Shown here one piece after another: positions 1-64,000 of a stretch of 64,000 nucleotides of DNA. How positions within the stretch are numbered: the first letter of the stretch is position 1; each line of letters opens with the position of its first letter. Source of the stretch: Hyphomicrobiaceae bacterium (GTDB taxonomy: Bacteria > Pseudomonadota > Alphaproteobacteria > Rhizobiales > Aestuariivirgaceae); the NCBI GenBank assembly GCA_900298995.1, contig OMIC01000040.1:163511-227510 (forward strand). The letters are read 5' to 3'. Under the pieces are notes generated by a model. The model was not told where the DNA came from, ran no database searches, and worked only from the letters and a program-made list of their open reading frames with translations. The position numbers were made by a program, and so were the translations under genes.

Positions 1-585
1 GGGATCGCCTTCACGGCCCGGGGCATCACCGTCGGGCGCGGTCTCCGGACCAGCAATCCACGCGTCTATGCAATCGGCGATGCGGCCGGCGGACGCTTCA
101 CCCATGAGGCCGGCTATCAGGCGGGCATCGTCATCCGCAATGCGCTGTTCGGCCTGCCGGCCAGGGCCGGAGCGCTGATCCCGCATGTCACCTATACCGA
201 CCCGGAACTTGCCCAGGCCGGGCTGACGGAGGCCGAGGCACGGGCCCGTCACGGCAAGACCGTCCGGGTCGTGCGCGCGCCCTTCAGCGCCAATGATCGC
301 GCGCGCGCCGAAGGGCGCACGGAAGGCCTGGTCAAGATCGTGACCGGACGGCGCGGCCTCATCCTCGGCGCGGGGATCGCAGGCCCGCAGGCAGGCGACC
401 TGATCCAGCCGTGGATCCTGGCGCTCGACCGCGGCCTCAGGATCGGAGCAATGGTGGCGCCTGTCCTGCCTTATCCGACCCGCGGCGAGGCGGGCCTCCG
501 CGGAGCACTGGAATATTTTTCGTCCCTTGCATCCAATCCTCTGCTGCGAACCGTAGCAAGGCTGGTCAAACGCATGAGTCCATGA
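1..585 (+). CDS. FAD/NAD(P)-dependent disulfide oxidoreductase, C-terminal part (5' end outside window)
   Basis: An open frame enters from the left edge and stops at 583-585, giving 194 residues. The early motif YAIGDAAG is the second FAD-binding (GD) motif of the pyridine nucleotide-disulfide oxidoreductase family. It is followed by the dimerisation domain opening HVTYTDPELAQAG. This layout is that of mercuric reductase or dihydrolipoamide dehydrogenase relatives. The usual C-terminal His-Pro-Thr...Glu active-site signature reads YPTRGE here, so the canonical histidine is Tyr, as in several uncharacterised MerA-like flavoproteins. The redox-active CxxxxC would lie in the missing N-terminal half, so substrate and true activity cannot be judged. 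The stop overlaps the ATG of the next gene (ATGA), so the two are probably cotranscribed and translationally coupled. Confidence 0.85.
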   Translation, partial: GIAFTARGITVGRGLRTSNPRVYAIGDAAGGRFTHEAGYQAGIVIRNALFGLPARAGALIPHVTYTDPELAQAGLTEAEARARHGKTVRVVRAPFSANDRARAEGRTEGLVKIVTGRRGLILGAGIAGPQAGDLIQPWILALDRGLRIGAMVAPVLPYPTRGEAGLRGALEYFSSLASNPLLRTVARLVKRMSP

Positions 586-2075
586 CAGACGCAGCACCGG
601 CAGACTGGGAGAAAGGCCCCGGCCCCTTGCGGGGGATTTCGGGAAAGCTTCTCGCCATGACGGTGATCTTCGTCATGCTGGGCGAAGTGCTGATCTTCCT
701 GCCCTCCATCGCCAATTTCCGTATCCAGTGGCTGAGGGGACGGGTTGCCCAGGCGGAGACCGCGGCTCTGGCTGCGGAGGCGGCGGGCGGGCGCATGCTG
801 AGCCCCGGCCTGCGCCGCGAGATCCTCGACGGCGCCGGCGTTCTGGCGGTTTCGCTCGTCCGGCCCGACGGTCGGCAGCTGACCCTGGTTCGTGAGGAGG
901 TGGCTCCGGTGACCTCCGCCAGCCATGACCTGCGCGACAGTCACTGGATGGCCGCCATTGTCGATGCCTTCGCGGTGATGCTGGACGGTGGCAACCGCGT
1001 GATCGCGGTACGCGATGCGCCGCCCAACATGCCAGGGGGTATGATCGAGGCGGTGCTCACCGAAGCGCCGCTCCGTCACGCGATGGTGCGCTTTGGCATC
1101 AACATCCTGATCCTGTCGGTGATCCTGTCGGCCATCGTTGCCGGGCTGATCTATGCGACGCTCAACATCATGCTGCTGCGGCCCGTCAAGCAGCTGACCA
1201 GCAACATGGTTTCCTTCCGTACCAATCCCGAAGACCGCTCGCGCATCATCGCGCCCTCGACGCGGCGGGATGAAATCGGCGTGGCGGCGCGCCAGCTGCA
1301 TGCGATGCAGTCCGAGCTCGCCACCCTGCTGCAGCAGAAGACCCGCCTCGCGGCGCTCGGCCTTGCGGCCGCCAAGGTCAACCATGATCTGCGCAACATG
1401 CTCTCCTCTGCGCAGATGATCTCTGACCGGCTGGCCATGGCCGAGGATCCGACGGTGAAGCGCTTCGCGCCCAAGCTGATCGCCAGCCTCGACAGGGCGA
1501 TCTCATTCCTGACCCAGACGCTGCGCTTCGGCCGCGCCGAGGAGCCGCCGCCGGTGCGCGAGATCTTCGAACTGAGGGGGCTGGCCGACGAAGTGATCGA
1601 ATCCGAGGGGCTGCACGCCACGCCGCGCATCCAGCTCTGTAACGACGTGCCGGAGGATCTCAGGATCGACGCCGGGCGCGACCAGATCATGCGCGTCCTG
1701 ACCAATCTCCTGCGCAATGCCGTGGAGGCGCTGGATGGCTGGATCACAGAGGGCGGCAGCGCGCGCGAGGCTCGCGTCAGCCTGAGCGCGCGCCGCGAGG
1801 GCAGCGTGACGGTGATCATGGTCGCCGACAATGGACCAGGCATTCCGGCTCAGCTGCGGCCGCGACTGTTCGAAGCCTTTCAGAGCGCGGCAAAGCCCGG
1901 CGGGGCTGGTCTGGGGCTGGCGATCGCCGCCGAGTTGATCCGTGCCCATGGCGGTGTGATCCTGCTGCGCGACAGCGGCTCGGCCGGCACGGTTTTCGAG
2001 ATCCGGGTTCCCGACCGGGCCATCGCGCCGCACCGCGTGGAACGGATGATGCGCCAGACGCCCGGAAAAACCTGA
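582..2075 (+). CDS. Membrane sensor histidine kinase (HAMP, HisKA, HATPase)
   Basis: This predicted 497-residue inner-membrane kinase starts at the ATG that overlaps the preceding stop by 4 bases. A longer in-frame upstream reading exists but would run deep into the flavoprotein gene. Hydrophobic segments near residues 23-43 and 171-197 flank a periplasmic sensor region of about 125 residues. HAMP follows at about 197-250. The phosphoacceptor is His268 in NHDLRN, then come the N box NLLRNA (375-380), the DNGPGIP box near 416-422 and the GAGLGLAI box near 441-448. No response regulator gene adjoins it, so the partner is unknown. The coupled flavoprotein suggests, by inference only, a redox or metal signal. 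Confidence 0.88.
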   Translation: MTDAAPADWEKGPGPLRGISGKLLAMTVIFVMLGEVLIFLPSIANFRIQWLRGRVAQAETAALAAEAAGGRMLSPGLRREILDGAGVLAVSLVRPDGRQLTLVREEVAPVTSASHDLRDSHWMAAIVDAFAVMLDGGNRVIAVRDAPPNMPGGMIEAVLTEAPLRHAMVRFGINILILSVILSAIVAGLIYATLNIMLLRPVKQLTSNMVSFRTNPEDRSRIIAPSTRRDEIGVAARQLHAMQSELATLLQQKTRLAALGLAAAKVNHDLRNMLSSAQMISDRLAMAEDPTVKRFAPKLIASLDRAISFLTQTLRFGRAEEPPPVREIFELRGLADEVIESEGLHATPRIQLCNDVPEDLRIDAGRDQIMRVLTNLLRNAVEALDGWITEGGSAREARVSLSARREGSVTVIMVADNGPGIPAQLRPRLFEAFQSAAKPGGAGLGLAIAAELIRAHGGVILLRDSGSAGTVFEIRVPDRAIAPHRVERMMRQTPGKT

Positions 2076-2092
2076 GAATCCGCCGACGGCGC

Positions 2093-2124
2093 TTGACGCG
2101 GGCGGCCCTTTCAAGGTCTATAGC
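2093..2124 (+). promoter_or_regulatory. Candidate promoter upstream of infC
   Basis: A TTGACG at 2093-2098 resembles a -35 element. A weak TCTATA/TATAGC lies at 2117-2124, 18-20 bases downstream. The next gene starts at 2193, leaving a leader of about 65 bases. The spacing is slightly long, so this is only a candidate. Confidence 0.35.
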
Positions 2125-2192
2125 GGGCGCAACCAAACCAGTGGGGCACGGCGCTTTGCGAGCCAGCCCCCATCACAGGAGCAGAAGCCCAC

Positions 2193-2750
2193 TTGAGCAT
2201 TCCACCCAGGAGGCCATTAAGCCGCGGAGCCGCCCCCCCGCAAAAGGAAGAAGGACACAGGATCAACCACCGCATTGATGCGCGCGACGTGCGCCTCATC
2301 GATTCAGAAGGCCAGAATGTCGGCGTCGTGCCGATCCGTCAGGCGCTGATGATGGCGGAAGAGGTCAATCTCGATCTGGTCGAGATTTCGCCCGATGCCA
2401 AGCCGCCCGTCTGCAAGATCCTCGACTACGGGAAGTTCAAGTTCCAGGAACAGAAGAAGGCCGCCGAGGCCCGCAAGAAACAGAAGGTCATCGAGATCAA
2501 GGAGATCAAGATGCGCCCAATGATCGATGACCACGACTATGACGTGAAGATGCGCGCCATCAAGCGCTTCTTCGAGGAAGGCGACAAGGTCAAGATCACG
2601 CTCCGGTTCCGCGGCCGCGAAATGGCGCATCAGGAACTGGGCCAGCAACTGCTCGACAGGGTCAAGAAGGACACGGGCGAGATCGCCAAGGTGGAATCCG
2701 AGCCGCGTTTCGAGGGCCGCCAGATCGTCATGGTGCTGGCCCCGCGCTGA
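2193..2750 (+). CDS. infC: Translation initiation factor IF-3
   Basis: IF-3 binds the 30S subunit, keeps it apart from 50S and proofreads start codon selection. The 185-residue product has the N-terminal IF3 domain ([13 protein letters not shown], then [16 protein letters not shown]), the lysine-rich linker helix (about 85-105) and the C-terminal domain (KVTLRF-like [17 protein letters not shown]). No ATG lies near the expected N terminus. The best start is TTG at 2193, with an AGGAG at 2177-2181 about 11 bases upstream; an in-frame ATT at 2199 is possible. Rare start codons are known for infC elsewhere, where they allow autoregulation by IF-3 itself. A strong terminator follows, separating it from the two-component genes. 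Confidence 0.95.
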
Positions 2751-2780
2751 GGCAGCAAGGATTGGCTGGATCGGCCAGAA

Positions 2781-2805
2781 GGCGCCCCCCGCGGGGCGCC
2801 TTTTT
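2781..2805 (+). terminator. Rho-independent terminator after infC
   Basis: A perfect 8-bp GC stem (GGCGCCCC / GGGGCGCC) with a CCGC loop is followed at once by five T residues at 2801-2805. It sits 30 bases after the infC stop. This is the clearest intrinsic terminator in the window. Confidence 0.9.
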
Positions 2806-2954
2806 CAATGATGGATGGGCCGCCAAAGATGTCTGGAACCATCCTGATTTTCCCGATAAGATTGTGAAATGAACTCCGTCTGGTCATTTCCGCACCCTGG
2901 CAGCCCTGCGGCCGGCGCCGCCGGGCGCTGTCTGCATCGGCATGGGCACGAACG

Positions 2955-3623
2955 ATGCGCATCCTGATCGTCGAGGACGAGGAGCGGATAGCCCGCGACC
3001 TCGCCGAGGCCGTGACGGCGGCGGGCTATGTGGCCGAAATCGTGACCGACGGCGAGGAAGCCTGGTTCAAGGGCGGCACCGAGCCCTATTCGGCCATCAT
3101 CCTCGACCTCGGTCTGCCCGGCCTCGACGGCCTCACCATTCTCAAGCGCTGGCGGCAGGAAGCCGTGCCGGTTCCGGTTCTGGTCCTGACCGCGCGGGGG
3201 GCCTGGTCGGAGCGGGTGGACGGCATTGACGCGGGCGCCGACGACTATCTCGCCAAGCCGTTCCGGATCGAGGAGGTGATGGCACGGCTGCGCGCGCTGC
3301 TGCGCCGCGCCGCCGGACGCGGCGAACCGCAGATCACCATCGGCCCCGTCACGCTCGACCCGCGCACCCGCGAGGTGACGGTCAGCGGCCAGCCCGCCGC
3401 GCTCACACCACTGGAGTTCCGGCTTCTCAACTATCTCTTCCACCATCGCGGACGGGCCGTGTCGCAGATGGAACTGAGCGAGGCGCTCTACTCCCACGAC
3501 CATGAGCGCGAATCCAACGCCATCGAGGCCCTGGTCGGACGCGTGCGCCGCAAGCTCAAGTCCGACGTGATCGAGACCCGTCGCGGTTTCGGCTACATCG
3601 TGACCCCGCCGCAACCCAAATGA
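2955..3623 (+). CDS. OmpR/PhoP-family response regulator
   Basis: A 222-residue DNA-binding response regulator. The receiver domain (1-115) shows the acidic pair E7/D8, phosphoacceptor D51 in ILDLGLPG, Thr79 and Lys101 (LAKPF). The C-terminal winged-helix trans_reg_C domain (about 128-218) has LTPLEFRLLNYL and ends in the wing motif RRGFGYIV. The stop overlaps the start of the following PhoQ-type kinase (ATGA), so they form a cognate pair. It resembles PhoP/FeuP-type regulators, which respond to envelope, Mg2+ or osmotic signals in other alphaproteobacteria, but the exact orthology is not certain. It lies between infC and rpmI, an unusual site. Confidence 0.9.
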   Translation: MRILIVEDEERIARDLAEAVTAAGYVAEIVTDGEEAWFKGGTEPYSAIILDLGLPGLDGLTILKRWRQEAVPVPVLVLTARGAWSERVDGIDAGADDYLAKPFRIEEVMARLRALLRRAAGRGEPQITIGPVTLDPRTREVTVSGQPAALTPLEFRLLNYLFHHRGRAVSQMELSEALYSHDHERESNAIEALVGRVRRKLKSDVIETRRGFGYIVTPPQPK

Positions 3624-4933
3624 AAACCGGCTCGCTGCGCGTTCGCCTCCTCGCTTCGGCGACGATCTGGATCATCATCACGCTGTTTCTCACCGGCTTT
3701 GCGCTGATGCGGCTGTTCGAAAGCCAGATGCGCGACCGCGTAGTGAGCGGCCTCGAGTTCGACCTCGCACAGCTCATCGGGCGTCTGGATATCAGGCCCG
3801 ACGGCAGCCTCCGGATGCCGCAGGCCCTCTCGGATCCGCGCTACCTGCAGGCCGAGGGCCGGCGCTACTGGCAGATCGTGAACACCAGCCCGGTACCCGC
3901 CACGACCCAGGATCACACGGGCGCAACCGTGCTGCGCTCGCCATCCCTTCGGACCGTTGATCTCGAGAAGGTCCTGAAGCGGAGCGATCCGGAAGACCCC
4001 CTGATCTCCGTCCACCGCAACATCACGCTCTCGGGTGCGAAGCTCTCCGTCACGGTGGCGACGGGCGCCGAGGAGGTGACGCGCTCCGTTGCTGAACTGC
4101 GCACGCAGGTCCTGGTCGCGATGACGGTGATCGGCAGCACGCTGATCGCCAGCGCCTGGCTGCAGGTGGCGGTCGGTCTCAGTCCGCTGAAGCAGCTCCG
4201 CGCCCAGCTGGCCGACATCGGCCGCGGCCACGCCCAGCGCATGTCCGGCAATTATCCGGATGAGGTCGCCCCGCTGGTGACGGAATTCAATCAGGTGCTC
4301 GACCAGCGCGACGCCTCGATGGAGCGGGCGCGGCGGCGGGCGGGCGACCTCGCACATGGCCTCAAGACACCGCTCACCGTGCTCTCCTCCATCGCCCGCC
4401 AGCTCCGCAGGCAGGGGCAGGCGGCAGAGGCCGCCGACATCGATGAACAGGCCGAAGCCATGCTGCGGCATGTCGAGCAGGCGCTGGTGCGGGCGCGGCT
4501 TTCGAGCGGCAAGGGCCATGCCGCAAGCCCGCTGGCCGCAACCGCCACCAAGGTTGTCGCCGCCATCGGCCGGCTCCCGGGCGCGGAGGTGCTGCAGATC
4601 GAGATCGCCGTTCCCCCCGACGCCAGCGTGCCGGTCGAACAGGACGATCTCACCGAGCTTCTCGGCAATCTGCTGGACAATGCCCGCAAATGGGCGCGGA
4701 GCAGGATCCGGGTGCGCTACGAGGCGCCGCTTCTGAGCGTCGAGGACGACGGGCCGGGCGTTGCCGAGGCGGACCTCCCGCACATCGCCGAGCGCGGGCG
4801 GCGGCTTGACGAGAGCACCCAGGGCTCGGGCCTTGGCCTGTCCATCGTCGCCGACATCGCCGACATCTATGGTTTCAATGTCAGCTATGGCCGCTCCGAA
4901 CTCGGCGGACTGAGGGTCGAAGTCCGGCTCTGA
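3620..4933 (+). CDS. PhoQ/FeuQ-like sensor histidine kinase
   Basis: This 437-residue inner-membrane kinase overlaps the upstream regulator by 4 bases. Transmembrane segments lie near residues 9-30 and 164-187, leaving a periplasmic loop of about 130 residues. A HAMP linker follows (about 188-240). The phosphoacceptor His246 lies in [10 protein letters not shown], the H-box form typical of PhoQ-type kinases. The ATP-binding domain has [20 protein letters not shown] and GSGLGLSIV. It probably phosphorylates the regulator at 2955-3623. The sensed signal cannot be read from the sequence; the ribosomal neighbours that follow are probably transcribed separately. Confidence 0.9.
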
Positions 4934-4976
4934 CTTGCTTTTCCGGGGCATTTTTGCTTTACCAGCCCTCGTTCAA

Positions 4977-5010
4977 GCCGCCTGGCCTGTAAAGGGCATG
5001 CCATGGCGGC
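4977..5010 (+). promoter_or_regulatory. Hairpin in the rpmI leader
   Basis: GCCGCCTGG at 4977-4985 can pair with CCATGGCGGC at 5001-5010, with one bulged base, forming a stem of about 9 bp that is followed by TTTCT. It lies in the 106-bp gap before rpmI. A weak -35-like TTGCTT at 4935-4940 with TTTACC 17 bases downstream could be the operon promoter. The hairpin could be an attenuator or an L20-responsive leader, as ribosomal L35/L20 operons are autoregulated in other bacteria. That role is inferred. Confidence 0.3.
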
Positions 5011-5039
5011 TTTCTAACGCTTTGAAAGGAAAAGCTAAA

Positions 5040-5243
5040 ATGCCCAAGATGAAGACCAAGTCCTCTGCCAAGAAGCGGTTCAAGGTCACCGCCTCCGGCA
5101 AGATCAAGGCCGGTCAGGCCGGCAAGCGCCATGGCATGATCAAGCGCACCAACAAGCAGATCCGCAACCAGCGTGGCACGATGGTTCTGGCGCCGGGCGA
5201 TGAACGCCTCGTCAAGATCCACATGCCCTATATTGCCAAGTAA
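5040..5243 (+). CDS. rpmI: 50S ribosomal protein L35
   Basis: This small basic 67-residue protein begins [17 protein letters not shown], the family N-terminal signature. It has the conserved [15 protein letters not shown] segment in its second half. The ATG at 5040 follows a GAAAGGA ribosome-binding site near 5024-5030. An upstream in-frame reading without family similarity was discarded. It is the first gene of the conserved rpmI-rplT-pheS-pheT set and lies 16 bp before rplT. Confidence 0.97.
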
Positions 5244-5259
5244 GCTGGAGGACTGATCC

Positions 5260-5616
5260 ATGCCACGTTCAAAGGGCGGCGTTGTCGCCCGCAAGTCTCA
5301 CAAGAAGGTGATGAAGCAGGCGAAGGGCTATTTCTCCCGCCGCAAGAACATCTTCCGCGTCGCCGTGCAGGCCGTCGAGAAGGCCGAGCAGTATGCCTAT
5401 CGCGACCGCCGCACCAAGAAGCGCAATTTCCGCGCCCTGTGGATCCAGCGCATCAACGCCGCCACGCGCGAGCTCGGCCTCACCTATGGCCGATTTATTC
5501 ACGGCCTGGACAAGGCCGGGATCGAGGTGGACCGCAAGGTTCTCGCCGATCTCGCCGTGCATGATCAGGCCGCCTTCGCCGCTCTCGTCGAGAAGGCAAA
5601 GGCCGCGCAGGCCTGA
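5260..5616 (+). CDS. rplT: 50S ribosomal protein L20
   Basis: A 118-residue product of typical length. It begins [17 protein letters not shown] and contains the conserved [10 protein letters not shown] and [14 protein letters not shown] segments that bind 23S rRNA. L20 is needed early in 50S assembly and represses its own operon in other bacteria. A CTGGAGGAC ribosome-binding site precedes the ATG. A structured intergenic RNA separates it from pheS. Confidence 0.98.
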
Positions 5617-5654
5617 TACGCCGCGCTGATCGCACGTCGAATTCCGATTGCCTT

Positions 5655-5695
5655 GACCGGGCCACGTGCTGTTTCGACGGCACCTGTGCCCGGTC
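5655..5695 (+). promoter_or_regulatory. Two-tier RNA hairpin between rplT and pheS (attenuator or terminator-like)
   Basis: The outer stem GACCGGGC (5655-5662) pairs perfectly with GCCCGGTC (5688-5695). Inside it, GTGCTGT (5666-5672) pairs with ACGGCAC (5677-5683), with one U-G wobble, closing a UUCG tetraloop. The structure ends 24 bases before the pheS ATG and is followed by ATTCCGTTTTC, a weak T tract. TTGACC at 5653-5658 could alternatively be a -35 element for pheS, but no good -10 is visible. No phenylalanine-rich leader peptide is present, unlike the enterobacterial pheST attenuator. Confidence 0.5.
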
Positions 5696-5719
5696 ATTCC
5701 GTTTTCAGGGGAACATCGC

Positions 5720-6790
5720 ATGAGTCTGGCAGACCTCGAACACTCGATCCTCGCCGCGATCGAAACGGCAGCCGATGAGGCGGCGCTCGAAGCCGTGCGG
5801 GTTGCGGCGCTGGGCAAGAAGGGCTCGGTGTCCGAACGCATGAAGGCACTGGGCGCCATGAGCCCGGACGAGCGCCGCGAGGCGGGCGCGGCCCTCAATG
5901 TGCTGAAGGACAGGGTTGCCGATGCCCTGACCGCGCGCAAGGCAACACTCCAGGACGCCGCCCTCGAGGCGCGGCTTGCCTCCGAGAGGATCGACGTGAC
6001 GCTGCCGGTCCGCCCGCAGGCCTCGGGCACCGTGCATCCCGTGTCGCAGGTCTGGGAAGAGGTCGTGCAGATTTTCGGCGACCTTGGCTTTGCCGTCGCG
6101 GAGGGCCCGCACATCGAGGACGACTTCCACAATTTCGATGCGCTGAACATTCCGCCTGAGCATCCGGCGCGCCAGGAGCATGACACCTTCTTCTTCCACG
6201 AGAAGCCCGATGGCTCGCGCATGCTGCTCAGAACCCACACGAGCCCCGTGCAGATCCGCACCATGCTGGCCTCGAAGCCACCCATTCGCATCATAGCGCC
6301 CGGCCGCACCTTCCGCTGCGACTCGGACATGACTCACACGCCGATGTTCAATCAGGTCGAGGGGCTGGTCATCGACGAGACGGCGACACTTGCCAATCTG
6401 AAGTGGATTCTCACCGAGTTCTGCAAGGCCTTCTTCGAAGTGGACGACGTGAAGATGCGTTTCCGCGCGTCGCATTTCCCCTTCACCGAGCCGTCGATGG
6501 AGGTCGACATCCAGTATTCGCGTGAGGGCGGGCAGCTCAAGATCGGCACCGGCGACAAGTGGCTGGAGATCCTGGGTTCCGGCATGGTGCATCCGAATGT
6601 GATCCGGGCCGGCGGCATGGATCCCGCGCAGGTTCAGGGCTGGGCCTTCGGGGTCGGGCTCGACCGCATCGCCATGCTGAAATACGGCATTCCGGATCTG
6701 CGCGCCTTCTTCGAGGCCGATCTGCGCTGGCTGCGCCACTATGGCTTCAGGGCGCTGCAGGTGCCGACACTGGCAGGAGGGCTGTCATGA
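5720..6790 (+). CDS. pheS: Phenylalanyl-tRNA synthetase alpha subunit
   Basis: The alpha subunit (356 residues) carries the catalytic class II core that activates phenylalanine and charges tRNA-Phe as an alpha2beta2 enzyme. An N-terminal coiled-coil segment (about 1-85) is followed by class II motif 2 ([21 protein letters not shown]), the [12 protein letters not shown] segment and motif 3 ([15 protein letters not shown]). The start is the ATG at 5720 after a CAGGGGAAC ribosome-binding site. An in-frame upstream GTG at 5666 lies inside the intergenic hairpin and is less likely. The stop overlaps the pheT start (ATGA). Confidence 0.97.
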
Positions 6791-9180
6791 AATTCACGCT
6801 TTCCTGGCTCAAGGACTATCTCGAGACCAGCGCCACGCTCGACGAGATCTGCGAGGGCCTGATCGGCGTCGGCCTCGAAGTGGAAGAAGTCTCCGACATG
6901 ACGGCGGCACTCGCTCCATTCAAGGTCGGCTATGTGCAGCTTGCCGAAAAGCACCCGAATGCCGACAAGCTGAGACGCTGCAAGGTTGAAACCGACACCG
7001 GCATCATCAATGTGGTCTGTGGCGCGCCCAATGCCCGCACCGGCATCAAGGGCATCATCGCCCTGCCCGGCGCATACATTCCCGGCACCAGGATCACGCT
7101 CGAGAAGGGTGTGATCCGTGGCGAGGCTTCCGAAGGCATGCTGTGCTCGGAGCGCGAGCTGCTGATCTCGGACGAGCACAACGGCATCATCGAAGTGGCC
7201 GAGAGCTGGCCCATCGGCACGCCCGCCGCCAAGGCGCTGGGCCTCGACGACCCGATGATCTACGTGAAGGTGACACCCAACCGTCCCGATGCGCTGGGCG
7301 TCTATGGCATTGCCCGCGATCTGGCCGCCAAGGGCCTCGGCAAGCTGAAGCCGCTCGTTGCACCGAAGGTGGACGGACGCTTCGACTCGCCCGTCAAGGT
7401 GACGCTCGATTTCCCCGATGGCGACACCAGGCCCTGTCCGCTGTTCGTTGGCCGCCTTATCCGCGGCGTGAGGAACGGCCCGTCGCCCGACTGGCTGCAG
7501 CGCCGTCTCAAGGCCATCGGACTGAGGCCGATCTCGACGCTGGTCGACATCACGAACTACATCACCTTCGCCTATGGCCGGCCGCTGCACGTATTCGACG
7601 CCGACAAGGTGAAGGGCAACATCCGCGCCCGCGCAGCACAGGACGGCGAGACGATCGAGGCCCTCGACAACAAGACCTACACGCTGAGCGCCGGCATGAC
7701 GGTGATTGCCGACGACGCAGGACCCGAGGCGATCGCCGGCATCATCGGCGGCAGCCCCTCAGGCTGCACGGATGAGACCGTGAACGTCTTTCTCGAATCG
7801 GCCTATTTCGACCCCCTCAAGACCGCCGCGACGGGCCGCAGGCTCGGCATCACCTCGGATGCGCGTTACCGTTTCGAGCGCGGGGTTGATCCCGCCTTCA
7901 CACCCGTGGGCGCCGAGATCGCCACCCGCATGATCCTCGATCTGTGCGGCGGCGAGGCCTCGCATGTGGTGACGGCGGGCACCGTTCCGGCCACGGCCCG
8001 GCAGGTTGAGCTGCGCAAGACCCGCGTGGCCTCGCTCGCCGGCGTCGATATTGCGATTGACAGCCAGACGCGCATTCTTGAGGATCTCGGCTTCGGCGTC
8101 ACCGAGACGCATACGGCACTGACCTGTTCGGTACCCTCCTGGCGGCCCGACATCCACGGCGAGACCGATCTGGTGGAAGAGGTCTGCCGGATCTACGGAC
8201 TCGACAACATTCCGCCCCGGCCGATGGACCGCATCAGCGCCATCGCCCGGCCGGTGCTGAACCCTCTGCAGCGGCGCATGCTGGCGGCGCGGCGCATGCT
8301 GGCGGCGCGCGGCTTCAACGAGGCCATCACCTGGGCCTTCCTGCCCGAGGCGCAGGCCGTCCTGTTCGGCGGCGGTCAGCCGGAACTCAAGCTCGCCAAT
8401 CCGATTTCATCGGAACTCTCCGACATGCGCCCCTCGCTGCTCCCCAATCTCGTTGCAGCGGCGGGCCGCAACATGGACCGCGGCTTCTCCGACATGATGC
8501 TCTCGGAAGTGGGCCATGCCTATGCCGGCGACCGTCCGCAGGACGAGACGCTGCGCGCTGCCGGCATCCGGCGCGGCGCCTTCACGGGCCGCAATGTGCA
8601 TGGCGGTGCACGATCCGTCGATGCCTTCGACGCCAAGGCCGATGCGCTGGCCGTCCTCGAGGCGGCAGGCGCTCCGGTCGCGACGCTGCAGGTGGTGGCG
8701 GGCGGCCCCGCCTGGTTCCACCCTGGCCGCGCAGGTACCATCCAGATGGGGCCGCAGAACAAGCTCGGCTTCTTCGGCGAACTTCACCCGCGCGTGCTTC
8801 AGGCGATGGATGTGAAGGGCCCGCTGGTGGGTTTCGAGCTCATTCTCAATGCCATTCCCGGCGCAAAGACCAAGAGCGCCACACGCGCCGCGCTGGCCAT
8901 GTCCGACCTGATGCCGCTCAGCCGCGATTTTGCCTTCGTGATCGATGCCGGTGTCGAGGCGGAGAAACTGGTCAAGGCGGCGCGCGGCGCCGACAAGGCG
9001 CTGATCAGCGACGTGACGGTCTTCGACCTCTACAGGCTCGAGGACGGACGTATCTCGCTGGCCATCGATGTGACGCTGCAGCCAAAGGACAAGACCCTGA
9101 CGGAGCCGGAGATCGAGGCGGTGTCCGCAAGGATCGTGGCCGCCGTCACCAAGGCGACCGGCGGCGTCCTGCGGAGCTAG
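6787..9180 (+). CDS. pheT: Phenylalanyl-tRNA synthetase beta subunit
   Basis: The beta subunit (797 residues) provides tRNA binding and editing for the alpha2beta2 synthetase. It begins [14 protein letters not shown]. The tRNA-binding EMAP-II-like domain lies near residues 40-150 ([17 protein letters not shown]...VVCGAPN). The B3/B4 editing domain follows (about 210-380), then B5 (about 400-480), the catalytic-like core and a C-terminal ferredoxin-fold anticodon-binding domain (about 700-797, with SRDFAFVID). Its start overlaps the pheS stop by 4 bases, so the subunits are probably translationally coupled. pgi follows after 6 bp. Confidence 0.97.
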
Positions 9181-9186
9181 ACCCTC

Positions 9187-10794
9187 ATGGCCAGCACCCG
9201 CGATGCGATCGTTGCGGACCTGAAGGCGCACCGGAAATCCGGCGCGCCCTCTGACATGCGCCGAGCCTTTGCGCGCAATCCGAAGCGGTTCAGGGAGTTT
9301 GCGGCACGCTGCGATGATCTGCTGCTCGATTACTCCAAATGCGCGGTCAACGCGCGCACCATGGCGCTGCTGGCGAGGCTGGCCAGGGCGGCGGATGTCG
9401 AAGCGCGGCGCGACGCCATGTTCGCGGGCGCCGTCATCAACACCACCGAAATGCGCCCGGTTCTGCACACCGCGCTGCGCAACCGCTCCAACAGGGCGAT
9501 CGTCGTCAATGGCCGCGACGTGATGCCGGACGTCAACGCCGTGCTGGCCGCCATGGCAGGCTTCGCCCGTCATGTGCGCGCGTCGAAGATCACCGATGTG
9601 GTGAACATCGGCATCGGCGGATCGGACCTCGGCCCCGCCATGGCCACACTCGCGCTGGCGCCCTGGCATGACGGGCCACGGCTGCATTTCGTCTCCAATG
9701 TCGACGGTGCGCATATCGCCGATACGCTCAGGACGCTGAAGCCCGAGACCACGCTGTTCCTGATTGCGTCGAAGACCTTCACCACCATCGAAACCATGAC
9801 CAATGCCCGCACGGCGCGGCGGTGGATTGCGGAGACGCTGGGCGAGAAGAATGTCGGCCGGCATTTTGCCGCCATTTCCACCGCCATCGGCAAGGTCAGG
9901 AACTTCGGCATCTCCGAGGACCGCATCTTCGGCTTCTGGGACTGGGTCGGCGGGCGCTATTCGATCTGGTCGGCCATCGGCCTGCCACTGATGATCGCCA
10001 TCGGCCCCGAGAATTTCACCCGCTTTCTCGAGGGCGGACATGCCATGGACCGGCATTTCCGCGAGACCCCCCTGCTCCGCAATCTGCCGATGCTCATGGG
10101 GCTGCTCGGCGTCTGGCACCGCAACATCTGCGGCTATGTGTCCCGCGCCGTCATTCCCTATGACCAGCGGCTGGCGCGGCTTCCGGCCTATCTGCAGCAG
10201 CTTGACATGGAATCGAACGGCAAGCGCGTGCGGCTTGACGGCAGGGCGGCGGGCGTCACCGGCCCCATCGTCTGGGGCGAGCCCGGCACCAATGGCCAGC
10301 ACGCCTTCTTCCAGCTTCTGCATCAGGGCAGCGACGTGATTCCCGTCGAATTCCTCATCGCTGCGGAGCCGCATGAGAAAGGCATGTCCGAACACCATGC
10401 GCTGCTCGTCGCCAACTGCCTCGCGCAATCGCAGGCGCTGATGCGCGGCCGCACGCGCGAGGAAGCCGAAGCCCAGCTTCTGGCCATGGGCAAGAGCCGC
10501 CACGAGGCCCGCACGCTCGCGCCGCACCGAACCTTTCCCGGCAACAGGCCCTCCATCACGCTGGCCTATCGCAGGCTTGATCCTGCAACGCTGGGCCGCC
10601 TCATTGCGCTCTATGAGCACCGCGTCTTCGTGGAAGCGGCGATCTGGAACATCAATGCCTTCGACCAGTGGGGTGTGGAACTGGGCAAGGAACTGGCCAC
10701 CGCCCTGCAGCCGGTTGTGGAAGGAAAAGCCAGCGCGAGGGGACTTGATTCATCGACCGCGGGCCTTGCCGCCTATCTGCGCAAGTTCGGTTAG
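9187..10794 (+). CDS. pgi: Glucose-6-phosphate isomerase
   Basis: Interconverts glucose 6-phosphate and fructose 6-phosphate in the cytoplasm. The 535-residue length is typical. [13 protein letters not shown] binds phosphate. Both family signatures are seen: [12 protein letters not shown] near 258-269, and [14 protein letters not shown] near residue 490, the latter carrying the catalytic lysine. [18 protein letters not shown] contains the conserved active-site region. The gene follows pheT by 6 bp and may be cotranscribed with it. Its stop overlaps by 4 bases the stop of the convergent acyl-CoA dehydrogenase gene. With pgm downstream it links hexose phosphates to glycogen or exopolysaccharide precursors. 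Confidence 0.97.
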
Positions 10795-12548
10795 AACATC
10801 ACCTCATCGAGCGCCATGACCGGCGCGGCGCCGGCGGCGATCCTTGCCTGCAACGACTGCGTTTCGGGCAGTATGCGACTCATGAAGAAACGCGCCGTGG
10901 CGAGCTTGGCGCGGTAGAAATCCTGATTGCTCCGGGGCAGCGACACGATCGCCGCCCGCGCCCAGAGATAGGCCAGCGCCGTCAGCGCGAAGAGCCGCAT
11001 GTAGTCGACCGCGGCAGCGCCGGCCTCATCCGGATTCGTGGCAGCACGGGTGCGGAGCAGCCGCGTGACCTCCTCGAGCTGGGCGAAGGCGCCTGCAAGC
11101 GGTTCCGCAAATTCCGGCACGGGCCCGGTTGCCAGAAAGCCGCGCACCGGCGAGGCAAAACTCTCGAACAGGCCAAGCTGCAGCACCTTGCGGCCGAGAA
11201 GATCAGCAGCCTGTATGCCGTTGGTTCCTTCATAGATCTGCGTGATGCGCACATCGCGCACATGCTGCTCCTGGCCATTGGCGCGGATGAAGCCATGACC
11301 GCCCAGCACCTGCACGCCGAGGTTTGTCACTTCGGTCCCGCAATCGGTGAGGAAGGCCTTCACCACCGGCGTGAGCAGCGCCACCAGCGCGTCGGCCGAT
11401 GCCCGGGCGGACGGCTCGGGATGACGCTCGGAGACATCCAGCGCCTGTGCGGCCCACAGCGCCAGCATGCGGCAGCCTTCTGTGAGGGCGCGCTGCGTCA
11501 TGAGCATGCGCCGCACATCCGGATGCACGATGATGGGGTCGGCAGGCAGCGATGGATCGCGGGGTCCGCCAGGCGCGCGGCCCTGACGTCGCTCGCGCGC
11601 ATAGGCCACGGCGGCCTGGTAGGATGCCTCGGACAGCGCCAGCCCATGAATGCCCACGGCAATGCGCTCGGCATTCATCATCGCGAACATGGCCTTGAGA
11701 CCCTGATGCGGCTCGCCCACCAGCCAGCCTGTGGCGCCGTCGAAGTTCATCACGCAGGTGGGGCAGCCGTGAATGCCCATCTTGTGTTCGACCGCGCCGC
11801 AGGACACTGCGTTGCGCGCTCCCAGCGTTCCATCGGCCTCGACGAGAACCTTGGGCACGACAAACAGGCTGATACCCTTGCTGCCCTTCGGCGCATCGGC
11901 AAGCCTCGCCAGCACGAAGTAAATGATGTTGGACGTCAGATCGTGCTCGCCCGCCGATATGAAGATCTTGGTTCCGGTGAGCGAAAAACTGCCGTCCGGG
12001 CGCGGGCTGGCCAGGGTCTTCATCAGACCGAGATCGGTGCCGCAATGGGCTTCGGTCAGGCACATCGAGCCTGCCCATTCACCGCTTGCCAGCCTGTCGG
12101 CATAGAGAGCCTTCTGGTGCGCGCTGCCGTGCTGGCTCAGCAGCACATAGGCGCCGCGTGTCAGACCCGGAAACAGGCCGAAGGACAGGCAGGCACCATT
12201 CAGCATCTCCTCGAACAGCAGATTCACCATGTGCGGCATGCCCTGGCCGCCATGCGCGGGCGCTGCGGTGAGGGCAGGCCAGCCATCCTCGACGAGCCGC
12301 GCATAGGCCTCCCTGAAGCCTTTGGGGGTCGTGACCCGGCCGTCCTCGAAGCGAACTCCGTCCTCGTCCGCGGTCCGGTTGAGCGGATGCACGACATCTG
12401 TAGCGAAGCGCGCGGCCTGTTGGAGGATCACCGCCACCACATCAGGCGTTGCGGCCTCGAAGCCGGGAAGCCGCGCGTGGGCCTCGAGATCGAACAGTTC
12501 CTCGAGGCAGAAGCGGTGCTCGCGGAGCGGCGGGGCAAAGGCGGGCAT
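10791..12548 (-). CDS. Acyl-CoA dehydrogenase, long form with C-terminal AcdC-like domain
   Basis: A flavoprotein dehydrogenase of 585 residues, about 200 longer than classic acyl-CoA dehydrogenases. Recognisable elements are [17 protein letters not shown] (FAD contact), [12 protein letters not shown], the core helix [31 protein letters not shown] and [17 protein letters not shown], whose Glu is the expected catalytic base. The last 110 residues match the extra C-terminal domain of DmdC/FadE-like enzymes. These act on medium or long acyl-CoA or 3-methylmercaptopropionyl-CoA, so the substrate is open. The ATG at 12548 was chosen because upstream sequence belongs to sdaA. It lies 5 bases after sdaA on the same strand. 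Confidence 0.9.
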
Positions 12549-12553
12549 GGCGC

Positions 12554-13942
12554 TCAGCACTCCACCACGTTGACGGCCAGCCCGCCGGTGGAGGTCTCCT
12601 TGTAGCGCTCGCTCATGTCGAGGCCGGTCTGGCGCATGGTTTCCACGCACGTGTCGAGCGGCACGAAATGGGTGCCATCGCCCCGGAGCGCCAGTGAGGC
12701 GGCGGTGACGGCCTTGACCGCGCCAAAGGCATTGCGCTCGATGCAGGGCACCTGCACCAGGCCGCCCACCGGGTCGCAGGTCATGCCGAGATGATGTTCA
12801 AGTGCGATTTCGGCGGCATTCTCCACCTGTTCGTTGTTACCGCCGAGGGCCGCGCAGAGACCGGCCGCCGCCATGGCGGAAGCCGAGCCCACCTCGCCCT
12901 GGCAGCCCACCTCGGCGCCTGAGATCGAGGCATTGTGCTTGATCAGCCCGCCGATTGCCGCTGCCGCCAGCAGGAAGGTGCGGATGCCCGCGTGATCCGC
13001 GCCGAGACAGTGATCGAGATAATAGCGGATGGTGGCGGGAATGACCCCCGCCGCGCCATTGGTGGGTGCAGTCACCACCCGGCCGCCCGCGGCATTCTCT
13101 TCGTTGACCGCCATGGCATAGACCGAAAGCCAGTCCATCAGCCGGTGCGGCTGGATGGCGTTGTTGCCTTGCTCCTGCTTCAGCTTGTCGTGGATTTCGG
13201 CGGCGCGGCGCTTGATCCGGAGACCCCCCGGCAGCGTGCCCGTGAGGGTGAGGCCCCGGTTCATGCAATCACGCATGGCGTTCCAGATGCGGTCGAGATT
13301 GGCGTCGAGTTCCTCCGGCGACTGACTCACCAGCTCATTGGCGCGTTTCATGGCGGCGATGGTGAGACCCGCGCGCTGGCCCATCTCGAGCATTTCGGCA
13401 GCGGTGCGGAAGGGATAGGGCACGGCAACCGCGGGCCTCTCGGCCTTACCGGCAGCAAGCGACTGGGTGCGCTCCTGCTCGGTCTGCACGAAACCGCCGC
13501 CGATCGAGAAATAGGTCTCGGACAACAGCGTGTTGTTGTCATCATCGAGTATCCTGAACACCATGCCATTGGCATGGCCCTTCAGGGCCGGACCGAAATC
13601 GAAAATGACATCGTGGGCCGGATTGAAGGCGAGATGATGATCCGGCGTCAGGACAAGGCTGCCGCGCTCGGCCATGTGCCGGAGCACATCCTCGACCCGG
13701 TCCGGATCCATGGTCTGGGGCTTCTCGCCCGCAAGGCCGAGGATCACCGCACGGTCCGTGCCATGGCCCTTGCCGGTAAAGGCCAGCGAGCCATGCAGAG
13801 TCACCGTCAGGCGTCCTGTGCTGGGCAGGGCCGCCGTGCGCGCCATGTCGAGAAACCGCGCCGCCGCCACCATCGGCCCCACGGTGTGGGAACTCGATGG
13901 GCCGATACCGATCTTGAAGACGTCAAACACGGAAAGAAACAT
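12554..13942 (-). CDS. sdaA: L-serine ammonia-lyase (iron-sulfur)
   Basis: Deaminates L-serine to pyruvate and ammonia using a [4Fe-4S] cluster. The 462-residue product has the N-terminal beta domain ([20 protein letters not shown]) and the C-terminal alpha domain fused in one chain, the type-2 layout. Cluster cysteines are expected in [17 protein letters not shown] and [18 protein letters not shown]. The substrate-loop motif [13 protein letters not shown] is also present. The start gives the standard N terminus; an upstream in-frame ATG would add about 11 residues. It is divergent from the DMT transporter (174-bp gap) and is followed by an acyl-CoA dehydrogenase gene. Confidence 0.96.
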
Positions 13943-14116
13943 GAAAAGCCCGTACCGATTGGTTTGGCTGAGCATATCCCAGCACGCCACCTCTTGCCCA
14001 GCCGGTTCCACGCCGCCCGCGCATGGCCGGATGACGCTTTTCGGGTTCCTCCGGCTCCGGCGGCATGCTCTTATGCCCCTGAAAGGCTGAGGGTTTCGGA
14101 AAGGTGGTCGGTTGCG

Positions 14117-14983
14117 ATGCTTGCCGTGATGTTTGGCGTGTTCGCCGCCCTGTGCTGGTCGGTGCACGATCTGATCGCGCGCGGCATGGCGGCGCGCATC
14201 GGGGCTTTCCGCATGGCGGCGCTTGTCATGATTGCGGGTGGCATCCTGCTGTCGGTCTATGTCCTCTCCGACGGCCGTGTCTGGCAGTCCTCGCGTGAGG
14301 GGCTGATCGCGGGTCTGGTGCTGGGACTGGTCTATGGTCTGGCGGTGGGCGGCCTGTTCAAGGCCTTCAGTCTCGGACCGATCTCGCTGGTGGGACCGCT
14401 CACGGCAGGCTACCCGGTACTGGCGGTCCTGTGGGGCGTGACCAACGGACTTGAGCCCACGGCATTGCAATGGGCGGCGGTCGCGGCCACGCTGATCGGC
14501 GCAGTCATCGTGGCCCGCTCAGGGACGGAGGATGGCGGCATCAACGCCGTGGAGCCGGGCAAGATGCCGGTGCTGCTGCTCTTCGCGCTGATCGCGGTAC
14601 TGGGCTATTCCGCCTCCATCATCCTCGGTCAGCGTGCGGCGGTGCTGGTGGGCGAGATCGAGGCCACCTGGCTGTCACGCGCCACTGCGCTCGTCACCAT
14701 CTTTCCCTTCCTGCTGGGCGAGGGACGTCACGCCCCGCTCACCCGGCGGCAATGGACAGGCATTTTTGTGATGGGCGGGCTTGACGTTCTGGGTGTGATT
14801 GCGGTCAATGCGTCGGGCCATCTGCCGGGCAAGGAATTCGCCGGCATCGGCATTTCGGCCTATGGCGCGCTCGCCGTGATCCTTGCCACGATCTTCCTCA
14901 AGGAGAAGGTTTCGGCGGGCCAATGGCTGGGTATCGCCCTGATCTTCTGCGGTGTTGCCGCCATGTCGGTCAGCAACGCCTGA
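14117..14983 (+). CDS. EamA/DMT-family membrane transporter
   Basis: A 288-residue, very hydrophobic protein with about ten transmembrane helices in two EamA repeats (roughly 1-140 and 150-288). The first begins MLAVMFGVFAALCWSVHDL and the second begins VLLLFALIAVLGYS. The family exports or imports metabolites such as amino acids, sugars or vitamins, and the substrate cannot be told. It is divergent from sdaA, so an amino-acid-related substrate is possible. The ATG at 14117 begins the first hydrophobic helix directly. A long upstream in-frame extension is antisense to sdaA and was discarded. pgm follows after about 20 bp. Confidence 0.85.
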   Translation: MLAVMFGVFAALCWSVHDLIARGMAARIGAFRMAALVMIAGGILLSVYVLSDGRVWQSSREGLIAGLVLGLVYGLAVGGLFKAFSLGPISLVGPLTAGYPVLAVLWGVTNGLEPTALQWAAVAATLIGAVIVARSGTEDGGINAVEPGKMPVLLLFALIAVLGYSASIILGQRAAVLVGEIEATWLSRATALVTIFPFLLGEGRHAPLTRRQWTGIFVMGGLDVLGVIAVNASGHLPGKEFAGIGISAYGALAVILATIFLKEKVSAGQWLGIALIFCGVAAMSVSNA

Positions 14984-17425
<2,442 letters not shown>

Positions 17426-18577
17426 TCAATAAGACCTCGGCAGGCCCAGCACATGCTCGGCCAGGTACGACAGGATCAGGTTGGTGGAAATCGGCGCCAC
17501 CTGATAGAGCCGCGTCTCGCGGAACTTGCGCTCGATATCGAAATCCTCCGCAAAGCCATAGCCGCCATGAGTCTGGATGGCGACATTGGCGGCCTCGAAG
17601 CTGGCATCTGCTGCGAGCATCTTGGCCATGTTGGCTTCGGCCCCGCAGGGTTCACCGGCTTCGAAGCGACGGATGGCGTCCTCCACCATCAGGCGGGCTG
17701 CGCGCATGCCGGCATAGACCCGCGCGATCGGGAACTGGACGCCCTGATTCTGGCCGATGGGGCGTCCGAAGACCACGCGGTCCCTGGCATAGGCAGTCGA
17801 TGCCTCGATGAACCAGCGGGCATCGCCCACGCATTCGGCAGCAATCAGGATGCGCTCGGCATTCATGCCCGAGAGAATGTAGCGGAACCCCTCGCCTTCC
17901 GCCCCGATCAGGTTTTCCGCCGGAACCGGCACATCATCGAAGCCGATGGTGGTGGTGGCATGGTTCATCATGGTGCGGATGGGATCGATGCTGAGGCCGT
18001 TGCCGCGGGCCTCGCGCATGTCGACGAGAAACAGCGAAAGCCCGTCGGTTCGGCGCGCACCTGCGTCCGGAAGCGCGGTCCGGGCAAGCAGGATCATGAG
18101 GTCGGAGTGGGCGGCCCGGCTCGTCCAGATCTTCCGTCCCCGGATGATATAGCGCCCGCCATCGCGGCGCGCGGTGGTGGTGATGGCGGCGGTGTCGGTG
18201 CCGCTGTCCGGTTCGGTGACGGCGAAGGCCTGAAGGCGCAGATCACCTGCGGCGATGGCCGGCAGATAACGGCGCTTCTGGGCGTCACTGCCATGGCGGA
18301 GAAGCGTTGCCATCACATACATCTGCGCATGACAGCCCGCGCCGTTGCAGCCTGCGGCCTGGATCTCCTCGAGAATGGCTGCCGCGGCGCCGAGCGGAAG
18401 GCCAGCGCCGCCATAGTCAGCCGGAATGAGGACGGCGAGAAAGCCTGCCCGTGTCAGTTCATCCACGAAGGCCGTGGGATAGGCACGCTCCCGGTCAAGC
18501 GCGCGCCAGTATTCGCCGGGGTAGCGCGCGCACAGCTTGCGCACGGCCTCGCGGATGTCGGCATGGGTTTCGGGCAT
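17426..18577 (-). CDS. Acyl-CoA dehydrogenase
   Basis: A 383-residue flavoprotein of classic length. The FAD/substrate motifs FAVTEPDSGTDTAAI, KIWTSRAAHSDLM, MNAERILIAAECVG and IQTHGGYGFAEDF are clear. The region that normally carries the catalytic Glu (YEGT) reads YQVAPISTN, as in CaiA-like and other divergent acyl-CoA dehydrogenases, where the base may lie elsewhere. The C-terminal HVLGLPRSY tail is typical of that group. It sits between rpiB (14 bp upstream) and the hydratase (directly abutting), forming a three-gene minus-strand unit. The substrate is unknown. Confidence 0.9.
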   Translation of the reverse strand: MPETHADIREAVRKLCARYPGEYWRALDRERAYPTAFVDELTRAGFLAVLIPADYGGAGLPLGAAAAILEEIQAAGCNGAGCHAQMYVMATLLRHGSDAQKRRYLPAIAAGDLRLQAFAVTEPDSGTDTAAITTTARRDGGRYIIRGRKIWTSRAAHSDLMILLARTALPDAGARRTDGLSLFLVDMREARGNGLSIDPIRTMMNHATTTIGFDDVPVPAENLIGAEGEGFRYILSGMNAERILIAAECVGDARWFIEASTAYARDRVVFGRPIGQNQGVQFPIARVYAGMRAARLMVEDAIRRFEAGEPCGAEANMAKMLAADASFEAANVAIQTHGGYGFAEDFDIERKFRETRLYQVAPISTNLILSYLAEHVLGLPRSY

Positions 18578-18591
18578 GGGCGCGGCGGGGT

Positions 18592-19029
18592 TCAGCGCGC
18601 ACCGTCGAGCCGGTTGATCGCCTCGACATTGGCGGCCGACGGCCCCTCGGGATCGAAAGCCGAGGCCAGCCAGGTATCGACGATGGCCTTGGCCAGTTCC
18701 GGGCCTATGACGCGTGCGCCCATGGTGATGATCTGGGCGTTGTTGGACTTGGCAGCACGCTCGGCGGAGTAGGTGTCATGGGTGAGCGCGGCGCGGATGC
18801 CGGGCACCTTGTTGGCGGCAATGCAGACGCCGATACCCGTGCCGCAGATCAGGATGCCGCGCTCGAAGGCGCCATCCTTCACCCGATGGGCAAGATGCGC
18901 GGCAAGATCGGCATAAAACCCGCTTTCACTGAGGTTCGAGACGTCATGCGCCGGCTTCGACCGGAGATGCGCCTCGATGACGTCGAGAAGCGGTTTTCCG
19001 GCGCTGTCGGCGCCAACGGCAATCTTCAT
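18592..19029 (-). CDS. RpiB/LacAB-family sugar-phosphate isomerase, EryI/DerI-like
   Basis: A cytoplasmic aldose-ketose phosphate isomerase of 145 residues. The active-site segment [22 protein letters not shown] carries the catalytic Cys62. The N terminus reads GADSAG, where classical RpiB has a CDHxG motif: the usual His is Ser9. This SAG form and [26 protein letters not shown] are what I recall from EryI/DerI-type proteins, which isomerise D-erythrulose 4-phosphate. Ribose 5-phosphate isomerase activity is therefore not assured. It is the first gene of the unit that continues with an acyl-CoA dehydrogenase and a hydratase, and it is divergent from marR. Confidence 0.85.
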
Positions 19030-19038
19030 CTGTCGTCT

Positions 19039-19053
19039 CCCGGAGTATCCGGG
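19039..19053. promoter_or_regulatory. Palindrome in the isomerase/marR divergent region
   Basis: CCCGGA-GTA-TCCGGG is a perfect 6-bp inverted repeat, 9 bases upstream of the isomerase start. It lies in the 128-bp space shared with the divergent MarR-family gene. It could be the regulator's operator or an RNA hairpin in the isomerase leader. A weak GATAAG/TTGCAG pair on the minus strand just upstream could be its promoter. Confidence 0.35.
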
Positions 19054-19157
19054 ATTGTGCTTATCCGAGAACGCCACCCTCCTGCAACACGGCCAAGGCC
19101 CAGGTGACCGGACCAGTTTCCGCTCGCGTGGAGGGCGTCTTTGTGAAACCATGAGGT

Positions 19158-19748
19158 ATGAGCGATGGCGAAGCAGAGACAGCCGAGGGCCGGATGATCG
19201 CCTGGCCGCTGGAGCGGCTGGCCCGCCTCATGCGGGCGCGCGAGCACCGGGATGGGATCAACCCCGCGCAACGGGAGGCGTTGCGCTATCTTGGCCGCGC
19301 CAACCGCTTCTCCAACGCGCCGGTAGCGCTCTCGCGCTATCTGGGCGCCACCAAGGGCACGATTTCCCAGACGGTGAAGGCGCTGGAGCGCAAGGGTTTC
19401 ATCAGCAAGGCGGCGCGCAGCGGCAACAGCAAGTCCATCGCGCTGTGTCTGACGGCGAAGGGCATGGCGGCCCTTGAGCACGATCCCTGGGCAGCGCTTG
19501 CCGACGCCAGCAGCGTGCTGGGCGGCAAGACGCGACGGCGCATGCAGCGCGGGCTCGACGACATGCTCCGGGCCGAACTGGCGCGCGAGGGTCTGCCGAG
19601 TTTCGGCGTCTACGCCTCCTGCAGGTTCTTCCGCGAGAACGGCGGCCTGGCGCCGGGCGAGGGTCTGCATCGCTGCATGGTCTATGACGCCGACCTCACG
19701 GTTGCGGAGGCGGGTCAGATCTGCGCAGCCCATACACCGAAAGCCTAG
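19158..19748 (+). CDS. MarR-family transcriptional regulator with Cys-containing C-terminal extension
   Basis: A 196-residue winged-helix regulator. The MarR core (about 10-110) shows [25 protein letters not shown], the recognition helix region, and the [15 protein letters not shown] wing. An extension of about 80 residues beyond typical MarR proteins includes [17 protein letters not shown] and AGQICAAH. These three spaced cysteines might sense redox or bind metal, which is inferred from composition only. It is divergent from the isomerase-dehydrogenase-hydratase unit, so it may control those genes or itself. It is convergent with pckA, 8 bp away. Confidence 0.85.
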
Positions 19749-19756
19749 GCTCCGGC

Positions 19757-21364
19757 CTATTCGGCGGCGATCTGGAAGACCGGACTGGCGGCTCTGACCT
19801 CGGCGCCTGCCGTAGCCTCGAAACGTGCGAAATTCCGCACGAACATGTCGACAAGGCGGCGCGCCATCGCGTCATAGGCGGCGGGGTCGGCCCAGGTCCG
19901 GCGCGGATCGAGGATGCTGGCGTCAACACCCTCGACCTGTTTGGGAACGGCAAAGCCGAAATGCGGGTCCGTGCGCATCGGCACGCCATCGAGGCGGCCT
20001 TCCAGCGCCGCACGCAGGAGCGCGCGGGTCACGCGGATCGGCATGCGGTGGCCCTCGCCATAGGCTCCCCCCGTCCAGCCGGTGTTGAGAAGCCAGCAAG
20101 ACACGCCGTGGCGGCGGATGAGATCGCGCAGCAGATTGCCATAGACTGCAGGCTCGCGCGGAATGAAGGGGGCGCCGAAGCAGGTGGAAAAGGTGGCGGC
20201 GGGTTCGGTGACGCCGCGTTCCGTGCCGGCCACCTTGGCGGTATAGCCCGAGAGAAAGTGATACATGGCCTGGGCGGGCGTGAGTCGTGCGATGGGCGGC
20301 AGGACACCGAAGGCATCCGCCGTCAGCATGACGATGGTTCCGGGCACGGCGGCGCGTCCGGTGCGGCTGGCGTTGGCGATGGCGGTGAGCGGATAGGCGG
20401 CCCGGGTATTCTCGGTCAGGGATCCGTCCGCGAAGTCGAGGCGCCGGGTGGCCGGGTCGATCGTCACATTCTCGAGAACCGTGCCCCACATCTGCGTGGT
20501 GGCATGGATCTGCGGCTCTGCCTCCTTCGAGAGATGGATGACCTTTGCATAGCAGCCGCCCTCGAAGTTGAAGATACCGTCCTCTGACCAGCCATGCTCG
20601 TCATCGCCGATGAGCGTGCGGCCGGGATCGGCGGAGAGCGTGGTCTTGCCCGTGCCCGAAAGACCGAAGAACACCGCGCTGTCGCCATCCGGCCCGGCGT
20701 TTGCCGCGCAGTGCATGGGCATCACCCCCCTGGCGGGGAGCAGGTAGTTGAGAACGGTGAACACCGCCTTCTTCATCTCGCCGGCATAGTGTGTGCCGCC
20801 GATCAGCACGAGGCCGTTGCTGAGATCAAGGGCGATGACAGTGTCGCTCCGGGTGCCGTGGCGGGCGGGATCGGCGCGGAAGGACGGAAGATTGAGGATC
20901 GTGAGACCGGGCGTGAAGGCGGTGAGATCAGGCGGCACGATCAGCAGATGCCGGATGAACAGCGCATGCCAGGCCTGTTCGGTGACAACCCGCACGGAGA
21001 GCCGGTGGGCCGGATCGGCGCCGGCGGCCAGATCCTGAACATGCAGGGACTTGAGCCGTGCATGCGCCATGAAATCCTTGCGCAGGGTCTCGAAGTGCTC
21101 GCGGCTCATGGCCTTGTTGTTGTCCCACCAGATGCTGTGTTCGGTGGTGGCGTCGCGCACCACGAACTTGTCATTGGGACTTCTCCCGGTGTGCTGGCCG
21201 GTGGTGACCGCCAGACCGCCGCCTTCGGCGACAAGCCCTTCGCCCTGGGCGGCCGCCTCCTGATAGAGCGCAGCAGCCGGGGCATTCCACGAGATCCGTG
21301 ATGCCCAGGTGAGCCCGAGCTCGGCCAGCTGGCTGCGGATGAGGGCGTCGGCGGCAATGTCCAT
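19757..21364 (-). CDS. pckA: Phosphoenolpyruvate carboxykinase (ATP)
   Basis: Converts oxaloacetate and ATP to phosphoenolpyruvate, the entry to gluconeogenesis. The 535-residue length fits the ATP-dependent class. Visible motifs are the substrate loop [29 protein letters not shown], the P-loop [11 protein letters not shown] (near 231) and kinase-2 GDDEHGW, followed by [10 protein letters not shown]. In other Rhizobiales pckA is near chvI/chvG, as here, and is reported to respond to that system. A 130-bp AT-rich upstream gap with a hairpin abutting the ribosome-binding site should hold its promoter. It is convergent with marR. Confidence 0.97.
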
Positions 21365-21374
21365 GGCAGGCTCC

Positions 21375-21396
21375 AGAACGGGGACAGCCCTGTTCT
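21375..21396 (-). promoter_or_regulatory. Hairpin abutting the pckA ribosome-binding site
   Basis: On the pckA transcript, AGAAC pairs with GTTCT and GGG pairs with CCC around a 4-base loop, with one mismatch. The 3' arm runs straight into the GGAG ribosome-binding site, 10 bases before the start codon. Further upstream are two copies of TACATCA (21448-21454 and 21471-21477), 23 bp apart, in an AT-rich stretch likely to contain the promoter. Confidence 0.35.
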
Positions 21397-21494
21397 AGTG
21401 ACCCACGCTGCGGCTCTGCAAGGAAAAAGATGATTGAAAGCTGTGTTTACATCATATTTTTGTGGTATCGTACATCAAATTCTGACGATATGAA

Positions 21495-22205
21495 CTAATC
21501 CCTGCTGTCCGTCCCCAGCCGGGCAAGCAGCGCCCGCAGGGCTCCGCCGGACTGGACGGGGGGATCAAATGCGAGCCGGAGCGTGTCCGACCCGCGCCTC
21601 AGATCGGCGCCGTCGGGGTCGATCGCCGCCATTTTCCAGCCTCCGGGCGTGGCGGCCAGCAGTTTTGCGGCATATCGCTGGATGGCGTCTTCGTGATCCG
21701 CATTCATGTGGGCAATGGCCTCTTCCTCCAGCGCTTCCATCGCATCGGCTGAGGGAAACATCTCATCGGCGGGTATCGTCTCGATGCGACCAAACCCGGC
21801 CACCGCATGGGCGCGCGCCGGTTCCAGCCGCCAGAAGCCGAAATCGCCGAAGCCCGCATAGAGGTCCGCCGCCGGATGGCGGGCAAGATAGCGTCGCTGC
21901 ACCGTCTCGGCCGGGACGCGCGAGAACTGACCCATGACCGTGACACGGGCACCCGTCAGCGCATCGCCGCCGGACGGGAGTTCGGCCACCATCAGGCTGG
22001 CCCGCGGGCAGGCCAGGAGGTTGCGCGTGTGCCAGGCGAGGGTTGAGACGAGGATCACCGGCCAGCCGCGCACGTCGGTGGCCACATTGACCAGCGAGGC
22101 ATAGGGGCCGGCATCATCGGCATTGATGCTGGAGAGTGTGGCGGTCCGGGCCCGCCGCAGCAGACGGCGGGCATCCGCCGCACTGAAACTTCTTGCGCCG
22201 CTCAT
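21495..22205 (-). CDS. HugZ-like heme-utilisation / PNPOx-fold protein with DUF2470 domain
   Basis: A 236-residue protein with an N-terminal split-barrel flavin-reductase-like domain (about 10-150; [28 protein letters not shown]). A C-terminal DUF2470 domain (about 160-236) carries [14 protein letters not shown]. This fusion is seen in HugZ-type heme oxygenase-like proteins and in uncharacterised pyridoxamine-phosphate-oxidase relatives. The His of HMNADHED is a candidate heme or metal ligand by family analogy. The start at 22205 was chosen because upstream in-frame codons are antisense to the chvI leader. It is divergent from chvI. Confidence 0.85.
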
Positions 22206-22314
22206 CGTCACACCTCGCAATTGTGGCCGGAAGGCCCTATCATGCCCGCCACATTTTGTTCCAGTTCCGCCCCTAGGGCAAAGGCAAGGATACAGTCGAA
22301 GGATGAACAGGAAA

Positions 22315-23013
22315 ATGCCGACGATCGCCCTGGTGGATGACGACCGCAACATTCTGACAAGCGTGGGCATGGCGCTCGAGAACGAGGGCTACAGCGTGCA
22401 GAAGTACAATGACGGCGCGGCCGCTCTGCAGGGGCTGCAGGACAATCCCCCGGACATGGCCATCTTCGACATCAAGATGCCGCGCATGGACGGCATGGAG
22501 CTGTTGCGGCGCATCCGCCAGAAATCCGATCTGCCGGTCATCTTCCTGACCTCCAAGGATGACGAGATCGACGAGCTCTTCGGGCTCAAGATGGGCGCGG
22601 ATGACTTCATCAAGAAGCCCTTCTCGCAACGCCTGCTGGTGGAGCGCGTCAAGGCGGTGATGCGCCGTGTGGCGAACCGCGACACGACCCAGGCACCGCA
22701 GGAAGCCGCCAAGGTCATCGAACGCGGCAAGCTCGCCATGGATCCCGATCGCCATTCCTGCACCTGGGACGGCAAGCCGGTGACGCTGACGGTGACCGAG
22801 TTCCTCATCCTTCAGTCGCTCGCGCAGCGGCCTGGCATCGTCAAGAGCCGCGATGCCCTGATGGATGCCGCCTATGATGACCAGGTCTATGTCGACGACC
22901 GCACCATCGACAGCCACATCAAGCGCCTGCGCAAGAAATTCAATGCCGTCGACGCCGATTTCGACGCCATCGAGACGCTCTATGGCGTCGGCTACCGGTT
23001 CAAGGAGCAATAA
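22315..23013 (+). CDS. chvI: ChvI response regulator
   Basis: An OmpR-family regulator of 232 residues. The receiver has the acidic pair in LVDDDRN, phosphoacceptor Asp in [16 protein letters not shown], Thr in [22 protein letters not shown] and Lys in [13 protein letters not shown]. The winged helix ends [14 protein letters not shown]. These runs are highly characteristic of ChvI, the acid- and envelope-stress regulator of Rhizobiales, partnered by ChvG. I place the start at 22315 (MPTIAL) with AAGGA about 11 bases upstream. An ATG four codons earlier at 22303 is possible but poorly spaced. chvG follows 25 bp downstream. Confidence 0.95.
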
Positions 23014-23038
23014 GCCCGGTGCGGGCCCCTGAGGCAGC

Positions 23039-24832
23039 ATGCACGACCAGCCGGTGATCTCCGCCGCCGACCGCGGCGACGCCGAGGACGGCGTCGAGAC
23101 CGTGGCCGAGCGTCCGCTGTCACGCAAGACGGGCTGGTTCCGGCGTCTGGCCTCCCAGCGCCTGACGGCCCGCATCGTGCTGCTGAACCTGCTCGGTCTC
23201 ATCATCCTGGTTGCAGGCATTCTCTATTTCAACCAGTTCCGGCAGGGCCTCATCGACGCGCGGGTTCAGAGCCTCACCACCCAGGCCCAGATCATCGCCG
23301 CAGCGGTGTCGGGGTCCGCAACCGTCGACACCGGATCGATCGTCATCGATCCCGACTCGCTGGCCGATGCCAGCGACGAGGCGCTGGCCGAGGCCGGACA
23401 GTCGGCCGATCTCGATTTCCCGATCGATCCCGAGACCGCGGGGCCGGTGCTGAAGCGGCTGCTGGCCAACACCACCGTGCGCGCCCGTATCATTGACAAG
23501 GACGGCAATCTCATCGTCGACAGCCGCTTCCTGTCGCCGCGCGGCGATGTGGTGCAGACCGATCTGCCGCCGCTTGACGCCGAAAGCGGCGGACCCGGGC
23601 TGCGCGCACTGTGGAACCGCGTGCTGGCGTCGGCTTTCAGCTATGATTACCCGCGACAGCTCGAATACGGGTTCGACAACGGCAAGGAGTTTCCGGAGGT
23701 GGCGGCGGCGCTCAACGGCGCCAAGGTCAGCCTGGTGCGCCTCAACGACCGGAGCCAGATCGTGGTTCTGGTCGCGGTGCCGATCCAGCGCTTCCGCGCC
23801 GTGCTGGGCGCGCTGGTGCTGTCGACGACCGGCGGCGAGATCGATGACGTGCTGCGCGCCGAGCGGCAGGTGGTGTTGATGACCTTCGGTTTCGTGGCGC
23901 TGGTGACGATCCTGCTGTCAATCCTCCTCGCCTCGACGATTGCGCTCCCGCTGCGCCGGCTCTCGGCCGCTGCCGAGCGGGTGCGCCGCGGCATCAACCG
24001 GCGTGTCGAGATTCCCGATTTCTCGGCGCGCGGCGATGAGATCGGCGATCTGTCGGGCGCGGTGCGCGACATGACCAATGCGCTCTACAGCCGCATCGCC
24101 GCCATCGAAGCCTTCGCGGCCGATGTGAGCCACGAGCTCAAGAACCCGCTGACCTCGCTGCGCAGCGCCGTGGAGACCCTGGCCTATGCGAAGAATGACG
24201 AGCAGCGCGAGCGTCTGGTCGATATCGTGAAGCATGACGTGAAGCGCCTTGACCGTCTGATCACCGACATCTCGGATGCCTCGCGGCTCGATGCCGAACT
24301 GGCGCGCGGCGAGGCCCAGGCCTTCGACCTCTCGCAGCTTCTCGAAACGATCACCAGCTATTCCAATGACACCCGCAAGGATCATCAGGCCGAGGTGGAA
24401 TTCGAGATGGCCAGGCCGCCTCAGGGCATGGACCGCGCCCAGGCCTATACGGTCATGGGGCATGATTCGCGGCTGGGCCAGGTGGTACGCAACCTCATCG
24501 ACAATGCCCGCTCGTTCACGAGGCCCGGCACGAAGATCAGTATACGGATCAAGCGGGTTGGTCCCGATGTCGAGTTCCGCGTCGAGGACTGCGGCCCCGG
24601 CATCAGCCCCGACAATCTCGAGCGGGTGTTCGAGCGCTTCTACACCGACCGTCCGGAGGGAAGTTTCGGGTCCAACTCCGGCCTCGGCCTGTCCATCTCG
24701 CAGCAGATCGTCGATGCCCACCGGGGCCGCATCTGGGCAGAAAACCGCTATGGCAAATCCGACGGCACGGGCGAGCGTCCGGTGCTGGGCGCCCGTTTCA
24801 CCGTGCGCATTCCGGCCGTCCAGAATGCATGA
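23039..24832 (+). CDS. chvG: ChvG sensor histidine kinase
   Basis: This 597-residue membrane kinase is the partner of ChvI. A cytoplasmic N terminus of about 45 residues precedes the first transmembrane helix (about 48-68). A large periplasmic domain runs to the second helix near 280-303, then HAMP. The H-box is FAADVSHELKNPLTSLRSAVE with the phosphoacceptor His. The ATP domain shows VVRNLIDNARSF, EDCGPGI and GLGLSISQQIVDAH. In known systems the periplasmic domain is restrained by ExoR; no exoR is in the window. Its 3' end overlaps hprK by 8 bases. Confidence 0.95.
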   Translation: MHDQPVISAADRGDAEDGVETVAERPLSRKTGWFRRLASQRLTARIVLLNLLGLIILVAGILYFNQFRQGLIDARVQSLTTQAQIIAAAVSGSATVDTGSIVIDPDSLADASDEALAEAGQSADLDFPIDPETAGPVLKRLLANTTVRARIIDKDGNLIVDSRFLSPRGDVVQTDLPPLDAESGGPGLRALWNRVLASAFSYDYPRQLEYGFDNGKEFPEVAAALNGAKVSLVRLNDRSQIVVLVAVPIQRFRAVLGALVLSTTGGEIDDVLRAERQVVLMTFGFVALVTILLSILLASTIALPLRRLSAAAERVRRGINRRVEIPDFSARGDEIGDLSGAVRDMTNALYSRIAAIEAFAADVSHELKNPLTSLRSAVETLAYAKNDEQRERLVDIVKHDVKRLDRLITDISDASRLDAELARGEAQAFDLSQLLETITSYSNDTRKDHQAEVEFEMARPPQGMDRAQAYTVMGHDSRLGQVVRNLIDNARSFTRPGTKISIRIKRVGPDVEFRVEDCGPGISPDNLERVFERFYTDRPEGSFGSNSGLGLSISQQIVDAHRGRIWAENRYGKSDGTGERPVLGARFTVRIPAVQNA

Positions 24833-25289
24833 GGAGGCCCTCATCCACGGAACCTGTCTCGCGCTCGGCAGCGCGGGCGTGCTGCTGCTGGGCAGCCCCG
24901 GATCGGGGAAATCAGACCTGGCGCTGCGCCTGATCGACCAGCCGGGCGACGGGCTGTCCGGCGAGACGCGCGCGGCGCGACTGGTGGCCGATGATCAGGT
25001 GGCAATCCGGCGGGCGGGCAGCACCCTGATCGCCACGGCGCCGGCCGCGCTGGCAGGCCTTCTCGAAATCCGCGGGCTTGGGCTCGCGCGGCTTCCGGCC
25101 CTGCCGGAGGTGGTCCTGCGGCTGGCGGTGCGCCTCACGCCCGCAGCCGAGATCGAACGCCTGCCTGACCTGGCCCGGGCGCGCATGGACATACTGGGTG
25201 TGGGTCTTCCGCTCATCCTGCTCGACCCCCTGAGCGCCTCCGCACCCGCCCGCGTGCGGGCCGCACTCGACCACTTCGTTCCGCGCTGA
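24825..25289 (+). CDS. hprK: Short HPr kinase/phosphorylase
   Basis: Phosphorylates HPr on its regulatory serine. The 154-residue product is the short alphaproteobacterial form that lacks the N-terminal domain of Gram-positive HprK. The P-loop GSPGSGKSDLALRLID lies near residues 23-38. GEIRGLGL-like LEIRGLGLARLP and VRLTPAAEIERLPD belong to the HprK signature region. The ATG at 24825 lies inside the end of chvG, implying translational coupling. The cluster chvI-chvG-hprK-EIIA-HPr is conserved in Rhizobiales and joins carbon or nitrogen status to envelope signalling. Confidence 0.93.
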   Translation: MHEEALIHGTCLALGSAGVLLLGSPGSGKSDLALRLIDQPGDGLSGETRAARLVADDQVAIRRAGSTLIATAPAALAGLLEIRGLGLARLPALPEVVLRLAVRLTPAAEIERLPDLARARMDILGVGLPLILLDPLSASAPARVRAALDHFVPR

Positions 25290-25367
25290 AACCATGTTGC
25301 ATCGCACCCGGGTTAGAGGCATTGTTCGCCACCCTCAAAGGCGCGCGCGCGGAGTCGCAGCACCATC

Positions 25368-25766
25368 ATGATCGGACTCGTCCTCGTCACCCATGGCCGG
25401 CTGGCCGATGAGTTCCGGTCGGCGCTTGAACATGTGGTGGGACCCCAGACCGCGATCGAGACGGTGGCCATTGGACCGGACGACAAGATGGACCTGCGCC
25501 GGGCCGATATCGCCAGGGCCGTGGCGCGGGTGAATGGCGGCGCGGGCGTCATCATCCTCACCGACATGTTCGGCGGCACGCCCTCCAACCTCGCCATCTC
25601 GCTGCTCGAGATCGGCAAGGTCGAGGTGGTGGCGGGGATGAACCTGCCGATGCTCGTCAAGCTGGCCCGCATCCGCAAGGACTATCCGCTCGACAAGGCC
25701 GCGACCGCCGCACAGGACGCAGGACGCAAATACATCAATGTTGCAAGCCAGGTTCTGGGAGACTGA
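25368..25766 (+). CDS. PTS EIIA component, mannose/fructose family (regulatory)
   Basis: A 132-residue EIIA(Man)-type domain. His9 in LVTHGRLADEF is the expected phosphorylation site. The ILTDMFGGTPSNLA segment is the family hallmark. No EIIB, EIIC or EIID genes adjoin, so it is probably part of the regulatory nitrogen-type PTS rather than sugar transport. It is often called manX or ptsM in this position. HPr follows 2 bases after its stop. Confidence 0.93.
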   Translation: MIGLVLVTHGRLADEFRSALEHVVGPQTAIETVAIGPDDKMDLRRADIARAVARVNGGAGVIILTDMFGGTPSNLAISLLEIGKVEVVAGMNLPMLVKLARIRKDYPLDKAATAAQDAGRKYINVASQVLGD

Positions 25767-25768
25767 GG

Positions 25769-26056
25769 GTGACGGCAGCCGACGCGCAGGTCGCAGTGCA
25801 GGAGCTTGCAATCGTGAACCAGCGCGGGCTCCATGCGCGGGCGTCGGCCAAATTCGTGAAATGCGCCGAGGGCTTCAATGCCGAGATCAGCGTGAGCCGC
25901 GACGGCATGACGGTTCCCGCCACATCGATCATGGGCCTCATGATGCTGGGCGCAGCCATCGGCACGTCCATTCTGGTCGAGGCGCGGGGGCCTGAAGCGG
26001 GTCCGGCGCTTGCGGCGCTGGCCCAACTCGTCGCCAGCAAGTTCGACGAGGAGTGA
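25769..26056 (+). CDS. ptsH: Phosphocarrier protein HPr
   Basis: A 95-residue HPr. The histidine to be phosphorylated by enzyme I is His22 in NQRGLHARASAKFV. The serine targeted by HprK is Ser53 in VPATSIMGLMML. The start is GTG at 25769, 2 bases after the EIIA stop; no ATG fits. Enzyme I is not in the window. The gene ends a block facing trxA, with a 70-bp gap that shows no convincing terminator. Confidence 0.93.
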   Translation: MTAADAQVAVQELAIVNQRGLHARASAKFVKCAEGFNAEISVSRDGMTVPATSIMGLMMLGAAIGTSILVEARGPEAGPALAALAQLVASKFDEE

Positions 26057-26126
26057 AGGGCTATCTCCGCATCACATCGTCAGTCCTGCGAATACCAGAC
26101 CGGGCGGGTGCTGGTCACAGGTGCAA

Positions 26127-26447
26127 TCAGATCGACTCTTCGATCCAGGCCTGCAACTGGTTCTTGGGCGCTGCGCCAACCTTGGTCGCCGACTGCTGTC
26201 CACCCTTGAACACCATCAGCGTGGGGATGCTGCGCACGCCGTAGCGCGCCGGTGTCGAGGGGTTCTCGTCGATGTTGACCTTCACGATCTTGGCCTTGGG
26301 TCCGAGGCTGACCGCAATCTCCTCGAGCGCTGGCGCGATCATCTTGCAGGGACCGCACCACTCCGCCCAGAAATCGACGACGACGGGCGTATCGGATTGC
26401 AACACATCCTTCTCGAAGGACGTGTCGGACACCTTGAGCGTGGCCAT
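26127..26447 (-). CDS. trxA: Thioredoxin 1
   Basis: A 106-residue thioredoxin that reduces protein disulfides in the cytoplasm. The active site is WCGPC with Cys31 and Cys34, inside [18 protein letters not shown]. The cis-proline loop is [11 protein letters not shown]. It lies 75 bp downstream of addA on the same strand, as in other alphaproteobacteria, and may be read from the addBA transcript or its own promoter in the gap. Confidence 0.97.
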
Positions 26448-26522
26448 GGAAGAAACCTCATTGCAGCTGTGGCGGGATTCGCCGTTTGGATGGCTGCAAG
26501 GTAGGGGCCGTCCCCGGCGGGG

Positions 26523-29500
26523 TCAAGGCCGGGGCTGGCGCAGGGCGGCCATGCGGTCGAGGAGGGCGTCAGGGATCATCATCAGGCTGGGAACCTCCGT
26601 CCACACGATGCAGAAACGCAGTGGCTTGCCCGGTTCGGCGAGCCGCATGGCGTCGCGATAGATGGCGAGTTGCATGAGATAGTCCGGATCGCAGTCCGCC
26701 GGGCTTGCCGGAACCGCACGGTCCGTCTTGTAATCGGCCACCAGTATGGCCTCGGGCGTCACGAGGAGACGGTCGATGCGGCGGCGCTCGATCCGGCCGT
26801 CCAGCCCGCCGGTGATCAGCGCGGCTTCGGAATGCCCCTCTGACGACAGGAGACCTGCCAAAAGCGGGCTGGACGTCAGCGCCACAAGCTCCTCCGCGAG
26901 CCCGGAATCAGCCCCCGCCCGACGGACCGCCGCGGCGATATAGGCGGGGCGTTCGGCCTCGCCGAGATCGGGCAGGTTCTGCAGGATCCTGTGAATGAGA
27001 ATGCCGCGCGTCACCCCCTCCGCCGTCCGGCGGGGCGAGCGGCTGCCAGCGGCTTCGGGCAAGACCTGCCCGATGGCGGCCCGGATCCAGGGCGGCAGCC
27101 CGGCATCGGCAGCGCCCGCATCCACAGCCGGAGGCTCGACGCGCACCGGTTCCGTGCCGAGCCTCCAGCCGCGGTCGCCTTCGATCGGCGTCATCCTGCC
27201 CTGCAGCGCCGTCAGCACGGTGGTGTACCAGCAGTCGTCAGGCAGTTTCCTCCTGCTGCCATAGCCGCAGACATAAAGTTCGTCGCAGGCCCGTGTCATG
27301 GCGACATAGAGCAGGCGCCTGTGTTCCGCGATGACCGCGTCATCGCGAAACTGCCTGAGGCGACCGACCGCGTCCACGAGCGGCATGTTCGGCACCAGCC
27401 AGAGCGGCACCTTCGCATGCTCGTCATCACCACCCGGCAGCATCATCAACTGATCGCTGTTGCGCGGCTCAGGCTTGCCCGTGGTGTCGGGCAGGATGAC
27501 GATGGGCGCCTCAAGACCCTTGGCGCCATGCACCGTCATCACGCGCACCTGGCCCACGCCGCTTTCCATGTTGCGCTTGATCTCGATCTCCTCGGCCTGA
27601 AACCAGTTGACGAAGCCCGCCAGCGAGGTGCCGTGGCTCTCCTCGTAATCGAGCGCACGGTCGAGCAGGGCATCGATGGCATCATTGGCCTCGCTGCCAA
27701 GCCGTTCCAGGAACCGCAGCCGCGCGGCGTTCAGCACGCCCGCGAAGAACTCGAACGGCCGCGCCCGCGGCGCAGCCTCAATGAGCGGGCGCAGCAGCGC
27801 CGCCGCGGCGGCAAAGGGTTCCGCCGCCTCACGCTCCAGCTGCTGCCACAGCGAGAGCGATCCACGTGCCGCAGCCACACGCAAGAGTTCGTCCTCGTCC
27901 AGGGGCCTTCCGAGAATGGGGCTCTTCAGGACGCAGGCCAGCGCATGATCATCCTCGGGCATGATGGCGAATTGGGCCAGTGCCACGAGGTCGAGAACGG
28001 CGAGGGTCTCGCCGAGGCGGAGACGGTCGGCGCCGGCAACCGGAACGCCCTCGTTCCACAGCGCGCGGATCATGGCGTCGAAGAAGCTGTTGCGCTGCCG
28101 TACGAGGATCAGGATGTCGGCAGGCTCCACCGCGCGCTTGCGCGCCGGAAGCAGGCGCTGGCCGATCCAGCCCCGGATGGTTTGCGCCAGCTGTCTGGCA
28201 AGCCTGCGGCGGGGCGCATGGGCAGGTTCGCGGTCAACCGGCGCTTGCCAGGGATTGTCGTGATCATTCTCGCCCGGAGCCTCCAGCGGCCAGATCTCGA
28301 CCACACCGGGCACGCCGCGCCGGTTGGGTACGTGATCCCATTCGCGCGCGGTCTGGCCATCAAGCCCAGCCCGTGCGGCGGAGGCGGGTGCGAAAACCGT
28401 ATCGACTGCCTCCAGAACCTCGGGCGTCGAGCGGAACGACACGCTGAAATCCACCGCGCGAAAGGCCTGCCCCGCGCCTTCGGCCTGGGTCCGGATCTCG
28501 CCGAGCACCGTTTCGAAGACGGCGGGATCAGCGCCCTGGAAGGAATAGATCGACTGCTTGCGATCGCCCACCACGAAGAGCGTGCGCAGCACCGCGCCAT
28601 GACGGCCTTCACCGGCGAAGAATTCATCCGTCAGAGACCGGATGATCTGCCACTGCATGGGGCTCGTGTCCTGCGCCTCATCGACGAGCAGGTGCTCGAT
28701 GCCGCCATCGAGCTTGTAGAGCACCCAGGCGGCGTCGGGCCGTTCACGCAGAAGCTCGCCCGTCTTGATGATGAGGTCATCGAAGTCATAGGCGCCGCGC
28801 GCCTGCTTGGCCCTGGCGAAGCGGGCAAGAATGGCGGCGCCGAGCCGGAGCAGCGACAGCGTCGCCGTCAGGCAGCTGAGATCGCCCAGCCGCGCCATGC
28901 CGTCACGCAGCCGGCGCTGCTCGCTCTCGATGAACGCCGGGAGCCAGCTGTGCGCGCGCAGGACGGACGCCGTCGCGACGCCTGTCGCCCTGGGCTCATG
29001 TTTTTTTGTCAGATACACATCCGCCAGATCCGTCAGCAGCGCGTCGGAACTGGCAGAGGCCCATCGGATTTTTTCTGCCCGTTCACGGTCCTTGTCGTTG
29101 CCACTGTCCAGTGCGGCCGCAAAGCGGTCATAGACTGGCCGGTCCAGCGTGAGCTGGCTTTCGAGTGAGGCCTGTGTCACATCTTCCGCGAGGCCGAGAT
29201 GCTGACGGAGCAGGCTCTCGGCCCGGGCGAGACCGTCCTCCTCGTCCAGCAGGTGCCGCAGTCCGGCCCGCTTGCCGAGAAGCTGTGCAAGAATTCTGTC
29301 GAAGTTCTCCGCGTCGACACGGTTGGCCACGTCGAAAAGGGCTTCGCCGACACCATCCGATGATCTGTGGCGCGCCTCGACCAGAACGGCATCACGCGCC
29401 TCGGCCAGCAGTGCGGCGGATTGCCGGTCATCAAGCATCGTGAAATGCGGCACCACGCCGGCCTCGACCGGAAACAGCTGCAGCACGCGCTCGCAGAAGG

Positions 29501-29873
29501 CATGGATGGTCTGGATCTTCAAGCCACCGGGCGTTTCCAGCGCGCGGGTGAAGAGCTGCCGGGCGCGCGCCAGAAGCGCGGCGTCGGCCTGCGCCACGCC
29601 GAGCTTGCCGAGCTCGGCACGCAACGTGTCGTCATCCTGCGCGATCCAGCCGCTCAGGCGCTCGAACAGGCGGTTGGCCATCTCGGCAGCGGCGGCCTTG
29701 GTGAAGGTCAGGCACATGATGCGCGCAGGCTCCGTGCCGCCCAGCATCAGCCGCACCACGCGGTCGACCAGAACATGGGTCTTGCCGGAACCGGCATTGG
29801 CATTGACCCACACCGTGGCGGCAGGGTCGGAGGCCTTGAGCTGGGCCTGGCTGGCGGCGGGATGGATGTTCAT
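26523..29873 (-). CDS. addA: Double-strand break repair helicase-nuclease AddA
   Basis: The UvrD-like subunit (1116 residues) of the AddAB helicase-nuclease, which resects DNA ends for RecA loading. The Walker A motif is VNANAGSGKTHVLVDR near residue 24. Helicase motifs LLVDEAQDTSPMQW (Walker B), VGDRKQSIYSFQGADP and VMTVHGAKGLEAPIV follow. The C-terminal nuclease domain contains ILVADYKTDR. The ATG at 29873 overlaps the addB stop (ATGA), so the subunits are coupled. An upstream in-frame alternative lies within addB. Confidence 0.96.
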   Translation of the reverse strand: MNIHPAASQAQLKASDPAATVWVNANAGSGKTHVLVDRVVRLMLGGTEPARIMCLTFTKAAAAEMANRLFERLSGWIAQDDDTLRAELGKLGVAQADAALLARARQLFTRALETPGGLKIQTIHAFCERVLQLFPVEAGVVPHFTMLDDRQSAALLAEARDAVLVEARHRSSDGVGEALFDVANRVDAENFDRILAQLLGKRAGLRHLLDEEDGLARAESLLRQHLGLAEDVTQASLESQLTLDRPVYDRFAAALDSGNDKDRERAEKIRWASASSDALLTDLADVYLTKKHEPRATGVATASVLRAHSWLPAFIESEQRRLRDGMARLGDLSCLTATLSLLRLGAAILARFARAKQARGAYDFDDLIIKTGELLRERPDAAWVLYKLDGGIEHLLVDEAQDTSPMQWQIIRSLTDEFFAGEGRHGAVLRTLFVVGDRKQSIYSFQGADPAVFETVLGEIRTQAEGAGQAFRAVDFSVSFRSTPEVLEAVDTVFAPASAARAGLDGQTAREWDHVPNRRGVPGVVEIWPLEAPGENDHDNPWQAPVDREPAHAPRRRLARQLAQTIRGWIGQRLLPARKRAVEPADILILVRQRNSFFDAMIRALWNEGVPVAGADRLRLGETLAVLDLVALAQFAIMPEDDHALACVLKSPILGRPLDEDELLRVAAARGSLSLWQQLEREAAEPFAAAAALLRPLIEAAPRARPFEFFAGVLNAARLRFLERLGSEANDAIDALLDRALDYEESHGTSLAGFVNWFQAEEIEIKRNMESGVGQVRVMTVHGAKGLEAPIVILPDTTGKPEPRNSDQLMMLPGGDDEHAKVPLWLVPNMPLVDAVGRLRQFRDDAVIAEHRRLLYVAMTRACDELYVCGYGSRRKLPDDCWYTTVLTALQGRMTPIEGDRGWRLGTEPVRVEPPAVDAGAADAGLPPWIRAAIGQVLPEAAGSRSPRRTAEGVTRGILIHRILQNLPDLGEAERPAYIAAAVRRAGADSGLAEELVALTSSPLLAGLLSSEGHSEAALITGGLDGRIERRRIDRLLVTPEAILVADYKTDRAVPASPADCDPDYLMQLAIYRDAMRLAEPGKPLRFCIVWTEVPSLMMIPDALLDRMAALRQPRP

Positions 29874-32800
29874 GGCAGGTCTCCCGAGAGCGTCCATTCG
29901 CGGAAGCGCGACAGGTGATCATAATCGCCTGCGTCCTCCTCGCGCTCCATCATCGCCCTCGGAAAATAGGCCTGGCTTTCCCGCGCATAGGCTGTGAGAA
30001 GCTGCTGCAGCCCCTCAAGATGCGCCGCAGCCAGCGCCGCCACGTCGGCCTTGAGCGGCTTCTCCTCGCCGGGCCGATGGCCGCCGCTCATGCGCACATA
30101 GACGAGCTGCGAGACCGGACGCGTCCGGTCAGTGCCGAAGCCGCCATTCCGGAGAATGGCAGCCTGCAGGGTGAGTTGCGGCGCAAGGCCCTTCTCGACC
30201 TGGGTGTTGCTGGGCTCCTTGCCAGTCTTGTAGTCGGTGATGCGCGCCGTGCCATCGGCCATCAGATCGATGCGGTCGGCGCGACAGCTCAGCCGGAAGT
30301 TCTCTCCGGCCACCGGCAGGTCGATGGCGCCGCTCTCTTCGGACAGCACCCGCTCGACCCCGGCCCGGAATTCGGGCTCGGCAGCCGCGAACCAGTCGGC
30401 AGCACGCAGGAACCGCGGCCACCAGAAACTGACGAGTCCCGGATAATCCGCAATCTGCTTGAAATGCTGCTTGCCGAATCTTTCCAGCTCGGCGCGGATG
30501 TCTGCCGGAAGATCGGCCGGATAGGCCGACAGGAAGTCACCGATGGCGCCATGAATGATGATGCCGCGCCGCGCCGCATCGGGCATGGCGGATACGGGCT
30601 TCACCGGCTCCAGCTGCAGGACATGGCGCGCGTAGATCGCATAAGGATCGCGTATCAGGGTCTCGATGCGGGTGACGCTGAGCGCCCGGGGACGGAGGTC
30701 GCGGGATGGCCGCGGCCTCGGCTTCGGCATGGGATTGACGGCGGCAGGCGCATCGAGACGGCGGGCGAGGTCGGTCCACGGGCTCTCGCGCTTGGCATCA
30801 TGGCAATCGGCGGATTTGAGAATCATCAGCAGGCGGAGTATCCAGCGCGACGGCGTTGCCGGAGCATCCCCCACGCGTCGTGACCAGAGCAGTTTGACCT
30901 CTGGATTTCCGAAGGCTTGTATGAAGTCATGCGCCGTCTGTCCGATCTGCGCCTCGGGCTGCCGCATGTCGAGGGCCTCGCGCATCGGGCGATTGAGCCA
31001 GGGGCCGCAGTCGGCAGCGCCGGGCCAGACGCCCTCATTGAGACCAGCGAGCACCATCACATCGGCGCGCATCAGCCGCGCTTCGAGCAGACCGAGGATA
31101 CGGATGGGGAGCGGCTCATGCGCCTGACCCCGCACCGGCAGCGCCCGCAGCCAGTGGCGGATGATGGCGGCTGCGCGCCGCAGGTCGCAGCGGCGCAGCA
31201 GGCGCGACTCGCCACGCAGCAGCGCCACGGCCTCGGCAAGGATTTCGCCGCCCTCGGCACGCCAGAAACCGTCTCCGGCAATGGCCTCGCAACCCTGCAC
31301 CAACCGGTCGAGATGCGCGGCCAGCGTGTCGGCGGAGCTTGGCGCGCGCAGGGGGGCAAGGATCTCCGAGATGCGTGCGCAATGGGCAATCGCCTCTTCC
31401 CATTGCTCGGCGCTCACATTGCGCAGAAGCATGTGAGCGGGCTTCCTGTCGGGCGGAAAGGCCGCAAGCCGCATGGCATGGGCGAGATTGCCGATCGCCG
31501 GCGCGCCGGTTCCGCTCCGGAGCATCGCCAGTTCGATGAGACCCGTCTGACGCCGCGCCTCGGCCAGCGGAAGACCGAAGCCTGCAAGCTCATGGCGCAG
31601 CAGCGCGGCGAGCGGTTCGGCGGCGAAATCCTCGAGAATGGCATCGAGCAGCAGGCTGAGGAGCGCCGCGCCGCCAAAGCGGATCAGCGGCTCACCCGCC
31701 GAATCGCCAATGTCGATGTTCCAGCGCCGCAGTTCCGCCTTGACCCGGCGCGCCAGTTGCCGGTCCGGCGTGACGAGACAGGCACTGCGACCGGGCGTCT
31801 CGAGACAGTGCCGCAGGATCAGCGCGGCGGTTGTCGCCTCCTCCTGAATGTTGCGCGTGGCGATGAGTTCGACGTCTTCCATGGCCGCCGCGATCTCTGG
31901 CTTCCGCCCCTTCAGGGAGCCATGCCAGAGATCGGCGGTCTCGGCGGGCCGCATCAGTTCGCTGGCTAGCCAGGCCCGCGGGCTCTGACCACTGGCGCCC
32001 AGTTCGCACACCAGCGCACGGGGCGCCGCGAGGCGATGGAGGAGCTGCTTCATGGCATGCTGCGGATGGGTGGGGCCGACAGCGGTCCAGCTTGCATCAT
32101 CCATGCCGAGATCAAGCCCGGGCAGCACGACGGCGCCGTTCGGAAGCCCGGCGATGGCCTTGAGCAGAGCGCCTGTGGCCGGGATGGTGCCAGTCGAGCC
32201 CGCCGCGATGAAGGGCCGCTCGGTGCGGACCAGTTCGAGGCGCCGCGCCTCGCGACGCAGCACTGCCGCGCGCCTGGCCTGCGGGCCGATGAGATTTTCG
32301 GCATGCAGCCGCTGCGGATAGGCGTCTCTCGCAATCGCCAGGAATTCTAGGATGGCCTCACGGTGATGGGCCGCCTCGAGGCCATAGAGATCGGCGAGAC
32401 GCGCGGCATCAACATCCTCGGTCTCGAGCGTGTCGAGAAATTCGCCCAGTGACTGCGCAAGGCCTGTCGCCAGATGGGGCGCAGCGGCAATCTCGCGCGC
32501 CAGCCGGCTCGCGGGATTGGCCACGGCCCAGTCATCGATCAGATCCATCAGCACGAGCAGGCGCCCCGGCTCGCTCAGCGGCTCTCCCAGCTCGTCGAGC
32601 GGGTGCAGCGGCGCGAGGAGATCCTCGTCGATGTCGCCTAGGGGCCGTATGCGCGGCAACAGCACGCCCGATCCCCCGGCGAGACGCAGGAAGATCTCCT
32701 CAAGTGTGCGCACCGCGCGGCGGGTGGGAAGCAGGATGGTCCAGCGCGCCAGATCGAGCGGGCCCGGGCGTTTTTCATCCGTACACGGAAAACCGGCGAG

Positions 32801-32875
32801 TACCGCGCTTGCCAGGGTTTCGAGGAATGGCTGGTCCGGCGCGATGGTGAAGAGCCGCGGGGCTTCAGCTGCCAT
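29870..32875 (-). CDS. addB: Double-strand break repair protein AddB
   Basis: The second subunit of AddAB (1001 residues), with an inactive helicase-like N-terminal half and a C-terminal nuclease. The N terminus has LPTRRAVRTLEEIFLR. The central AGLNEGVWPGAADCGPWLNRPMR is characteristic of the alphaproteobacterial AddB family. The nuclease motif RITDYKTGKEPS lies near residue 870. Its start is 3 bases downstream of the murU-like stop, and its stop overlaps addA. The order murU, addB, addA suggests one long transcript from divL. Confidence 0.95.
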   Translation of the reverse strand: MAAEAPRLFTIAPDQPFLETLASAVLAGFPCTDEKRPGPLDLARWTILLPTRRAVRTLEEIFLRLAGGSGVLLPRIRPLGDIDEDLLAPLHPLDELGEPLSEPGRLLVLMDLIDDWAVANPASRLAREIAAAPHLATGLAQSLGEFLDTLETEDVDAARLADLYGLEAAHHREAILEFLAIARDAYPQRLHAENLIGPQARRAAVLRREARRLELVRTERPFIAAGSTGTIPATGALLKAIAGLPNGAVVLPGLDLGMDDASWTAVGPTHPQHAMKQLLHRLAAPRALVCELGASGQSPRAWLASELMRPAETADLWHGSLKGRKPEIAAAMEDVELIATRNIQEEATTAALILRHCLETPGRSACLVTPDRQLARRVKAELRRWNIDIGDSAGEPLIRFGGAALLSLLLDAILEDFAAEPLAALLRHELAGFGLPLAEARRQTGLIELAMLRSGTGAPAIGNLAHAMRLAAFPPDRKPAHMLLRNVSAEQWEEAIAHCARISEILAPLRAPSSADTLAAHLDRLVQGCEAIAGDGFWRAEGGEILAEAVALLRGESRLLRRCDLRRAAAIIRHWLRALPVRGQAHEPLPIRILGLLEARLMRADVMVLAGLNEGVWPGAADCGPWLNRPMREALDMRQPEAQIGQTAHDFIQAFGNPEVKLLWSRRVGDAPATPSRWILRLLMILKSADCHDAKRESPWTDLARRLDAPAAVNPMPKPRPRPSRDLRPRALSVTRIETLIRDPYAIYARHVLQLEPVKPVSAMPDAARRGIIIHGAIGDFLSAYPADLPADIRAELERFGKQHFKQIADYPGLVSFWWPRFLRAADWFAAAEPEFRAGVERVLSEESGAIDLPVAGENFRLSCRADRIDLMADGTARITDYKTGKEPSNTQVEKGLAPQLTLQAAILRNGGFGTDRTRPVSQLVYVRMSGGHRPGEEKPLKADVAALAAAHLEGLQQLLTAYARESQAYFPRAMMEREEDAGDYDHLSRFREWTLSGDLP

Positions 32876-32878
32876 CGC

Positions 32879-33595
32879 TCAGCTTCCGAGCGCGCGTTCG
32901 GCAAGGGCGATGGCGCCGGGATCGCCCACATGCAGCCAGCGCCCCCGGTGTTCGAGTCCGAAGAGCCGTCCGGCCGCGATGGCGCGGTCCCAGAGCAGGT
33001 TCATCGAGAATTTGCCCTGCGGTGCGCCCGCGAAGAGGCGCGGCGCCACGAGATAGCCGCCGATATAGGCGAGCGGCTCGCCTCCGCCTGCGGCGCGGCG
33101 GACAAGGCGGCCATCAGCGGCACGCATGAAATCGCCTGCGCCGTCATAGCCCACGGTGCGGTCGAGCGGCGAGAGCAGCAGAAGGCAGTCCATGCGCTCT
33201 CCATCCCATGCGCCGCGCAGCCGATCCAGCGCGGGCTCGCCCTGCTCCTGCCAGAAGCTGTCGCTGTTGATCACGAAGAACGGCGCAGCACCCAGCAATG
33301 GCAGAGCCTTTACGACCCCACCGCCGGTATCGAGCAGTTCGGCGCGTTCATCCGAGATGGTGATCGGGGGTCCGGACTGGCGCGCGGCCCAGGACTCGAT
33401 CTGATCGGCGAGATAATGGACATTGACCACCGCCCGCGCGAGCCCGGCGGCGCGGAGCCGGTCAAAGCCATAGTCGATGAGCGCCCGGCCCGCCACTTCA
33501 ACCAGCGGCTTGGGCCGGGTGAGGGTGAGCGGCCGCATGCGCTGGCCATAGCCCGCCGCCAGTACCATTGCATGGCTGACCGTGAGCGCCGTCAT
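32879..33595 (-). CDS. murU: N-acetylmuramate-1-phosphate uridylyltransferase-type nucleotidyltransferase
   Basis: A 238-residue sugar-1-phosphate nucleotidyltransferase. The signature loop is LAAGYGQRMRPLTLTRPKPLVEVAG. INSDSFW supplies a metal-binding Asp, and GRWLHVGDPGAI ends the domain. Because it overlaps the TsaE/AmgK fusion by 4 bases, it is best read as MurU, which makes UDP-MurNAc from MurNAc-1-phosphate in the peptidoglycan recycling bypass. That assignment rests on context plus family; other NTP substrates are not excluded. Confidence 0.85.
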   Translation of the reverse strand: MTALTVSHAMVLAAGYGQRMRPLTLTRPKPLVEVAGRALIDYGFDRLRAAGLARAVVNVHYLADQIESWAARQSGPPITISDERAELLDTGGGVVKALPLLGAAPFFVINSDSFWQEQGEPALDRLRGAWDGERMDCLLLLSPLDRTVGYDGAGDFMRAADGRLVRRAAGGGEPLAYIGGYLVAPRLFAGAPQGKFSMNLLWDRAIAAGRLFGLEHRGRWLHVGDPGAIALAERALGS

Positions 33596-35100
33596 GGGGC
33601 CTCCCGCAGGCGAGGCGGCAGATGGCTGTCGAACCAGGCCTTCAGCGCGGCAAGGCGCGGATGGGCGAGATCACGCTCGAGATAGCGCGAGACACGCGGG
33701 ATGTGGTGCAGATAGCCGTGCTTGCCGTCACGCTTCGAGAGCCGCGCAAATATGCCGAGGATCTTGGTGGCGCGCTGGGCGCCGAGAATCGCATAGGCGA
33801 GATCAAAGGCGGGACGGTCAAAGCGCGAATCGGCGGCACGCAATGTGCAGTACTCCGCATAGAGCGACTGAGCGGCGTCAAAGGCAATGTCGGTGCGCGC
33901 ATCCTGCAGCAGCGAGGCGAGATCATAGGCGGGACTGCCAAGCAGGCAGTCCTGGGTATCGATGATGCCCACCCGGCGCAGCCCCTCGCGTTCGGGGAGC
34001 CAGAGAAGATTGGGCGAGTGATAGTCGCGCAAAACCCAGACGAGGCTGGCTGTCCGGGCAAGCGGCAGCAGGTCGCGCCACAGGGCCTCGAAACCGGCGC
34101 GCACTGCGGGCGGGCAATCGCCACCCGTCACATGCGGCCAGAACCAGCTCGGCAGCAGATCGACCTCGATCATCTGGGCATCGAGATCATAGGGCGGAAT
34201 GCGATGGGTCCCGCTGCCGAGCGGAACCTCGGCGGGCCAGTCCTGCCGCGCCATGTCCGCCAGCACCGCGACCGCCGCGCGCATCGGCGCGCCCATGTCT
34301 TGGCCCTCGCGTATCATGCGGCCATAGACATTGCGTCCCAGATCCTCGACCACGGCGAGCCCCGCCGCGAGGTCATGGGCCTCGGTCTGCGGCGCGCTGT
34401 AGCCGCGCGCGCAGAGCACGCCATTCACGGCAATCACCGCCCGGATGTCCTCGGCCAGATGGGCAATGGCGCTGTAGGGCTTGCCGTCGCGGACGGGCGG
34501 ACCATCGGGGCGGGCAGGCATGTCCATGAGGATGGCCGTGTGCGGACTCTCGCCCAGCGTCTCGTAGCGGCGGAAGGAGGCATCGCCCTCGAGGAAGCGC
34601 CGCTGCGCGCCTGCCCAGCGCGTTGCCCCCAGAAAGTGGTGAATGGCCGCGTTGCGGACCAGCGCCTGCTCCCACGTGCCCGAGGCGCTGATCGACGCCT
34701 CGCGCCACGGCCCCGTTCCGGACAGCTCGATCAGCAGCCGTCCGGCAAAGGGATGATCCATGATCATCGCAGGCCATTCGACGAGCAGCACATGCGAGGC
34801 CACGAGATCGTCGAGACCCAATTCCGCGATGTCCGCTGCCTGGCCGATGCGGTAGAGATCGGCATGGGCCACCGGCACACGCGTTTCGTCGTAGGTCTGC
34901 ACCAAAGTGAAGGTGGGGCTCGGCACCTCCAGCGCCAGATCATCGGCCAGCGCGCGTATGAAGGCCCGCGCGAAGGTCGACTTGCCCGCCCCGAGATCGC
35001 CCGCCAGCAGCACGGCCATGCCAGGTCGCGCGAACAGGGCGAGTTCGGTGGCAAAGGCTTCAAGCTCCGTGGCCTGTTCAAAACGGCGGGTCATCTGCAT
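33592..35100 (-). CDS. tsaE-amgK: Fusion: TsaE tRNA t6A-synthesis ATPase + AmgK-like amino-sugar kinase
   Basis: A single 502-residue frame carries two unrelated enzymes. Residues 1 to about 150 are TsaE, with P-loop GDLGAGKSTFARA (34-46), SPTFTLVQTY and the HADLYR segment. TsaE is the ATPase needed for N6-threonylcarbamoyladenosine at tRNA position 37. Residues about 155-502 are an aminoglycoside-phosphotransferase-fold kinase with LRDYHSPNLLWLP (catalytic Asp) and IIDTQDCLLGSPAYDLASLLQD. This kinase resembles AmgK, which phosphorylates MurNAc/GlcNAc at the anomeric position. The following murU overlaps by 4 bases, giving the AmgK-MurU recycling pair. The fusion occurs in other Rhizobiales. 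Confidence 0.92.
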   Translation of the reverse strand: MQMTRRFEQATELEAFATELALFARPGMAVLLAGDLGAGKSTFARAFIRALADDLALEVPSPTFTLVQTYDETRVPVAHADLYRIGQAADIAELGLDDLVASHVLLVEWPAMIMDHPFAGRLLIELSGTGPWREASISASGTWEQALVRNAAIHHFLGATRWAGAQRRFLEGDASFRRYETLGESPHTAILMDMPARPDGPPVRDGKPYSAIAHLAEDIRAVIAVNGVLCARGYSAPQTEAHDLAAGLAVVEDLGRNVYGRMIREGQDMGAPMRAAVAVLADMARQDWPAEVPLGSGTHRIPPYDLDAQMIEVDLLPSWFWPHVTGGDCPPAVRAGFEALWRDLLPLARTASLVWVLRDYHSPNLLWLPEREGLRRVGIIDTQDCLLGSPAYDLASLLQDARTDIAFDAAQSLYAEYCTLRAADSRFDRPAFDLAYAILGAQRATKILGIFARLSKRDGKHGYLHHIPRVSRYLERDLAHPRLAALKAWFDSHLPPRLREAP

Positions 35101-35106
35101 GGCGGT

Positions 35107-37452
35107 TCAGGCCGTCTTCCGGGGCGGCGGGGCATCGAGGTTGCGCTGCGCCGCCGGCCCGTCGAGGGGGAAGGTGCAGAGAACAGTGGTGCCCTGGTTG
35201 ATCTTGGAGAGCAGCGAGACCTGGCCCTCATGCAGTTCAACAAAGCTCTTGACGATGGCAAGACCAAGGCCGGGCCCGCGGTGGCCGCCAGGCACCGGGC
35301 GCGACTGGAAGCGGTCGAAGGCATATTTCTGGAATTCGGGGTCGATGCCACGGCCCTGGTCGGAGACCCAGATCTGCAACTGGCCCCGGCTGCGCCTGGC
35401 ACCCATGCGGATCGTGGAGCCGGGCTCCGAGAAGCCGATGGCGTTGGACAGGAGATTGCCCAGCACCTGCTCGATGCGCTTCGGGTCGGCGGTGAAACTT
35501 GAGACATCGGCGCCGACCTCGATGTTGAGCGTCAGGTCGCGCTCGTCGATGGCCGACGCCAGCCCGCTGGCCACCGACTCGAGCAGCTCGGTGACATCGA
35601 CGCGCTCGAGCTTCAGTTCCAATGCGCCGGCATCGATGGCGGTCAGGTCGATGATGGCATCGATGATGGTCTTGAGCTCGGCCGACGACTTGCGGATATC
35701 GCGCACATAGTCCTGCTGCCGGGCGTTGAGCTGGCCCGCGAGGCCGAGCTCGAGGCCCTCGGCAAAACCCAGAATGCTGGTGAGCGGCGTCCTGATTTCA
35801 TAGGACACGTTCGACAGGAACATGTTCTTGAGCCGGTCGGCTGCTTCCAGCGCATCGGCACGCTCGCGCAGGGCGCGCTCCATGCGCGCCGAGTCGGAGA
35901 TGTCGGCGAAGGTCAGCAGCGTGTTGCCGTCCGGCAGGGGCACGGCGACGAATTGCAGGATGCGTTCGAGAACCGTGATCTTGCCGGTAATCGGCTTGCG
36001 CTCGGCATCGAGACGCGTGACGCTGTAGCGCACTTCTTCCCAGGAATTGCCGCCCGCCGCCAGCTGTCGGCCATGCCGTGCCAGATCCTCGATATGGGGT
36101 TCTCCGGAAAGCACCCCGGGATCAAGCTGCCAGAAATCCGCAAAAGCCGGATTGAACAGCTTGAGCCGGCCGTCCGAACCGAGCAGTGCTATGCCCTCCC
36201 CGAGATTGTCGAGCGTCTCGCGCTGAACGCCGATCAATTCATTGTAGCGGCTCTCGAGCAGGAGCTCGTCGGTCACGTTCTCGTAGAGATAGGTGACGCC
36301 GCCAAAGGGATGCTGCTCGCAGACCACATGCAGCGTGCGGCCATCGGGCAGATGCCACCAGGCCTCGCGCGGCTCGATTGTGGTGTAGGCGGTGAGCTGC
36401 CTCGCCTTCCATTCGCGGTAGTTGGCCTGCTCGGGCAGGCAGCGCTGGTTGCGCAGCGTGTCGAGGATTTCCCCGTCGGTGGGGTGGCTGTCGAGCCAGT
36501 TGGCATCGAGCGGCCACAGACCGGCAAAGGCCGCGTTGTGGAAGCGCAGCCGCTGGTCGGGACCGAAAATGGCAATGGCCGTATCAAGCTTGTTGAGGGT
36601 CGAGGTGTGGGCCCTGATGTGGCGATCGAGTTCCTTCTCAGCGTTCTCGAGCGCCGTGATGTCGATGGCAAAACCCGCCGTGCCGCCCGCGGCAGGGGTT
36701 TCGACAACTTCGAGGCTGCGCATGGCGCCGCCCACGACGGCATGGACCCGGCCCGCCGCCGCGGCAGGCGCGAGTTCGGCCTGCCGTGCCACCGCCGCCT
36801 CGCCATTCGGCGCATCGACCGCGGCGGCATAGGCCTTGTTGACCCAGACGAGCTTGCGATCGGCCGCCCGCAGCCAGACCGGCAGCGGTGCGGCATCGAG
36901 AAGGGCGCGCATCCGCTCGGCCTGGCGGCCAAGCACCAGCGTTTCCTGTGACAGGGCGGCGATGTTGCGCCGTTCGCCCGCCAGGGGCCGGAAGCGCAGC
37001 GTGGCAAAGCCGCCGGCGGTGCGGCCATCCGCCTCGAGGAGATCGCCGGAGGCCGTGACGATGCCGAGATTGAAGGGCGTGCCGTCGCGGCGCAGGCTGG
37101 ACAGGGCGTCGGCCAGCGCGCTGGCCGAATCAGGGGCAAGCCAGGCCGCGAATTCGACGAGTGCCTCCCGTGACTGCGGCAGGCGGACCGCGCCATGCAT
37201 GGTGCCGAGGACACGGTCCGGACGTTCGTCGGTGCCGCGCCAGATGAGCAGCACATGGGCCTCGGCGGCGAGAGCGGCCTCGGCCTCGTTGAGGCGGATC
37301 TCGAGCTCGGCGGCCTTGCGGCGCGCGGCCTGCTCCCCGCGCGCAAGGCGGCGGAGGCTCAGCAGCGCCCAGCAGAATACCCCGAACACGGCCAGAACCG
37401 CAGTGAGGGCGATCGGATCGCCCGCCAGGCCGTTGCCGAAACCGGCGCCCAT
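35107..37452 (-). CDS. divL: DivL-like cell-cycle pseudo-histidine kinase (Tyr in place of His)
   Basis: A 781-residue protein with one N-terminal membrane helix (about 13-34), a probable coiled coil (40-65), several PAS-like domains (roughly 180-265, 290-400, 410-530), then DHp and ATPase domains. The H-box reads FLSNVSYEIRTPL, so the phosphoacceptor position is Tyr551, codon 35800-35802. Caulobacter DivL likewise has Tyr at residue 550. The ATPase domain is intact (NLLSNAIGFS, SDQGRGID, GPGLGLAIVKSF). DivL controls CckA and hence CtrA. The start at 37452 has a GGAGAA ribosome-binding site; an upstream GTG is weaker. tsaE-amgK follows after 6 bp. Confidence 0.92.
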   Translation of the reverse strand: MGAGFGNGLAGDPIALTAVLAVFGVFCWALLSLRRLARGEQAARRKAAELEIRLNEAEAALAAEAHVLLIWRGTDERPDRVLGTMHGAVRLPQSREALVEFAAWLAPDSASALADALSSLRRDGTPFNLGIVTASGDLLEADGRTAGGFATLRFRPLAGERRNIAALSQETLVLGRQAERMRALLDAAPLPVWLRAADRKLVWVNKAYAAAVDAPNGEAAVARQAELAPAAAAGRVHAVVGGAMRSLEVVETPAAGGTAGFAIDITALENAEKELDRHIRAHTSTLNKLDTAIAIFGPDQRLRFHNAAFAGLWPLDANWLDSHPTDGEILDTLRNQRCLPEQANYREWKARQLTAYTTIEPREAWWHLPDGRTLHVVCEQHPFGGVTYLYENVTDELLLESRYNELIGVQRETLDNLGEGIALLGSDGRLKLFNPAFADFWQLDPGVLSGEPHIEDLARHGRQLAAGGNSWEEVRYSVTRLDAERKPITGKITVLERILQFVAVPLPDGNTLLTFADISDSARMERALRERADALEAADRLKNMFLSNVSYEIRTPLTSILGFAEGLELGLAGQLNARQQDYVRDIRKSSAELKTIIDAIIDLTAIDAGALELKLERVDVTELLESVASGLASAIDERDLTLNIEVGADVSSFTADPKRIEQVLGNLLSNAIGFSEPGSTIRMGARRSRGQLQIWVSDQGRGIDPEFQKYAFDRFQSRPVPGGHRGPGLGLAIVKSFVELHEGQVSLLSKINQGTTVLCTFPLDGPAAQRNLDAPPPRKTA

Positions 37453-37474
37453 GTCTTCTCCGGTCAAAGTGCCG

Positions 37475-37502
37475 GGATGGCGCACGAATCAGCGCGCCAT
37501 CC
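37475..37502. promoter_or_regulatory. 9-bp hairpin between ahcY and divL
   Basis: GGATGGCGC (37475-37483) and GCGCCATCC (37494-37502) form a perfect 9-bp inverted repeat with a 10-base loop. It lies 49 bases after the ahcY stop and 22 bases before the divL start. There is no T tract, so it may be an attenuator, a Rho-assisted terminator or an mRNA-stabilising element that sets divL expression relative to ahcY. Confidence 0.45.
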
Positions 37503-37551
37503 GCCCCGCCTTCCTATAGCGAAAAGCGGAGTGCGCCGGAATCCACCAATC

Positions 37552-38961
37552 TCAGTAGCGGTAATATTCGGGCTTGAACGGTCCCTGCGGCGTGACCCCG
37601 ATGTAGGCGGCCTGGTCGTCGCGCAGCCGGGTGAGCTTCACACCCAGCTTTTCGAGATGCAGGCGCGCCACCTTCTCGTCGAGGTGCTTGGGCAGCACAT
37701 AGACCTCGTTCCCGTACTTGCCGGTCCCGGCCGAGGTGAACAGTTCGATCTGGGCCAGGGTCTGGTTGGTGAAGGAGGCCGACATCACGAAGCTCGGATG
37801 GCCGGTGGCATTGCCCAGATTCACCAGGCGGCCCTGCGACAGCAGGATGACCCGGGCGCCCGACGGCATCTGGATCATGTCGACCTGCGGCTTGATGTTG
37901 GTCCACTTGAAGTTCCGCAGTTCCGAAACCTGGATCTCGTTGTCGAAGTGGCCAATGTTGCAGACAATGGCCATGTCCTTCATCTGCTTCATGTGGTCGA
38001 CGGTGATCACGTCCTTGTTGCCGGTGGCGGTGACAAAGATGTCGGCTGTTCCCACCACATCGTCGATGGTCTGCACGGCGAAGCCATCCATGGCGGCCTG
38101 CAGCGCGCAGATCGGATCGACCTCGGTGACGATGACGCGAGCGCCCGAGCCCTTCAGCGAGGCCGCCGAGCCCTTGCCGACGTCGCCATAGCCGCAGACC
38201 ACGGCCACCTTGCCGGCCATCATCACGTCGGTGCCGCGGCGGATGGCGTCGACGAGGGATTCACGACAGCCGTATTTGTTGTCGAACTTCGACTTGGTGA
38301 CGCTGTCGTTCACATTGATGGCGGGGAAGGGCAGCTCGCCCTTCTTCTGCAGATCATAGAGCCGGTGGACGCCGGTCGTGGTTTCCTCCGAGACACCCTT
38401 GATCGCAGCCTTCACCTTGTCGAACCAGCCCGGCTGTTCCTTGATGCGCTTCTTGATGGCGGCGAAGAGATACTCCTCCTCCTCGCTCTTGGGATGCGCG
38501 ATGAGCGAGGGGTCCTTCTCGGCCTTGGAGCCGAGGAGGATGTAGAGCGTGGCGTCGCCGCCGTCATCGAGGATCATGTTGGAGGGACGGCCGTCCGGCC
38601 AGTCGAAGATCTTCGCTGTGAAATCCCAGTAGTCCTTGAGGCTCTCACCCTTGAAGGCGAAGACCGGAATGCCGGCGGCGGCGATCGCCGCGGCGGCGTG
38701 GTCCTGGGTCGAAAAGATGTTGCACGAGGCCCAGCGCACCTCAGCGCCCAGCGCCACCAGCGTCTCGATCAGCACGGCAGTCTGGATGGTCATGTGCAGC
38801 GAGCCTGAAATGCGCGCGCCACGCAGGGGCTGCAGCGCCTTGTATTCGGCGCGGGTGGCCATCAGGCCCGGCATTTCGACCTCGGCCATGTCGATTTCCT
38901 TGCGGCCCCATTCGGCAAGCTTGATATCGGCGACGTGGTGGTCGGGCTGGGCGCGGGTCAT
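37552..38961 (-). CDS. ahcY: Adenosylhomocysteinase
   Basis: Hydrolyses S-adenosylhomocysteine to adenosine and homocysteine, removing the product inhibitor of methyltransferases. The 469-residue product has [13 protein letters not shown] at the start, the substrate loop [21 protein letters not shown], the NAD-binding [15 protein letters not shown] and the C-terminal FKPEYYRY tail. It includes the insert of about 40 residues ([14 protein letters not shown]) typical of proteobacterial enzymes. It sits upstream of divL, as in many Rhizobiales. I saw no SAH riboswitch core in its leader. Confidence 0.98.
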
Positions 38962-39030
38962 GAGAATCCTCGGGTTGTCTGGTTGCGGCGGGTCCTATAG
39001 CAGCGGCCGGGGGACCTGTCCACGAGGACA

Positions 39031-39044
39031 TAAAGGATTCTTTA
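39031..39044. promoter_or_regulatory. Inverted repeat in the ahcY/selO divergent region
   Basis: TAAAG-GATT-CTTTA is a 5-bp inverted repeat in an AT-rich patch 70 bases upstream of ahcY and 49 bases upstream of selO. It overlaps TATATT-like sequence and could be part of the ahcY promoter or an operator. The evidence is only its position and symmetry. Confidence 0.25.
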
Positions 39045-39080
39045 TATTCGGTTTCCACTGCCCCCGAAGCTTTCCATGAC

Positions 39081-39086
39081 TATAGT
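39081..39086 (+). promoter_or_regulatory. Candidate -10 element giving a leaderless selO mRNA
   Basis: TATAGT at 39081-39086 resembles a -10 box and ends 6 bases before the selO ATG at 39093. Transcription would then start at or near the A of the ATG. No ribosome-binding site precedes that ATG. The -35 region is poor. Confidence 0.3.
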
Positions 39087-39092
39087 ACGGGC

Positions 39093-40511
39093 ATGATCGC
39101 GCGGTTCGACAACAGCTATGCCCGCCTGCCGGGCGCCCTGCATGCCGGGGTGTTGCCCACCCCGGTGGCGGAGCCGGTCCTCATCCGGGTCAATGGGCCG
39201 CTGGCCCGCGAACTGGGCCTCGACCCCCAGGCCCTGACCGCCGAGATCGCGGTGGGAAACAGGATTCCCGAGGGCGCGAGCCCCCTGGCCCAGGCCTATG
39301 CCGGCCATCAGTTCGGGCATTTCGTGCCGCAGCTGGGCGATGGCCGGGCGATCCTGCTGGGCGAGGTGGTGGACCTCAACGGCAGGCGGCGCGACATCCA
39401 GCTCAAGGGAGCAGGACCGACGCCCTTCTCGCGCCGGGGCGACGGCCGCGCGGCGCTCGGGCCTGTGCTGCGCGAATATCTGGTCAGCGAGGCGATGCAT
39501 GCGCTGGGCATTCCGACCACCCGGGCCCTGATGGCGGCGACCACCGGCGAACGGGTCTACCGCGAATCGGCGCTGCCCGGCGCGGTGCTCACCCGGGTGG
39601 CGGCAAGCCACATCCGCGTCGGCACCTTCCAGTATTTCGCCGTGCGGCGCGACCTCGACTCGCTCGCGGCGCTCATCGATCATGTGATCGCGCGCCACTA
39701 TCCCGGTCTTTCGGCGGCGGAAAACCGCGCGCTCGCCCTGCTCGACGCCGTGATGGCGGCCCAGGCCCGGCTGGTGGCACGCTGGGCGGGCGTGGGCTTC
39801 ATCCATGGCGTGATGAACACCGACAACATGAGCGTTTCCGGCGAGACCATCGACTACGGGCCCTGCGCCTTCATGGACGCCTATGATCCCGGAACGGTGT
39901 TCAGCTCGATCGATGAATATGGCCGCTATGCCTATGCCAACCAGCCCGCCATCGCGCAGTGGAACCTCGCGCGCTTCGCTGAAACCCTGATTGCCTTTCT
40001 GGACCCCGACCGCGACGTCGCGATCCGCATCGCCACGGCGCGGATCGAGGCCTTTCCGGCGCTCTATACTGATCAGTGGACGGATGTTTTCCGCCGCAAG
40101 ACCGGCCTCGCCACAACAGAGCCGGGCGACACCGACCTCATCCATGCGCTGCTCGATGCGATGCATGTCGCCAGGGCTGACTTCACCCTCACCTTCCGGC
40201 GGCTGAGCCTTGGCGAGGAACCGGAGGAGCTCGGCGGCTGGATCGGCCAGTGGCGGGAACGCCTCGCCCGCGAACCGCAGGCAGAGGGCACGCGGCGGGC
40301 GATGATGCAGTCGGCGAACCCGGCCTATATCCCGCGCAACCACATGGTCGAGGCGATGATCCAGGCGGCGGTGGAGCGGGCAGATTACGCCCCCTTCGCG
40401 GAAATGGTGGGGGTTCTGGAGAACCCCTTCAGGGAGCAGCCGGGCATGGAGGCCTATGGCCAGCCGCCGGGCGAGACCGAGCGGGTTTACCGGACATTCT
40501 GCGGGACCTGA
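39093..40511 (+). CDS. selO: Protein adenylyltransferase SelO (YdiU family)
   Basis: A pseudokinase-fold enzyme that transfers AMP to protein Ser/Thr/Tyr and is linked to oxidative-stress responses. The 472-residue product has the family runs [57 protein letters not shown] and [27 protein letters not shown], the metal- and nucleotide-binding loop. The C terminus ends RTFCGT, with Cys where some eukaryotic members have selenocysteine. It is divergent from ahcY and convergent with polA. Confidence 0.95.
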
Positions 40512-40543
40512 GAATATTCTTGACTTTATTCCTACGGCATGAT

Positions 40544-40567
40544 AGGCACATATTCCTGAACGTGCCT
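40544..40567. terminator. Weak hairpin between convergent selO and polA
   Basis: AGGCAC (40544-40549) pairs with GTGCCT (40562-40567) across a 12-base loop in the 84-bp gap between the two 3' ends. There is no clear T tract on either strand, so termination is uncertain. The gap is notably AT-rich compared with its neighbours and holds no gene. Confidence 0.25.
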
Positions 40568-40595
40568 GCTGCTGATTGACATTGTGAATTCTTCC

Positions 40596-43532
40596 TCAGT
40601 GGGCCTCGTCCCAGTTCGGTGCAGCGCGCGCATCGACCTGGAGGGGCACGCTGAGCCGGACCGCGGGCTCGGGGGCGGCGACCATCACCCGGCGGACCAC
40701 CTCCATGGTGGCCTCGGCATCCGCGGCAGGACATTCGAGGATCAGCTCGTCATGAACCTGGAGCAGCATGCGGGCGGAAAGCCCGGCCTGCGCCAGCGCA
40801 TCAGGCATGCGGATCATGGCGCGGCGGATGATGTCGGCGGCAGCACCCTGGATCGGTGCGTTGATGGCGGCGCGCTCGAGGAATGCGCGTTCGGAGGGGT
40901 TGGGCGAAGAGATGCGCGGGAAGTGCATGCGCCGGCCGAAGATCGTCTCGACATAGCCCTGGGCGCGGGCCTGCTGCCTCGTGGCTTCCATGTAGTCGCG
41001 GATGCCGGGGAAGCGCCTGAAATAGGTGCGGATGTACTCGCCCGCCTCCTCGCGCCCGATGCCCAGCTGATTGGCGAGGCCGAAAGCCGAGATGCCGTAG
41101 ATGATGCCGAAGTTGATGGCCTTAGCGCGGCGGCGCACCATGGGGTCCATTCCGGCGAGCGGCACGCCGAACATTTCCGAGGCGGTCATGGCGTGAATGT
41201 CCTGGCCCTCGGCAAAGGCCTTCTTGAGTTGCGGCACATCGGCGACATGGGCGACAACGCGCAGCTCGATCTGGCTGTAGTCGGCGCTGATGAGGCTCTT
41301 GCCTTTCGGCGCGATGAAGGCCTGGCGTATCTTGCGCCCTTCCTCGGTGCGCACCGGAATGTTCTGGAGATTGGGGTCGGTCGAGGCGAGACGCCCGGTG
41401 GAGGTTGCCGCCAGCGAATAGGAGGTGTGGACGCGCCGCGTCTCCGGGTTGATGTAGTTGGGGAGCGCATCGGTGTAGGTCGAGCGCAGCTTGGTGAGCT
41501 GCCGCCAGTCGAGCACACGGCGGGCGAGCGCCACGCCCTGGGAGGCGAGTTCTTCGAGCGCGTCCGAGTCGGTGCTCCAGGCGCCGGTTGCCGTCTTGCG
41601 GCCGCCCGCAAGGCCCATGCGGCCAAACAGAATGTCACCGAGCTGTTTTGGCGAACCGATGTTGAAGCGCTCGCCGGCCAGTTCATAGACCTCGGTCTCG
41701 ATGGCCGCCGCAGCGGCGGCAAGCTCGTTCGAAAGGCGGCGCAGCAACTCCGGATCGACGAGGATGCCTTCCATCTCCATGGCGGCCAGAACCGCCACCA
41801 GCGGACGCTCGAGCGTTTCATAGACGGTGCGCTTGCCCATGGCCGCAAGGCGCGGCTTGAGCAGCAGCCAGAGTCGCAGCGTCACGTCGGCGTCTTCCGC
41901 GGCATAGCGCGTGGCCTCGGGGATGGCGACGCGGTCGAAGGTGACCATGGACTTGCCCGAGCCCGCCACATCCTTGAAGGCAATGCATTTGTGATTGAGG
42001 TGGCGCTGAGAGAGCTCATCCATGCCATGGCCGACATCGCCCGACTCCAGCACGTAGGAGATGAGCATGGTGTCATCGATGGGCGAGACGGCAATGCCGT
42101 TCCGCTTGAGGACCTCGATATCGTATTTGAGGTTCTGGCCAATCTTGAGAATGGATGAATCCTCGAGCAGCGGCTTGAGAAGGCCGAGCGCCTGCGCCGC
42201 CGGGATCTGCCCGTCCAGCAGGCCGCCGCCGAACAGGCCGCCATCGGCCGCGCTGTGGCCAAGCGGGATGTAGCAGGCCTTGCCGGGCGCAACCGCCAGC
42301 GACACGCCCACGAGCCGGGCGCGCATCGAATCCAGCGAATCCGTTTCCGTATCGACCGCCAGATAGCCGGTCTCGCGCGCCGCCGCGATCCAGTCCGTCA
42401 GTGTACGGAGCGATGTGACCGTCTCATAGGACTCATGCACGAAGGGGATGGCCAGAAGCTCTGCCTCGCCGGGGCGGGATGAGGGCTGCGGCGTGCCAGA
42501 TGCCGCCGGGAGCGGCTCGGCCCGAGTGCGGCGAGCCGCCGGTTTTTCGTCCGCGCCCGGCGCATCCGCGGCGGCGCCGTCTGGCGGCCAGAAAGACACT
42601 TCGACGGCCACGGGCTCGATGGCCGACGGGTCACAGTCGAGCTCGCCTGCCACCTTGCGGGTGAAGCTCGAAAACTCCAGCGCCTTGAGAAAGCCGATGA
42701 GCTGCGTGGGCTTCGGCGCCTCGACGGCGAAATCCGCCACGTCGTGTTCGACCGGCACGTGATCGTCGAGCGTCACCAGTTTCCTGGAAATGCGCGCCTG
42801 CTCGGCGAAGGTGATCAGGTTCTCCCGGCGCTTCTGCTGCTTGATCTCGGGCGCGCGGGCGAGAAGGGTTTCAAGGTCGCCATAGTCATTGATGAGCTGG
42901 GCAGCGGTCTTGACGCCGATGCCCGGGACGCCCGGCACATTGTCAACCGAGTCGCCCGCGAGCGCCTGGACATCGATGACCTTTCCAGGCGTGACGCCGA
43001 ATTTCTCCAGGACCTCGGCCTCGGCGACCTCGCGGTCCTTCATGGTGTCATAGAGGGCGACACCGGGGCGCACGAGCTGCATCAGGTCCTTGTCGGAGGA
43101 GACGATGCGGCAGGTGGCGCCCGCCTCCACGGCCTGGCGGGCATAGGTCGCGATCAAGTCATCGGCTTCGTAATTGGCCTGTTCCACGCTTGCCACGTTG
43201 AAGGCGCGCGTGGCCTGGCGGATGAGGCCGAATTGCGGGCGCAGATCGGCCGGGGGCTCCGGCCGCTGGGCCTTGTACTCAGGGTAGATGGCATTGCGGA
43301 AGGACTTCGAGGAATGGTCGAAGATGACCGCGAGATGCGTCGGCCGGTGGCCGGAATTGGTCTCCTTGAGGAGCTTCCACAGCATGTTGCAGAAACCCTG
43401 GACGGCACCCACGGGCAGCCCGTCGGACTTGCGGGTCAGCGGTGGCAGCGCGTGGTAGGCGCGGAAGATATAGCCCGAGCCATCGATGAGATAGAGATGG
43501 TCGCCGGGCCTGAGGCGGTGGGACAAGGTCAT
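40596..43532 (-). CDS. polA: DNA polymerase I
   Basis: A 978-residue repair and Okazaki-fragment-processing polymerase with all three domains. The 5'-3' nuclease (1 to about 300) has LIDGSGYIFRAYHAL, IVSSDKDLMQL and DNVPGVPGIG. The 3'-5' proofreading domain is probably active because AVDTETDSLDSMRA keeps the DxE pair. The polymerase has motif A SADYSQIELRV, motif B RRRAKAINFGIIYG and motif C VHDELILE. An Ala/Pro-rich linker (about 310-350) joins the first two. It follows the zinc dehydrogenase gene by 39 bp. Confidence 0.97.
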   Translation of the reverse strand: MTLSHRLRPGDHLYLIDGSGYIFRAYHALPPLTRKSDGLPVGAVQGFCNMLWKLLKETNSGHRPTHLAVIFDHSSKSFRNAIYPEYKAQRPEPPADLRPQFGLIRQATRAFNVASVEQANYEADDLIATYARQAVEAGATCRIVSSDKDLMQLVRPGVALYDTMKDREVAEAEVLEKFGVTPGKVIDVQALAGDSVDNVPGVPGIGVKTAAQLINDYGDLETLLARAPEIKQQKRRENLITFAEQARISRKLVTLDDHVPVEHDVADFAVEAPKPTQLIGFLKALEFSSFTRKVAGELDCDPSAIEPVAVEVSFWPPDGAAADAPGADEKPAARRTRAEPLPAASGTPQPSSRPGEAELLAIPFVHESYETVTSLRTLTDWIAAARETGYLAVDTETDSLDSMRARLVGVSLAVAPGKACYIPLGHSAADGGLFGGGLLDGQIPAAQALGLLKPLLEDSSILKIGQNLKYDIEVLKRNGIAVSPIDDTMLISYVLESGDVGHGMDELSQRHLNHKCIAFKDVAGSGKSMVTFDRVAIPEATRYAAEDADVTLRLWLLLKPRLAAMGKRTVYETLERPLVAVLAAMEMEGILVDPELLRRLSNELAAAAAAIETEVYELAGERFNIGSPKQLGDILFGRMGLAGGRKTATGAWSTDSDALEELASQGVALARRVLDWRQLTKLRSTYTDALPNYINPETRRVHTSYSLAATSTGRLASTDPNLQNIPVRTEEGRKIRQAFIAPKGKSLISADYSQIELRVVAHVADVPQLKKAFAEGQDIHAMTASEMFGVPLAGMDPMVRRRAKAINFGIIYGISAFGLANQLGIGREEAGEYIRTYFRRFPGIRDYMEATRQQARAQGYVETIFGRRMHFPRISSPNPSERAFLERAAINAPIQGAAADIIRRAMIRMPDALAQAGLSARMLLQVHDELILECPAADAEATMEVVRRVMVAAPEPAVRLSVPLQVDARAAPNWDEAH

Positions 43533-43571
43533 GGACGCACTATGCCACCGGCGGGCGGCCGAGGCCAGACA

Positions 43572-44621
43572 TCAGGCCTGCATGCGGTCGATGACCGTGA
43601 CGCCGACGCCCGCATAGCCATCCATCGCCCGGAGCGCCGCATCCGCTTCGGACAGGCCGATGCGCCGCGTGATCATGCGGGCAGGATCGAGACGGCCGGC
43701 GGCGATCATGCCGAGCAGCGGCGAAAACCGGCTGGCGGCGATGCCGCGCGTGCCGAACAGCGAGATCTGCCGGGCATAGACGGTTTCCAGCAGCGGCAGC
43801 GGCGGCGCGGCGTGGGTGCCGAGCGGCTGTCCGATCTGCACATGGCGGCCGAGCTTGCGCAGGCTGCGCATGGAATTCTGGATGGTCGCGGTGATGCCGA
43901 GCCCGTCAATCGACACATGGGCGCCGCCACCGGTCATGTCGCGCACGGCAAGCGCGGCGTCTCCGACCGCCGTGGGATTCAGGGTAGCGCTGGCGCCCAG
44001 CCGGCGGGCCATGGCAAGCGCCTCGTCATTGATGTCGACAGCGAGAACCTGCGCGCCGATCGCCGCGCCGATCATCACCGCCGAGAGGCCAACGCCGCCA
44101 CAGCCGTGAATGGCCAGCCATTCACCGGGTTTCAGACCGGCACGATCGACAAGGCCGCGGAAAGCGGTGGTGAGGCGGCAGCCCATGGCGGCGGCCTCGG
44201 CAAAGCCGAGGGAGTCGGGCAGCTTCACCACATTGAAATCGGCGTGCGGCACTGCGAGTTGCTCGGCGAAGGCGCCCCAGCCTGAAAAGCCCACGACAAA
44301 CTGATGATTGCAGATGGTGGGCTCGCCGCCGCGGCAATCGGGGCATGTGCCGCAGGCGAGGATGAACGGCGCAGTGACCCGGTCGCCGACACGGACGTTG
44401 CGGCAGGCCGGCCCCGCCGCGATCACCGTGCCCGCGAATTCATGGCCGGGCACATGCGGCAGCGCGACGTCGGGATCGACACCGCTCCAGCCGTGATGAT
44501 CCGAGCGGCAGACGCCGCAGGCCTCGATCTTCAGCACCACGCCATCAGGCGGGCAGGCCGGATCGGGAACGGTCCTCACCTCGAGCGGGCCGCGATAGGA
44601 TTCAAAGACGGCAGCTTTCAT
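43572..44621 (-). CDS. Zinc-dependent alcohol dehydrogenase family protein
   Basis: A medium-chain dehydrogenase of 349 residues. Catalytic zinc ligands lie in ACGVCRSDHHGW and HVPGHEFAG. Structural zinc is held by CGTCPDCRGGEPTIC, and the Rossmann motif is GCGGVGLSAV. The start at 44621 gives the standard MKAAVFE N terminus. It is divergent from the glutathione-dependent formaldehyde dehydrogenase gene (124-bp gap), so it may serve alcohol or aldehyde metabolism. The exact substrate cannot be told. Confidence 0.9.
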   Translation of the reverse strand: MKAAVFESYRGPLEVRTVPDPACPPDGVVLKIEACGVCRSDHHGWSGVDPDVALPHVPGHEFAGTVIAAGPACRNVRVGDRVTAPFILACGTCPDCRGGEPTICNHQFVVGFSGWGAFAEQLAVPHADFNVVKLPDSLGFAEAAAMGCRLTTAFRGLVDRAGLKPGEWLAIHGCGGVGLSAVMIGAAIGAQVLAVDINDEALAMARRLGASATLNPTAVGDAALAVRDMTGGGAHVSIDGLGITATIQNSMRSLRKLGRHVQIGQPLGTHAAPPLPLLETVYARQISLFGTRGIAASRFSPLLGMIAAGRLDPARMITRRIGLSEADAALRAMDGYAGVGVTVIDRMQA

Positions 44622-44745
44622 GGACCACACCTCCAGCCGGAATCTGTTAGCGCCCGGGCCGGCCAAACGCCAGCCCGGATGACAGACGCGCCTCGCTGTG
44701 GGATAGCTGCAGACCCGCGATCAGCGGATGAATGGAGGATGGACG

Positions 44746-45873
<1,128 letters not shown>

Positions 45874-45876
45874 GGT

Positions 45877-47316
45877 TCAGGCCCCTGCCCCGCGCGAGAC
45901 TGCCGTCCTGTCGGCGTCGATGAAGGCGACAAGCTGCCTCGCGACATCGGTATAGAGCTGCAGCTTGCCTGTCTCGAGAGGCTCGGTGAGGAGCTGCAGC
46001 AGAACGAGATCCTCGCCATCCGCAAAGGCTGGCCCCAGGCCGCAGAAGAAGAAGCCGAGATCGCGGGCAGCCGTGATCAGCTGCGGCAGGCCAGGATCGT
46101 TCGCCAGCGCGGAGAGCTGCACCGAGCGCGCACCCAGCGAGCGGACATCGCGGAGCGCCTGGGCCAGCTCGATGGCGCAGCTGGTGCCGATCCGGGTGAA
46201 GCGGATGACACCGTAGCCGCGGTCATTGACGCGCAGGCGGGTGAGCGAGTCCGCAGACGCCGGGGCCGCTGGCTGGGCCTTCGTGAGCCGGACGCCGAGG
46301 CTGTCGTAGATGTTCGCCAGCACATCCTGATAGGGACCCGCAGCCTGGAGAGTGCGCGGGGGCGGCGGCTGCACGAAGCCGAAGGTGCGGAGATAGCTCT
46401 GGCGCTGTCCTGCGGTGGGGCAGGCGACATCCCGTGGCCGGAAGCTTTCGGGATTGGCGCCAAGCAGCACGGCACAGACCGGCATGCCGGAGCGCTCGTC
46501 ATTGCGCTGGGAGAAGGTGTGGATGGTGAGAGCCTCGGAATAGACGCCATGCAGGCCCTGCCCCGGCGCCTCCTCCGAGAGCCGCGCCGTCATGCGTTCC
46601 AGCAGGTGACGGCCGCGGTAGGCCGGCAGCACGACGGCTTCGCCGCGTTCGGCAACCAGCGCGCCGGGATCGCGTTCCAGCGCGAGATGGCCGATGACGT
46701 CGCCGCGGCGATCGCGCGCCACCACGGGAAGCAATTCGCCCCTCTCCACGCGCGCCCAGTATTTCTGGGGCGAGAAGACATCGGCATGGACGTAGTGATG
46801 GCCATAGACGTCGAGAAAGCAGCGGGCGATGGAGACAGCGTCACGTTTCTCGGCAAGACTGATCTCGACATCATCGGCGAGCGGCGGCTCCTCCGGCGCT
46901 GGGCCAACCGCCGGTGCGGGAAACAGGGCTTCAGCCGTTCCGTTCAGGCCACGATGCAGGCTGACCTCCCAGTTGTCGATGCCGCTTTCGTGACAGGAGA
47001 CACCGGCACCCGGCCGCATGCGGCTGCCCAGCGAGGCCATGATCCCGGCGAAGCGGGCGTGGCCATGCAGCACGATCCGCACCCGCGCCTCGTCATGGAC
47101 GAGCGACAGCGCGACATGCGCGCGCGCATCGCCCGAGGCGCCTTCCGAGAGCAGAAGCCACGCCTCGGCGCTGTCGGCGGAGATCAGGCCCGCACAGGCC
47201 AGGGGCGCCCCCTCGGCGAGAGCCGCCTCGCGGACAAAACTGCGCACCAGATCGCTGCGCGATGCACCGAGGAGGAGGTGCAGCTCGCTGGACCTCGCGG
47301 GGGACTTAACTTTCAT
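45877..47316 (-). CDS. GNAT-family acetyltransferase with N-terminal anti-sigma/HATPase-like domain
   Basis: A 479-residue protein of uncertain function. Residues about 150-310 form a GNAT domain: HHYVHADVFSPQKYWARV, VIGHLALERDPG, GEAVVLPAYRGRHLLERM (acetyl-CoA loop) and YSEALTIHTFSQR. The first 130 residues (SELHLLLGASRSDLVRSFVREAAL...) look like a degenerate RsbW-type anti-sigma/ATPase domain. I do not see intact N, G1 or G2 boxes. The C-terminal 130 residues may be a second, decayed acyltransferase-like domain. The start at 47316 is the first ATG matching the domain. It lies 98 bp downstream of the lactonase gene on the same strand. Confidence 0.7.
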   Translation of the reverse strand: MKVKSPARSSELHLLLGASRSDLVRSFVREAALAEGAPLACAGLISADSAEAWLLLSEGASGDARAHVALSLVHDEARVRIVLHGHARFAGIMASLGSRMRPGAGVSCHESGIDNWEVSLHRGLNGTAEALFPAPAVGPAPEEPPLADDVEISLAEKRDAVSIARCFLDVYGHHYVHADVFSPQKYWARVERGELLPVVARDRRGDVIGHLALERDPGALVAERGEAVVLPAYRGRHLLERMTARLSEEAPGQGLHGVYSEALTIHTFSQRNDERSGMPVCAVLLGANPESFRPRDVACPTAGQRQSYLRTFGFVQPPPPRTLQAAGPYQDVLANIYDSLGVRLTKAQPAAPASADSLTRLRVNDRGYGVIRFTRIGTSCAIELAQALRDVRSLGARSVQLSALANDPGLPQLITAARDLGFFFCGLGPAFADGEDLVLLQLLTEPLETGKLQLYTDVARQLVAFIDADRTAVSRGAGA

Positions 47317-47414
47317 GACGGACAATCCTTGCTTACATGCCGTGAGCGGCCCGCGCGGACCATAGACGCTGGCTGGGTGCGGGGAAAGATGCGGTGATGG
47401 CGCGGCGGGGCTGC

Positions 47415-49379
47415 TCAGGCCGAGCTGATGCGGGCGACGCCATAGGGTCCGAGGGCTATGGCGGTGAGCCGCCTCACCTGCTCGCCATCGCGCGAGAAGG
47501 CGTCCGGATCGGTGGCGATGCGCCGGAAGTTCGCCTCTGCGAGGCAATGGATGGTGGCCGCCCCCGGAAGCCCTGTGACTTTCACCGTGCGGGGCGCGGC
47601 CGTGAGATTTGCAAGCCAGAGTTCCCGCCCGGTTGCCGATCGATATGCGAGCGCGGCGATGCCCTGAGGATCGCCGCAGACGGTCTCAAGCCGCCTGTTG
47701 CCGCTCGCCGGGGCAAGGCCCGCGACGAGATGGTAGACGGGATGGACAAGCGCCTTCGCGTCATCATACCAGGGCTGGGCGACGTCTGCCCGGCGATGAA
47801 TGAGGCCCTGCGGTCCGGTGAGCGCGCCAAGCGCGATGCTGGCAAGCCCTTCCTCCGCAAAGCCGGCCACGAGACCGAGGTTCCATGCCGCCGCGAACAG
47901 ACCGCGCTGCCGCGGGTCCATGCCGGCGAGGCAGATGCGCGCATTGTCGGGATTGCCGGCCACGGCAGCACCATAGGGATTGGCGCGGGCGGCGATGGCT
48001 GAGGGTCCGAGATGATAGGGCAGCCGCCCGGTCATGGCGCGCACCGAGGCCGCAATGGACGGGATCGACTGCAGGGTCTCCATGACGGAGATGTCGTCTG
48101 CGGCGTGAACGATCGGGCAGACACTGTGGGTCACGAAATCGAACAGGCCGCGCGGCAGCGGCTTGCGGTTCAACTCGGTGAAATAGGAGAGCATGCCGCC
48201 ACCCACCGCCACGCCGGGAAACGCCTGACGCACGGCGGCGGCCATGTCGGCATAGTCCGGGCCCCAGGGACGCGGGGTGCCCGGCTGGAAGGACGCGAGG
48301 TCGTGGGCCTGGGTGATCACGATGGCATCCGGCACATAGGCGGCGGCCTGCATCTCGGCGGCGATCGCCGCCACTTCCTGACGCGCCGGGGCCTTGGCCG
48401 GCAGAATCATCTCAAGGGTCGAGCGGGCACCGGACTTCGCACGCAGTTCTCGGAAGGCCGCCGCCGCAGCGCGCTGTCCGGGAAGACGGCCATCGATCTG
48501 ACAGACGAGATGGGCGGCCCGCAGCCGCGCGACGAGATCCGCCGTCTCGACGGCGTGGCCGGCCTCCAACATCGGAACGCCGACGCCGATCTGCGGGATG
48601 CGGCCGCGCACGCCGCCGACCTCGAGGCTGACCGCCGCATCGGGGGCCGCCGCCCTGCGCCGGGCGGGCTTGCCCGAAATGGTGACGGTGATCGTCTGCG
48701 TGAAGGGCGTGTCCTTGCGGACAGTGTAGGGCCAGGGGTCGAGAAGCGAGCAGACATAGGTCTTGTAGGAGGCATCCATCCAGTTGCGATGATCCTCCAT
48801 CTCGAACTTGTTGCCCTCCATCAGCACACTCGCTGTGACGCCCGGCGCCACGGTGTGCGTCAGCGCGCGGATGTCGAAGATCGGCTGGCCGGGACTGATG
48901 AGCCGCGGAAAGCGGCCCTTGCGCCGCTTGCCACTGGTGTGGAGGATCTCGACGGGTTCACCGGCAACACCTGCCAGTGGATGCAGCACGACAAATCCCG
49001 TGCGGTTGGTCAGGAAGTCGGTCAGGGGCGTGGCAGTGGCCGAAAAGCGGACCTCGCCATCGGAGCGACCTTCGATGATCGCGGCATAGCGAATGGCCTG
49101 GGTCTCATCACGGCAGGTGGCGGTGTACCGCACCGTGAAGCTGTCACGGGCCTGGCGGATCTTCAGGCCCTCGATCACCGGCGCATAGGTGTTCCAGTTC
49201 CTGTCGCGTACCAGATAGGCGACGCCGCGCAGGACTTCCCTGCCGCCATGGCGGATGTAGCGCAGCGCGCCATTGTCGAACATGGCGGTGATGGGGCCGG
49301 CAGAAAGAATGCGCCGCTTCGGCTCCGGTACATTCGTTCCCGTCAGCCTGACGGCACGGGTGAGGACATTTGCTGCCAT
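47415..49379 (-). CDS. apnL: ApnL-like sugar-acid lactonase (D-apionate lactonase family)
   Basis: A 654-residue protein with no signal peptide. The N-terminal half has a run I recognise from the D-apionate lactonase family: FLVRDRNWNTYAPVIEGL, LTDFLTNRTGFVVLHPLAGVAG, DIRALTH and EMEDHRNWMDASYKTYV. The middle resembles a TIM barrel (VGVPMLEAGH, HSVCPIVHAADDISVMET) and the end a beta-sandwich. ApnL opens D-apionolactone to D-apionate; this substrate is inferred from family likeness and from the Gfo/Idh gene at 59300. The ATG at 49379 has AGGAG about 7 bases upstream. An Lrp regulator is 103 bp upstream on the same strand. Confidence 0.65.
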   Translation of the reverse strand: MAANVLTRAVRLTGTNVPEPKRRILSAGPITAMFDNGALRYIRHGGREVLRGVAYLVRDRNWNTYAPVIEGLKIRQARDSFTVRYTATCRDETQAIRYAAIIEGRSDGEVRFSATATPLTDFLTNRTGFVVLHPLAGVAGEPVEILHTSGKRRKGRFPRLISPGQPIFDIRALTHTVAPGVTASVLMEGNKFEMEDHRNWMDASYKTYVCSLLDPWPYTVRKDTPFTQTITVTISGKPARRRAAAPDAAVSLEVGGVRGRIPQIGVGVPMLEAGHAVETADLVARLRAAHLVCQIDGRLPGQRAAAAAFRELRAKSGARSTLEMILPAKAPARQEVAAIAAEMQAAAYVPDAIVITQAHDLASFQPGTPRPWGPDYADMAAAVRQAFPGVAVGGGMLSYFTELNRKPLPRGLFDFVTHSVCPIVHAADDISVMETLQSIPSIAASVRAMTGRLPYHLGPSAIAARANPYGAAVAGNPDNARICLAGMDPRQRGLFAAAWNLGLVAGFAEEGLASIALGALTGPQGLIHRRADVAQPWYDDAKALVHPVYHLVAGLAPASGNRRLETVCGDPQGIAALAYRSATGRELWLANLTAAPRTVKVTGLPGAATIHCLAEANFRRIATDPDAFSRDGEQVRRLTAIALGPYGVARISSA

Positions 49380-49482
49380 GATCGGCTCCTGACTGCGCTT
49401 GGCAATCTCGCTGCTTCGGAGGCTGCAGATGAACGCAGGGACGCGGGCAGTGTCAACCACCGTTATCGGAGACTGCGGCGGC

Positions 49483-49950
49483 TCAGGAAATTCGAGCAAG
49501 CCCGGTCTTCACGCGGCGCAGCGGGATCGAACTCTCGATTGACGCAACACCGGGAACCTTGGTGAAGCGGCCCACCAGAAAGCGTTCGAACTCCGCGAGA
49601 CCCCGCGTCGAGACCCGCAGGAGATAGTCCCGGTTTCCGGTCATCAGCCAGCAGTCCACGACCTCCGGAAAGGCGCGGATGGCCGCCTCGAACTTCGCCA
49701 GGGCGCTGTCGACCTGCCTGTCGAGTTTCACAGAGACGAAGACCGAAAAGCCGAAGCCGAGCTCAACCTCGTCAATCAGCGCCGCATAGCCGCTGATGAT
49801 GCGGGCTTCCTCGAGCAGGCGCACCCGGCGTGCCACGGCGGAGGCCGAGAGCCCCACGCAGTCGGCGAGTTCGTTGATGGTCGTGCGCCCGTCCTCCTGC
49901 AGGATTCGCAGGATCGCCATGCTGGTCTTGTCCGGTGATGTGGAAATCAT
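49483..49950 (-). CDS. Lrp/AsnC-family transcriptional regulator
   Basis: A 155-residue feast/famine regulator. The N-terminal HTH (about 8-60) has LQEDGRTTINELADCVGLSASAVARRVRLLEEARII. The C-terminal RAM ligand-binding domain contains VSVKLDRQ, FPEVVDCWLMTGNRDYLLRV and a terminal IPLRRVKTG. It starts at the ATG at 49950, with a TTG just before as an alternative. It is divergent from the transketolase/E1-like gene, the usual layout for an Lrp protein that controls its neighbour and itself in response to an amino or keto acid. Confidence 0.92.
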   Translation of the reverse strand: MISTSPDKTSMAILRILQEDGRTTINELADCVGLSASAVARRVRLLEEARIISGYAALIDEVELGFGFSVFVSVKLDRQVDSALAKFEAAIRAFPEVVDCWLMTGNRDYLLRVSTRGLAEFERFLVGRFTKVPGVASIESSIPLRRVKTGLARIS

Positions 49951-50068
49951 CAATGAAACTCTGTTTTTTCGCGATAGTCACCAATATATCTCATTCCATT
50001 CGCCAGAAAAGTTAAAATCTCCGAAGGTTCCGGACCAAGCTCGGTCAGGAAGCGGAGGAGCTTTCACG
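49951..50068. promoter_or_regulatory. AT-rich divergent control region between lrp-like and transketolase-like genes
   Basis: This 118-bp gap is richer in A/T than its surroundings. A TATATT (complement of 49983-49988) fits a -10 for the regulator and TAAAAT at 50013-50018 fits a -10 for the enzyme gene. -35 elements are weak in both directions. A run of six T residues and imperfect ACT...TTTTC...GCGA repeats could be Lrp-type sites. GGAGGAG near 50055-50061 is the enzyme's ribosome-binding site. Confidence 0.4.
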
Positions 50069-52450
50069 ATGGAACCCACGAATCTGCGCCATCTCGCATG
50101 CATCGAGCGCCGCCTGCTCTGGCTGTCGCACTGGATGATCCATCATGCCAATCACATCCGCCCCCGGGAGGACGCGATCAAGATTGGGGGGCATCAGGCC
50201 TCTTCGGCATCGATGGTGTCGATCATGACGGCGCTCTATTTCTCCGCGCTGCGGCCACAGGACCGCGTGGCCGTGAAACCGCATGCCGGGCCGGTCTTCC
50301 ATGCCATCCAGTATCTGATGGGACGCCAGACGCGCGAAGCCATGGAGGACTTCAGGGGCTTCGGCGGCGTGCAGAGTTATCCGAGCCGGACAAAGGATAC
50401 CGATGACGTGGATTTCTCGACTGGCTCGGTTGGCCTCGGCGTGGCGATCACGTCCTTCGCGGCACTGGTTCAGGATTACATCCGGGCCAAGCCATGGGGC
50501 CCGGCGGGGCCTGCCGGGCGCATGATCGCCCTTGTCGGGGATGCGGAACTGGATGAGGGCAATGTCTATGAAGCCCTGCAGGAGGGGTGGAAGAATGATC
50601 TGCGCAATTGCTGGTGGATCATCGACTATAATCGTCAGTCGCTCGACGGCATCGTGCATGAGGGCCTGTGGAGCCGCATCGAGAAGATCTTCGATGCCTT
50701 CGGCTGGGATGTCGTGCGCCTCAAGCATGGGCGGTTGCAGAGAGAGGCTTTTTCCGAGCCCGGCGGAGATGCGCTGAGGGACTGGATCGATCGCTGTCCC
50801 AATCCGCTCTACTCGGCCTTGATCTACATGGGGGGTGCGGCCTGGCGCGAACGGCTGCTGAATGACCTCGGCGATCAGGGTCCGGTCTCGGCGCTGCTGG
50901 CCCGACGCAGCGATGCCGCACTCGCGGAACTCATGGAAAATCTGGGGGGCAATTGTGTGGCGACGATGGCCGAGGCCTTTGCCGCCGTCGAAACCGAGCG
51001 GCCCGTCTGCTTTCTGGCTTATACGATCAAGGGCTGGGGCACGCCCCTTGCCGGACACAAGGACAATCATGGCGGGCTGATGACCAGCGGCCAGATGGCG
51101 GACTGGCAGATCAGGATGGGCGTGCCGGCGGGACAGGAATGGGACCTCTTCGCCGGCGTTGCGGACAAGGCCGCGCTCGAAGCATTTCTTGAGACAGTGC
51201 CCTTCTTCAGGGCTGGCGCACGGCGGCTCGCGGACCATGGGCTTGGCGTGCCTGGCATCAGCACGCCGCAGGAGCGCGAAATCTCGACACAGGCCGCCTT
51301 CGGCAAGATTCTCGACGGGCTGGCCAGGGGCGACAGCGAACTGGCCGCGCGCATTCTGACCATGTCGCCCGATGTGACCGGCACCACCAGTCTCGGCCCC
51401 TGGGTGAACCGGCGGAGGCTGTTTGCGCGCGCCGCACGCGCCGACACATTCAGGCTGGAAAACATTGCCTCGACGGCGAAATGGGACTTCTCGCCGGAAG
51501 GCCAGCACATCGAGCTGGGCATCGCCGAAATGAACCTGTTCCTGCTCCTTGGTGCTGCGGGACTGGCGCATGCCCTGTTCGGAAAGCGGCTGATCCCCAT
51601 CGGAACTGTCTATGATCCCTTCGTGGCGCGCGGCCTCGATGCGATGAACTATGCCTGCTATCAGGATTCGCGCTTCATCATTGCCGGAACGCCCTCGGGC
51701 GTCACGCTCGCGCCCGAGGGGGGCGCGCATCAGTCCATCGCCTCGCCGCTGATCGGCATGGCACAGGACGGCATCGCCGCATTCGAGCCTGCCTTTGCAG
51801 ATGAACTGGCGCTGATCATGGGCTGGGCCTTCGACTATCTGCAGCGCAGCGGCGAGGGCGATCCCGATGAGCGCGACTGGCTGCGCGACGAGACGGGCGG
51901 CTCCGTCTATCTCCGGCTCAGCACCAACCCCGTGGCCCAGCCCGCGCGCCGCGATGACGCCGCGTTCCGACAAGGCGTCATCGATGGCGGATACTGGCTG
52001 CGCAAGCCAGGTCCAGGCTGTGAGGTGGTCATCGCCTATCAGGGCGTCATTGCTCCGGAAGCGATCGCTGCCGCCGGTCTGATCGCGGAGGCAAGACGCG
52101 ATGTCGGGGTTCTGGCCGTGACCTCCGCCGACCGGCTGAATGCCGGGTGGACAGCGGCGCAACGCGCCCGCGCCCGGGGCCAGCACACTGCCGTCTCGAC
52201 AGTCGAGCGCCTGCTTGCGGAGCTGCCACGGCATTGCAGCCTCGTCACCGTGATCGACGGCCATCCGGCGACGCTTGCCTGGCTTGGCGGTGTTCACGGG
52301 CACAGGACCATTCCGCTGGGTGTGGAGCATTTCGGGCAGACCGGCACGATCGGCGATCTCTACCGGCACTTCGGCATCTCGGCCGCCTGTATCGCTCAGA
52401 AGGCTGGCAGCCTCACGGCCGGCCAACCGGTGCTTGCCATTTCAGCCTGA
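50069..52450 (+). CDS. Thiamine-diphosphate enzyme: AceE/transketolase-like (MdeB type)
   Basis: A 793-residue TPP enzyme in the fused E1/transketolase layout. The PP domain has GGHQASSASMVSIM and the cofactor motif GDAELDEGNVYEALQEGWKNDLRN...DYNRQ (starting near residue 157). The Pyr domain has EGQHIELGIAEMNLFLLLGAAG, with the activating Glu, and PEGGAHQSIASPLIG. It is shorter than E. coli AceE (about 887) and has no E2 or E3 neighbours. AceE homologues paired with an Lrp regulator are known as MdeB/MdeR (2-oxobutyrate decarboxylation), so a 2-oxo-acid substrate is plausible. A transketolase role is the alternative. The ATG follows GGAGGAG. Confidence 0.8.
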   Translation: MEPTNLRHLACIERRLLWLSHWMIHHANHIRPREDAIKIGGHQASSASMVSIMTALYFSALRPQDRVAVKPHAGPVFHAIQYLMGRQTREAMEDFRGFGGVQSYPSRTKDTDDVDFSTGSVGLGVAITSFAALVQDYIRAKPWGPAGPAGRMIALVGDAELDEGNVYEALQEGWKNDLRNCWWIIDYNRQSLDGIVHEGLWSRIEKIFDAFGWDVVRLKHGRLQREAFSEPGGDALRDWIDRCPNPLYSALIYMGGAAWRERLLNDLGDQGPVSALLARRSDAALAELMENLGGNCVATMAEAFAAVETERPVCFLAYTIKGWGTPLAGHKDNHGGLMTSGQMADWQIRMGVPAGQEWDLFAGVADKAALEAFLETVPFFRAGARRLADHGLGVPGISTPQEREISTQAAFGKILDGLARGDSELAARILTMSPDVTGTTSLGPWVNRRRLFARAARADTFRLENIASTAKWDFSPEGQHIELGIAEMNLFLLLGAAGLAHALFGKRLIPIGTVYDPFVARGLDAMNYACYQDSRFIIAGTPSGVTLAPEGGAHQSIASPLIGMAQDGIAAFEPAFADELALIMGWAFDYLQRSGEGDPDERDWLRDETGGSVYLRLSTNPVAQPARRDDAAFRQGVIDGGYWLRKPGPGCEVVIAYQGVIAPEAIAAAGLIAEARRDVGVLAVTSADRLNAGWTAAQRARARGQHTAVSTVERLLAELPRHCSLVTVIDGHPATLAWLGGVHGHRTIPLGVEHFGQTGTIGDLYRHFGISAACIAQKAGSLTAGQPVLAISA

Positions 52451-52474
52451 TCCACCATCCTGTCGCCAACCGAA

Positions 52475-52500
52475 ATGGTATGACAGGTTACATGGTATGA
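52475..52500 (+). promoter_or_regulatory. Direct repeats ATGGTATGA upstream of the ABC importer promoter
   Basis: Two exact copies of ATGGTATGA start at 52475 and 52492, a 17-bp period. They sit immediately upstream of a TTGACA -35 box. FadR-type GntR regulators often bind GGTAT-containing sites, and such a regulator is encoded at 56354. Binding by that protein is inferred. Confidence 0.5.
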
Positions 52501-52508
52501 TCAACGCA

Positions 52509-52537
52509 TTGACAGCCCCAAAACGGCTTGTTAGCCT
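52509..52537 (+). promoter_or_regulatory. Promoter of the ABC importer operon
   Basis: A consensus TTGACA (52509-52514) is followed, after 17 bases, by TAGCCT (52532-52537). The binding-protein gene starts at 52601 with a GGGAGGA ribosome-binding site. The -10 is weak, consistent with a regulated promoter. Confidence 0.6.
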
Positions 52538-52600
52538 TCCCCGGTGAGTTGGTTCTGCCAAGAGAGATCGGCTCCAAGTCCAGAAAATGGGAGGAAATAC

Positions 52601-53647
52601 ATGAAGTTATTCAAGAGCAACCTGATCCTGGCGGCAATCGTGGCCGCTGCGGCATCAACCTCGGCGCTTGCCGCCGACAAGGTCGTCATTGGCTATTCGG
52701 CCCCGGCGCTGCTGGGTGGCCAGGGACAAATCCAGGCCGGCCTGCTGAACGGCGCGAAGGCCAAGGGCTGGGAGGTCGTCACCCTGACGTCCGGCGGTGA
52801 CGCCCAGAAGCAGCTCAACGACATCAACGACCTGATTGCCCAGAAGGTGGCGGCGATCGTTGCGGTTCCCGATGACAGCGCCGGCATCTGCCAGGCGGTG
52901 GCGGCGGCCAAGGAAGCCAAGATCCCCTTCTACACCATCGACCGCGCTCCGTCGGGCTGTGAAGTCGACATGGTCGTGCTGTCGGACAACTACCTGGCCG
53001 GCAAGCAGGCCGGCGAGGCCATGGCCGCCTTCCTCAAGGCGCGGCATGGATCCGTCAAGGGCAAGGTTCTCGAAATCACCGGCAACCTCGCCCAGAACGT
53101 CGCGCAGCTGCGCGGCGCCGGCTTCAACGACGTCATGAAGCAGTATCCCGAAGTCGAAGTCATCTCCAAGGTGGGCGACTGGGATGCATCGAAGGGCGTC
53201 GACATCGTGCGTGACGTGGTCTCGGCCCAGGCCGATCTCGACGGCATCTACATGCACTCGGACTGCGTCTACTCCACCGGCACGGTCCAGACGCTCAAGG
53301 AGCTCGGCAAGGACGCAGAATCCGGCAAGGACGGTCACATCTTCCTGGCCAGCGTCGATGCCTGTCTCGCCGCGCTCGAGCTGATGCGCGAGAACAAGTT
53401 CGATCACGCGTCCAATCAGCCCATTCCGGACTTCGGCGTCCTGGCGGCTGACTACATCGAGAAGAAGCTGAAGGGCGAGGAAATCGCTCCCGGCGAAGTG
53501 AAGCAGGATGGCGCCCTCTGGTCGCCCGCCCGCGTCGAGAAGGCTGATGTCGGCATGCAGCTCTTCCTCTCCACCACGCCCGTCAATTCCTCGAACATGA
53601 ATGACGAGCGCCTGTGGGGCAACATCGAGAAGAAGAACGGCGGCTGA
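52601..53647 (+). CDS. Ribose-type ABC importer periplasmic substrate-binding protein
   Basis: A predicted secreted binding protein of 348 residues with a Sec signal peptide (MKLFKSN...ASTSALAADK, cleavage near 25). It belongs to the Peripla_BP_4/RbsB group, with GYSAPALLGGQGQIQAGLLNGAKAKGW, IAVPDDSAGI, TIDRAP, VVLSDNYLAGKQAGEAM and YMHSDCVYSTGTVQ. Ligands of the group are pentoses, hexoses and polyols. Extra Cys residues lie near 90, 118, 229 and 263, which is unusual. It is first in an importer operon with an ATPase and permease; adjacent catabolic genes suggest a sugar or sugar alcohol. Confidence 0.92.
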   Translation: MKLFKSNLILAAIVAAAASTSALAADKVVIGYSAPALLGGQGQIQAGLLNGAKAKGWEVVTLTSGGDAQKQLNDINDLIAQKVAAIVAVPDDSAGICQAVAAAKEAKIPFYTIDRAPSGCEVDMVVLSDNYLAGKQAGEAMAAFLKARHGSVKGKVLEITGNLAQNVAQLRGAGFNDVMKQYPEVEVISKVGDWDASKGVDIVRDVVSAQADLDGIYMHSDCVYSTGTVQTLKELGKDAESGKDGHIFLASVDACLAALELMRENKFDHASNQPIPDFGVLAADYIEKKLKGEEIAPGEVKQDGALWSPARVEKADVGMQLFLSTTPVNSSNMNDERLWGNIEKKNGG

Positions 53648-53669
53648 TCCGCCTGACGACCGAATGACG

Positions 53670-53703
53670 GCGGGGCGCGGCGGTCTTCCTCACCGCGCCC
53701 CGC
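53670..53703 (+). promoter_or_regulatory. 11-bp GC hairpin between binding-protein and ATPase genes
   Basis: GCGGGGCGCGG (53670-53680) pairs perfectly with CCGCGCCCCGC (53693-53703) around a 12-base loop. No T tract follows, and the operon continues. Such stems after binding-protein genes typically protect the upstream mRNA or lower read-through, giving excess binding protein. Confidence 0.6.
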
Positions 53704-53742
53704 AGCCTGCGGGCCAATGCAAGAGCCGAGTGGAGAATGGTG

Positions 53743-55275
53743 ATGGACAGCGCCTCCGAGACGCCTGTCGTCGAAATGCTGGACATCGTGAAGGTCTTTC
53801 CGGGCGTGCGCGCGCTGGACAATGTCTCCTTCACGGTCCGCCGCGGACAGATTCACGCCCTGCTCGGCAAGAACGGTGCGGGCAAATCCACACTGATGCA
53901 TGTGCTGACCGGGCTCTATGCTCCCGACTCCGGAACGATCCGCATCCGCGGCACCGTTCATGAAAATCTCAATACGGCACGCGCCAAGCAGGCCGGCATC
54001 GCGCTCGTCTCGCAGCACGCCAAGTACATTCCAGGCCTGAGCATCGCCGAGAACGTTTATTGCGGCATGCTGCCGATGAAGGCCGGCGGGTTCGTCGACT
54101 GGAAGAAGATGAATCGCGACGCGCATGAGAAGCTCTCGCACTTCGGCCTTGATCTCGACGTCACGCGGCTCATGGAAGACACGACCGTCGCCGAACGCCA
54201 GATGATCGAAATCGCCCGCGCGCTGTTTGCCGACGCCAGCGTCATCATTCTCGACGAGCCCACCGCGCCGCTGCCCAAACATGATGTGGCCAAGCTCTTC
54301 GAATTCGTCCGCCGCCAGCGCGAACGTGGTGCATCCTTCATCTATATCTCGCATTATCTCGAGGAAATCTTCGAGGTCGCCGATCATGTGACCGTGATGC
54401 GCAATGGCGCCGTCACCGGTACATCGGCCGTCAGGGACATCACCCAGCAGGAGCTGATCCGCCTCATCAGCGGCGCCAATGTCGAACGCTACCGCAGGGC
54501 GGGCGGCAACATCGGGAAGCCGGTTCTGGAAATCAGGAAGCTGGCGCGGCCCGGCGTCTATTCCGGCATCGACCTGACACTCCATGCCGGCGAGGTGGTG
54601 GGCATCACGGGCCTGGAAGGCAGCGGACCCGGCGAACTGGCGCGCGGCCTGTTCGGCCTTGAGCCGCTGGGCGCGGGCGACATCCGGCTGCAGGGCAAGC
54701 CCTACAGCGCCGCAAGCCCCATCGAGGCGCTGGCGCAGGGGCTCGCCTATCTTCCGCGCGACCGCCACGGCCTCGGCATTGTCGCGATCCGCAGCGTGCG
54801 CGACAACATCTCGCTTTCGGTGCTGAAGCGTCTGCAGAGCCTCGTGGGCCTCATCGATGGCGGCAGCGAACGCAAGCTCGCCGAAGACTACATCGAGGCG
54901 CTCGGCATCAAGACCCCCTCGATCAATACCGCGGTCGAAAACCTCAGCGGCGGCAACCAGCAGAAAGTGGTGGTGGCCAAGCTTGCCGCCACGGAGCCCA
55001 GGGTTCTGGTTCTCGACGAGCCCACCCAGGGTGTTGATGTCCAGGCGAAGGTCGACCTTCTGCGCATCGTCGACCAGCTGAGCCAGCGGGGGGTGGCGGT
55101 CGCCGTCGTTTCCGATGAATTGAACGAGCTGATGGACATCTGCGACAGGATCGTCGTGTTCTACAGGGGCAGGATCATCCGCGAGTTCCGGAAGGGCCAG
55201 GACACAATCACGACGGCGCGGCTTCTGGCCGCGATCGAAGGCGAGATGGGGGAGAAAGCCGATGCAACTGTCTAA
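53743..55275 (+). CDS. Ribose-type ABC importer ATP-binding protein (two ABC domains)
   Basis: A 510-residue RbsA/XylG-like ATPase. The first domain has Walker A GKNGAGKSTLMHVL, the signature region TVAERQMIEIARALF and Walker B VIILDEPTAPL. The second has a degenerate Walker A (GLEGSGPGELARGLFG), signature LSGGNQQKVVVAKL and Walker B VLVLDEPTQGV. One degenerate site is normal in this family. I chose the ATG at 53743 (MDSASE) with GGAG 7 bases upstream; an ATG two codons earlier is too close to the site. It overlaps the permease gene by 14 bases. Confidence 0.94.
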   Translation: MDSASETPVVEMLDIVKVFPGVRALDNVSFTVRRGQIHALLGKNGAGKSTLMHVLTGLYAPDSGTIRIRGTVHENLNTARAKQAGIALVSQHAKYIPGLSIAENVYCGMLPMKAGGFVDWKKMNRDAHEKLSHFGLDLDVTRLMEDTTVAERQMIEIARALFADASVIILDEPTAPLPKHDVAKLFEFVRRQRERGASFIYISHYLEEIFEVADHVTVMRNGAVTGTSAVRDITQQELIRLISGANVERYRRAGGNIGKPVLEIRKLARPGVYSGIDLTLHAGEVVGITGLEGSGPGELARGLFGLEPLGAGDIRLQGKPYSAASPIEALAQGLAYLPRDRHGLGIVAIRSVRDNISLSVLKRLQSLVGLIDGGSERKLAEDYIEALGIKTPSINTAVENLSGGNQQKVVVAKLAATEPRVLVLDEPTQGVDVQAKVDLLRIVDQLSQRGVAVAVVSDELNELMDICDRIVVFYRGRIIREFRKGQDTITTARLLAAIEGEMGEKADATV

Positions 55276-56317
55276 ACATGTTCCAGCGTTACTCGATCAT
55301 CTGATCTGGGTGATCCTTGTCGCCGTGTTCATATTCTTCATGACCCAGTCGCCGGTGTTCCTGTCATCGACAAACATCACCAACATCCTGTCGGCAGCGG
55401 CGATCCTCGGCATTCTCGTCGTCGGACAGACATTCGTGCTGATCACGGGGAATTTCGATCTCTCCACGGAATCGACACTCGGACTGGCCGGCCTCATCGG
55501 CATGTTCCTGATCGTTCCGGCCACCGCGCCCTACTGGGGCGGCGGCATCATGCTCAACCCCTATATCTCCATCGTGGTGCTGCTGCTGATGGGCGCCATC
55601 GTCGGCTACATCATCGGCGCGCTGATCACCATCGGCAAGATGAACAACTTCATCGTCACCCTCGCGATGCTGCTGATCCTGCGCGGCCTGATCATGGCTT
55701 TCACCAAGGGAACGCCGATCAGCGGACTTGGCTTTGCGCCAGCTGAAACCTATTTCTGGCTCGGTCACAAGGCGCTCTTCGAGATTCCCGGCGTGATCAA
55801 GATCCCGGTGGCCGTGGTCGCGACCGCCGCGGTCTTCGTGATCGGCCACATCATCCTCAATCACCGCCGGTTCGGCCGCGAGCTCTATGCTATCGGCGGC
55901 AACCGGCAGGCCGCGATTGCTTCAGGCATCGATGCCGATGCCCGCGTCCGCCAGGTCTATGTGCTCTCCGGTCTTCTCGCGGCACTGGGCGGCTGGATGC
56001 TGGCCGGACGGGTGGGGTCGATCCAGGCCAATCTGGGTGAAGGATACATCTTCACGGTCATGGCGGCAGCGGTCATCGGCGGCATCAGCCTTCAGGGCGG
56101 TCGCGGCACCATGCTCGGCGCGCTGGGCGGCGTGCTGCTCCTGTCCACCATCGACCGCGGCCTGAACCTGATGAACGTCAACGTGTTCTGGGTGAAGGTC
56201 ATCCAGGGCCTCATCATCATGCTGGCGATGTTCATCGATGCGCAGCGCGTCCGCTTCCGGTCCTTCGAGAAGGTCAGCCAGGAGCCGGCGGGCGGGCAGC
56301 CCGCGGCCTCAAACTGA
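55262..56317 (+). CDS. Ribose-type ABC importer permease
   Basis: A 351-residue RbsC-like integral membrane protein with about 9-10 helices. TNITNILSAAAILGILVVGQTFVLITGNFDLS is followed by the coupling-helix motif RFGRELYAIGGNRQAAIASGI and GISLQGGRGTMLGALGGVLLLSTIDRGLNLM, all typical of the BPD_transp_2 family. It probably forms a homodimer and docks onto the preceding ATPase. Its start lies inside that gene. A GntR regulator gene follows 36 bp downstream in the same direction. Confidence 0.94.
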   Translation: MQLSKHVPALLDHLIWVILVAVFIFFMTQSPVFLSSTNITNILSAAAILGILVVGQTFVLITGNFDLSTESTLGLAGLIGMFLIVPATAPYWGGGIMLNPYISIVVLLLMGAIVGYIIGALITIGKMNNFIVTLAMLLILRGLIMAFTKGTPISGLGFAPAETYFWLGHKALFEIPGVIKIPVAVVATAAVFVIGHIILNHRRFGRELYAIGGNRQAAIASGIDADARVRQVYVLSGLLAALGGWMLAGRVGSIQANLGEGYIFTVMAAAVIGGISLQGGRGTMLGALGGVLLLSTIDRGLNLMNVNVFWVKVIQGLIIMLAMFIDAQRVRFRSFEKVSQEPAGGQPAASN

Positions 56318-56353
56318 CGGGAGAGGGGGCGCCTCCGCCGGGATCACCGCGGC

Positions 56354-57142
56354 ATGACCGGAAAGACAGCAACAGAAAGCCAGCGCGCCGTGCAACCAGC
56401 CCAGCAACAGAGCCGAGATGGCAGACAGATGCTGTTCACAAGCATCAAGCGGCGGAAGGTCCATCAGGACGTCGCCGAGCAGATCGAGAACCAGATTCTC
56501 TCGGGCCTGCTGCCGGAGGGAACGAGCCTGCCGTCTGAGCGGAGCCTGATGGAAGCCTTCAATGTCGGGCGTCCGGCGATCCGCGAGGCCCTTCTGCTTC
56601 TGCAGAGAAGCGGCTTCATCAGGATCACGAATGGGGGCCGGACGGTCGTGACCCGGCCGACGGCTGCCAACCTCCTCGAGCAGATTTCGGGCTCGGCGCG
56701 ATATCTGCTGTCATCGGAGGGTGGCGAGAAGGCCTTTCAGGATGCACGTCGCATCTTTGAATCCGCCATCGCGCGAAACGCCGCCGAGTTCGCAACCGAC
56801 AAGGACATTGCGCGGCTTGGTGAGTATCTGAAGATCAATCGCGAGGCTCTGGGCGACATGGATGCCTTCGAGCGATCTGATATCGCCTTTCATCTGGCCC
56901 TGGCGGAGATCGGCGGCAATCCGGTGTTTTCGGCCCTTCATGCGGCGATTGCCGAGTGGCTGGCCCTGCAGCGGCATATCTCACTTCGTGTTCCCGGCGT
57001 CGCCCTCAGCGCCTATCGCAGCCATGAGGAGATCCACGAAGCCGTGGCCGCGAGAAATCCCGAGGGCGCATGGCACGCCATGGACCGCCACCTGAGACAG
57101 GTCGCCCAGCAGTTTGAACAGGGCAAGGGCAGGCCAGCATGA
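56354..57142 (+). CDS. GntR-family (FadR subfamily) transcriptional regulator
   Basis: A 262-residue regulator. After a variable N-terminal tail of about 30 residues, the winged helix (about 33-100) shows QDVAEQIENQILSGLLPEGTSLPSERSLMEAFNVGRPAIREALLLLQRSGFI. The C-terminal all-helical FCD domain (about 125-255) carries metal/ligand His candidates in FHLALAEIGGNP and SHEEIHEAV. It sits inside the importer-catabolic operon and is the obvious candidate to control it, perhaps through the ATGGTATGA repeats. A start at residue 26 (MLFTS) is an alternative. It overlaps the next gene (ATGA). Confidence 0.92.
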   Translation: MTGKTATESQRAVQPAQQQSRDGRQMLFTSIKRRKVHQDVAEQIENQILSGLLPEGTSLPSERSLMEAFNVGRPAIREALLLLQRSGFIRITNGGRTVVTRPTAANLLEQISGSARYLLSSEGGEKAFQDARRIFESAIARNAAEFATDKDIARLGEYLKINREALGDMDAFERSDIAFHLALAEIGGNPVFSALHAAIAEWLALQRHISLRVPGVALSAYRSHEEIHEAVAARNPEGAWHAMDRHLRQVAQQFEQGKGRPA

Positions 57143-57456
57143 GCCCGCCTTTTGTGATCCTCGTCGAGATGAATGTCCGGTCTGCCGAGCTGATGCCGGA
57201 GTTCCGGCGCCTCATGGATGACAACGCCAGGCTGTCCGTGAAGAACGAGCCCGGATGCCGGCGATTTGACGTGGTTGTGCCCGACGACAGCGGCACGCAG
57301 ATCCTTCTCTACGAAATCTATGATGATGAAGCGGCTTTCGCCGCGCATCTGAAGACCGAGCATTTTCTGACCTTCCATGCGGCCTCCGACCACCTTCTGG
57401 AGAGCAGGCGCATCCGGCGGGGCGTGCTGGTCTGTGAAGCATCCGCCGGGACATGA
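57139..57456 (+). CDS. Antibiotic-biosynthesis-monooxygenase (ABM/YgiN-like) domain protein
   Basis: A small 105-residue ferredoxin-fold protein of the ABM superfamily, with FVILVEMNVRSAELMPEFRRLM, EPGCRRFDVV and LLYEIYDDEAAFAAHLKTEHF. Family members act as cofactor-free monooxygenases or as mutarotase-like/LsrG-like isomerases. In a sugar-catabolic operon, a role in epimerising or isomerising a sugar phosphate or lactone is at least as likely as monooxygenation; this is inference. It overlaps gntR by 4 bases. Confidence 0.82.
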   Translation: MSPPFVILVEMNVRSAELMPEFRRLMDDNARLSVKNEPGCRRFDVVVPDDSGTQILLYEIYDDEAAFAAHLKTEHFLTFHAASDHLLESRRIRRGVLVCEASAGT

Positions 57457-57473
57457 GCACAAAGGATCGTCAA

Positions 57474-58262
57474 ATGAAGCAATCCTCCCTGAAGAAGATG
57501 ACCCAGACCCGTGCTCCGAAATTCGGCCATTATGTGGGCGAGTTCGCAACCCCGGGGATCGGGCATATCGTGGCTTCGGCGCGGTGCGATTTCGTGTTCT
57601 TCGACATGGAGCATTCGGGCCTCAGCCTCGAGACGCTCAAGAGCGCAGTCCGGTATTTCGAAGCCGGGGGCGTTTCGGTCCTGGTGAGATCGCCCTGCAA
57701 GGACTACGACATGATCGCGCGCATCGCCGATGCCGGTGCCGAGGGCATCATGGCTCCGATGGTCAAGGATGCCGCAGAGGCCGAAATGGTGGTGCGGCAT
57801 CTCAAATATCCACCCGCCGGCAAGCGGGGCGTGGCGCTCGGCATCGCCCATGACAACTATTTCTCGGGCGACATTCCCGTTGACGAGCGGTTGCGGCTGT
57901 CCAATGAGCGGATGACCTTCTTCGCTCTCATCGAGACGCGCGAGGGCGCGGAGAACGCCGATGAAATCGCCCGGACACCGGGAGTCGACTGTCTGTGGAT
58001 CGGTCACTTCGATCTCAGCGCATCGCTGGGCATACCGGGAAAATTCGACCATCCGGACTATGTCGCAGCTTTCGACAAGATCGTGGCCGCCGCGAAGAAA
58101 CACAATCGCTCGCTGGGACGGCTGGTCATGACGCCCGCCGAAGGCATTGCCGACATCAGGCGCGGTTTCGACTTCTGCTGCTACGGAACCGACACATCGC
58201 TCTATCAGCGGGCGCTGAAGGCAGGAATTTCCGAACTCCGGAGTGCATGCGATGGCAAGTGA
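57474..58262 (+). CDS. HpcH/HpaI-family class II aldolase
   Basis: A metal-dependent aldolase/citrate-lyase-like protein of 262 residues. FFDMEHSGLSLETL has the catalytic His47, VLVRSP has Arg72, FFALIETREGAENADEI has the metal-binding Glu154 and IGHFDLSASLG has Asp180. These enzymes cleave 2-oxo acids such as 4-hydroxy-2-oxo compounds to pyruvate or hydroxypyruvate plus an aldehyde. I prefer the ATG at 57474 because AAAGGA lies 7 bases upstream. An ATG at 57453 that overlaps the previous stop is possible and adds 7 residues. It overlaps the next gene by 11 bases. Confidence 0.88.
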   Translation: MKQSSLKKMTQTRAPKFGHYVGEFATPGIGHIVASARCDFVFFDMEHSGLSLETLKSAVRYFEAGGVSVLVRSPCKDYDMIARIADAGAEGIMAPMVKDAAEAEMVVRHLKYPPAGKRGVALGIAHDNYFSGDIPVDERLRLSNERMTFFALIETREGAENADEIARTPGVDCLWIGHFDLSASLGIPGKFDHPDYVAAFDKIVAAAKKHNRSLGRLVMTPAEGIADIRRGFDFCCYGTDTSLYQRALKAGISELRSACDGK

Positions 58263-59307
58263 GGATTTCCGCGTCGTCCTGTCCGGTGATTTCATCAACC
58301 CCGACGGATCGCCGAAGTTTCCGGACTTTGATCTGGCTCCCCTGCGCGCGACGCCGGGCCTGAGTGTCGGGTTCCTGCCCGAGTCAGACCCTGTGCGTGC
58401 GGATCTCCTCGAGGATGTGGATGCGCTGATCCTTCTAGGATGCAAGTTCACGAAGGACAGCATCCCCGCGTCGGGCCGGCTCAGTGTCGTCGCGCGCTTT
58501 GGCGTTGGCTATGATTCAGTCGATGTCGAGGCCTGCACCGCTCACGACATTGCCGTCTGCATCACGCCGGACGGTGTTCGCCGTCCGGTCGCCGTGGCCA
58601 TTCTCACCATGATGCTGGCACTCACCGGAAAGCTGCTGATCAAGGACCGCATGACGCGTCTGGGGCCTTCAGGTTTTTCCGTCGCGCGCAATGAACACAT
58701 GGGCGTGGGGCTGGTGGGGCGCACACTCGGATCCATCGGCATCGGCAACATCGGCGCCGAAATGTTCCGGCTCGCGAAGCCTTTAGGGATGCGGTTCCTG
58801 GCGCATGACCCCTTCACATCGAAGGCGATCGCGGACGAGTTGGGAGTCACGCTTGTTGACAGAGAAACGCTGTTCCGTGAGTCGGACGTTCTCACCGTCA
58901 ATTGCCCCCTCACCGAGGAGACGCATCACCTCGTCAATTCAAGCCTGCTCTCCCTGATGAAGCCGACGTCCTTCGTCATCAATACCGCACGGGGGCCGAT
59001 CATCGATCAGGATGCGCTGACGGACATTCTCCAGCGCGGAGGCATCGCAGGTGCGGGTCTCGACGTGTTCGAGGGCGAACCGCTGAACGCCGATCATCCG
59101 CTGTTCGCGCTCGACAATGTCATCGTGACGCCACATGCCCTGTGCTGGACTGACCAGTGCTTCGCCGGCATCGGAGCAGCTGATGTGGCATCGGTGCTGG
59201 CCATCCATGCCGGACGCCAGCCACCCGGTCTTCTCAACAGGACGGTGATGACGCAGCCCGGCTTCGCGAGAAAGCTGCAGCGCCACGCGGCACGTCACCT
59301 CAGGTGA
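58252..59307 (+). CDS. D-isomer-specific 2-hydroxyacid dehydrogenase
   Basis: A NAD(P)-dependent 2-hydroxyacid dehydrogenase of 351 residues. The Rossmann motif is VGRTLGSIGIGNIGAEMFRL. The catalytic triad is visible as Arg in NTARGPII, Glu in DVFEGEPL and His in TPHALCWTD (roughly residues 247, 274 and 295). It belongs to the phosphoglycerate dehydrogenase/hydroxypyruvate reductase group. Beside an HpcH aldolase it may interconvert a 2-oxo acid and a D-2-hydroxy acid of the same pathway. The ATG at 58252 is in an overlap with the aldolase. The 3' end overlaps by 8 bases the convergent Gfo/Idh gene. Confidence 0.88.
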   Translation: MASEDFRVVLSGDFINPDGSPKFPDFDLAPLRATPGLSVGFLPESDPVRADLLEDVDALILLGCKFTKDSIPASGRLSVVARFGVGYDSVDVEACTAHDIAVCITPDGVRRPVAVAILTMMLALTGKLLIKDRMTRLGPSGFSVARNEHMGVGLVGRTLGSIGIGNIGAEMFRLAKPLGMRFLAHDPFTSKAIADELGVTLVDRETLFRESDVLTVNCPLTEETHHLVNSSLLSLMKPTSFVINTARGPIIDQDALTDILQRGGIAGAGLDVFEGEPLNADHPLFALDNVIVTPHALCWTDQCFAGIGAADVASVLAIHAGRQPPGLLNRTVMTQPGFARKLQRHAARHLR

Positions 59308-60346
59308 CGTGTGCCCTGGGCTTGACCGAGGCATGGCTTGCCGCAGCCTCATAGGCGGCTTCGACGAGGGCATAGGTCTTGAGATTGTCCTCGCCCGAGG
59401 TGTCGGCTGCCAGACCGAGTCTGAAGCGTTCGAACATGTGGCGATTGGTGTGCAGCACGGCCTCCTGCGAGACGTGCCACGGACGGCTCGTCCAGTGCAG
59501 CAGCGGCCCGCCGACATGGTCCTCGAAGGTGAGGCCCTGGGTCGTCACCGTCAGTTTCTCGCCCTTTGAGAGAATCAGGGAGCCCTCATCGCCCTCGATT
59601 TCCAGAAGCGTTTCCGGGAACGGATCATCGCCGCGCCTGGCCGCATAGGTCGCCTCGACGACAGAGACGGCGCCGGATGTGTGGCGCATCATGATGGTGG
59701 CCGTGTCCTCAGCCCTGATCTTCGGATTGCGCTTCTGTGTTTCACAGGACAGGCGCTCCACTTCGCCGAGGAAGAAGCGTGCCAGGTCCAGGATATGGAT
59801 GCCCACATCCTGGATCACGAGCTTCTCTTCTTCCGCGAGATAGGGTTGGCCACGATAGACATCGAAACCGGTCCGCCAGGACAGCCGTGCCCAGCGTGGT
59901 GTGCCGATCGTGCCCTGCGCGAGCACTTTCTTCACGGCCCTCATGGACGTCGAAAACCGGAAGTTCTCGTGGACGGCGAGCCAGGCATTGTGCTGACGGG
60001 CCTTTTCCACGATGGCGATGCAATCCTCCCAGGTCGGCGCAAAGGGCTTCTGGACGATGGCGGCGATGCCACGTTCTGCGGCAATGGCAGCGAGCGGGCG
60101 GTGCGTGTCCATCCGCGTTGCGATGTCGAGAAGATCGAGCGGCACAGCCTCGAGCATCGCCTCGATGCGCGAGAAATGGGGCACGCCGAACTTCACGCCG
60201 GCAGCCTTTGCCCTTTCGGGATCCATGTCGCAGACCGCCGCAAGGATGGCGCCCTCCGGTCGCAGATCCGCCCAGGCATGCAGATGGTTCTGGGCGTAAA
60301 ATCCACAACCCACCATACCGACTGCCACTGTCTGCCGCTGTTGCAT
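59300..60346 (-). CDS. Gfo/Idh/MocA oxidoreductase resembling D-apiose dehydrogenase
   Basis: A 348-residue NAD(P)-dependent sugar dehydrogenase. The N-terminal Rossmann motif is VGMVGCGFYAQNHLHAW. EKP-like QKPFAPTWEDC supplies the catalytic Lys, and IQDVGIHILDLARFFLG holds the Asp/His active-site pair. FYAQNHLHAW, QKPFAPTWEDC, VHENFRF and DNLKTYALVEAAY match what I remember of D-apiose dehydrogenase (ApsD), which makes D-apionolactone. The ApnL-like gene 10 kb away supports this, but closely related Gfo/Idh enzymes act on other sugars. It is convergent with the 2-hydroxyacid dehydrogenase and downstream of the SDR gene. Confidence 0.8.
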   Translation of the reverse strand: MQQRQTVAVGMVGCGFYAQNHLHAWADLRPEGAILAAVCDMDPERAKAAGVKFGVPHFSRIEAMLEAVPLDLLDIATRMDTHRPLAAIAAERGIAAIVQKPFAPTWEDCIAIVEKARQHNAWLAVHENFRFSTSMRAVKKVLAQGTIGTPRWARLSWRTGFDVYRGQPYLAEEEKLVIQDVGIHILDLARFFLGEVERLSCETQKRNPKIRAEDTATIMMRHTSGAVSVVEATYAARRGDDPFPETLLEIEGDEGSLILSKGEKLTVTTQGLTFEDHVGGPLLHWTSRPWHVSQEAVLHTNRHMFERFRLGLAADTSGEDNLKTYALVEAAYEAAASHASVKPRAHVT

Positions 60347-60433
60347 GGTCCTTCACCCCTGCCTGTTTGAGAAGGAGTGTGCGGTCATGCATGCGAGGAG
60401 TCAATGCTCCGATCACCTGTGCGGCAGATGGTG

Positions 60434-61186
60434 CTAGCGCCCGCCCGAGACGTTGAGGATGGCGCCCGTGACGTAGGACGCAGAGGACGACAGGAGCCAG
60501 ACGGCGGCCTCTGCGATCTCATCGGCAGTGCCCGCCCGCTTCATGGGAAGATTGGCGGCGAAATCCGTGGCAAAGCTCGCGCCATGGTGTGCGGCATGGA
60601 TCGGCGTGTCGATGACTCCGGGACGGATCGCGTTCACGCGGATACCCTCGGTGGCGACCTCGCGTGCAAGCCCGATAGTAAGGGAGTCGAGGCCGCCCTT
60701 GCTGGCCGCGTAATGCACTTCATGGGGCAGCCCGCCGAGAACGGCAGCCATGGAGGATATGTTGAGGATGACGCCGCCACGGCCACCACGCGCGGTCGAC
60801 ATGCGCCGTACGGCTTCCCGGCAGCAGTAGATGGGGCCAGCCAGATTGACCGCCAGCACGCGGTTTACGGTTGCTGCATCGACCTCTGCGACCGGTTTGA
60901 CGGCGATGATCCCGCCGGCATTGTTCACAAGACAGTCCAGCGGACCGAAGGCGGCATCGACCTTCTCGAACATCGTGACAATTTGCGCTTCGTTGCCCAT
61001 GTCAGCCTGAAGGGCCATGGCTTCGCCCCCATCCGCGCGGATTTCCGCACAGACGGCGTCGGCCTCCTCGCGGTGCGTGCCGTAATGCACGGCAACGGCC
61101 CCGCCCCTGCGGCCGAGCGCCCGGGCAATCGCTGCGCCAATGCCCCGGCTGGCGCCTGTCACCAGTGAAACGGTTCTGACGGTCAT
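60434..61186 (-). CDS. Short-chain dehydrogenase/reductase (FabG-like)
   Basis: A 250-residue classical SDR. The cofactor motif is VTGASRGIGAAIA, NNAG is present, the catalytic Ser lies in LNISSMA and YxxxK is YAASKGG. The C-terminal PGVIDT and YVTGAILNVSGG are typical. NADP preference is suggested by charged residues after beta-2 but is not certain. It lies 87 bp upstream of the Gfo/Idh gene on the same strand, so it may reduce or oxidise an intermediate of that pathway. A palindrome lies just upstream of its ribosome-binding site. Confidence 0.9.
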   Translation of the reverse strand: MTVRTVSLVTGASRGIGAAIARALGRRGGAVAVHYGTHREEADAVCAEIRADGGEAMALQADMGNEAQIVTMFEKVDAAFGPLDCLVNNAGGIIAVKPVAEVDAATVNRVLAVNLAGPIYCCREAVRRMSTARGGRGGVILNISSMAAVLGGLPHEVHYAASKGGLDSLTIGLAREVATEGIRVNAIRPGVIDTPIHAAHHGASFATDFAANLPMKRAGTADEIAEAAVWLLSSSASYVTGAILNVSGGR

Positions 61187-61207
61187 GGGCCTCGCCTTTC
61201 CAGATCA

Positions 61208-61230
61208 GTCCGGCCATGGGCAGGCCGGAC
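61208..61230. promoter_or_regulatory. 8-bp palindrome upstream of the SDR gene
   Basis: GTCCGGCC (61208-61215) and GGCCGGAC (61223-61230) form a perfect inverted repeat with a 7-base spacer, 22 bases before the SDR start. It could be an operator or a leader hairpin. The surrounding 230-bp gap (61187-61416) contains no gene that I can support. Confidence 0.35.
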
Positions 61231-61296
61231 CCGGATGCCGGGATGGTGGTTCGGGACAGAGTCTAGGCGCTGGGTGAAAAAAGGGCCAGAGGCGTT

Positions 61297-61318
61297 GTGC
61301 AGGTCAAGCAGCCTGCAC
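61297..61318 (-). terminator. Candidate terminator hairpin downstream of arsJ
   Basis: GTGCAGG and CCTGCAC form a perfect 7-bp stem with an 8-base loop about 100 bases after the arsJ stop. On the minus strand six T residues occur about 15 bases further on, too far for a standard intrinsic terminator. It may end the ars transcript with help from Rho, or be an unrelated element. Confidence 0.35.
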
Positions 61319-61416
61319 TGTCTGATCCGGTCGCCGGCGGATTCTGTGCCTTGCGACGAAGTGCGGCGACGCGTGTTTGACGGCACGTTGGACAATGACA
61401 GGATGTTCCCTGCCCT

Positions 61417-62646
61417 TCAGGCCGCGGGGCGCAGCGGCAGCAGAAGCGTGGTGGCAAAGCATGCTGCCAGCATGAGAGCTGATCCGGCAAGGCAGGCGGT
61501 CAGCCCGCCCCACTGAAACAGGATGCCGGAGAAAAGAGTTCCGGCAAACCGGCCTGCCGCATTGGCCGCGTAGTAGAAGCCCACGTCCTCCGCGGCCTTC
61601 TCCGAACCGGCATAGGCGAGGATCAGATAGGAGTGCACAGAAGAGTTGATGGCGAAGACCGCTCCGAAGACGGCCAGCCCCATGACGAGGACGGCGTCCG
61701 GGCGGACATCAAGGTCTGCCGTCAGGGTTGCGATGATCAGTGCAGGAACAAGCGTCAGGACAGCACTCCACAGCTGCGCGGCCGGAACCTCGCGGGAGAG
61801 ACCATCGGTACTGCGGCGGATGACGGTCGGGGCAAATGCCTGCACCAGACCGTAGAAGATCGTCCAGACCGACATGAAGGCGCCCACCATGGTGAAGGTC
61901 CAGCCATTCGCATAGAGGAACACGGGAACGCCGACGACGAACCAGATGTCGCGCGCGCCGAACAGGAAGATACGCGCTGCCGCCAGCAGGTTGACGCCTC
62001 GCGATTTGCCGAAAAGCTCCCGGGCGGAGGCGCTCGCCTTGTTCTTGCCCATCATCGGCGGGAGTGCGACGAGAACGCCTGCAAGAACCACCGCCAGCAA
62101 AGCAGCCATCAGCCACAGCGACATGCGGAAGCCAAGGTACTGAAGCATCAGGCCACCAAGGAAGAAGCCCAGCCCCTTCATCGCATTCTTGGAACCCGTG
62201 AACCACGCAACCCACTTGAACAGGCGGCCTTCGTCATGCTCCGCGCGTGCCTCCCTCTCAGCGACCTTGATGGCCGACTCGGATGCGGTCTTGGTGAGAT
62301 CCTTGGCGACACCGCAGATCCCCTGCGCCGCCACCACCCAGGCCACGGATAGGGCGACCGCCCAGTCCGGCGACAGGGCCGACAGCACGAGGAAGCCCAG
62401 GATCTGCGTCAAGAGCCCCACGGTCAGCATGCGGGTGATGCCGAAGCGGGTGGCGAGCCAGCCTCCAATGAAATTGGCGGCGATCCCCGCGGCCTCATAG
62501 AGAAGAAAGAGGAACGACAACACGAAGGGCGAATAGCCAAGCTGGAAGAAATGCAGCAGCACAAGCATGCGCAGTGCGCCGTCGGTGAGGGTGAACCCCC
62601 AGTAGGCGGCCGTGACGATGGCGTAGTTGCGCGCACCCTGCGTCAT
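61417..62646 (-). CDS. arsJ: Organoarsenical efflux MFS transporter ArsJ
   Basis: A 409-residue inner-membrane major facilitator protein with 11-12 predicted helices. It begins [34 protein letters not shown] and contains GVAKDLTKTASESAIK and LKGLG-like NAMKGLGFFLGGLML, runs I associate with ArsJ. ArsJ exports 1-arseno-3-phosphoglycerate made by a partner GAPDH, giving resistance to arsenate. The partner gene is directly upstream and the stop and start share one base (TGATG), so the two are translationally coupled. The assignment is therefore well supported by context. Confidence 0.92.
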   Translation of the reverse strand: MTQGARNYAIVTAAYWGFTLTDGALRMLVLLHFFQLGYSPFVLSFLFLLYEAAGIAANFIGGWLATRFGITRMLTVGLLTQILGFLVLSALSPDWAVALSVAWVVAAQGICGVAKDLTKTASESAIKVAEREARAEHDEGRLFKWVAWFTGSKNAMKGLGFFLGGLMLQYLGFRMSLWLMAALLAVVLAGVLVALPPMMGKNKASASARELFGKSRGVNLLAAARIFLFGARDIWFVVGVPVFLYANGWTFTMVGAFMSVWTIFYGLVQAFAPTVIRRSTDGLSREVPAAQLWSAVLTLVPALIIATLTADLDVRPDAVLVMGLAVFGAVFAINSSVHSYLILAYAGSEKAAEDVGFYYAANAAGRFAGTLFSGILFQWGGLTACLAGSALMLAACFATTLLLPLRPAA

Positions 62647-63689
62647 CAGACTCCAGCCTCGCGCATGTGGCAGACGAGATCAACCATGCGGCAGGCATAG
62701 CCCATCTCATTGTCATACCAGGCATAGACCTTGAGCAGCGTGCCGTCTGTCACGAGCGTCGATGGCCCATCGACGACGGAAGACCGCGTATCCCGGGCAT
62801 AGTCGGCTGACACCAGCGGTCGCGGTTCATAGCCGAGGATGCCGGCAAGTGGGCCTGCTGCCGCATCAGCAAACAGGGCGTTGACCTCATCCCTCGTCGT
62901 GATGCGCTGAAGTTCGAAGACGCAGTCCGTGAGAGAGGCATTGAGGACCGGTGCGCGCACCGCATGACCATCGAGCTTGCCCCTGAGTTCCGGGTAGATG
63001 AGGGCGATTGCCGTCGCGCTCCCCGTGGTCGTGGGCTGCAGCGAGAGCATGGCCGATCGGGCACGGCGCAGGTCCTTGTGTGGGGCATCCGTCACGACGT
63101 TGGTGTTGGTGGGATCATGAATTGTCGTGATCTGACCATGCCGGATTCCGAGTGCCTCATGCACAACCTTCACCACCGGGGCGAGGCAGTTGGTGGTGCA
63201 GGAGGCAGCGGTCACGATGGTGTGCTTCGCGGGATCATAGAGCTGATGGTTGACGCCGACGACGACATTCAGGACATCCGGCTCCTTGACCGGGGCAGCG
63301 ACCACGACACGCTTTGCGCCGCGCTTCAGATGGCCATCGAGTGTGGCATGGGTCAGGAACTTCCCGGTACACTCCAGCACGACGTCGACGCCCAGATCAC
63401 CCCAGGGAATATCACCGGGCGCAGGCAAGGCGGAAAAGCCGATCCTTCGCTCACCGATCCGAAAGGCGCGCTCGTCCTCGGAGCTGAAGCTGTTCCGCCA
63501 GCGGCCCTGTACGGAGTCGAATTCGAGGAGATGCGCGGTCGCGACGGCACCGCCCTTGACCTCATTCACATGGACGATTTCGAGCCGGTTGTTCTGCCGT
63601 GGGTCATCCTCCCCGCGCTCCGCCGCCCCGAGGGCAGCCCGGAGAGCCAGGCGGCCGATGCGGCCCATGCCATTGATACCGACGCGCAT
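62646..63689 (-). CDS. ArsJ-associated glyceraldehyde-3-phosphate dehydrogenase
   Basis: A 347-residue GAPDH paralogue. It has [16 protein letters not shown] (NAD binding), the catalytic Cys164 in [12 protein letters not shown], and the His-containing [12 protein letters not shown] region. In ars operons this enzyme uses arsenate instead of phosphate, forming unstable 1-arseno-3-phosphoglycerate for export by ArsJ. It carries a short insert ([13 protein letters not shown]) near residue 25 that differs from glycolytic GAPDH. The start at 63689 gives the standard N terminus. It lies 47 bp downstream of an ArsR-family gene. Confidence 0.93.
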
Positions 63690-63736
63690 GCTGGTGTACT
63701 CCTTGCCTTTCCGTGATGCCGGGCCCCGCGTGGCGG

Positions 63737-64000
63737 TCAGCCACAGCAGCCCGCCGTTTCCGGACATGATCTGGACATGTCGTCAATGAGAGGGGCGCAC
63801 AGTTCCGGCTGGCCGTTGCAGCAGTCCTTGAGCAGGAACAGGACGAGGCTGCGAATCGCGCCAAGCTGGACCCTGCAGATCATGCTGCGGCTGTGCCGCT
63901 CGACCGTGATGAGGCCTGCCCGTACCAGGATTGCCAGATGGGTGGAGAGGGTGTTGTGCGGGACATCGAGCCTCCGGGCGATCTCGCCAGCAGACAGGCC
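63737..64000 (-). CDS. arsR: ArsR-family metalloregulator, C-terminal part (5' end outside window)
   Basis: The frame is open to the right edge and stops at 63737-63739, giving 87 residues. It starts inside the winged helix: [31 protein letters not shown], followed by the wing [10 protein letters not shown]. The C-terminal [11 protein letters not shown] is typical of ArsR proteins from ars operons and offers thiolate ligands for As(III); CPETAGCCG at the end adds more cysteines. It probably represses the downstream GAPDH-arsJ pair and itself. The start codon and operator are beyond the window. Confidence 0.88.

Follow-up and report, generated by a model that had tools for sequence, protein, structure and literature searches.

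We tentatively read the gene cluster at positions 47415..61186 of the window, the 64,000-nucleotide stretch of contig OMIC01000040.1 from a Hyphomicrobiaceae bacterium analysed here, as a locus for the degradation of D-apiose via D-apionate. The predicted lower route, an alternative to the standard one, would pass through 2-oxo-apionate, which an aldolase would split into formaldehyde and 2-oxo-tetronate; we put the probability of this reading at about 0.4. The cluster encodes a ribose-type importer, an ApsD-like dehydrogenase, an ApnL-family lactonase, a D-2-hydroxyacid dehydrogenase (HADH) and a class II aldolase. The genes named in a preliminary description of this DNA are all real, being long open reading frames whose GC3 is of the coding type, located at or close to the positions first assigned to them, and their families were confirmed. 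Two genes had been overlooked, an Lrp/AsnC regulator and an AceE/transketolase-like ThDP gene resembling MdeB. The features are:

47415..49379, minus strand: ApnL-family lactonase (D-apionolactonase-like), 654 residues, from the NF049900 profile and its place in the tree
49483..49953, minus strand: Lrp/AsnC-family regulator (PF01037, AsnC-type HTH), upstream of the lactonase gene on the same strand and divergent from the AceE-like gene
about 50069..52450, plus strand: AceE/transketolase-like ThDP enzyme (MdeB-like; TK below), with Transketolase_N and PDH_E1_M; the mechanical reading frame starts at 49796 and overlaps the Lrp gene
52476..52500, plus strand: predicted operator of the NanR-like GntR regulator, lying in front of the importer operon and made of GGTAT-type repeats
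52601..53647, plus strand: periplasmic sugar-binding protein (CUT2, RbsB-like; PF13407)
53737..55275, plus strand: CUT2 ABC transporter ATPase (family profiles)
55262..56317, plus strand: CUT2 ABC transporter permease (family profiles)
56354..57142, plus strand: GntR/FCD regulator, NanR-like (NF003011, 247.1 bits, below the cut-off of 260)
57139..57456, plus strand: ABM-fold protein, LsrG-like (PF03992); predicted ketol isomerase
57453..58262, plus strand: HpcH/HpaI class II aldolase (HpcH; PF03328, 110.8 bits, cut-off 25); predicted 2-oxo-apionate retro-aldolase
58243..59307, plus strand: D-2-hydroxyacid dehydrogenase (HADH; PF02826, 182.5 bits, cut-off 25.1); predicted D-apionate 2-dehydrogenase
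59300..60346, minus strand: Gfo/Idh/MocA dehydrogenase, ApsD-like (5uhw match, alignment and tree)
60434..61186, minus strand: SDR-family dehydrogenase (NF004777, 297.1 bits, cut-off 383), upstream of the Gfo/Idh gene on the same strand

Lactonase, ApsD-like dehydrogenase and importer

The lactonase matches NF049900, the equivalog model of the D-apionate lactonase ApnL, over profile positions 2-593 of 595 with 616.1 bits, below the curated cut-off of 750, which is exceeded in none of 289 genomes of the class. ApnL-like genes are widespread: they occur in 9 of these 289 genomes, and the database holds 3798 such proteins at E 0.001. The protein has no match in the Pfam copy used and is assigned PF25837-PF25839 by the protein database. 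It is 44% identical to the ApnL of R. etli and 60-61% identical to the ApnLs of two loci that contain OiaX (L022, L023). In a quick tree, OiaX-linked ApnLs are dispersed among those linked to HpcH and HADH, so that lower pathways seem to have been exchanged or added around one lactonase.

The best PDB relative of the Gfo/Idh protein is 5uhw (340.9 bits, against 74.7 for the runner-up), and its identity to the ApsD-type protein of R. etli plasmid p42f is 47-48%. In an alignment of six ApsD-like sequences, which takes in ApsD-type proteins from two OiaX clusters, 101 columns are invariant, among them the motifs QKP, HENFR, QPY, D.GIH.LD.AR and W.S.PWH..QE, all kept in the window protein and probably part of the active site. 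In the tree, the window protein groups with those of Silicimonas and Boseongicola in a separate 100/100 clade, outside the ApsD-type clade of the OiaX clusters; long branches were flagged and the wider rooting is uncertain. Among 385 genomes of the class, four have a match to the window protein at E 1e-60, and 320 bits are exceeded only in the window's own genome, so the window type is rare in this sample. The SDR has no close homologue across 14 compared loci, the single match (33%) being in L023.

The upper part proposed in the preliminary description is thus borne out in family and motif resemblance, but both proteins fall outside the strict characterised groups, the lactonase by its score and the dehydrogenase by its separate clade. 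This weighs less because the ApnLs of two OiaX loci are so similar to the one in the window.

The importer region resembles that of related loci: the sugar-binding protein is 62-63% identical to its counterparts in Silicimonas and Boseongicola, and the permease and the GntR regulator are 65-69% and 66% identical to those of Boseongicola. A motif related to the predicted operator, TGGTATNNNAGGTATACCA, is found at the GntR gene in other loci. The pattern, which was derived from the site itself, has no second copy in the window, and isolated TGGTATGA-like words show no enrichment there (15 found against 18.5 expected). Co-regulation, earlier called unproven because the genes lie on both strands, gains a candidate operator before the plus-strand importer operon, but none was seen in the window before the Gfo/SDR or ApnL genes.

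Lower enzymes and proposed route

The later enzymes of the standard pathway had been described as unrecognisable in the locus, which holds, and the genome, 99.36% complete, also lacks those searched for at E 0.001. It has no match to NF043035, a model for OtnK that picks up OiaK-type kinases as well and that, as a control, was positive in 3 of 14 genomes, E. coli included; none to PF16896 (ApnO-type), which was positive in both control relatives; and none to NF042437 (OiaX). The absences reported here are those covered by these three models. The genome does encode a dihydroxyacetone (DHA) kinase and an OtnI-type protein (349.6 bits, cut-off 325).

In the aldolase, residues H54, R79, E161 and D187, presumably the catalytic ones of HpcH/HpaI aldolases, are the same in at least 97% of the 60 sequences compared, counting repeats; together with the Pfam score and the alignment with 2v5j, this places it in class II. 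HADH belongs to its family by the same kind of evidence: its presumed Arg-Glu-His triad (R250, E279, H298) is retained in at least 97% of 52 sequences, again counting repeats. YfaU, which belongs to the HpcH/HpaI aldolase family as well, joins pyruvate and formaldehyde according to PMC8461973 and PMC7918591. The sole NCBIfam match of the ABM protein is the LsrG-type isomerase model NF007791 (47.2 bits, below the cut-off of 135). Its homologues occur in 15 of 80 ApnL loci, every one of which also has HpcH and HADH. We rejected a proof that it is the only possible isomerase: OtnI-type proteins exceed their cut-off in 9 of 10 genomes of the genus, so the ABM protein is not required by elimination.

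Gene content, conservation and the searched absences are observed; from them we infer the substrate, every reaction and their order, as follows. The sugar would be taken up by the CUT2 importer, and the ApsD-like protein, given its homology and shared residues, would oxidise D-apiose to the 1,4-lactone, which the ApnL-like protein would by homology open to D-apionate. C2 of D-apionate has the D-glycerate configuration, and HADH may oxidise it to 2-oxo-apionate. HpcH would then cut C3-C4 of this 4-hydroxy-2-oxo acid, releasing one CH2OH arm as formaldehyde. For the isomerisation of the resulting 2-oxo-tetronate to 3-oxo-tetronate, the candidates are the LsrG-like ABM protein and the OtnI-type protein encoded elsewhere in the genome. 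In relatives, OtnK and OtnC would convert 3-oxo-tetronate to DHAP. As no OtnK was found in the window's genome, 3-oxo-tetronate would there be decarboxylated to dihydroxyacetone, the substrate of the DHA kinase, and the lower end of the route would depend on this loss of CO2 being spontaneous. A nearby glutathione-type formaldehyde dehydrogenase at 44728-45873 is not claimed as a pathway gene because it has no homologue above 41 bits near other ApnL loci; it was the one formaldehyde gene whose homologues were sought there.

The lower genes were surveyed in 80 ApnL loci, the best 80 among 120 that had been retrieved using an alignment of the branch to which the window's ApnL belongs. Aldolase and HADH are both present in 33 of the 80, one of them a Planctomycetota contig; among the 61 loci of at least 12 kb, 29 have both, 29 neither, two the aldolase and one HADH. 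The suggestion that the pair forms a different lower route thus agrees with how often it accompanies ApnL, but an ApsD-like gene is missing from 28 of the 33 loci, most of which lie beside a CUT1 importer. Seven pair-bearing loci also carry an ApnO-type gene, without OiaX, and 14 of the 19 ApnL loci with OtnK hold the pair. OiaX lies beside ApnL in four of the 80 loci. Two of these, L022 and L023, carry both lower gene sets, L023 with OiaK as well, and L045 has OiaX and the aldolase, which points to addition rather than clean exchange; the two sets would be redundant if both start from apionate. The Boseongicola loci L042 and L043 contain Gfo, ApnL, sugar-binding protein, permease, a weakly matched ATPase, GntR, ABM, HpcH, HADH and pieces of TK. 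A plasmid of Mesorhizobium INR15 keeps Gfo (62%), ABM, ApnL, CUT2 and OtnK/OtnC; its cluster has no match to HpcH or HADH and holds PanE-type, Zn-ADH and FAH genes, possibly their functional counterparts.

More generally, it is conceivable, though we think it rather unlikely, that this is a further formaldehyde-releasing D-apiose pathway, from apionate over 2-oxo-apionate to 2-oxo-tetronate and, by the ABM isomerase, to the tetronate hub or dihydroxyacetone, with exchangeable blocks around one lactonase: HADH or a PanE-type enzyme as the oxidant of apionate, aldolase or ADH with FAH to remove the C1 unit, and OtnK-OtnC or DHA kinase as the final part. If the predicted route is true, many bacteria of this ApnL branch use a formaldehyde-releasing pathway that annotation has missed, and HADH, the aldolase and the ABM protein, now named by family only, gain functions. 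For the PanE-type and FAH proteins of the Mesorhizobium cluster, the route also makes a prediction that can be tested.

Alternative readings

We regard it as unlikely that the cluster acts on an unbranched C4 sugar or lactone (D-erythrose, D-threose, erythronolactone or threonolactone). In that case the lactonase would yield a tetronate and HADH would oxidise C2; the aldolase would then split 2-oxo-tetronate, giving formaldehyde and hydroxypyruvate, the latter a possible substrate for reduction to D-glycerate by HADH. In L093 and L104 the neighbour of ApnL is a gene of the D-erythronate dehydrogenase type (DenD), and dehydrogenases for L-threonate or D-erythronate occur in OtnK/OtnC loci, which suggests that the lactones opened by some ApnL-like proteins are plain C4 ones. 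The best scores of HADH, all below cut-off, are with the models for glyoxylate reductase and phosphoglycerate dehydrogenase. Because D-apiofuranose is a 3-C-hydroxymethyl tetrofuranose, both kinds of substrate could be accepted by the enzymes. The 101 positions shared with ApsD-type proteins of two OiaX clusters, and the occurrence in OiaX clusters of ApnLs 60-61% identical to the window's, nevertheless argue for apiose, as does the rarity of free tetroses. D-apiose, according to PMC6302742, is a component of plant cell walls. We likewise doubt that the upper part alone serves D-apiose while HADH, aldolase and ABM protein belong to a separate acid-sugar or hydroxy-acid pathway that shares the importer operon. 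This would fit the 28 loci without ApsD-like genes, the OiaX genes beside the pair in L022 and L023, joined in L023 by OiaK, and the position of the candidate operator; HpcH also adjoins HADH in four of nine ApnL-less genomes examined, and together with the 28 loci this makes a broader role, or another acid, possible. The aldolase neighbours in ApnL-less genomes were uninformative (GST, AbrB-family, pentapeptide, AFG1-type, methylmalonyl-CoA mutase-type, NIR_SIR and MarR proteins). Against separate pathways speak the lack of all three searched lower apionate enzymes in the window's genome and the Planctomycetota contig, with HADH-HpcH-ApnL-Gfo-permease-SBP-ATPase on one strand.

It is very unlikely that TK is the true lower enzyme, decarboxylating 2-oxo-tetronate and joining the remainder to formaldehyde to give erythrulose. 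TK and Lrp also occur in related Rhodobacteraceae loci: Lrp is 61-64% identical to that of Silicimonas and Boseongicola ApnL loci, TK is 75% identical to its counterpart in two compared Silicimonas ApnL loci, and three short Silicimonas ApnL-Gfo contigs carry TK, two of them with Lrp. No ApnL locus examined has both TK and OtnK. However, TK is fragmented in Boseongicola and 78.9% identical to a Ruegeria pomeroyi protein adjoining Lrp and methionine gamma-lyase; relatives of 77-79% identity have these neighbours in Ruegeria and Leisingera and a different setting in Cereibacter. We therefore dropped TK as a replacement for OtnK/OtnC; it is apparently an MdeB-type 2-oxo-acid enzyme accompanied by its own regulator. 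Equally improbable is a reading in which the ApnL-like protein would be a glycoside hydrolase instead of a lactonase, in a cluster for glycoside breakdown. No PDB relative was found by sequence, and the predicted fold (pLDDT 71.6) resembles GH30 and GH86 glycosidases with TM-scores (query length) of at most 0.40 among the matches listed; CUT1 genes are present in 41 of the 80 ApnL loci. Yet the curated name of NF049900 is D-apionate lactonase, and the Gfo-ApnL-CUT2 set is that of the R. etli cluster.

Comparison with known systems

Our literature searches found nothing on apiose dehydrogenase, on apiose together with ApnL, or on MdeB. The oxidative D-apiose pathway, reportedly described by Carter et al. 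in 2018, is said to run ApsD-ApnL-ApnO-OiaK-OiaX. On R. etli p42f, an ApsD-type gene (638 bits for its protein against 5uhw) has CUT2 genes on one side and ApnL on the other; the same run of genes includes oiaX, a PGDH_C (ApnO-type) gene and one for a four-carbon acid sugar kinase. The window shares the NanR-type regulator, the CUT2 importer, the ApsD-type Gfo/Idh protein and ApnL with this system, whereas its genome is without a match to OtnK/OiaK-type kinase, ApnO type or OiaX, and its cluster instead has HADH, HpcH aldolase and ABM protein, with Gfo in a sister clade.

MdeB is presumably a 2-oxobutyrate dehydrogenase E1-like enzyme. The TK-Lrp pair found in the window is similar to the Ruegeria and Leisingera set, but no methionine gamma-lyase gene lies beside it. 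From the OtnK-OtnC tetronate pathway (LtnD, DenD, OtnI), the proposed route differs in that no OtnK was found in the window's genome; it shares the predicted 2-oxo/3-oxo-tetronate intermediate and an OtnI-type protein. The two L-rhamnose routes may be a precedent for alternative lower enzymes. The cluster has no dehydratase among its genes, so that, unlike in this analogy, a substrate other than a 3-deoxy acid is predicted; the likeness lies in the alternative enzymes, HpcH/HpaI in one lineage versus ADH and FAH hydrolase in Mesorhizobium INR15.

Layout of the cluster and its surroundings

The window carries a real, conserved module that is probably catabolic, and our verdict is that it is a variant of the oxidative D-apiose clusters in which the lower part is predicted to be replaced. 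The genome is alphaproteobacterial, 99.36% complete and comprises 2.99 Mb in 58 contigs. The left part of the cluster lies on the minus strand and consists of an ApnL-like lactonase followed by an Lrp regulator. On the plus strand, an AceE/transketolase-like enzyme (TK) precedes an apparent single operon for a sugar-binding protein (SBP), an ATPase, a permease, a GntR regulator, the small protein ABM, an HpcH/HpaI aldolase (HpcH) and a D-2-hydroxyacid dehydrogenase (HADH). At the right end, the Gfo/Idh dehydrogenase (Gfo) is again on the minus strand, with an SDR upstream of it. The genes and positions named in the preliminary description are borne out by open frames and family matches in the window, but the Lrp and AceE-like genes had been overlooked.

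Features in and beside the cluster are:
44728 to 45873, plus strand: glutathione-type formaldehyde dehydrogenase, roughly 1.5 kb past the end of the lactonase gene (600.4 bits to TIGR02818, whose cut-off is 543.95)
45877 to 47547, minus strand: long open frame that matches neither Pfam nor NCBIfam models at E 0.001, its mechanical start overlapping the ApnL end
52476 to 52500: GGTAT-type repeats preceding the first operon gene
61417 to 63767, minus strand: ArsJ organoarsenical efflux transporter (519.9 bits, cut-off 400) and ArsJ-associated GAPDH (527.6 bits, cut-off 450), directly adjoining the cluster

Near other ApnL loci, no homologue of the formaldehyde dehydrogenase was labelled above 41 bits.

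Of 187 loci, 17 have a motif related to the GGTAT-type repeats, TGGTATNNNAGGTATACCA, at their GntR gene (14 once the three repeated loci L164, L165 and L167 are removed). Its exact form is absent from the window, and TGGTATGA-like single words show no enrichment there (15 found, 18.5 expected). Upstream of ApnL, Gfo or SDR in the window, no repeat pair matched the pattern used for the 52476 to 52500 site, and co-regulation of the minus-strand genes therefore stays unproven.

Upper enzymes and related clusters

The lactonase and Gfo, which had been likened to ApnL and ApsD, both fall outside the strict characterised groups. With 616.1 bits, the lactonase stays under the 750-bit cut-off of the curated ApnL model, and in a tree whose wider rooting is uncertain, Gfo forms a separate clade with its Silicimonas and Boseongicola counterparts (support 100/100). 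The best PDB match of Gfo is 5uhw (340.9 bits, the next chain having 74.7), which we take to be ApsD and which matches the Gfo of the Rhizobium etli p42f cluster with 638 bits. Identity between the Gfo proteins of the window and R. etli amounts to 47% in the alignment and 48% by BLAST. On p42f, the Gfo gene is flanked by CUT2 importer genes and an ApnL homologue, in a run that also holds oiaX, a four-carbon acid sugar kinase (presumably OiaK) and a phosphogluconate dehydrogenase C-terminal protein (presumably ApnO), with an adjoining NanR regulator.

Loci of the window's own type occur in two Boseongicola stretches (L042 and L043), with Gfo, ApnL, SBP, permease, GntR, ABM, HpcH and HADH, and a weak ATPase match (114 bits). 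Their TK is in pieces, and they contain repeat copies of SBP and of a portion of Gfo, which reflects either a faulty assembly or duplication followed by decay. In Silicimonas, three short contigs carry Gfo-ApnL-TK and end before the remaining genes; Lrp is present on two of these contigs. A Planctomycetota contig (L086) has HADH-HpcH-ApnL-Gfo-permease-SBP-ATPase, all on one strand. The window SBP, permease, GntR, aldolase, HADH, Gfo and TK are 62-75% identical to their Boseongicola or Silicimonas counterparts; ABM reaches 45% against this locus type, and the ATPase has no comparable match. Because most genes thus match Silicimonas and Boseongicola but ApnL is closest to Aestuariivirga-type loci (67% to L066, against 45-46% to Silicimonas and Boseongicola), the cluster looks, from sequence identities, to have been assembled from two sources.

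The preliminary description had noted that the later standard enzymes are not recognisable in this locus. In the whole genome, profile searches at E 0.001 gave no match to NF043035 (the OtnK model, which picks up OiaK-type kinases as well), PF16896 (ApnO type) or NF042437 (OiaX). Since none of 14 control genomes was positive for PF16896, this search was repeated with two relatives known to have it, both of which were detected. The genome does contain a DHA kinase and an OtnI-type isomerase, the latter between folE-type and 3-oxoadipate:acetyl-CoA acetyltransferase-type genes.

The aldolase-dehydrogenase pair in ApnL loci

Public genomes were scanned with an alignment of 13 ApnL proteins from the window's branch, which yielded 120 confirmed stretches, and gene presence was scored with fixed score limits in the best 80. 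Among these 80, HpcH and HADH occur together in 33 loci, ABM in 15 (always accompanied by the pair), OtnK in 19 (14 of them with the pair), OiaX in 4, and an ApsD-like gene in 18, five of which also have the pair (L022, L023, L042, L043, L086). Once the 19 loci shorter than 12 kb are dropped, 61 remain, of which 29 have both genes, 29 neither, 2 the aldolase only and 1 HADH only (Fisher p 6.4e-14, no true probability as the loci are related). The commonest order, GntR-ABM-HpcH-HADH-CUT1 importer-ApnL, is matched by annotated plasmid records of Bradyrhizobium and Mesorhizobium ciceri; in the former, the small gene between GntR and the aldolase is annotated as a hypothetical protein. In some loci OtnK-OtnC comes after ApnL, and behind it a gene for L-threonate dehydrogenase (L018, L025, L033) or D-erythronate dehydrogenase (L030, L034, L082). 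Cultured relatives that carry the pair include Aestuariivirga litoralis and Bradyrhizobium iriomotense (CUT1 type).

Other settings of ApnL were also seen. Nine loci (L054, L060, L069-L074, L083) combine it with a CUT2 importer, Gfo and an aldo/keto reductase, with no HpcH/HADH or Oia match. In three Geminicoccaceae loci (L056, L057, L061) a QuiC-like protein adjoins ApnL, that of L061 comprising a xylose-isomerase-type barrel and an HPPD-like part. Paralogues were noted for ApnL in L095 (two) and for the aldolase in L097 (three, around a single ApnL).

The proposed route would lead from D-apiose via apionolactone, apionate and 2-oxo-apionate to formaldehyde and 2-oxo-tetronate, and on to dihydroxyacetone. 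Several observations count against it. Of the 33 loci with the pair, 28 lack an ApsD-like gene and seven have an ApnO-type gene without OiaX. Nine genomes without ApnL were examined, and four of these have HpcH next to HADH (L153, L154, L156, L158). The predicted ApnL fold (13 sequences, pLDDT 71.6) resembles GH30/GH86 glycosidases. In L093 and L104, ApnL stands with a CUT2 importer and a D-erythronate dehydrogenase-type gene, whose proximity suggests an erythronolactone function. The proposed route is compatible with all of these observations, but in their light D-apiose is no more than a candidate substrate.

Possible exchange or addition of lower pathways

A quick tree built from 59 ApnLs places those of the four OiaX loci and of R. 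etli at several points among HpcH/HADH-linked ones. On this tree the OiaX label (5 rows) takes 4 changes, and since a value as low arose in 85 of 500 shuffles, it is not clustered. The HpcH/HADH label (29 rows) is clustered, taking 7 changes, a value as low being reached in none of 500 shuffles. Two OiaX loci, L022 and L023, lie beside the window's group and also have HpcH and HADH; by the fixed score limits, L045 has HpcH without HADH and L058 neither. L022, L023 and L045 thus point to addition as much as exchange. Genome G292, in which one stretch (L165) has a Gfo sequence identical to that of L023, has a single ApnL match with both lower gene sets alongside.

The cluster of Mesorhizobium sp. 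INR15, found on two plasmid records (L184 and L187, one copy in pieces), retains a window-type Gfo (62%), ABM (49%), ApnL, CUT2, a NanR-like regulator, OtnK and an OtnC annotated in two pieces. No match to HpcH or HADH was found in it; it has PanE-type, MBL-fold, Zn-alcohol dehydrogenase and FAH genes.

Work on D-apiose catabolism describes a function of RuBisCO-like proteins (PMC6302742) and, in E. coli, a gene cluster that includes two transketolases and the kinase aplK (PMC13001218), and YfaU is described as working with formaldehyde and pyruvate (PMC7918591, PMC8461973). An aldolase-type apionate route was not met in the open-access literature searched. The substrate of PanE is 2-oxopantoate, which is similar to 2-oxo-apionate, and L-rhamnose breakdown has known alternatives that use FAH with a dehydrogenase or an aldolase. 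By analogy, the window and INR15 clusters may be read as two ways of oxidizing C2 and two of removing C4, which would leave as a one-carbon unit (formaldehyde or formate).
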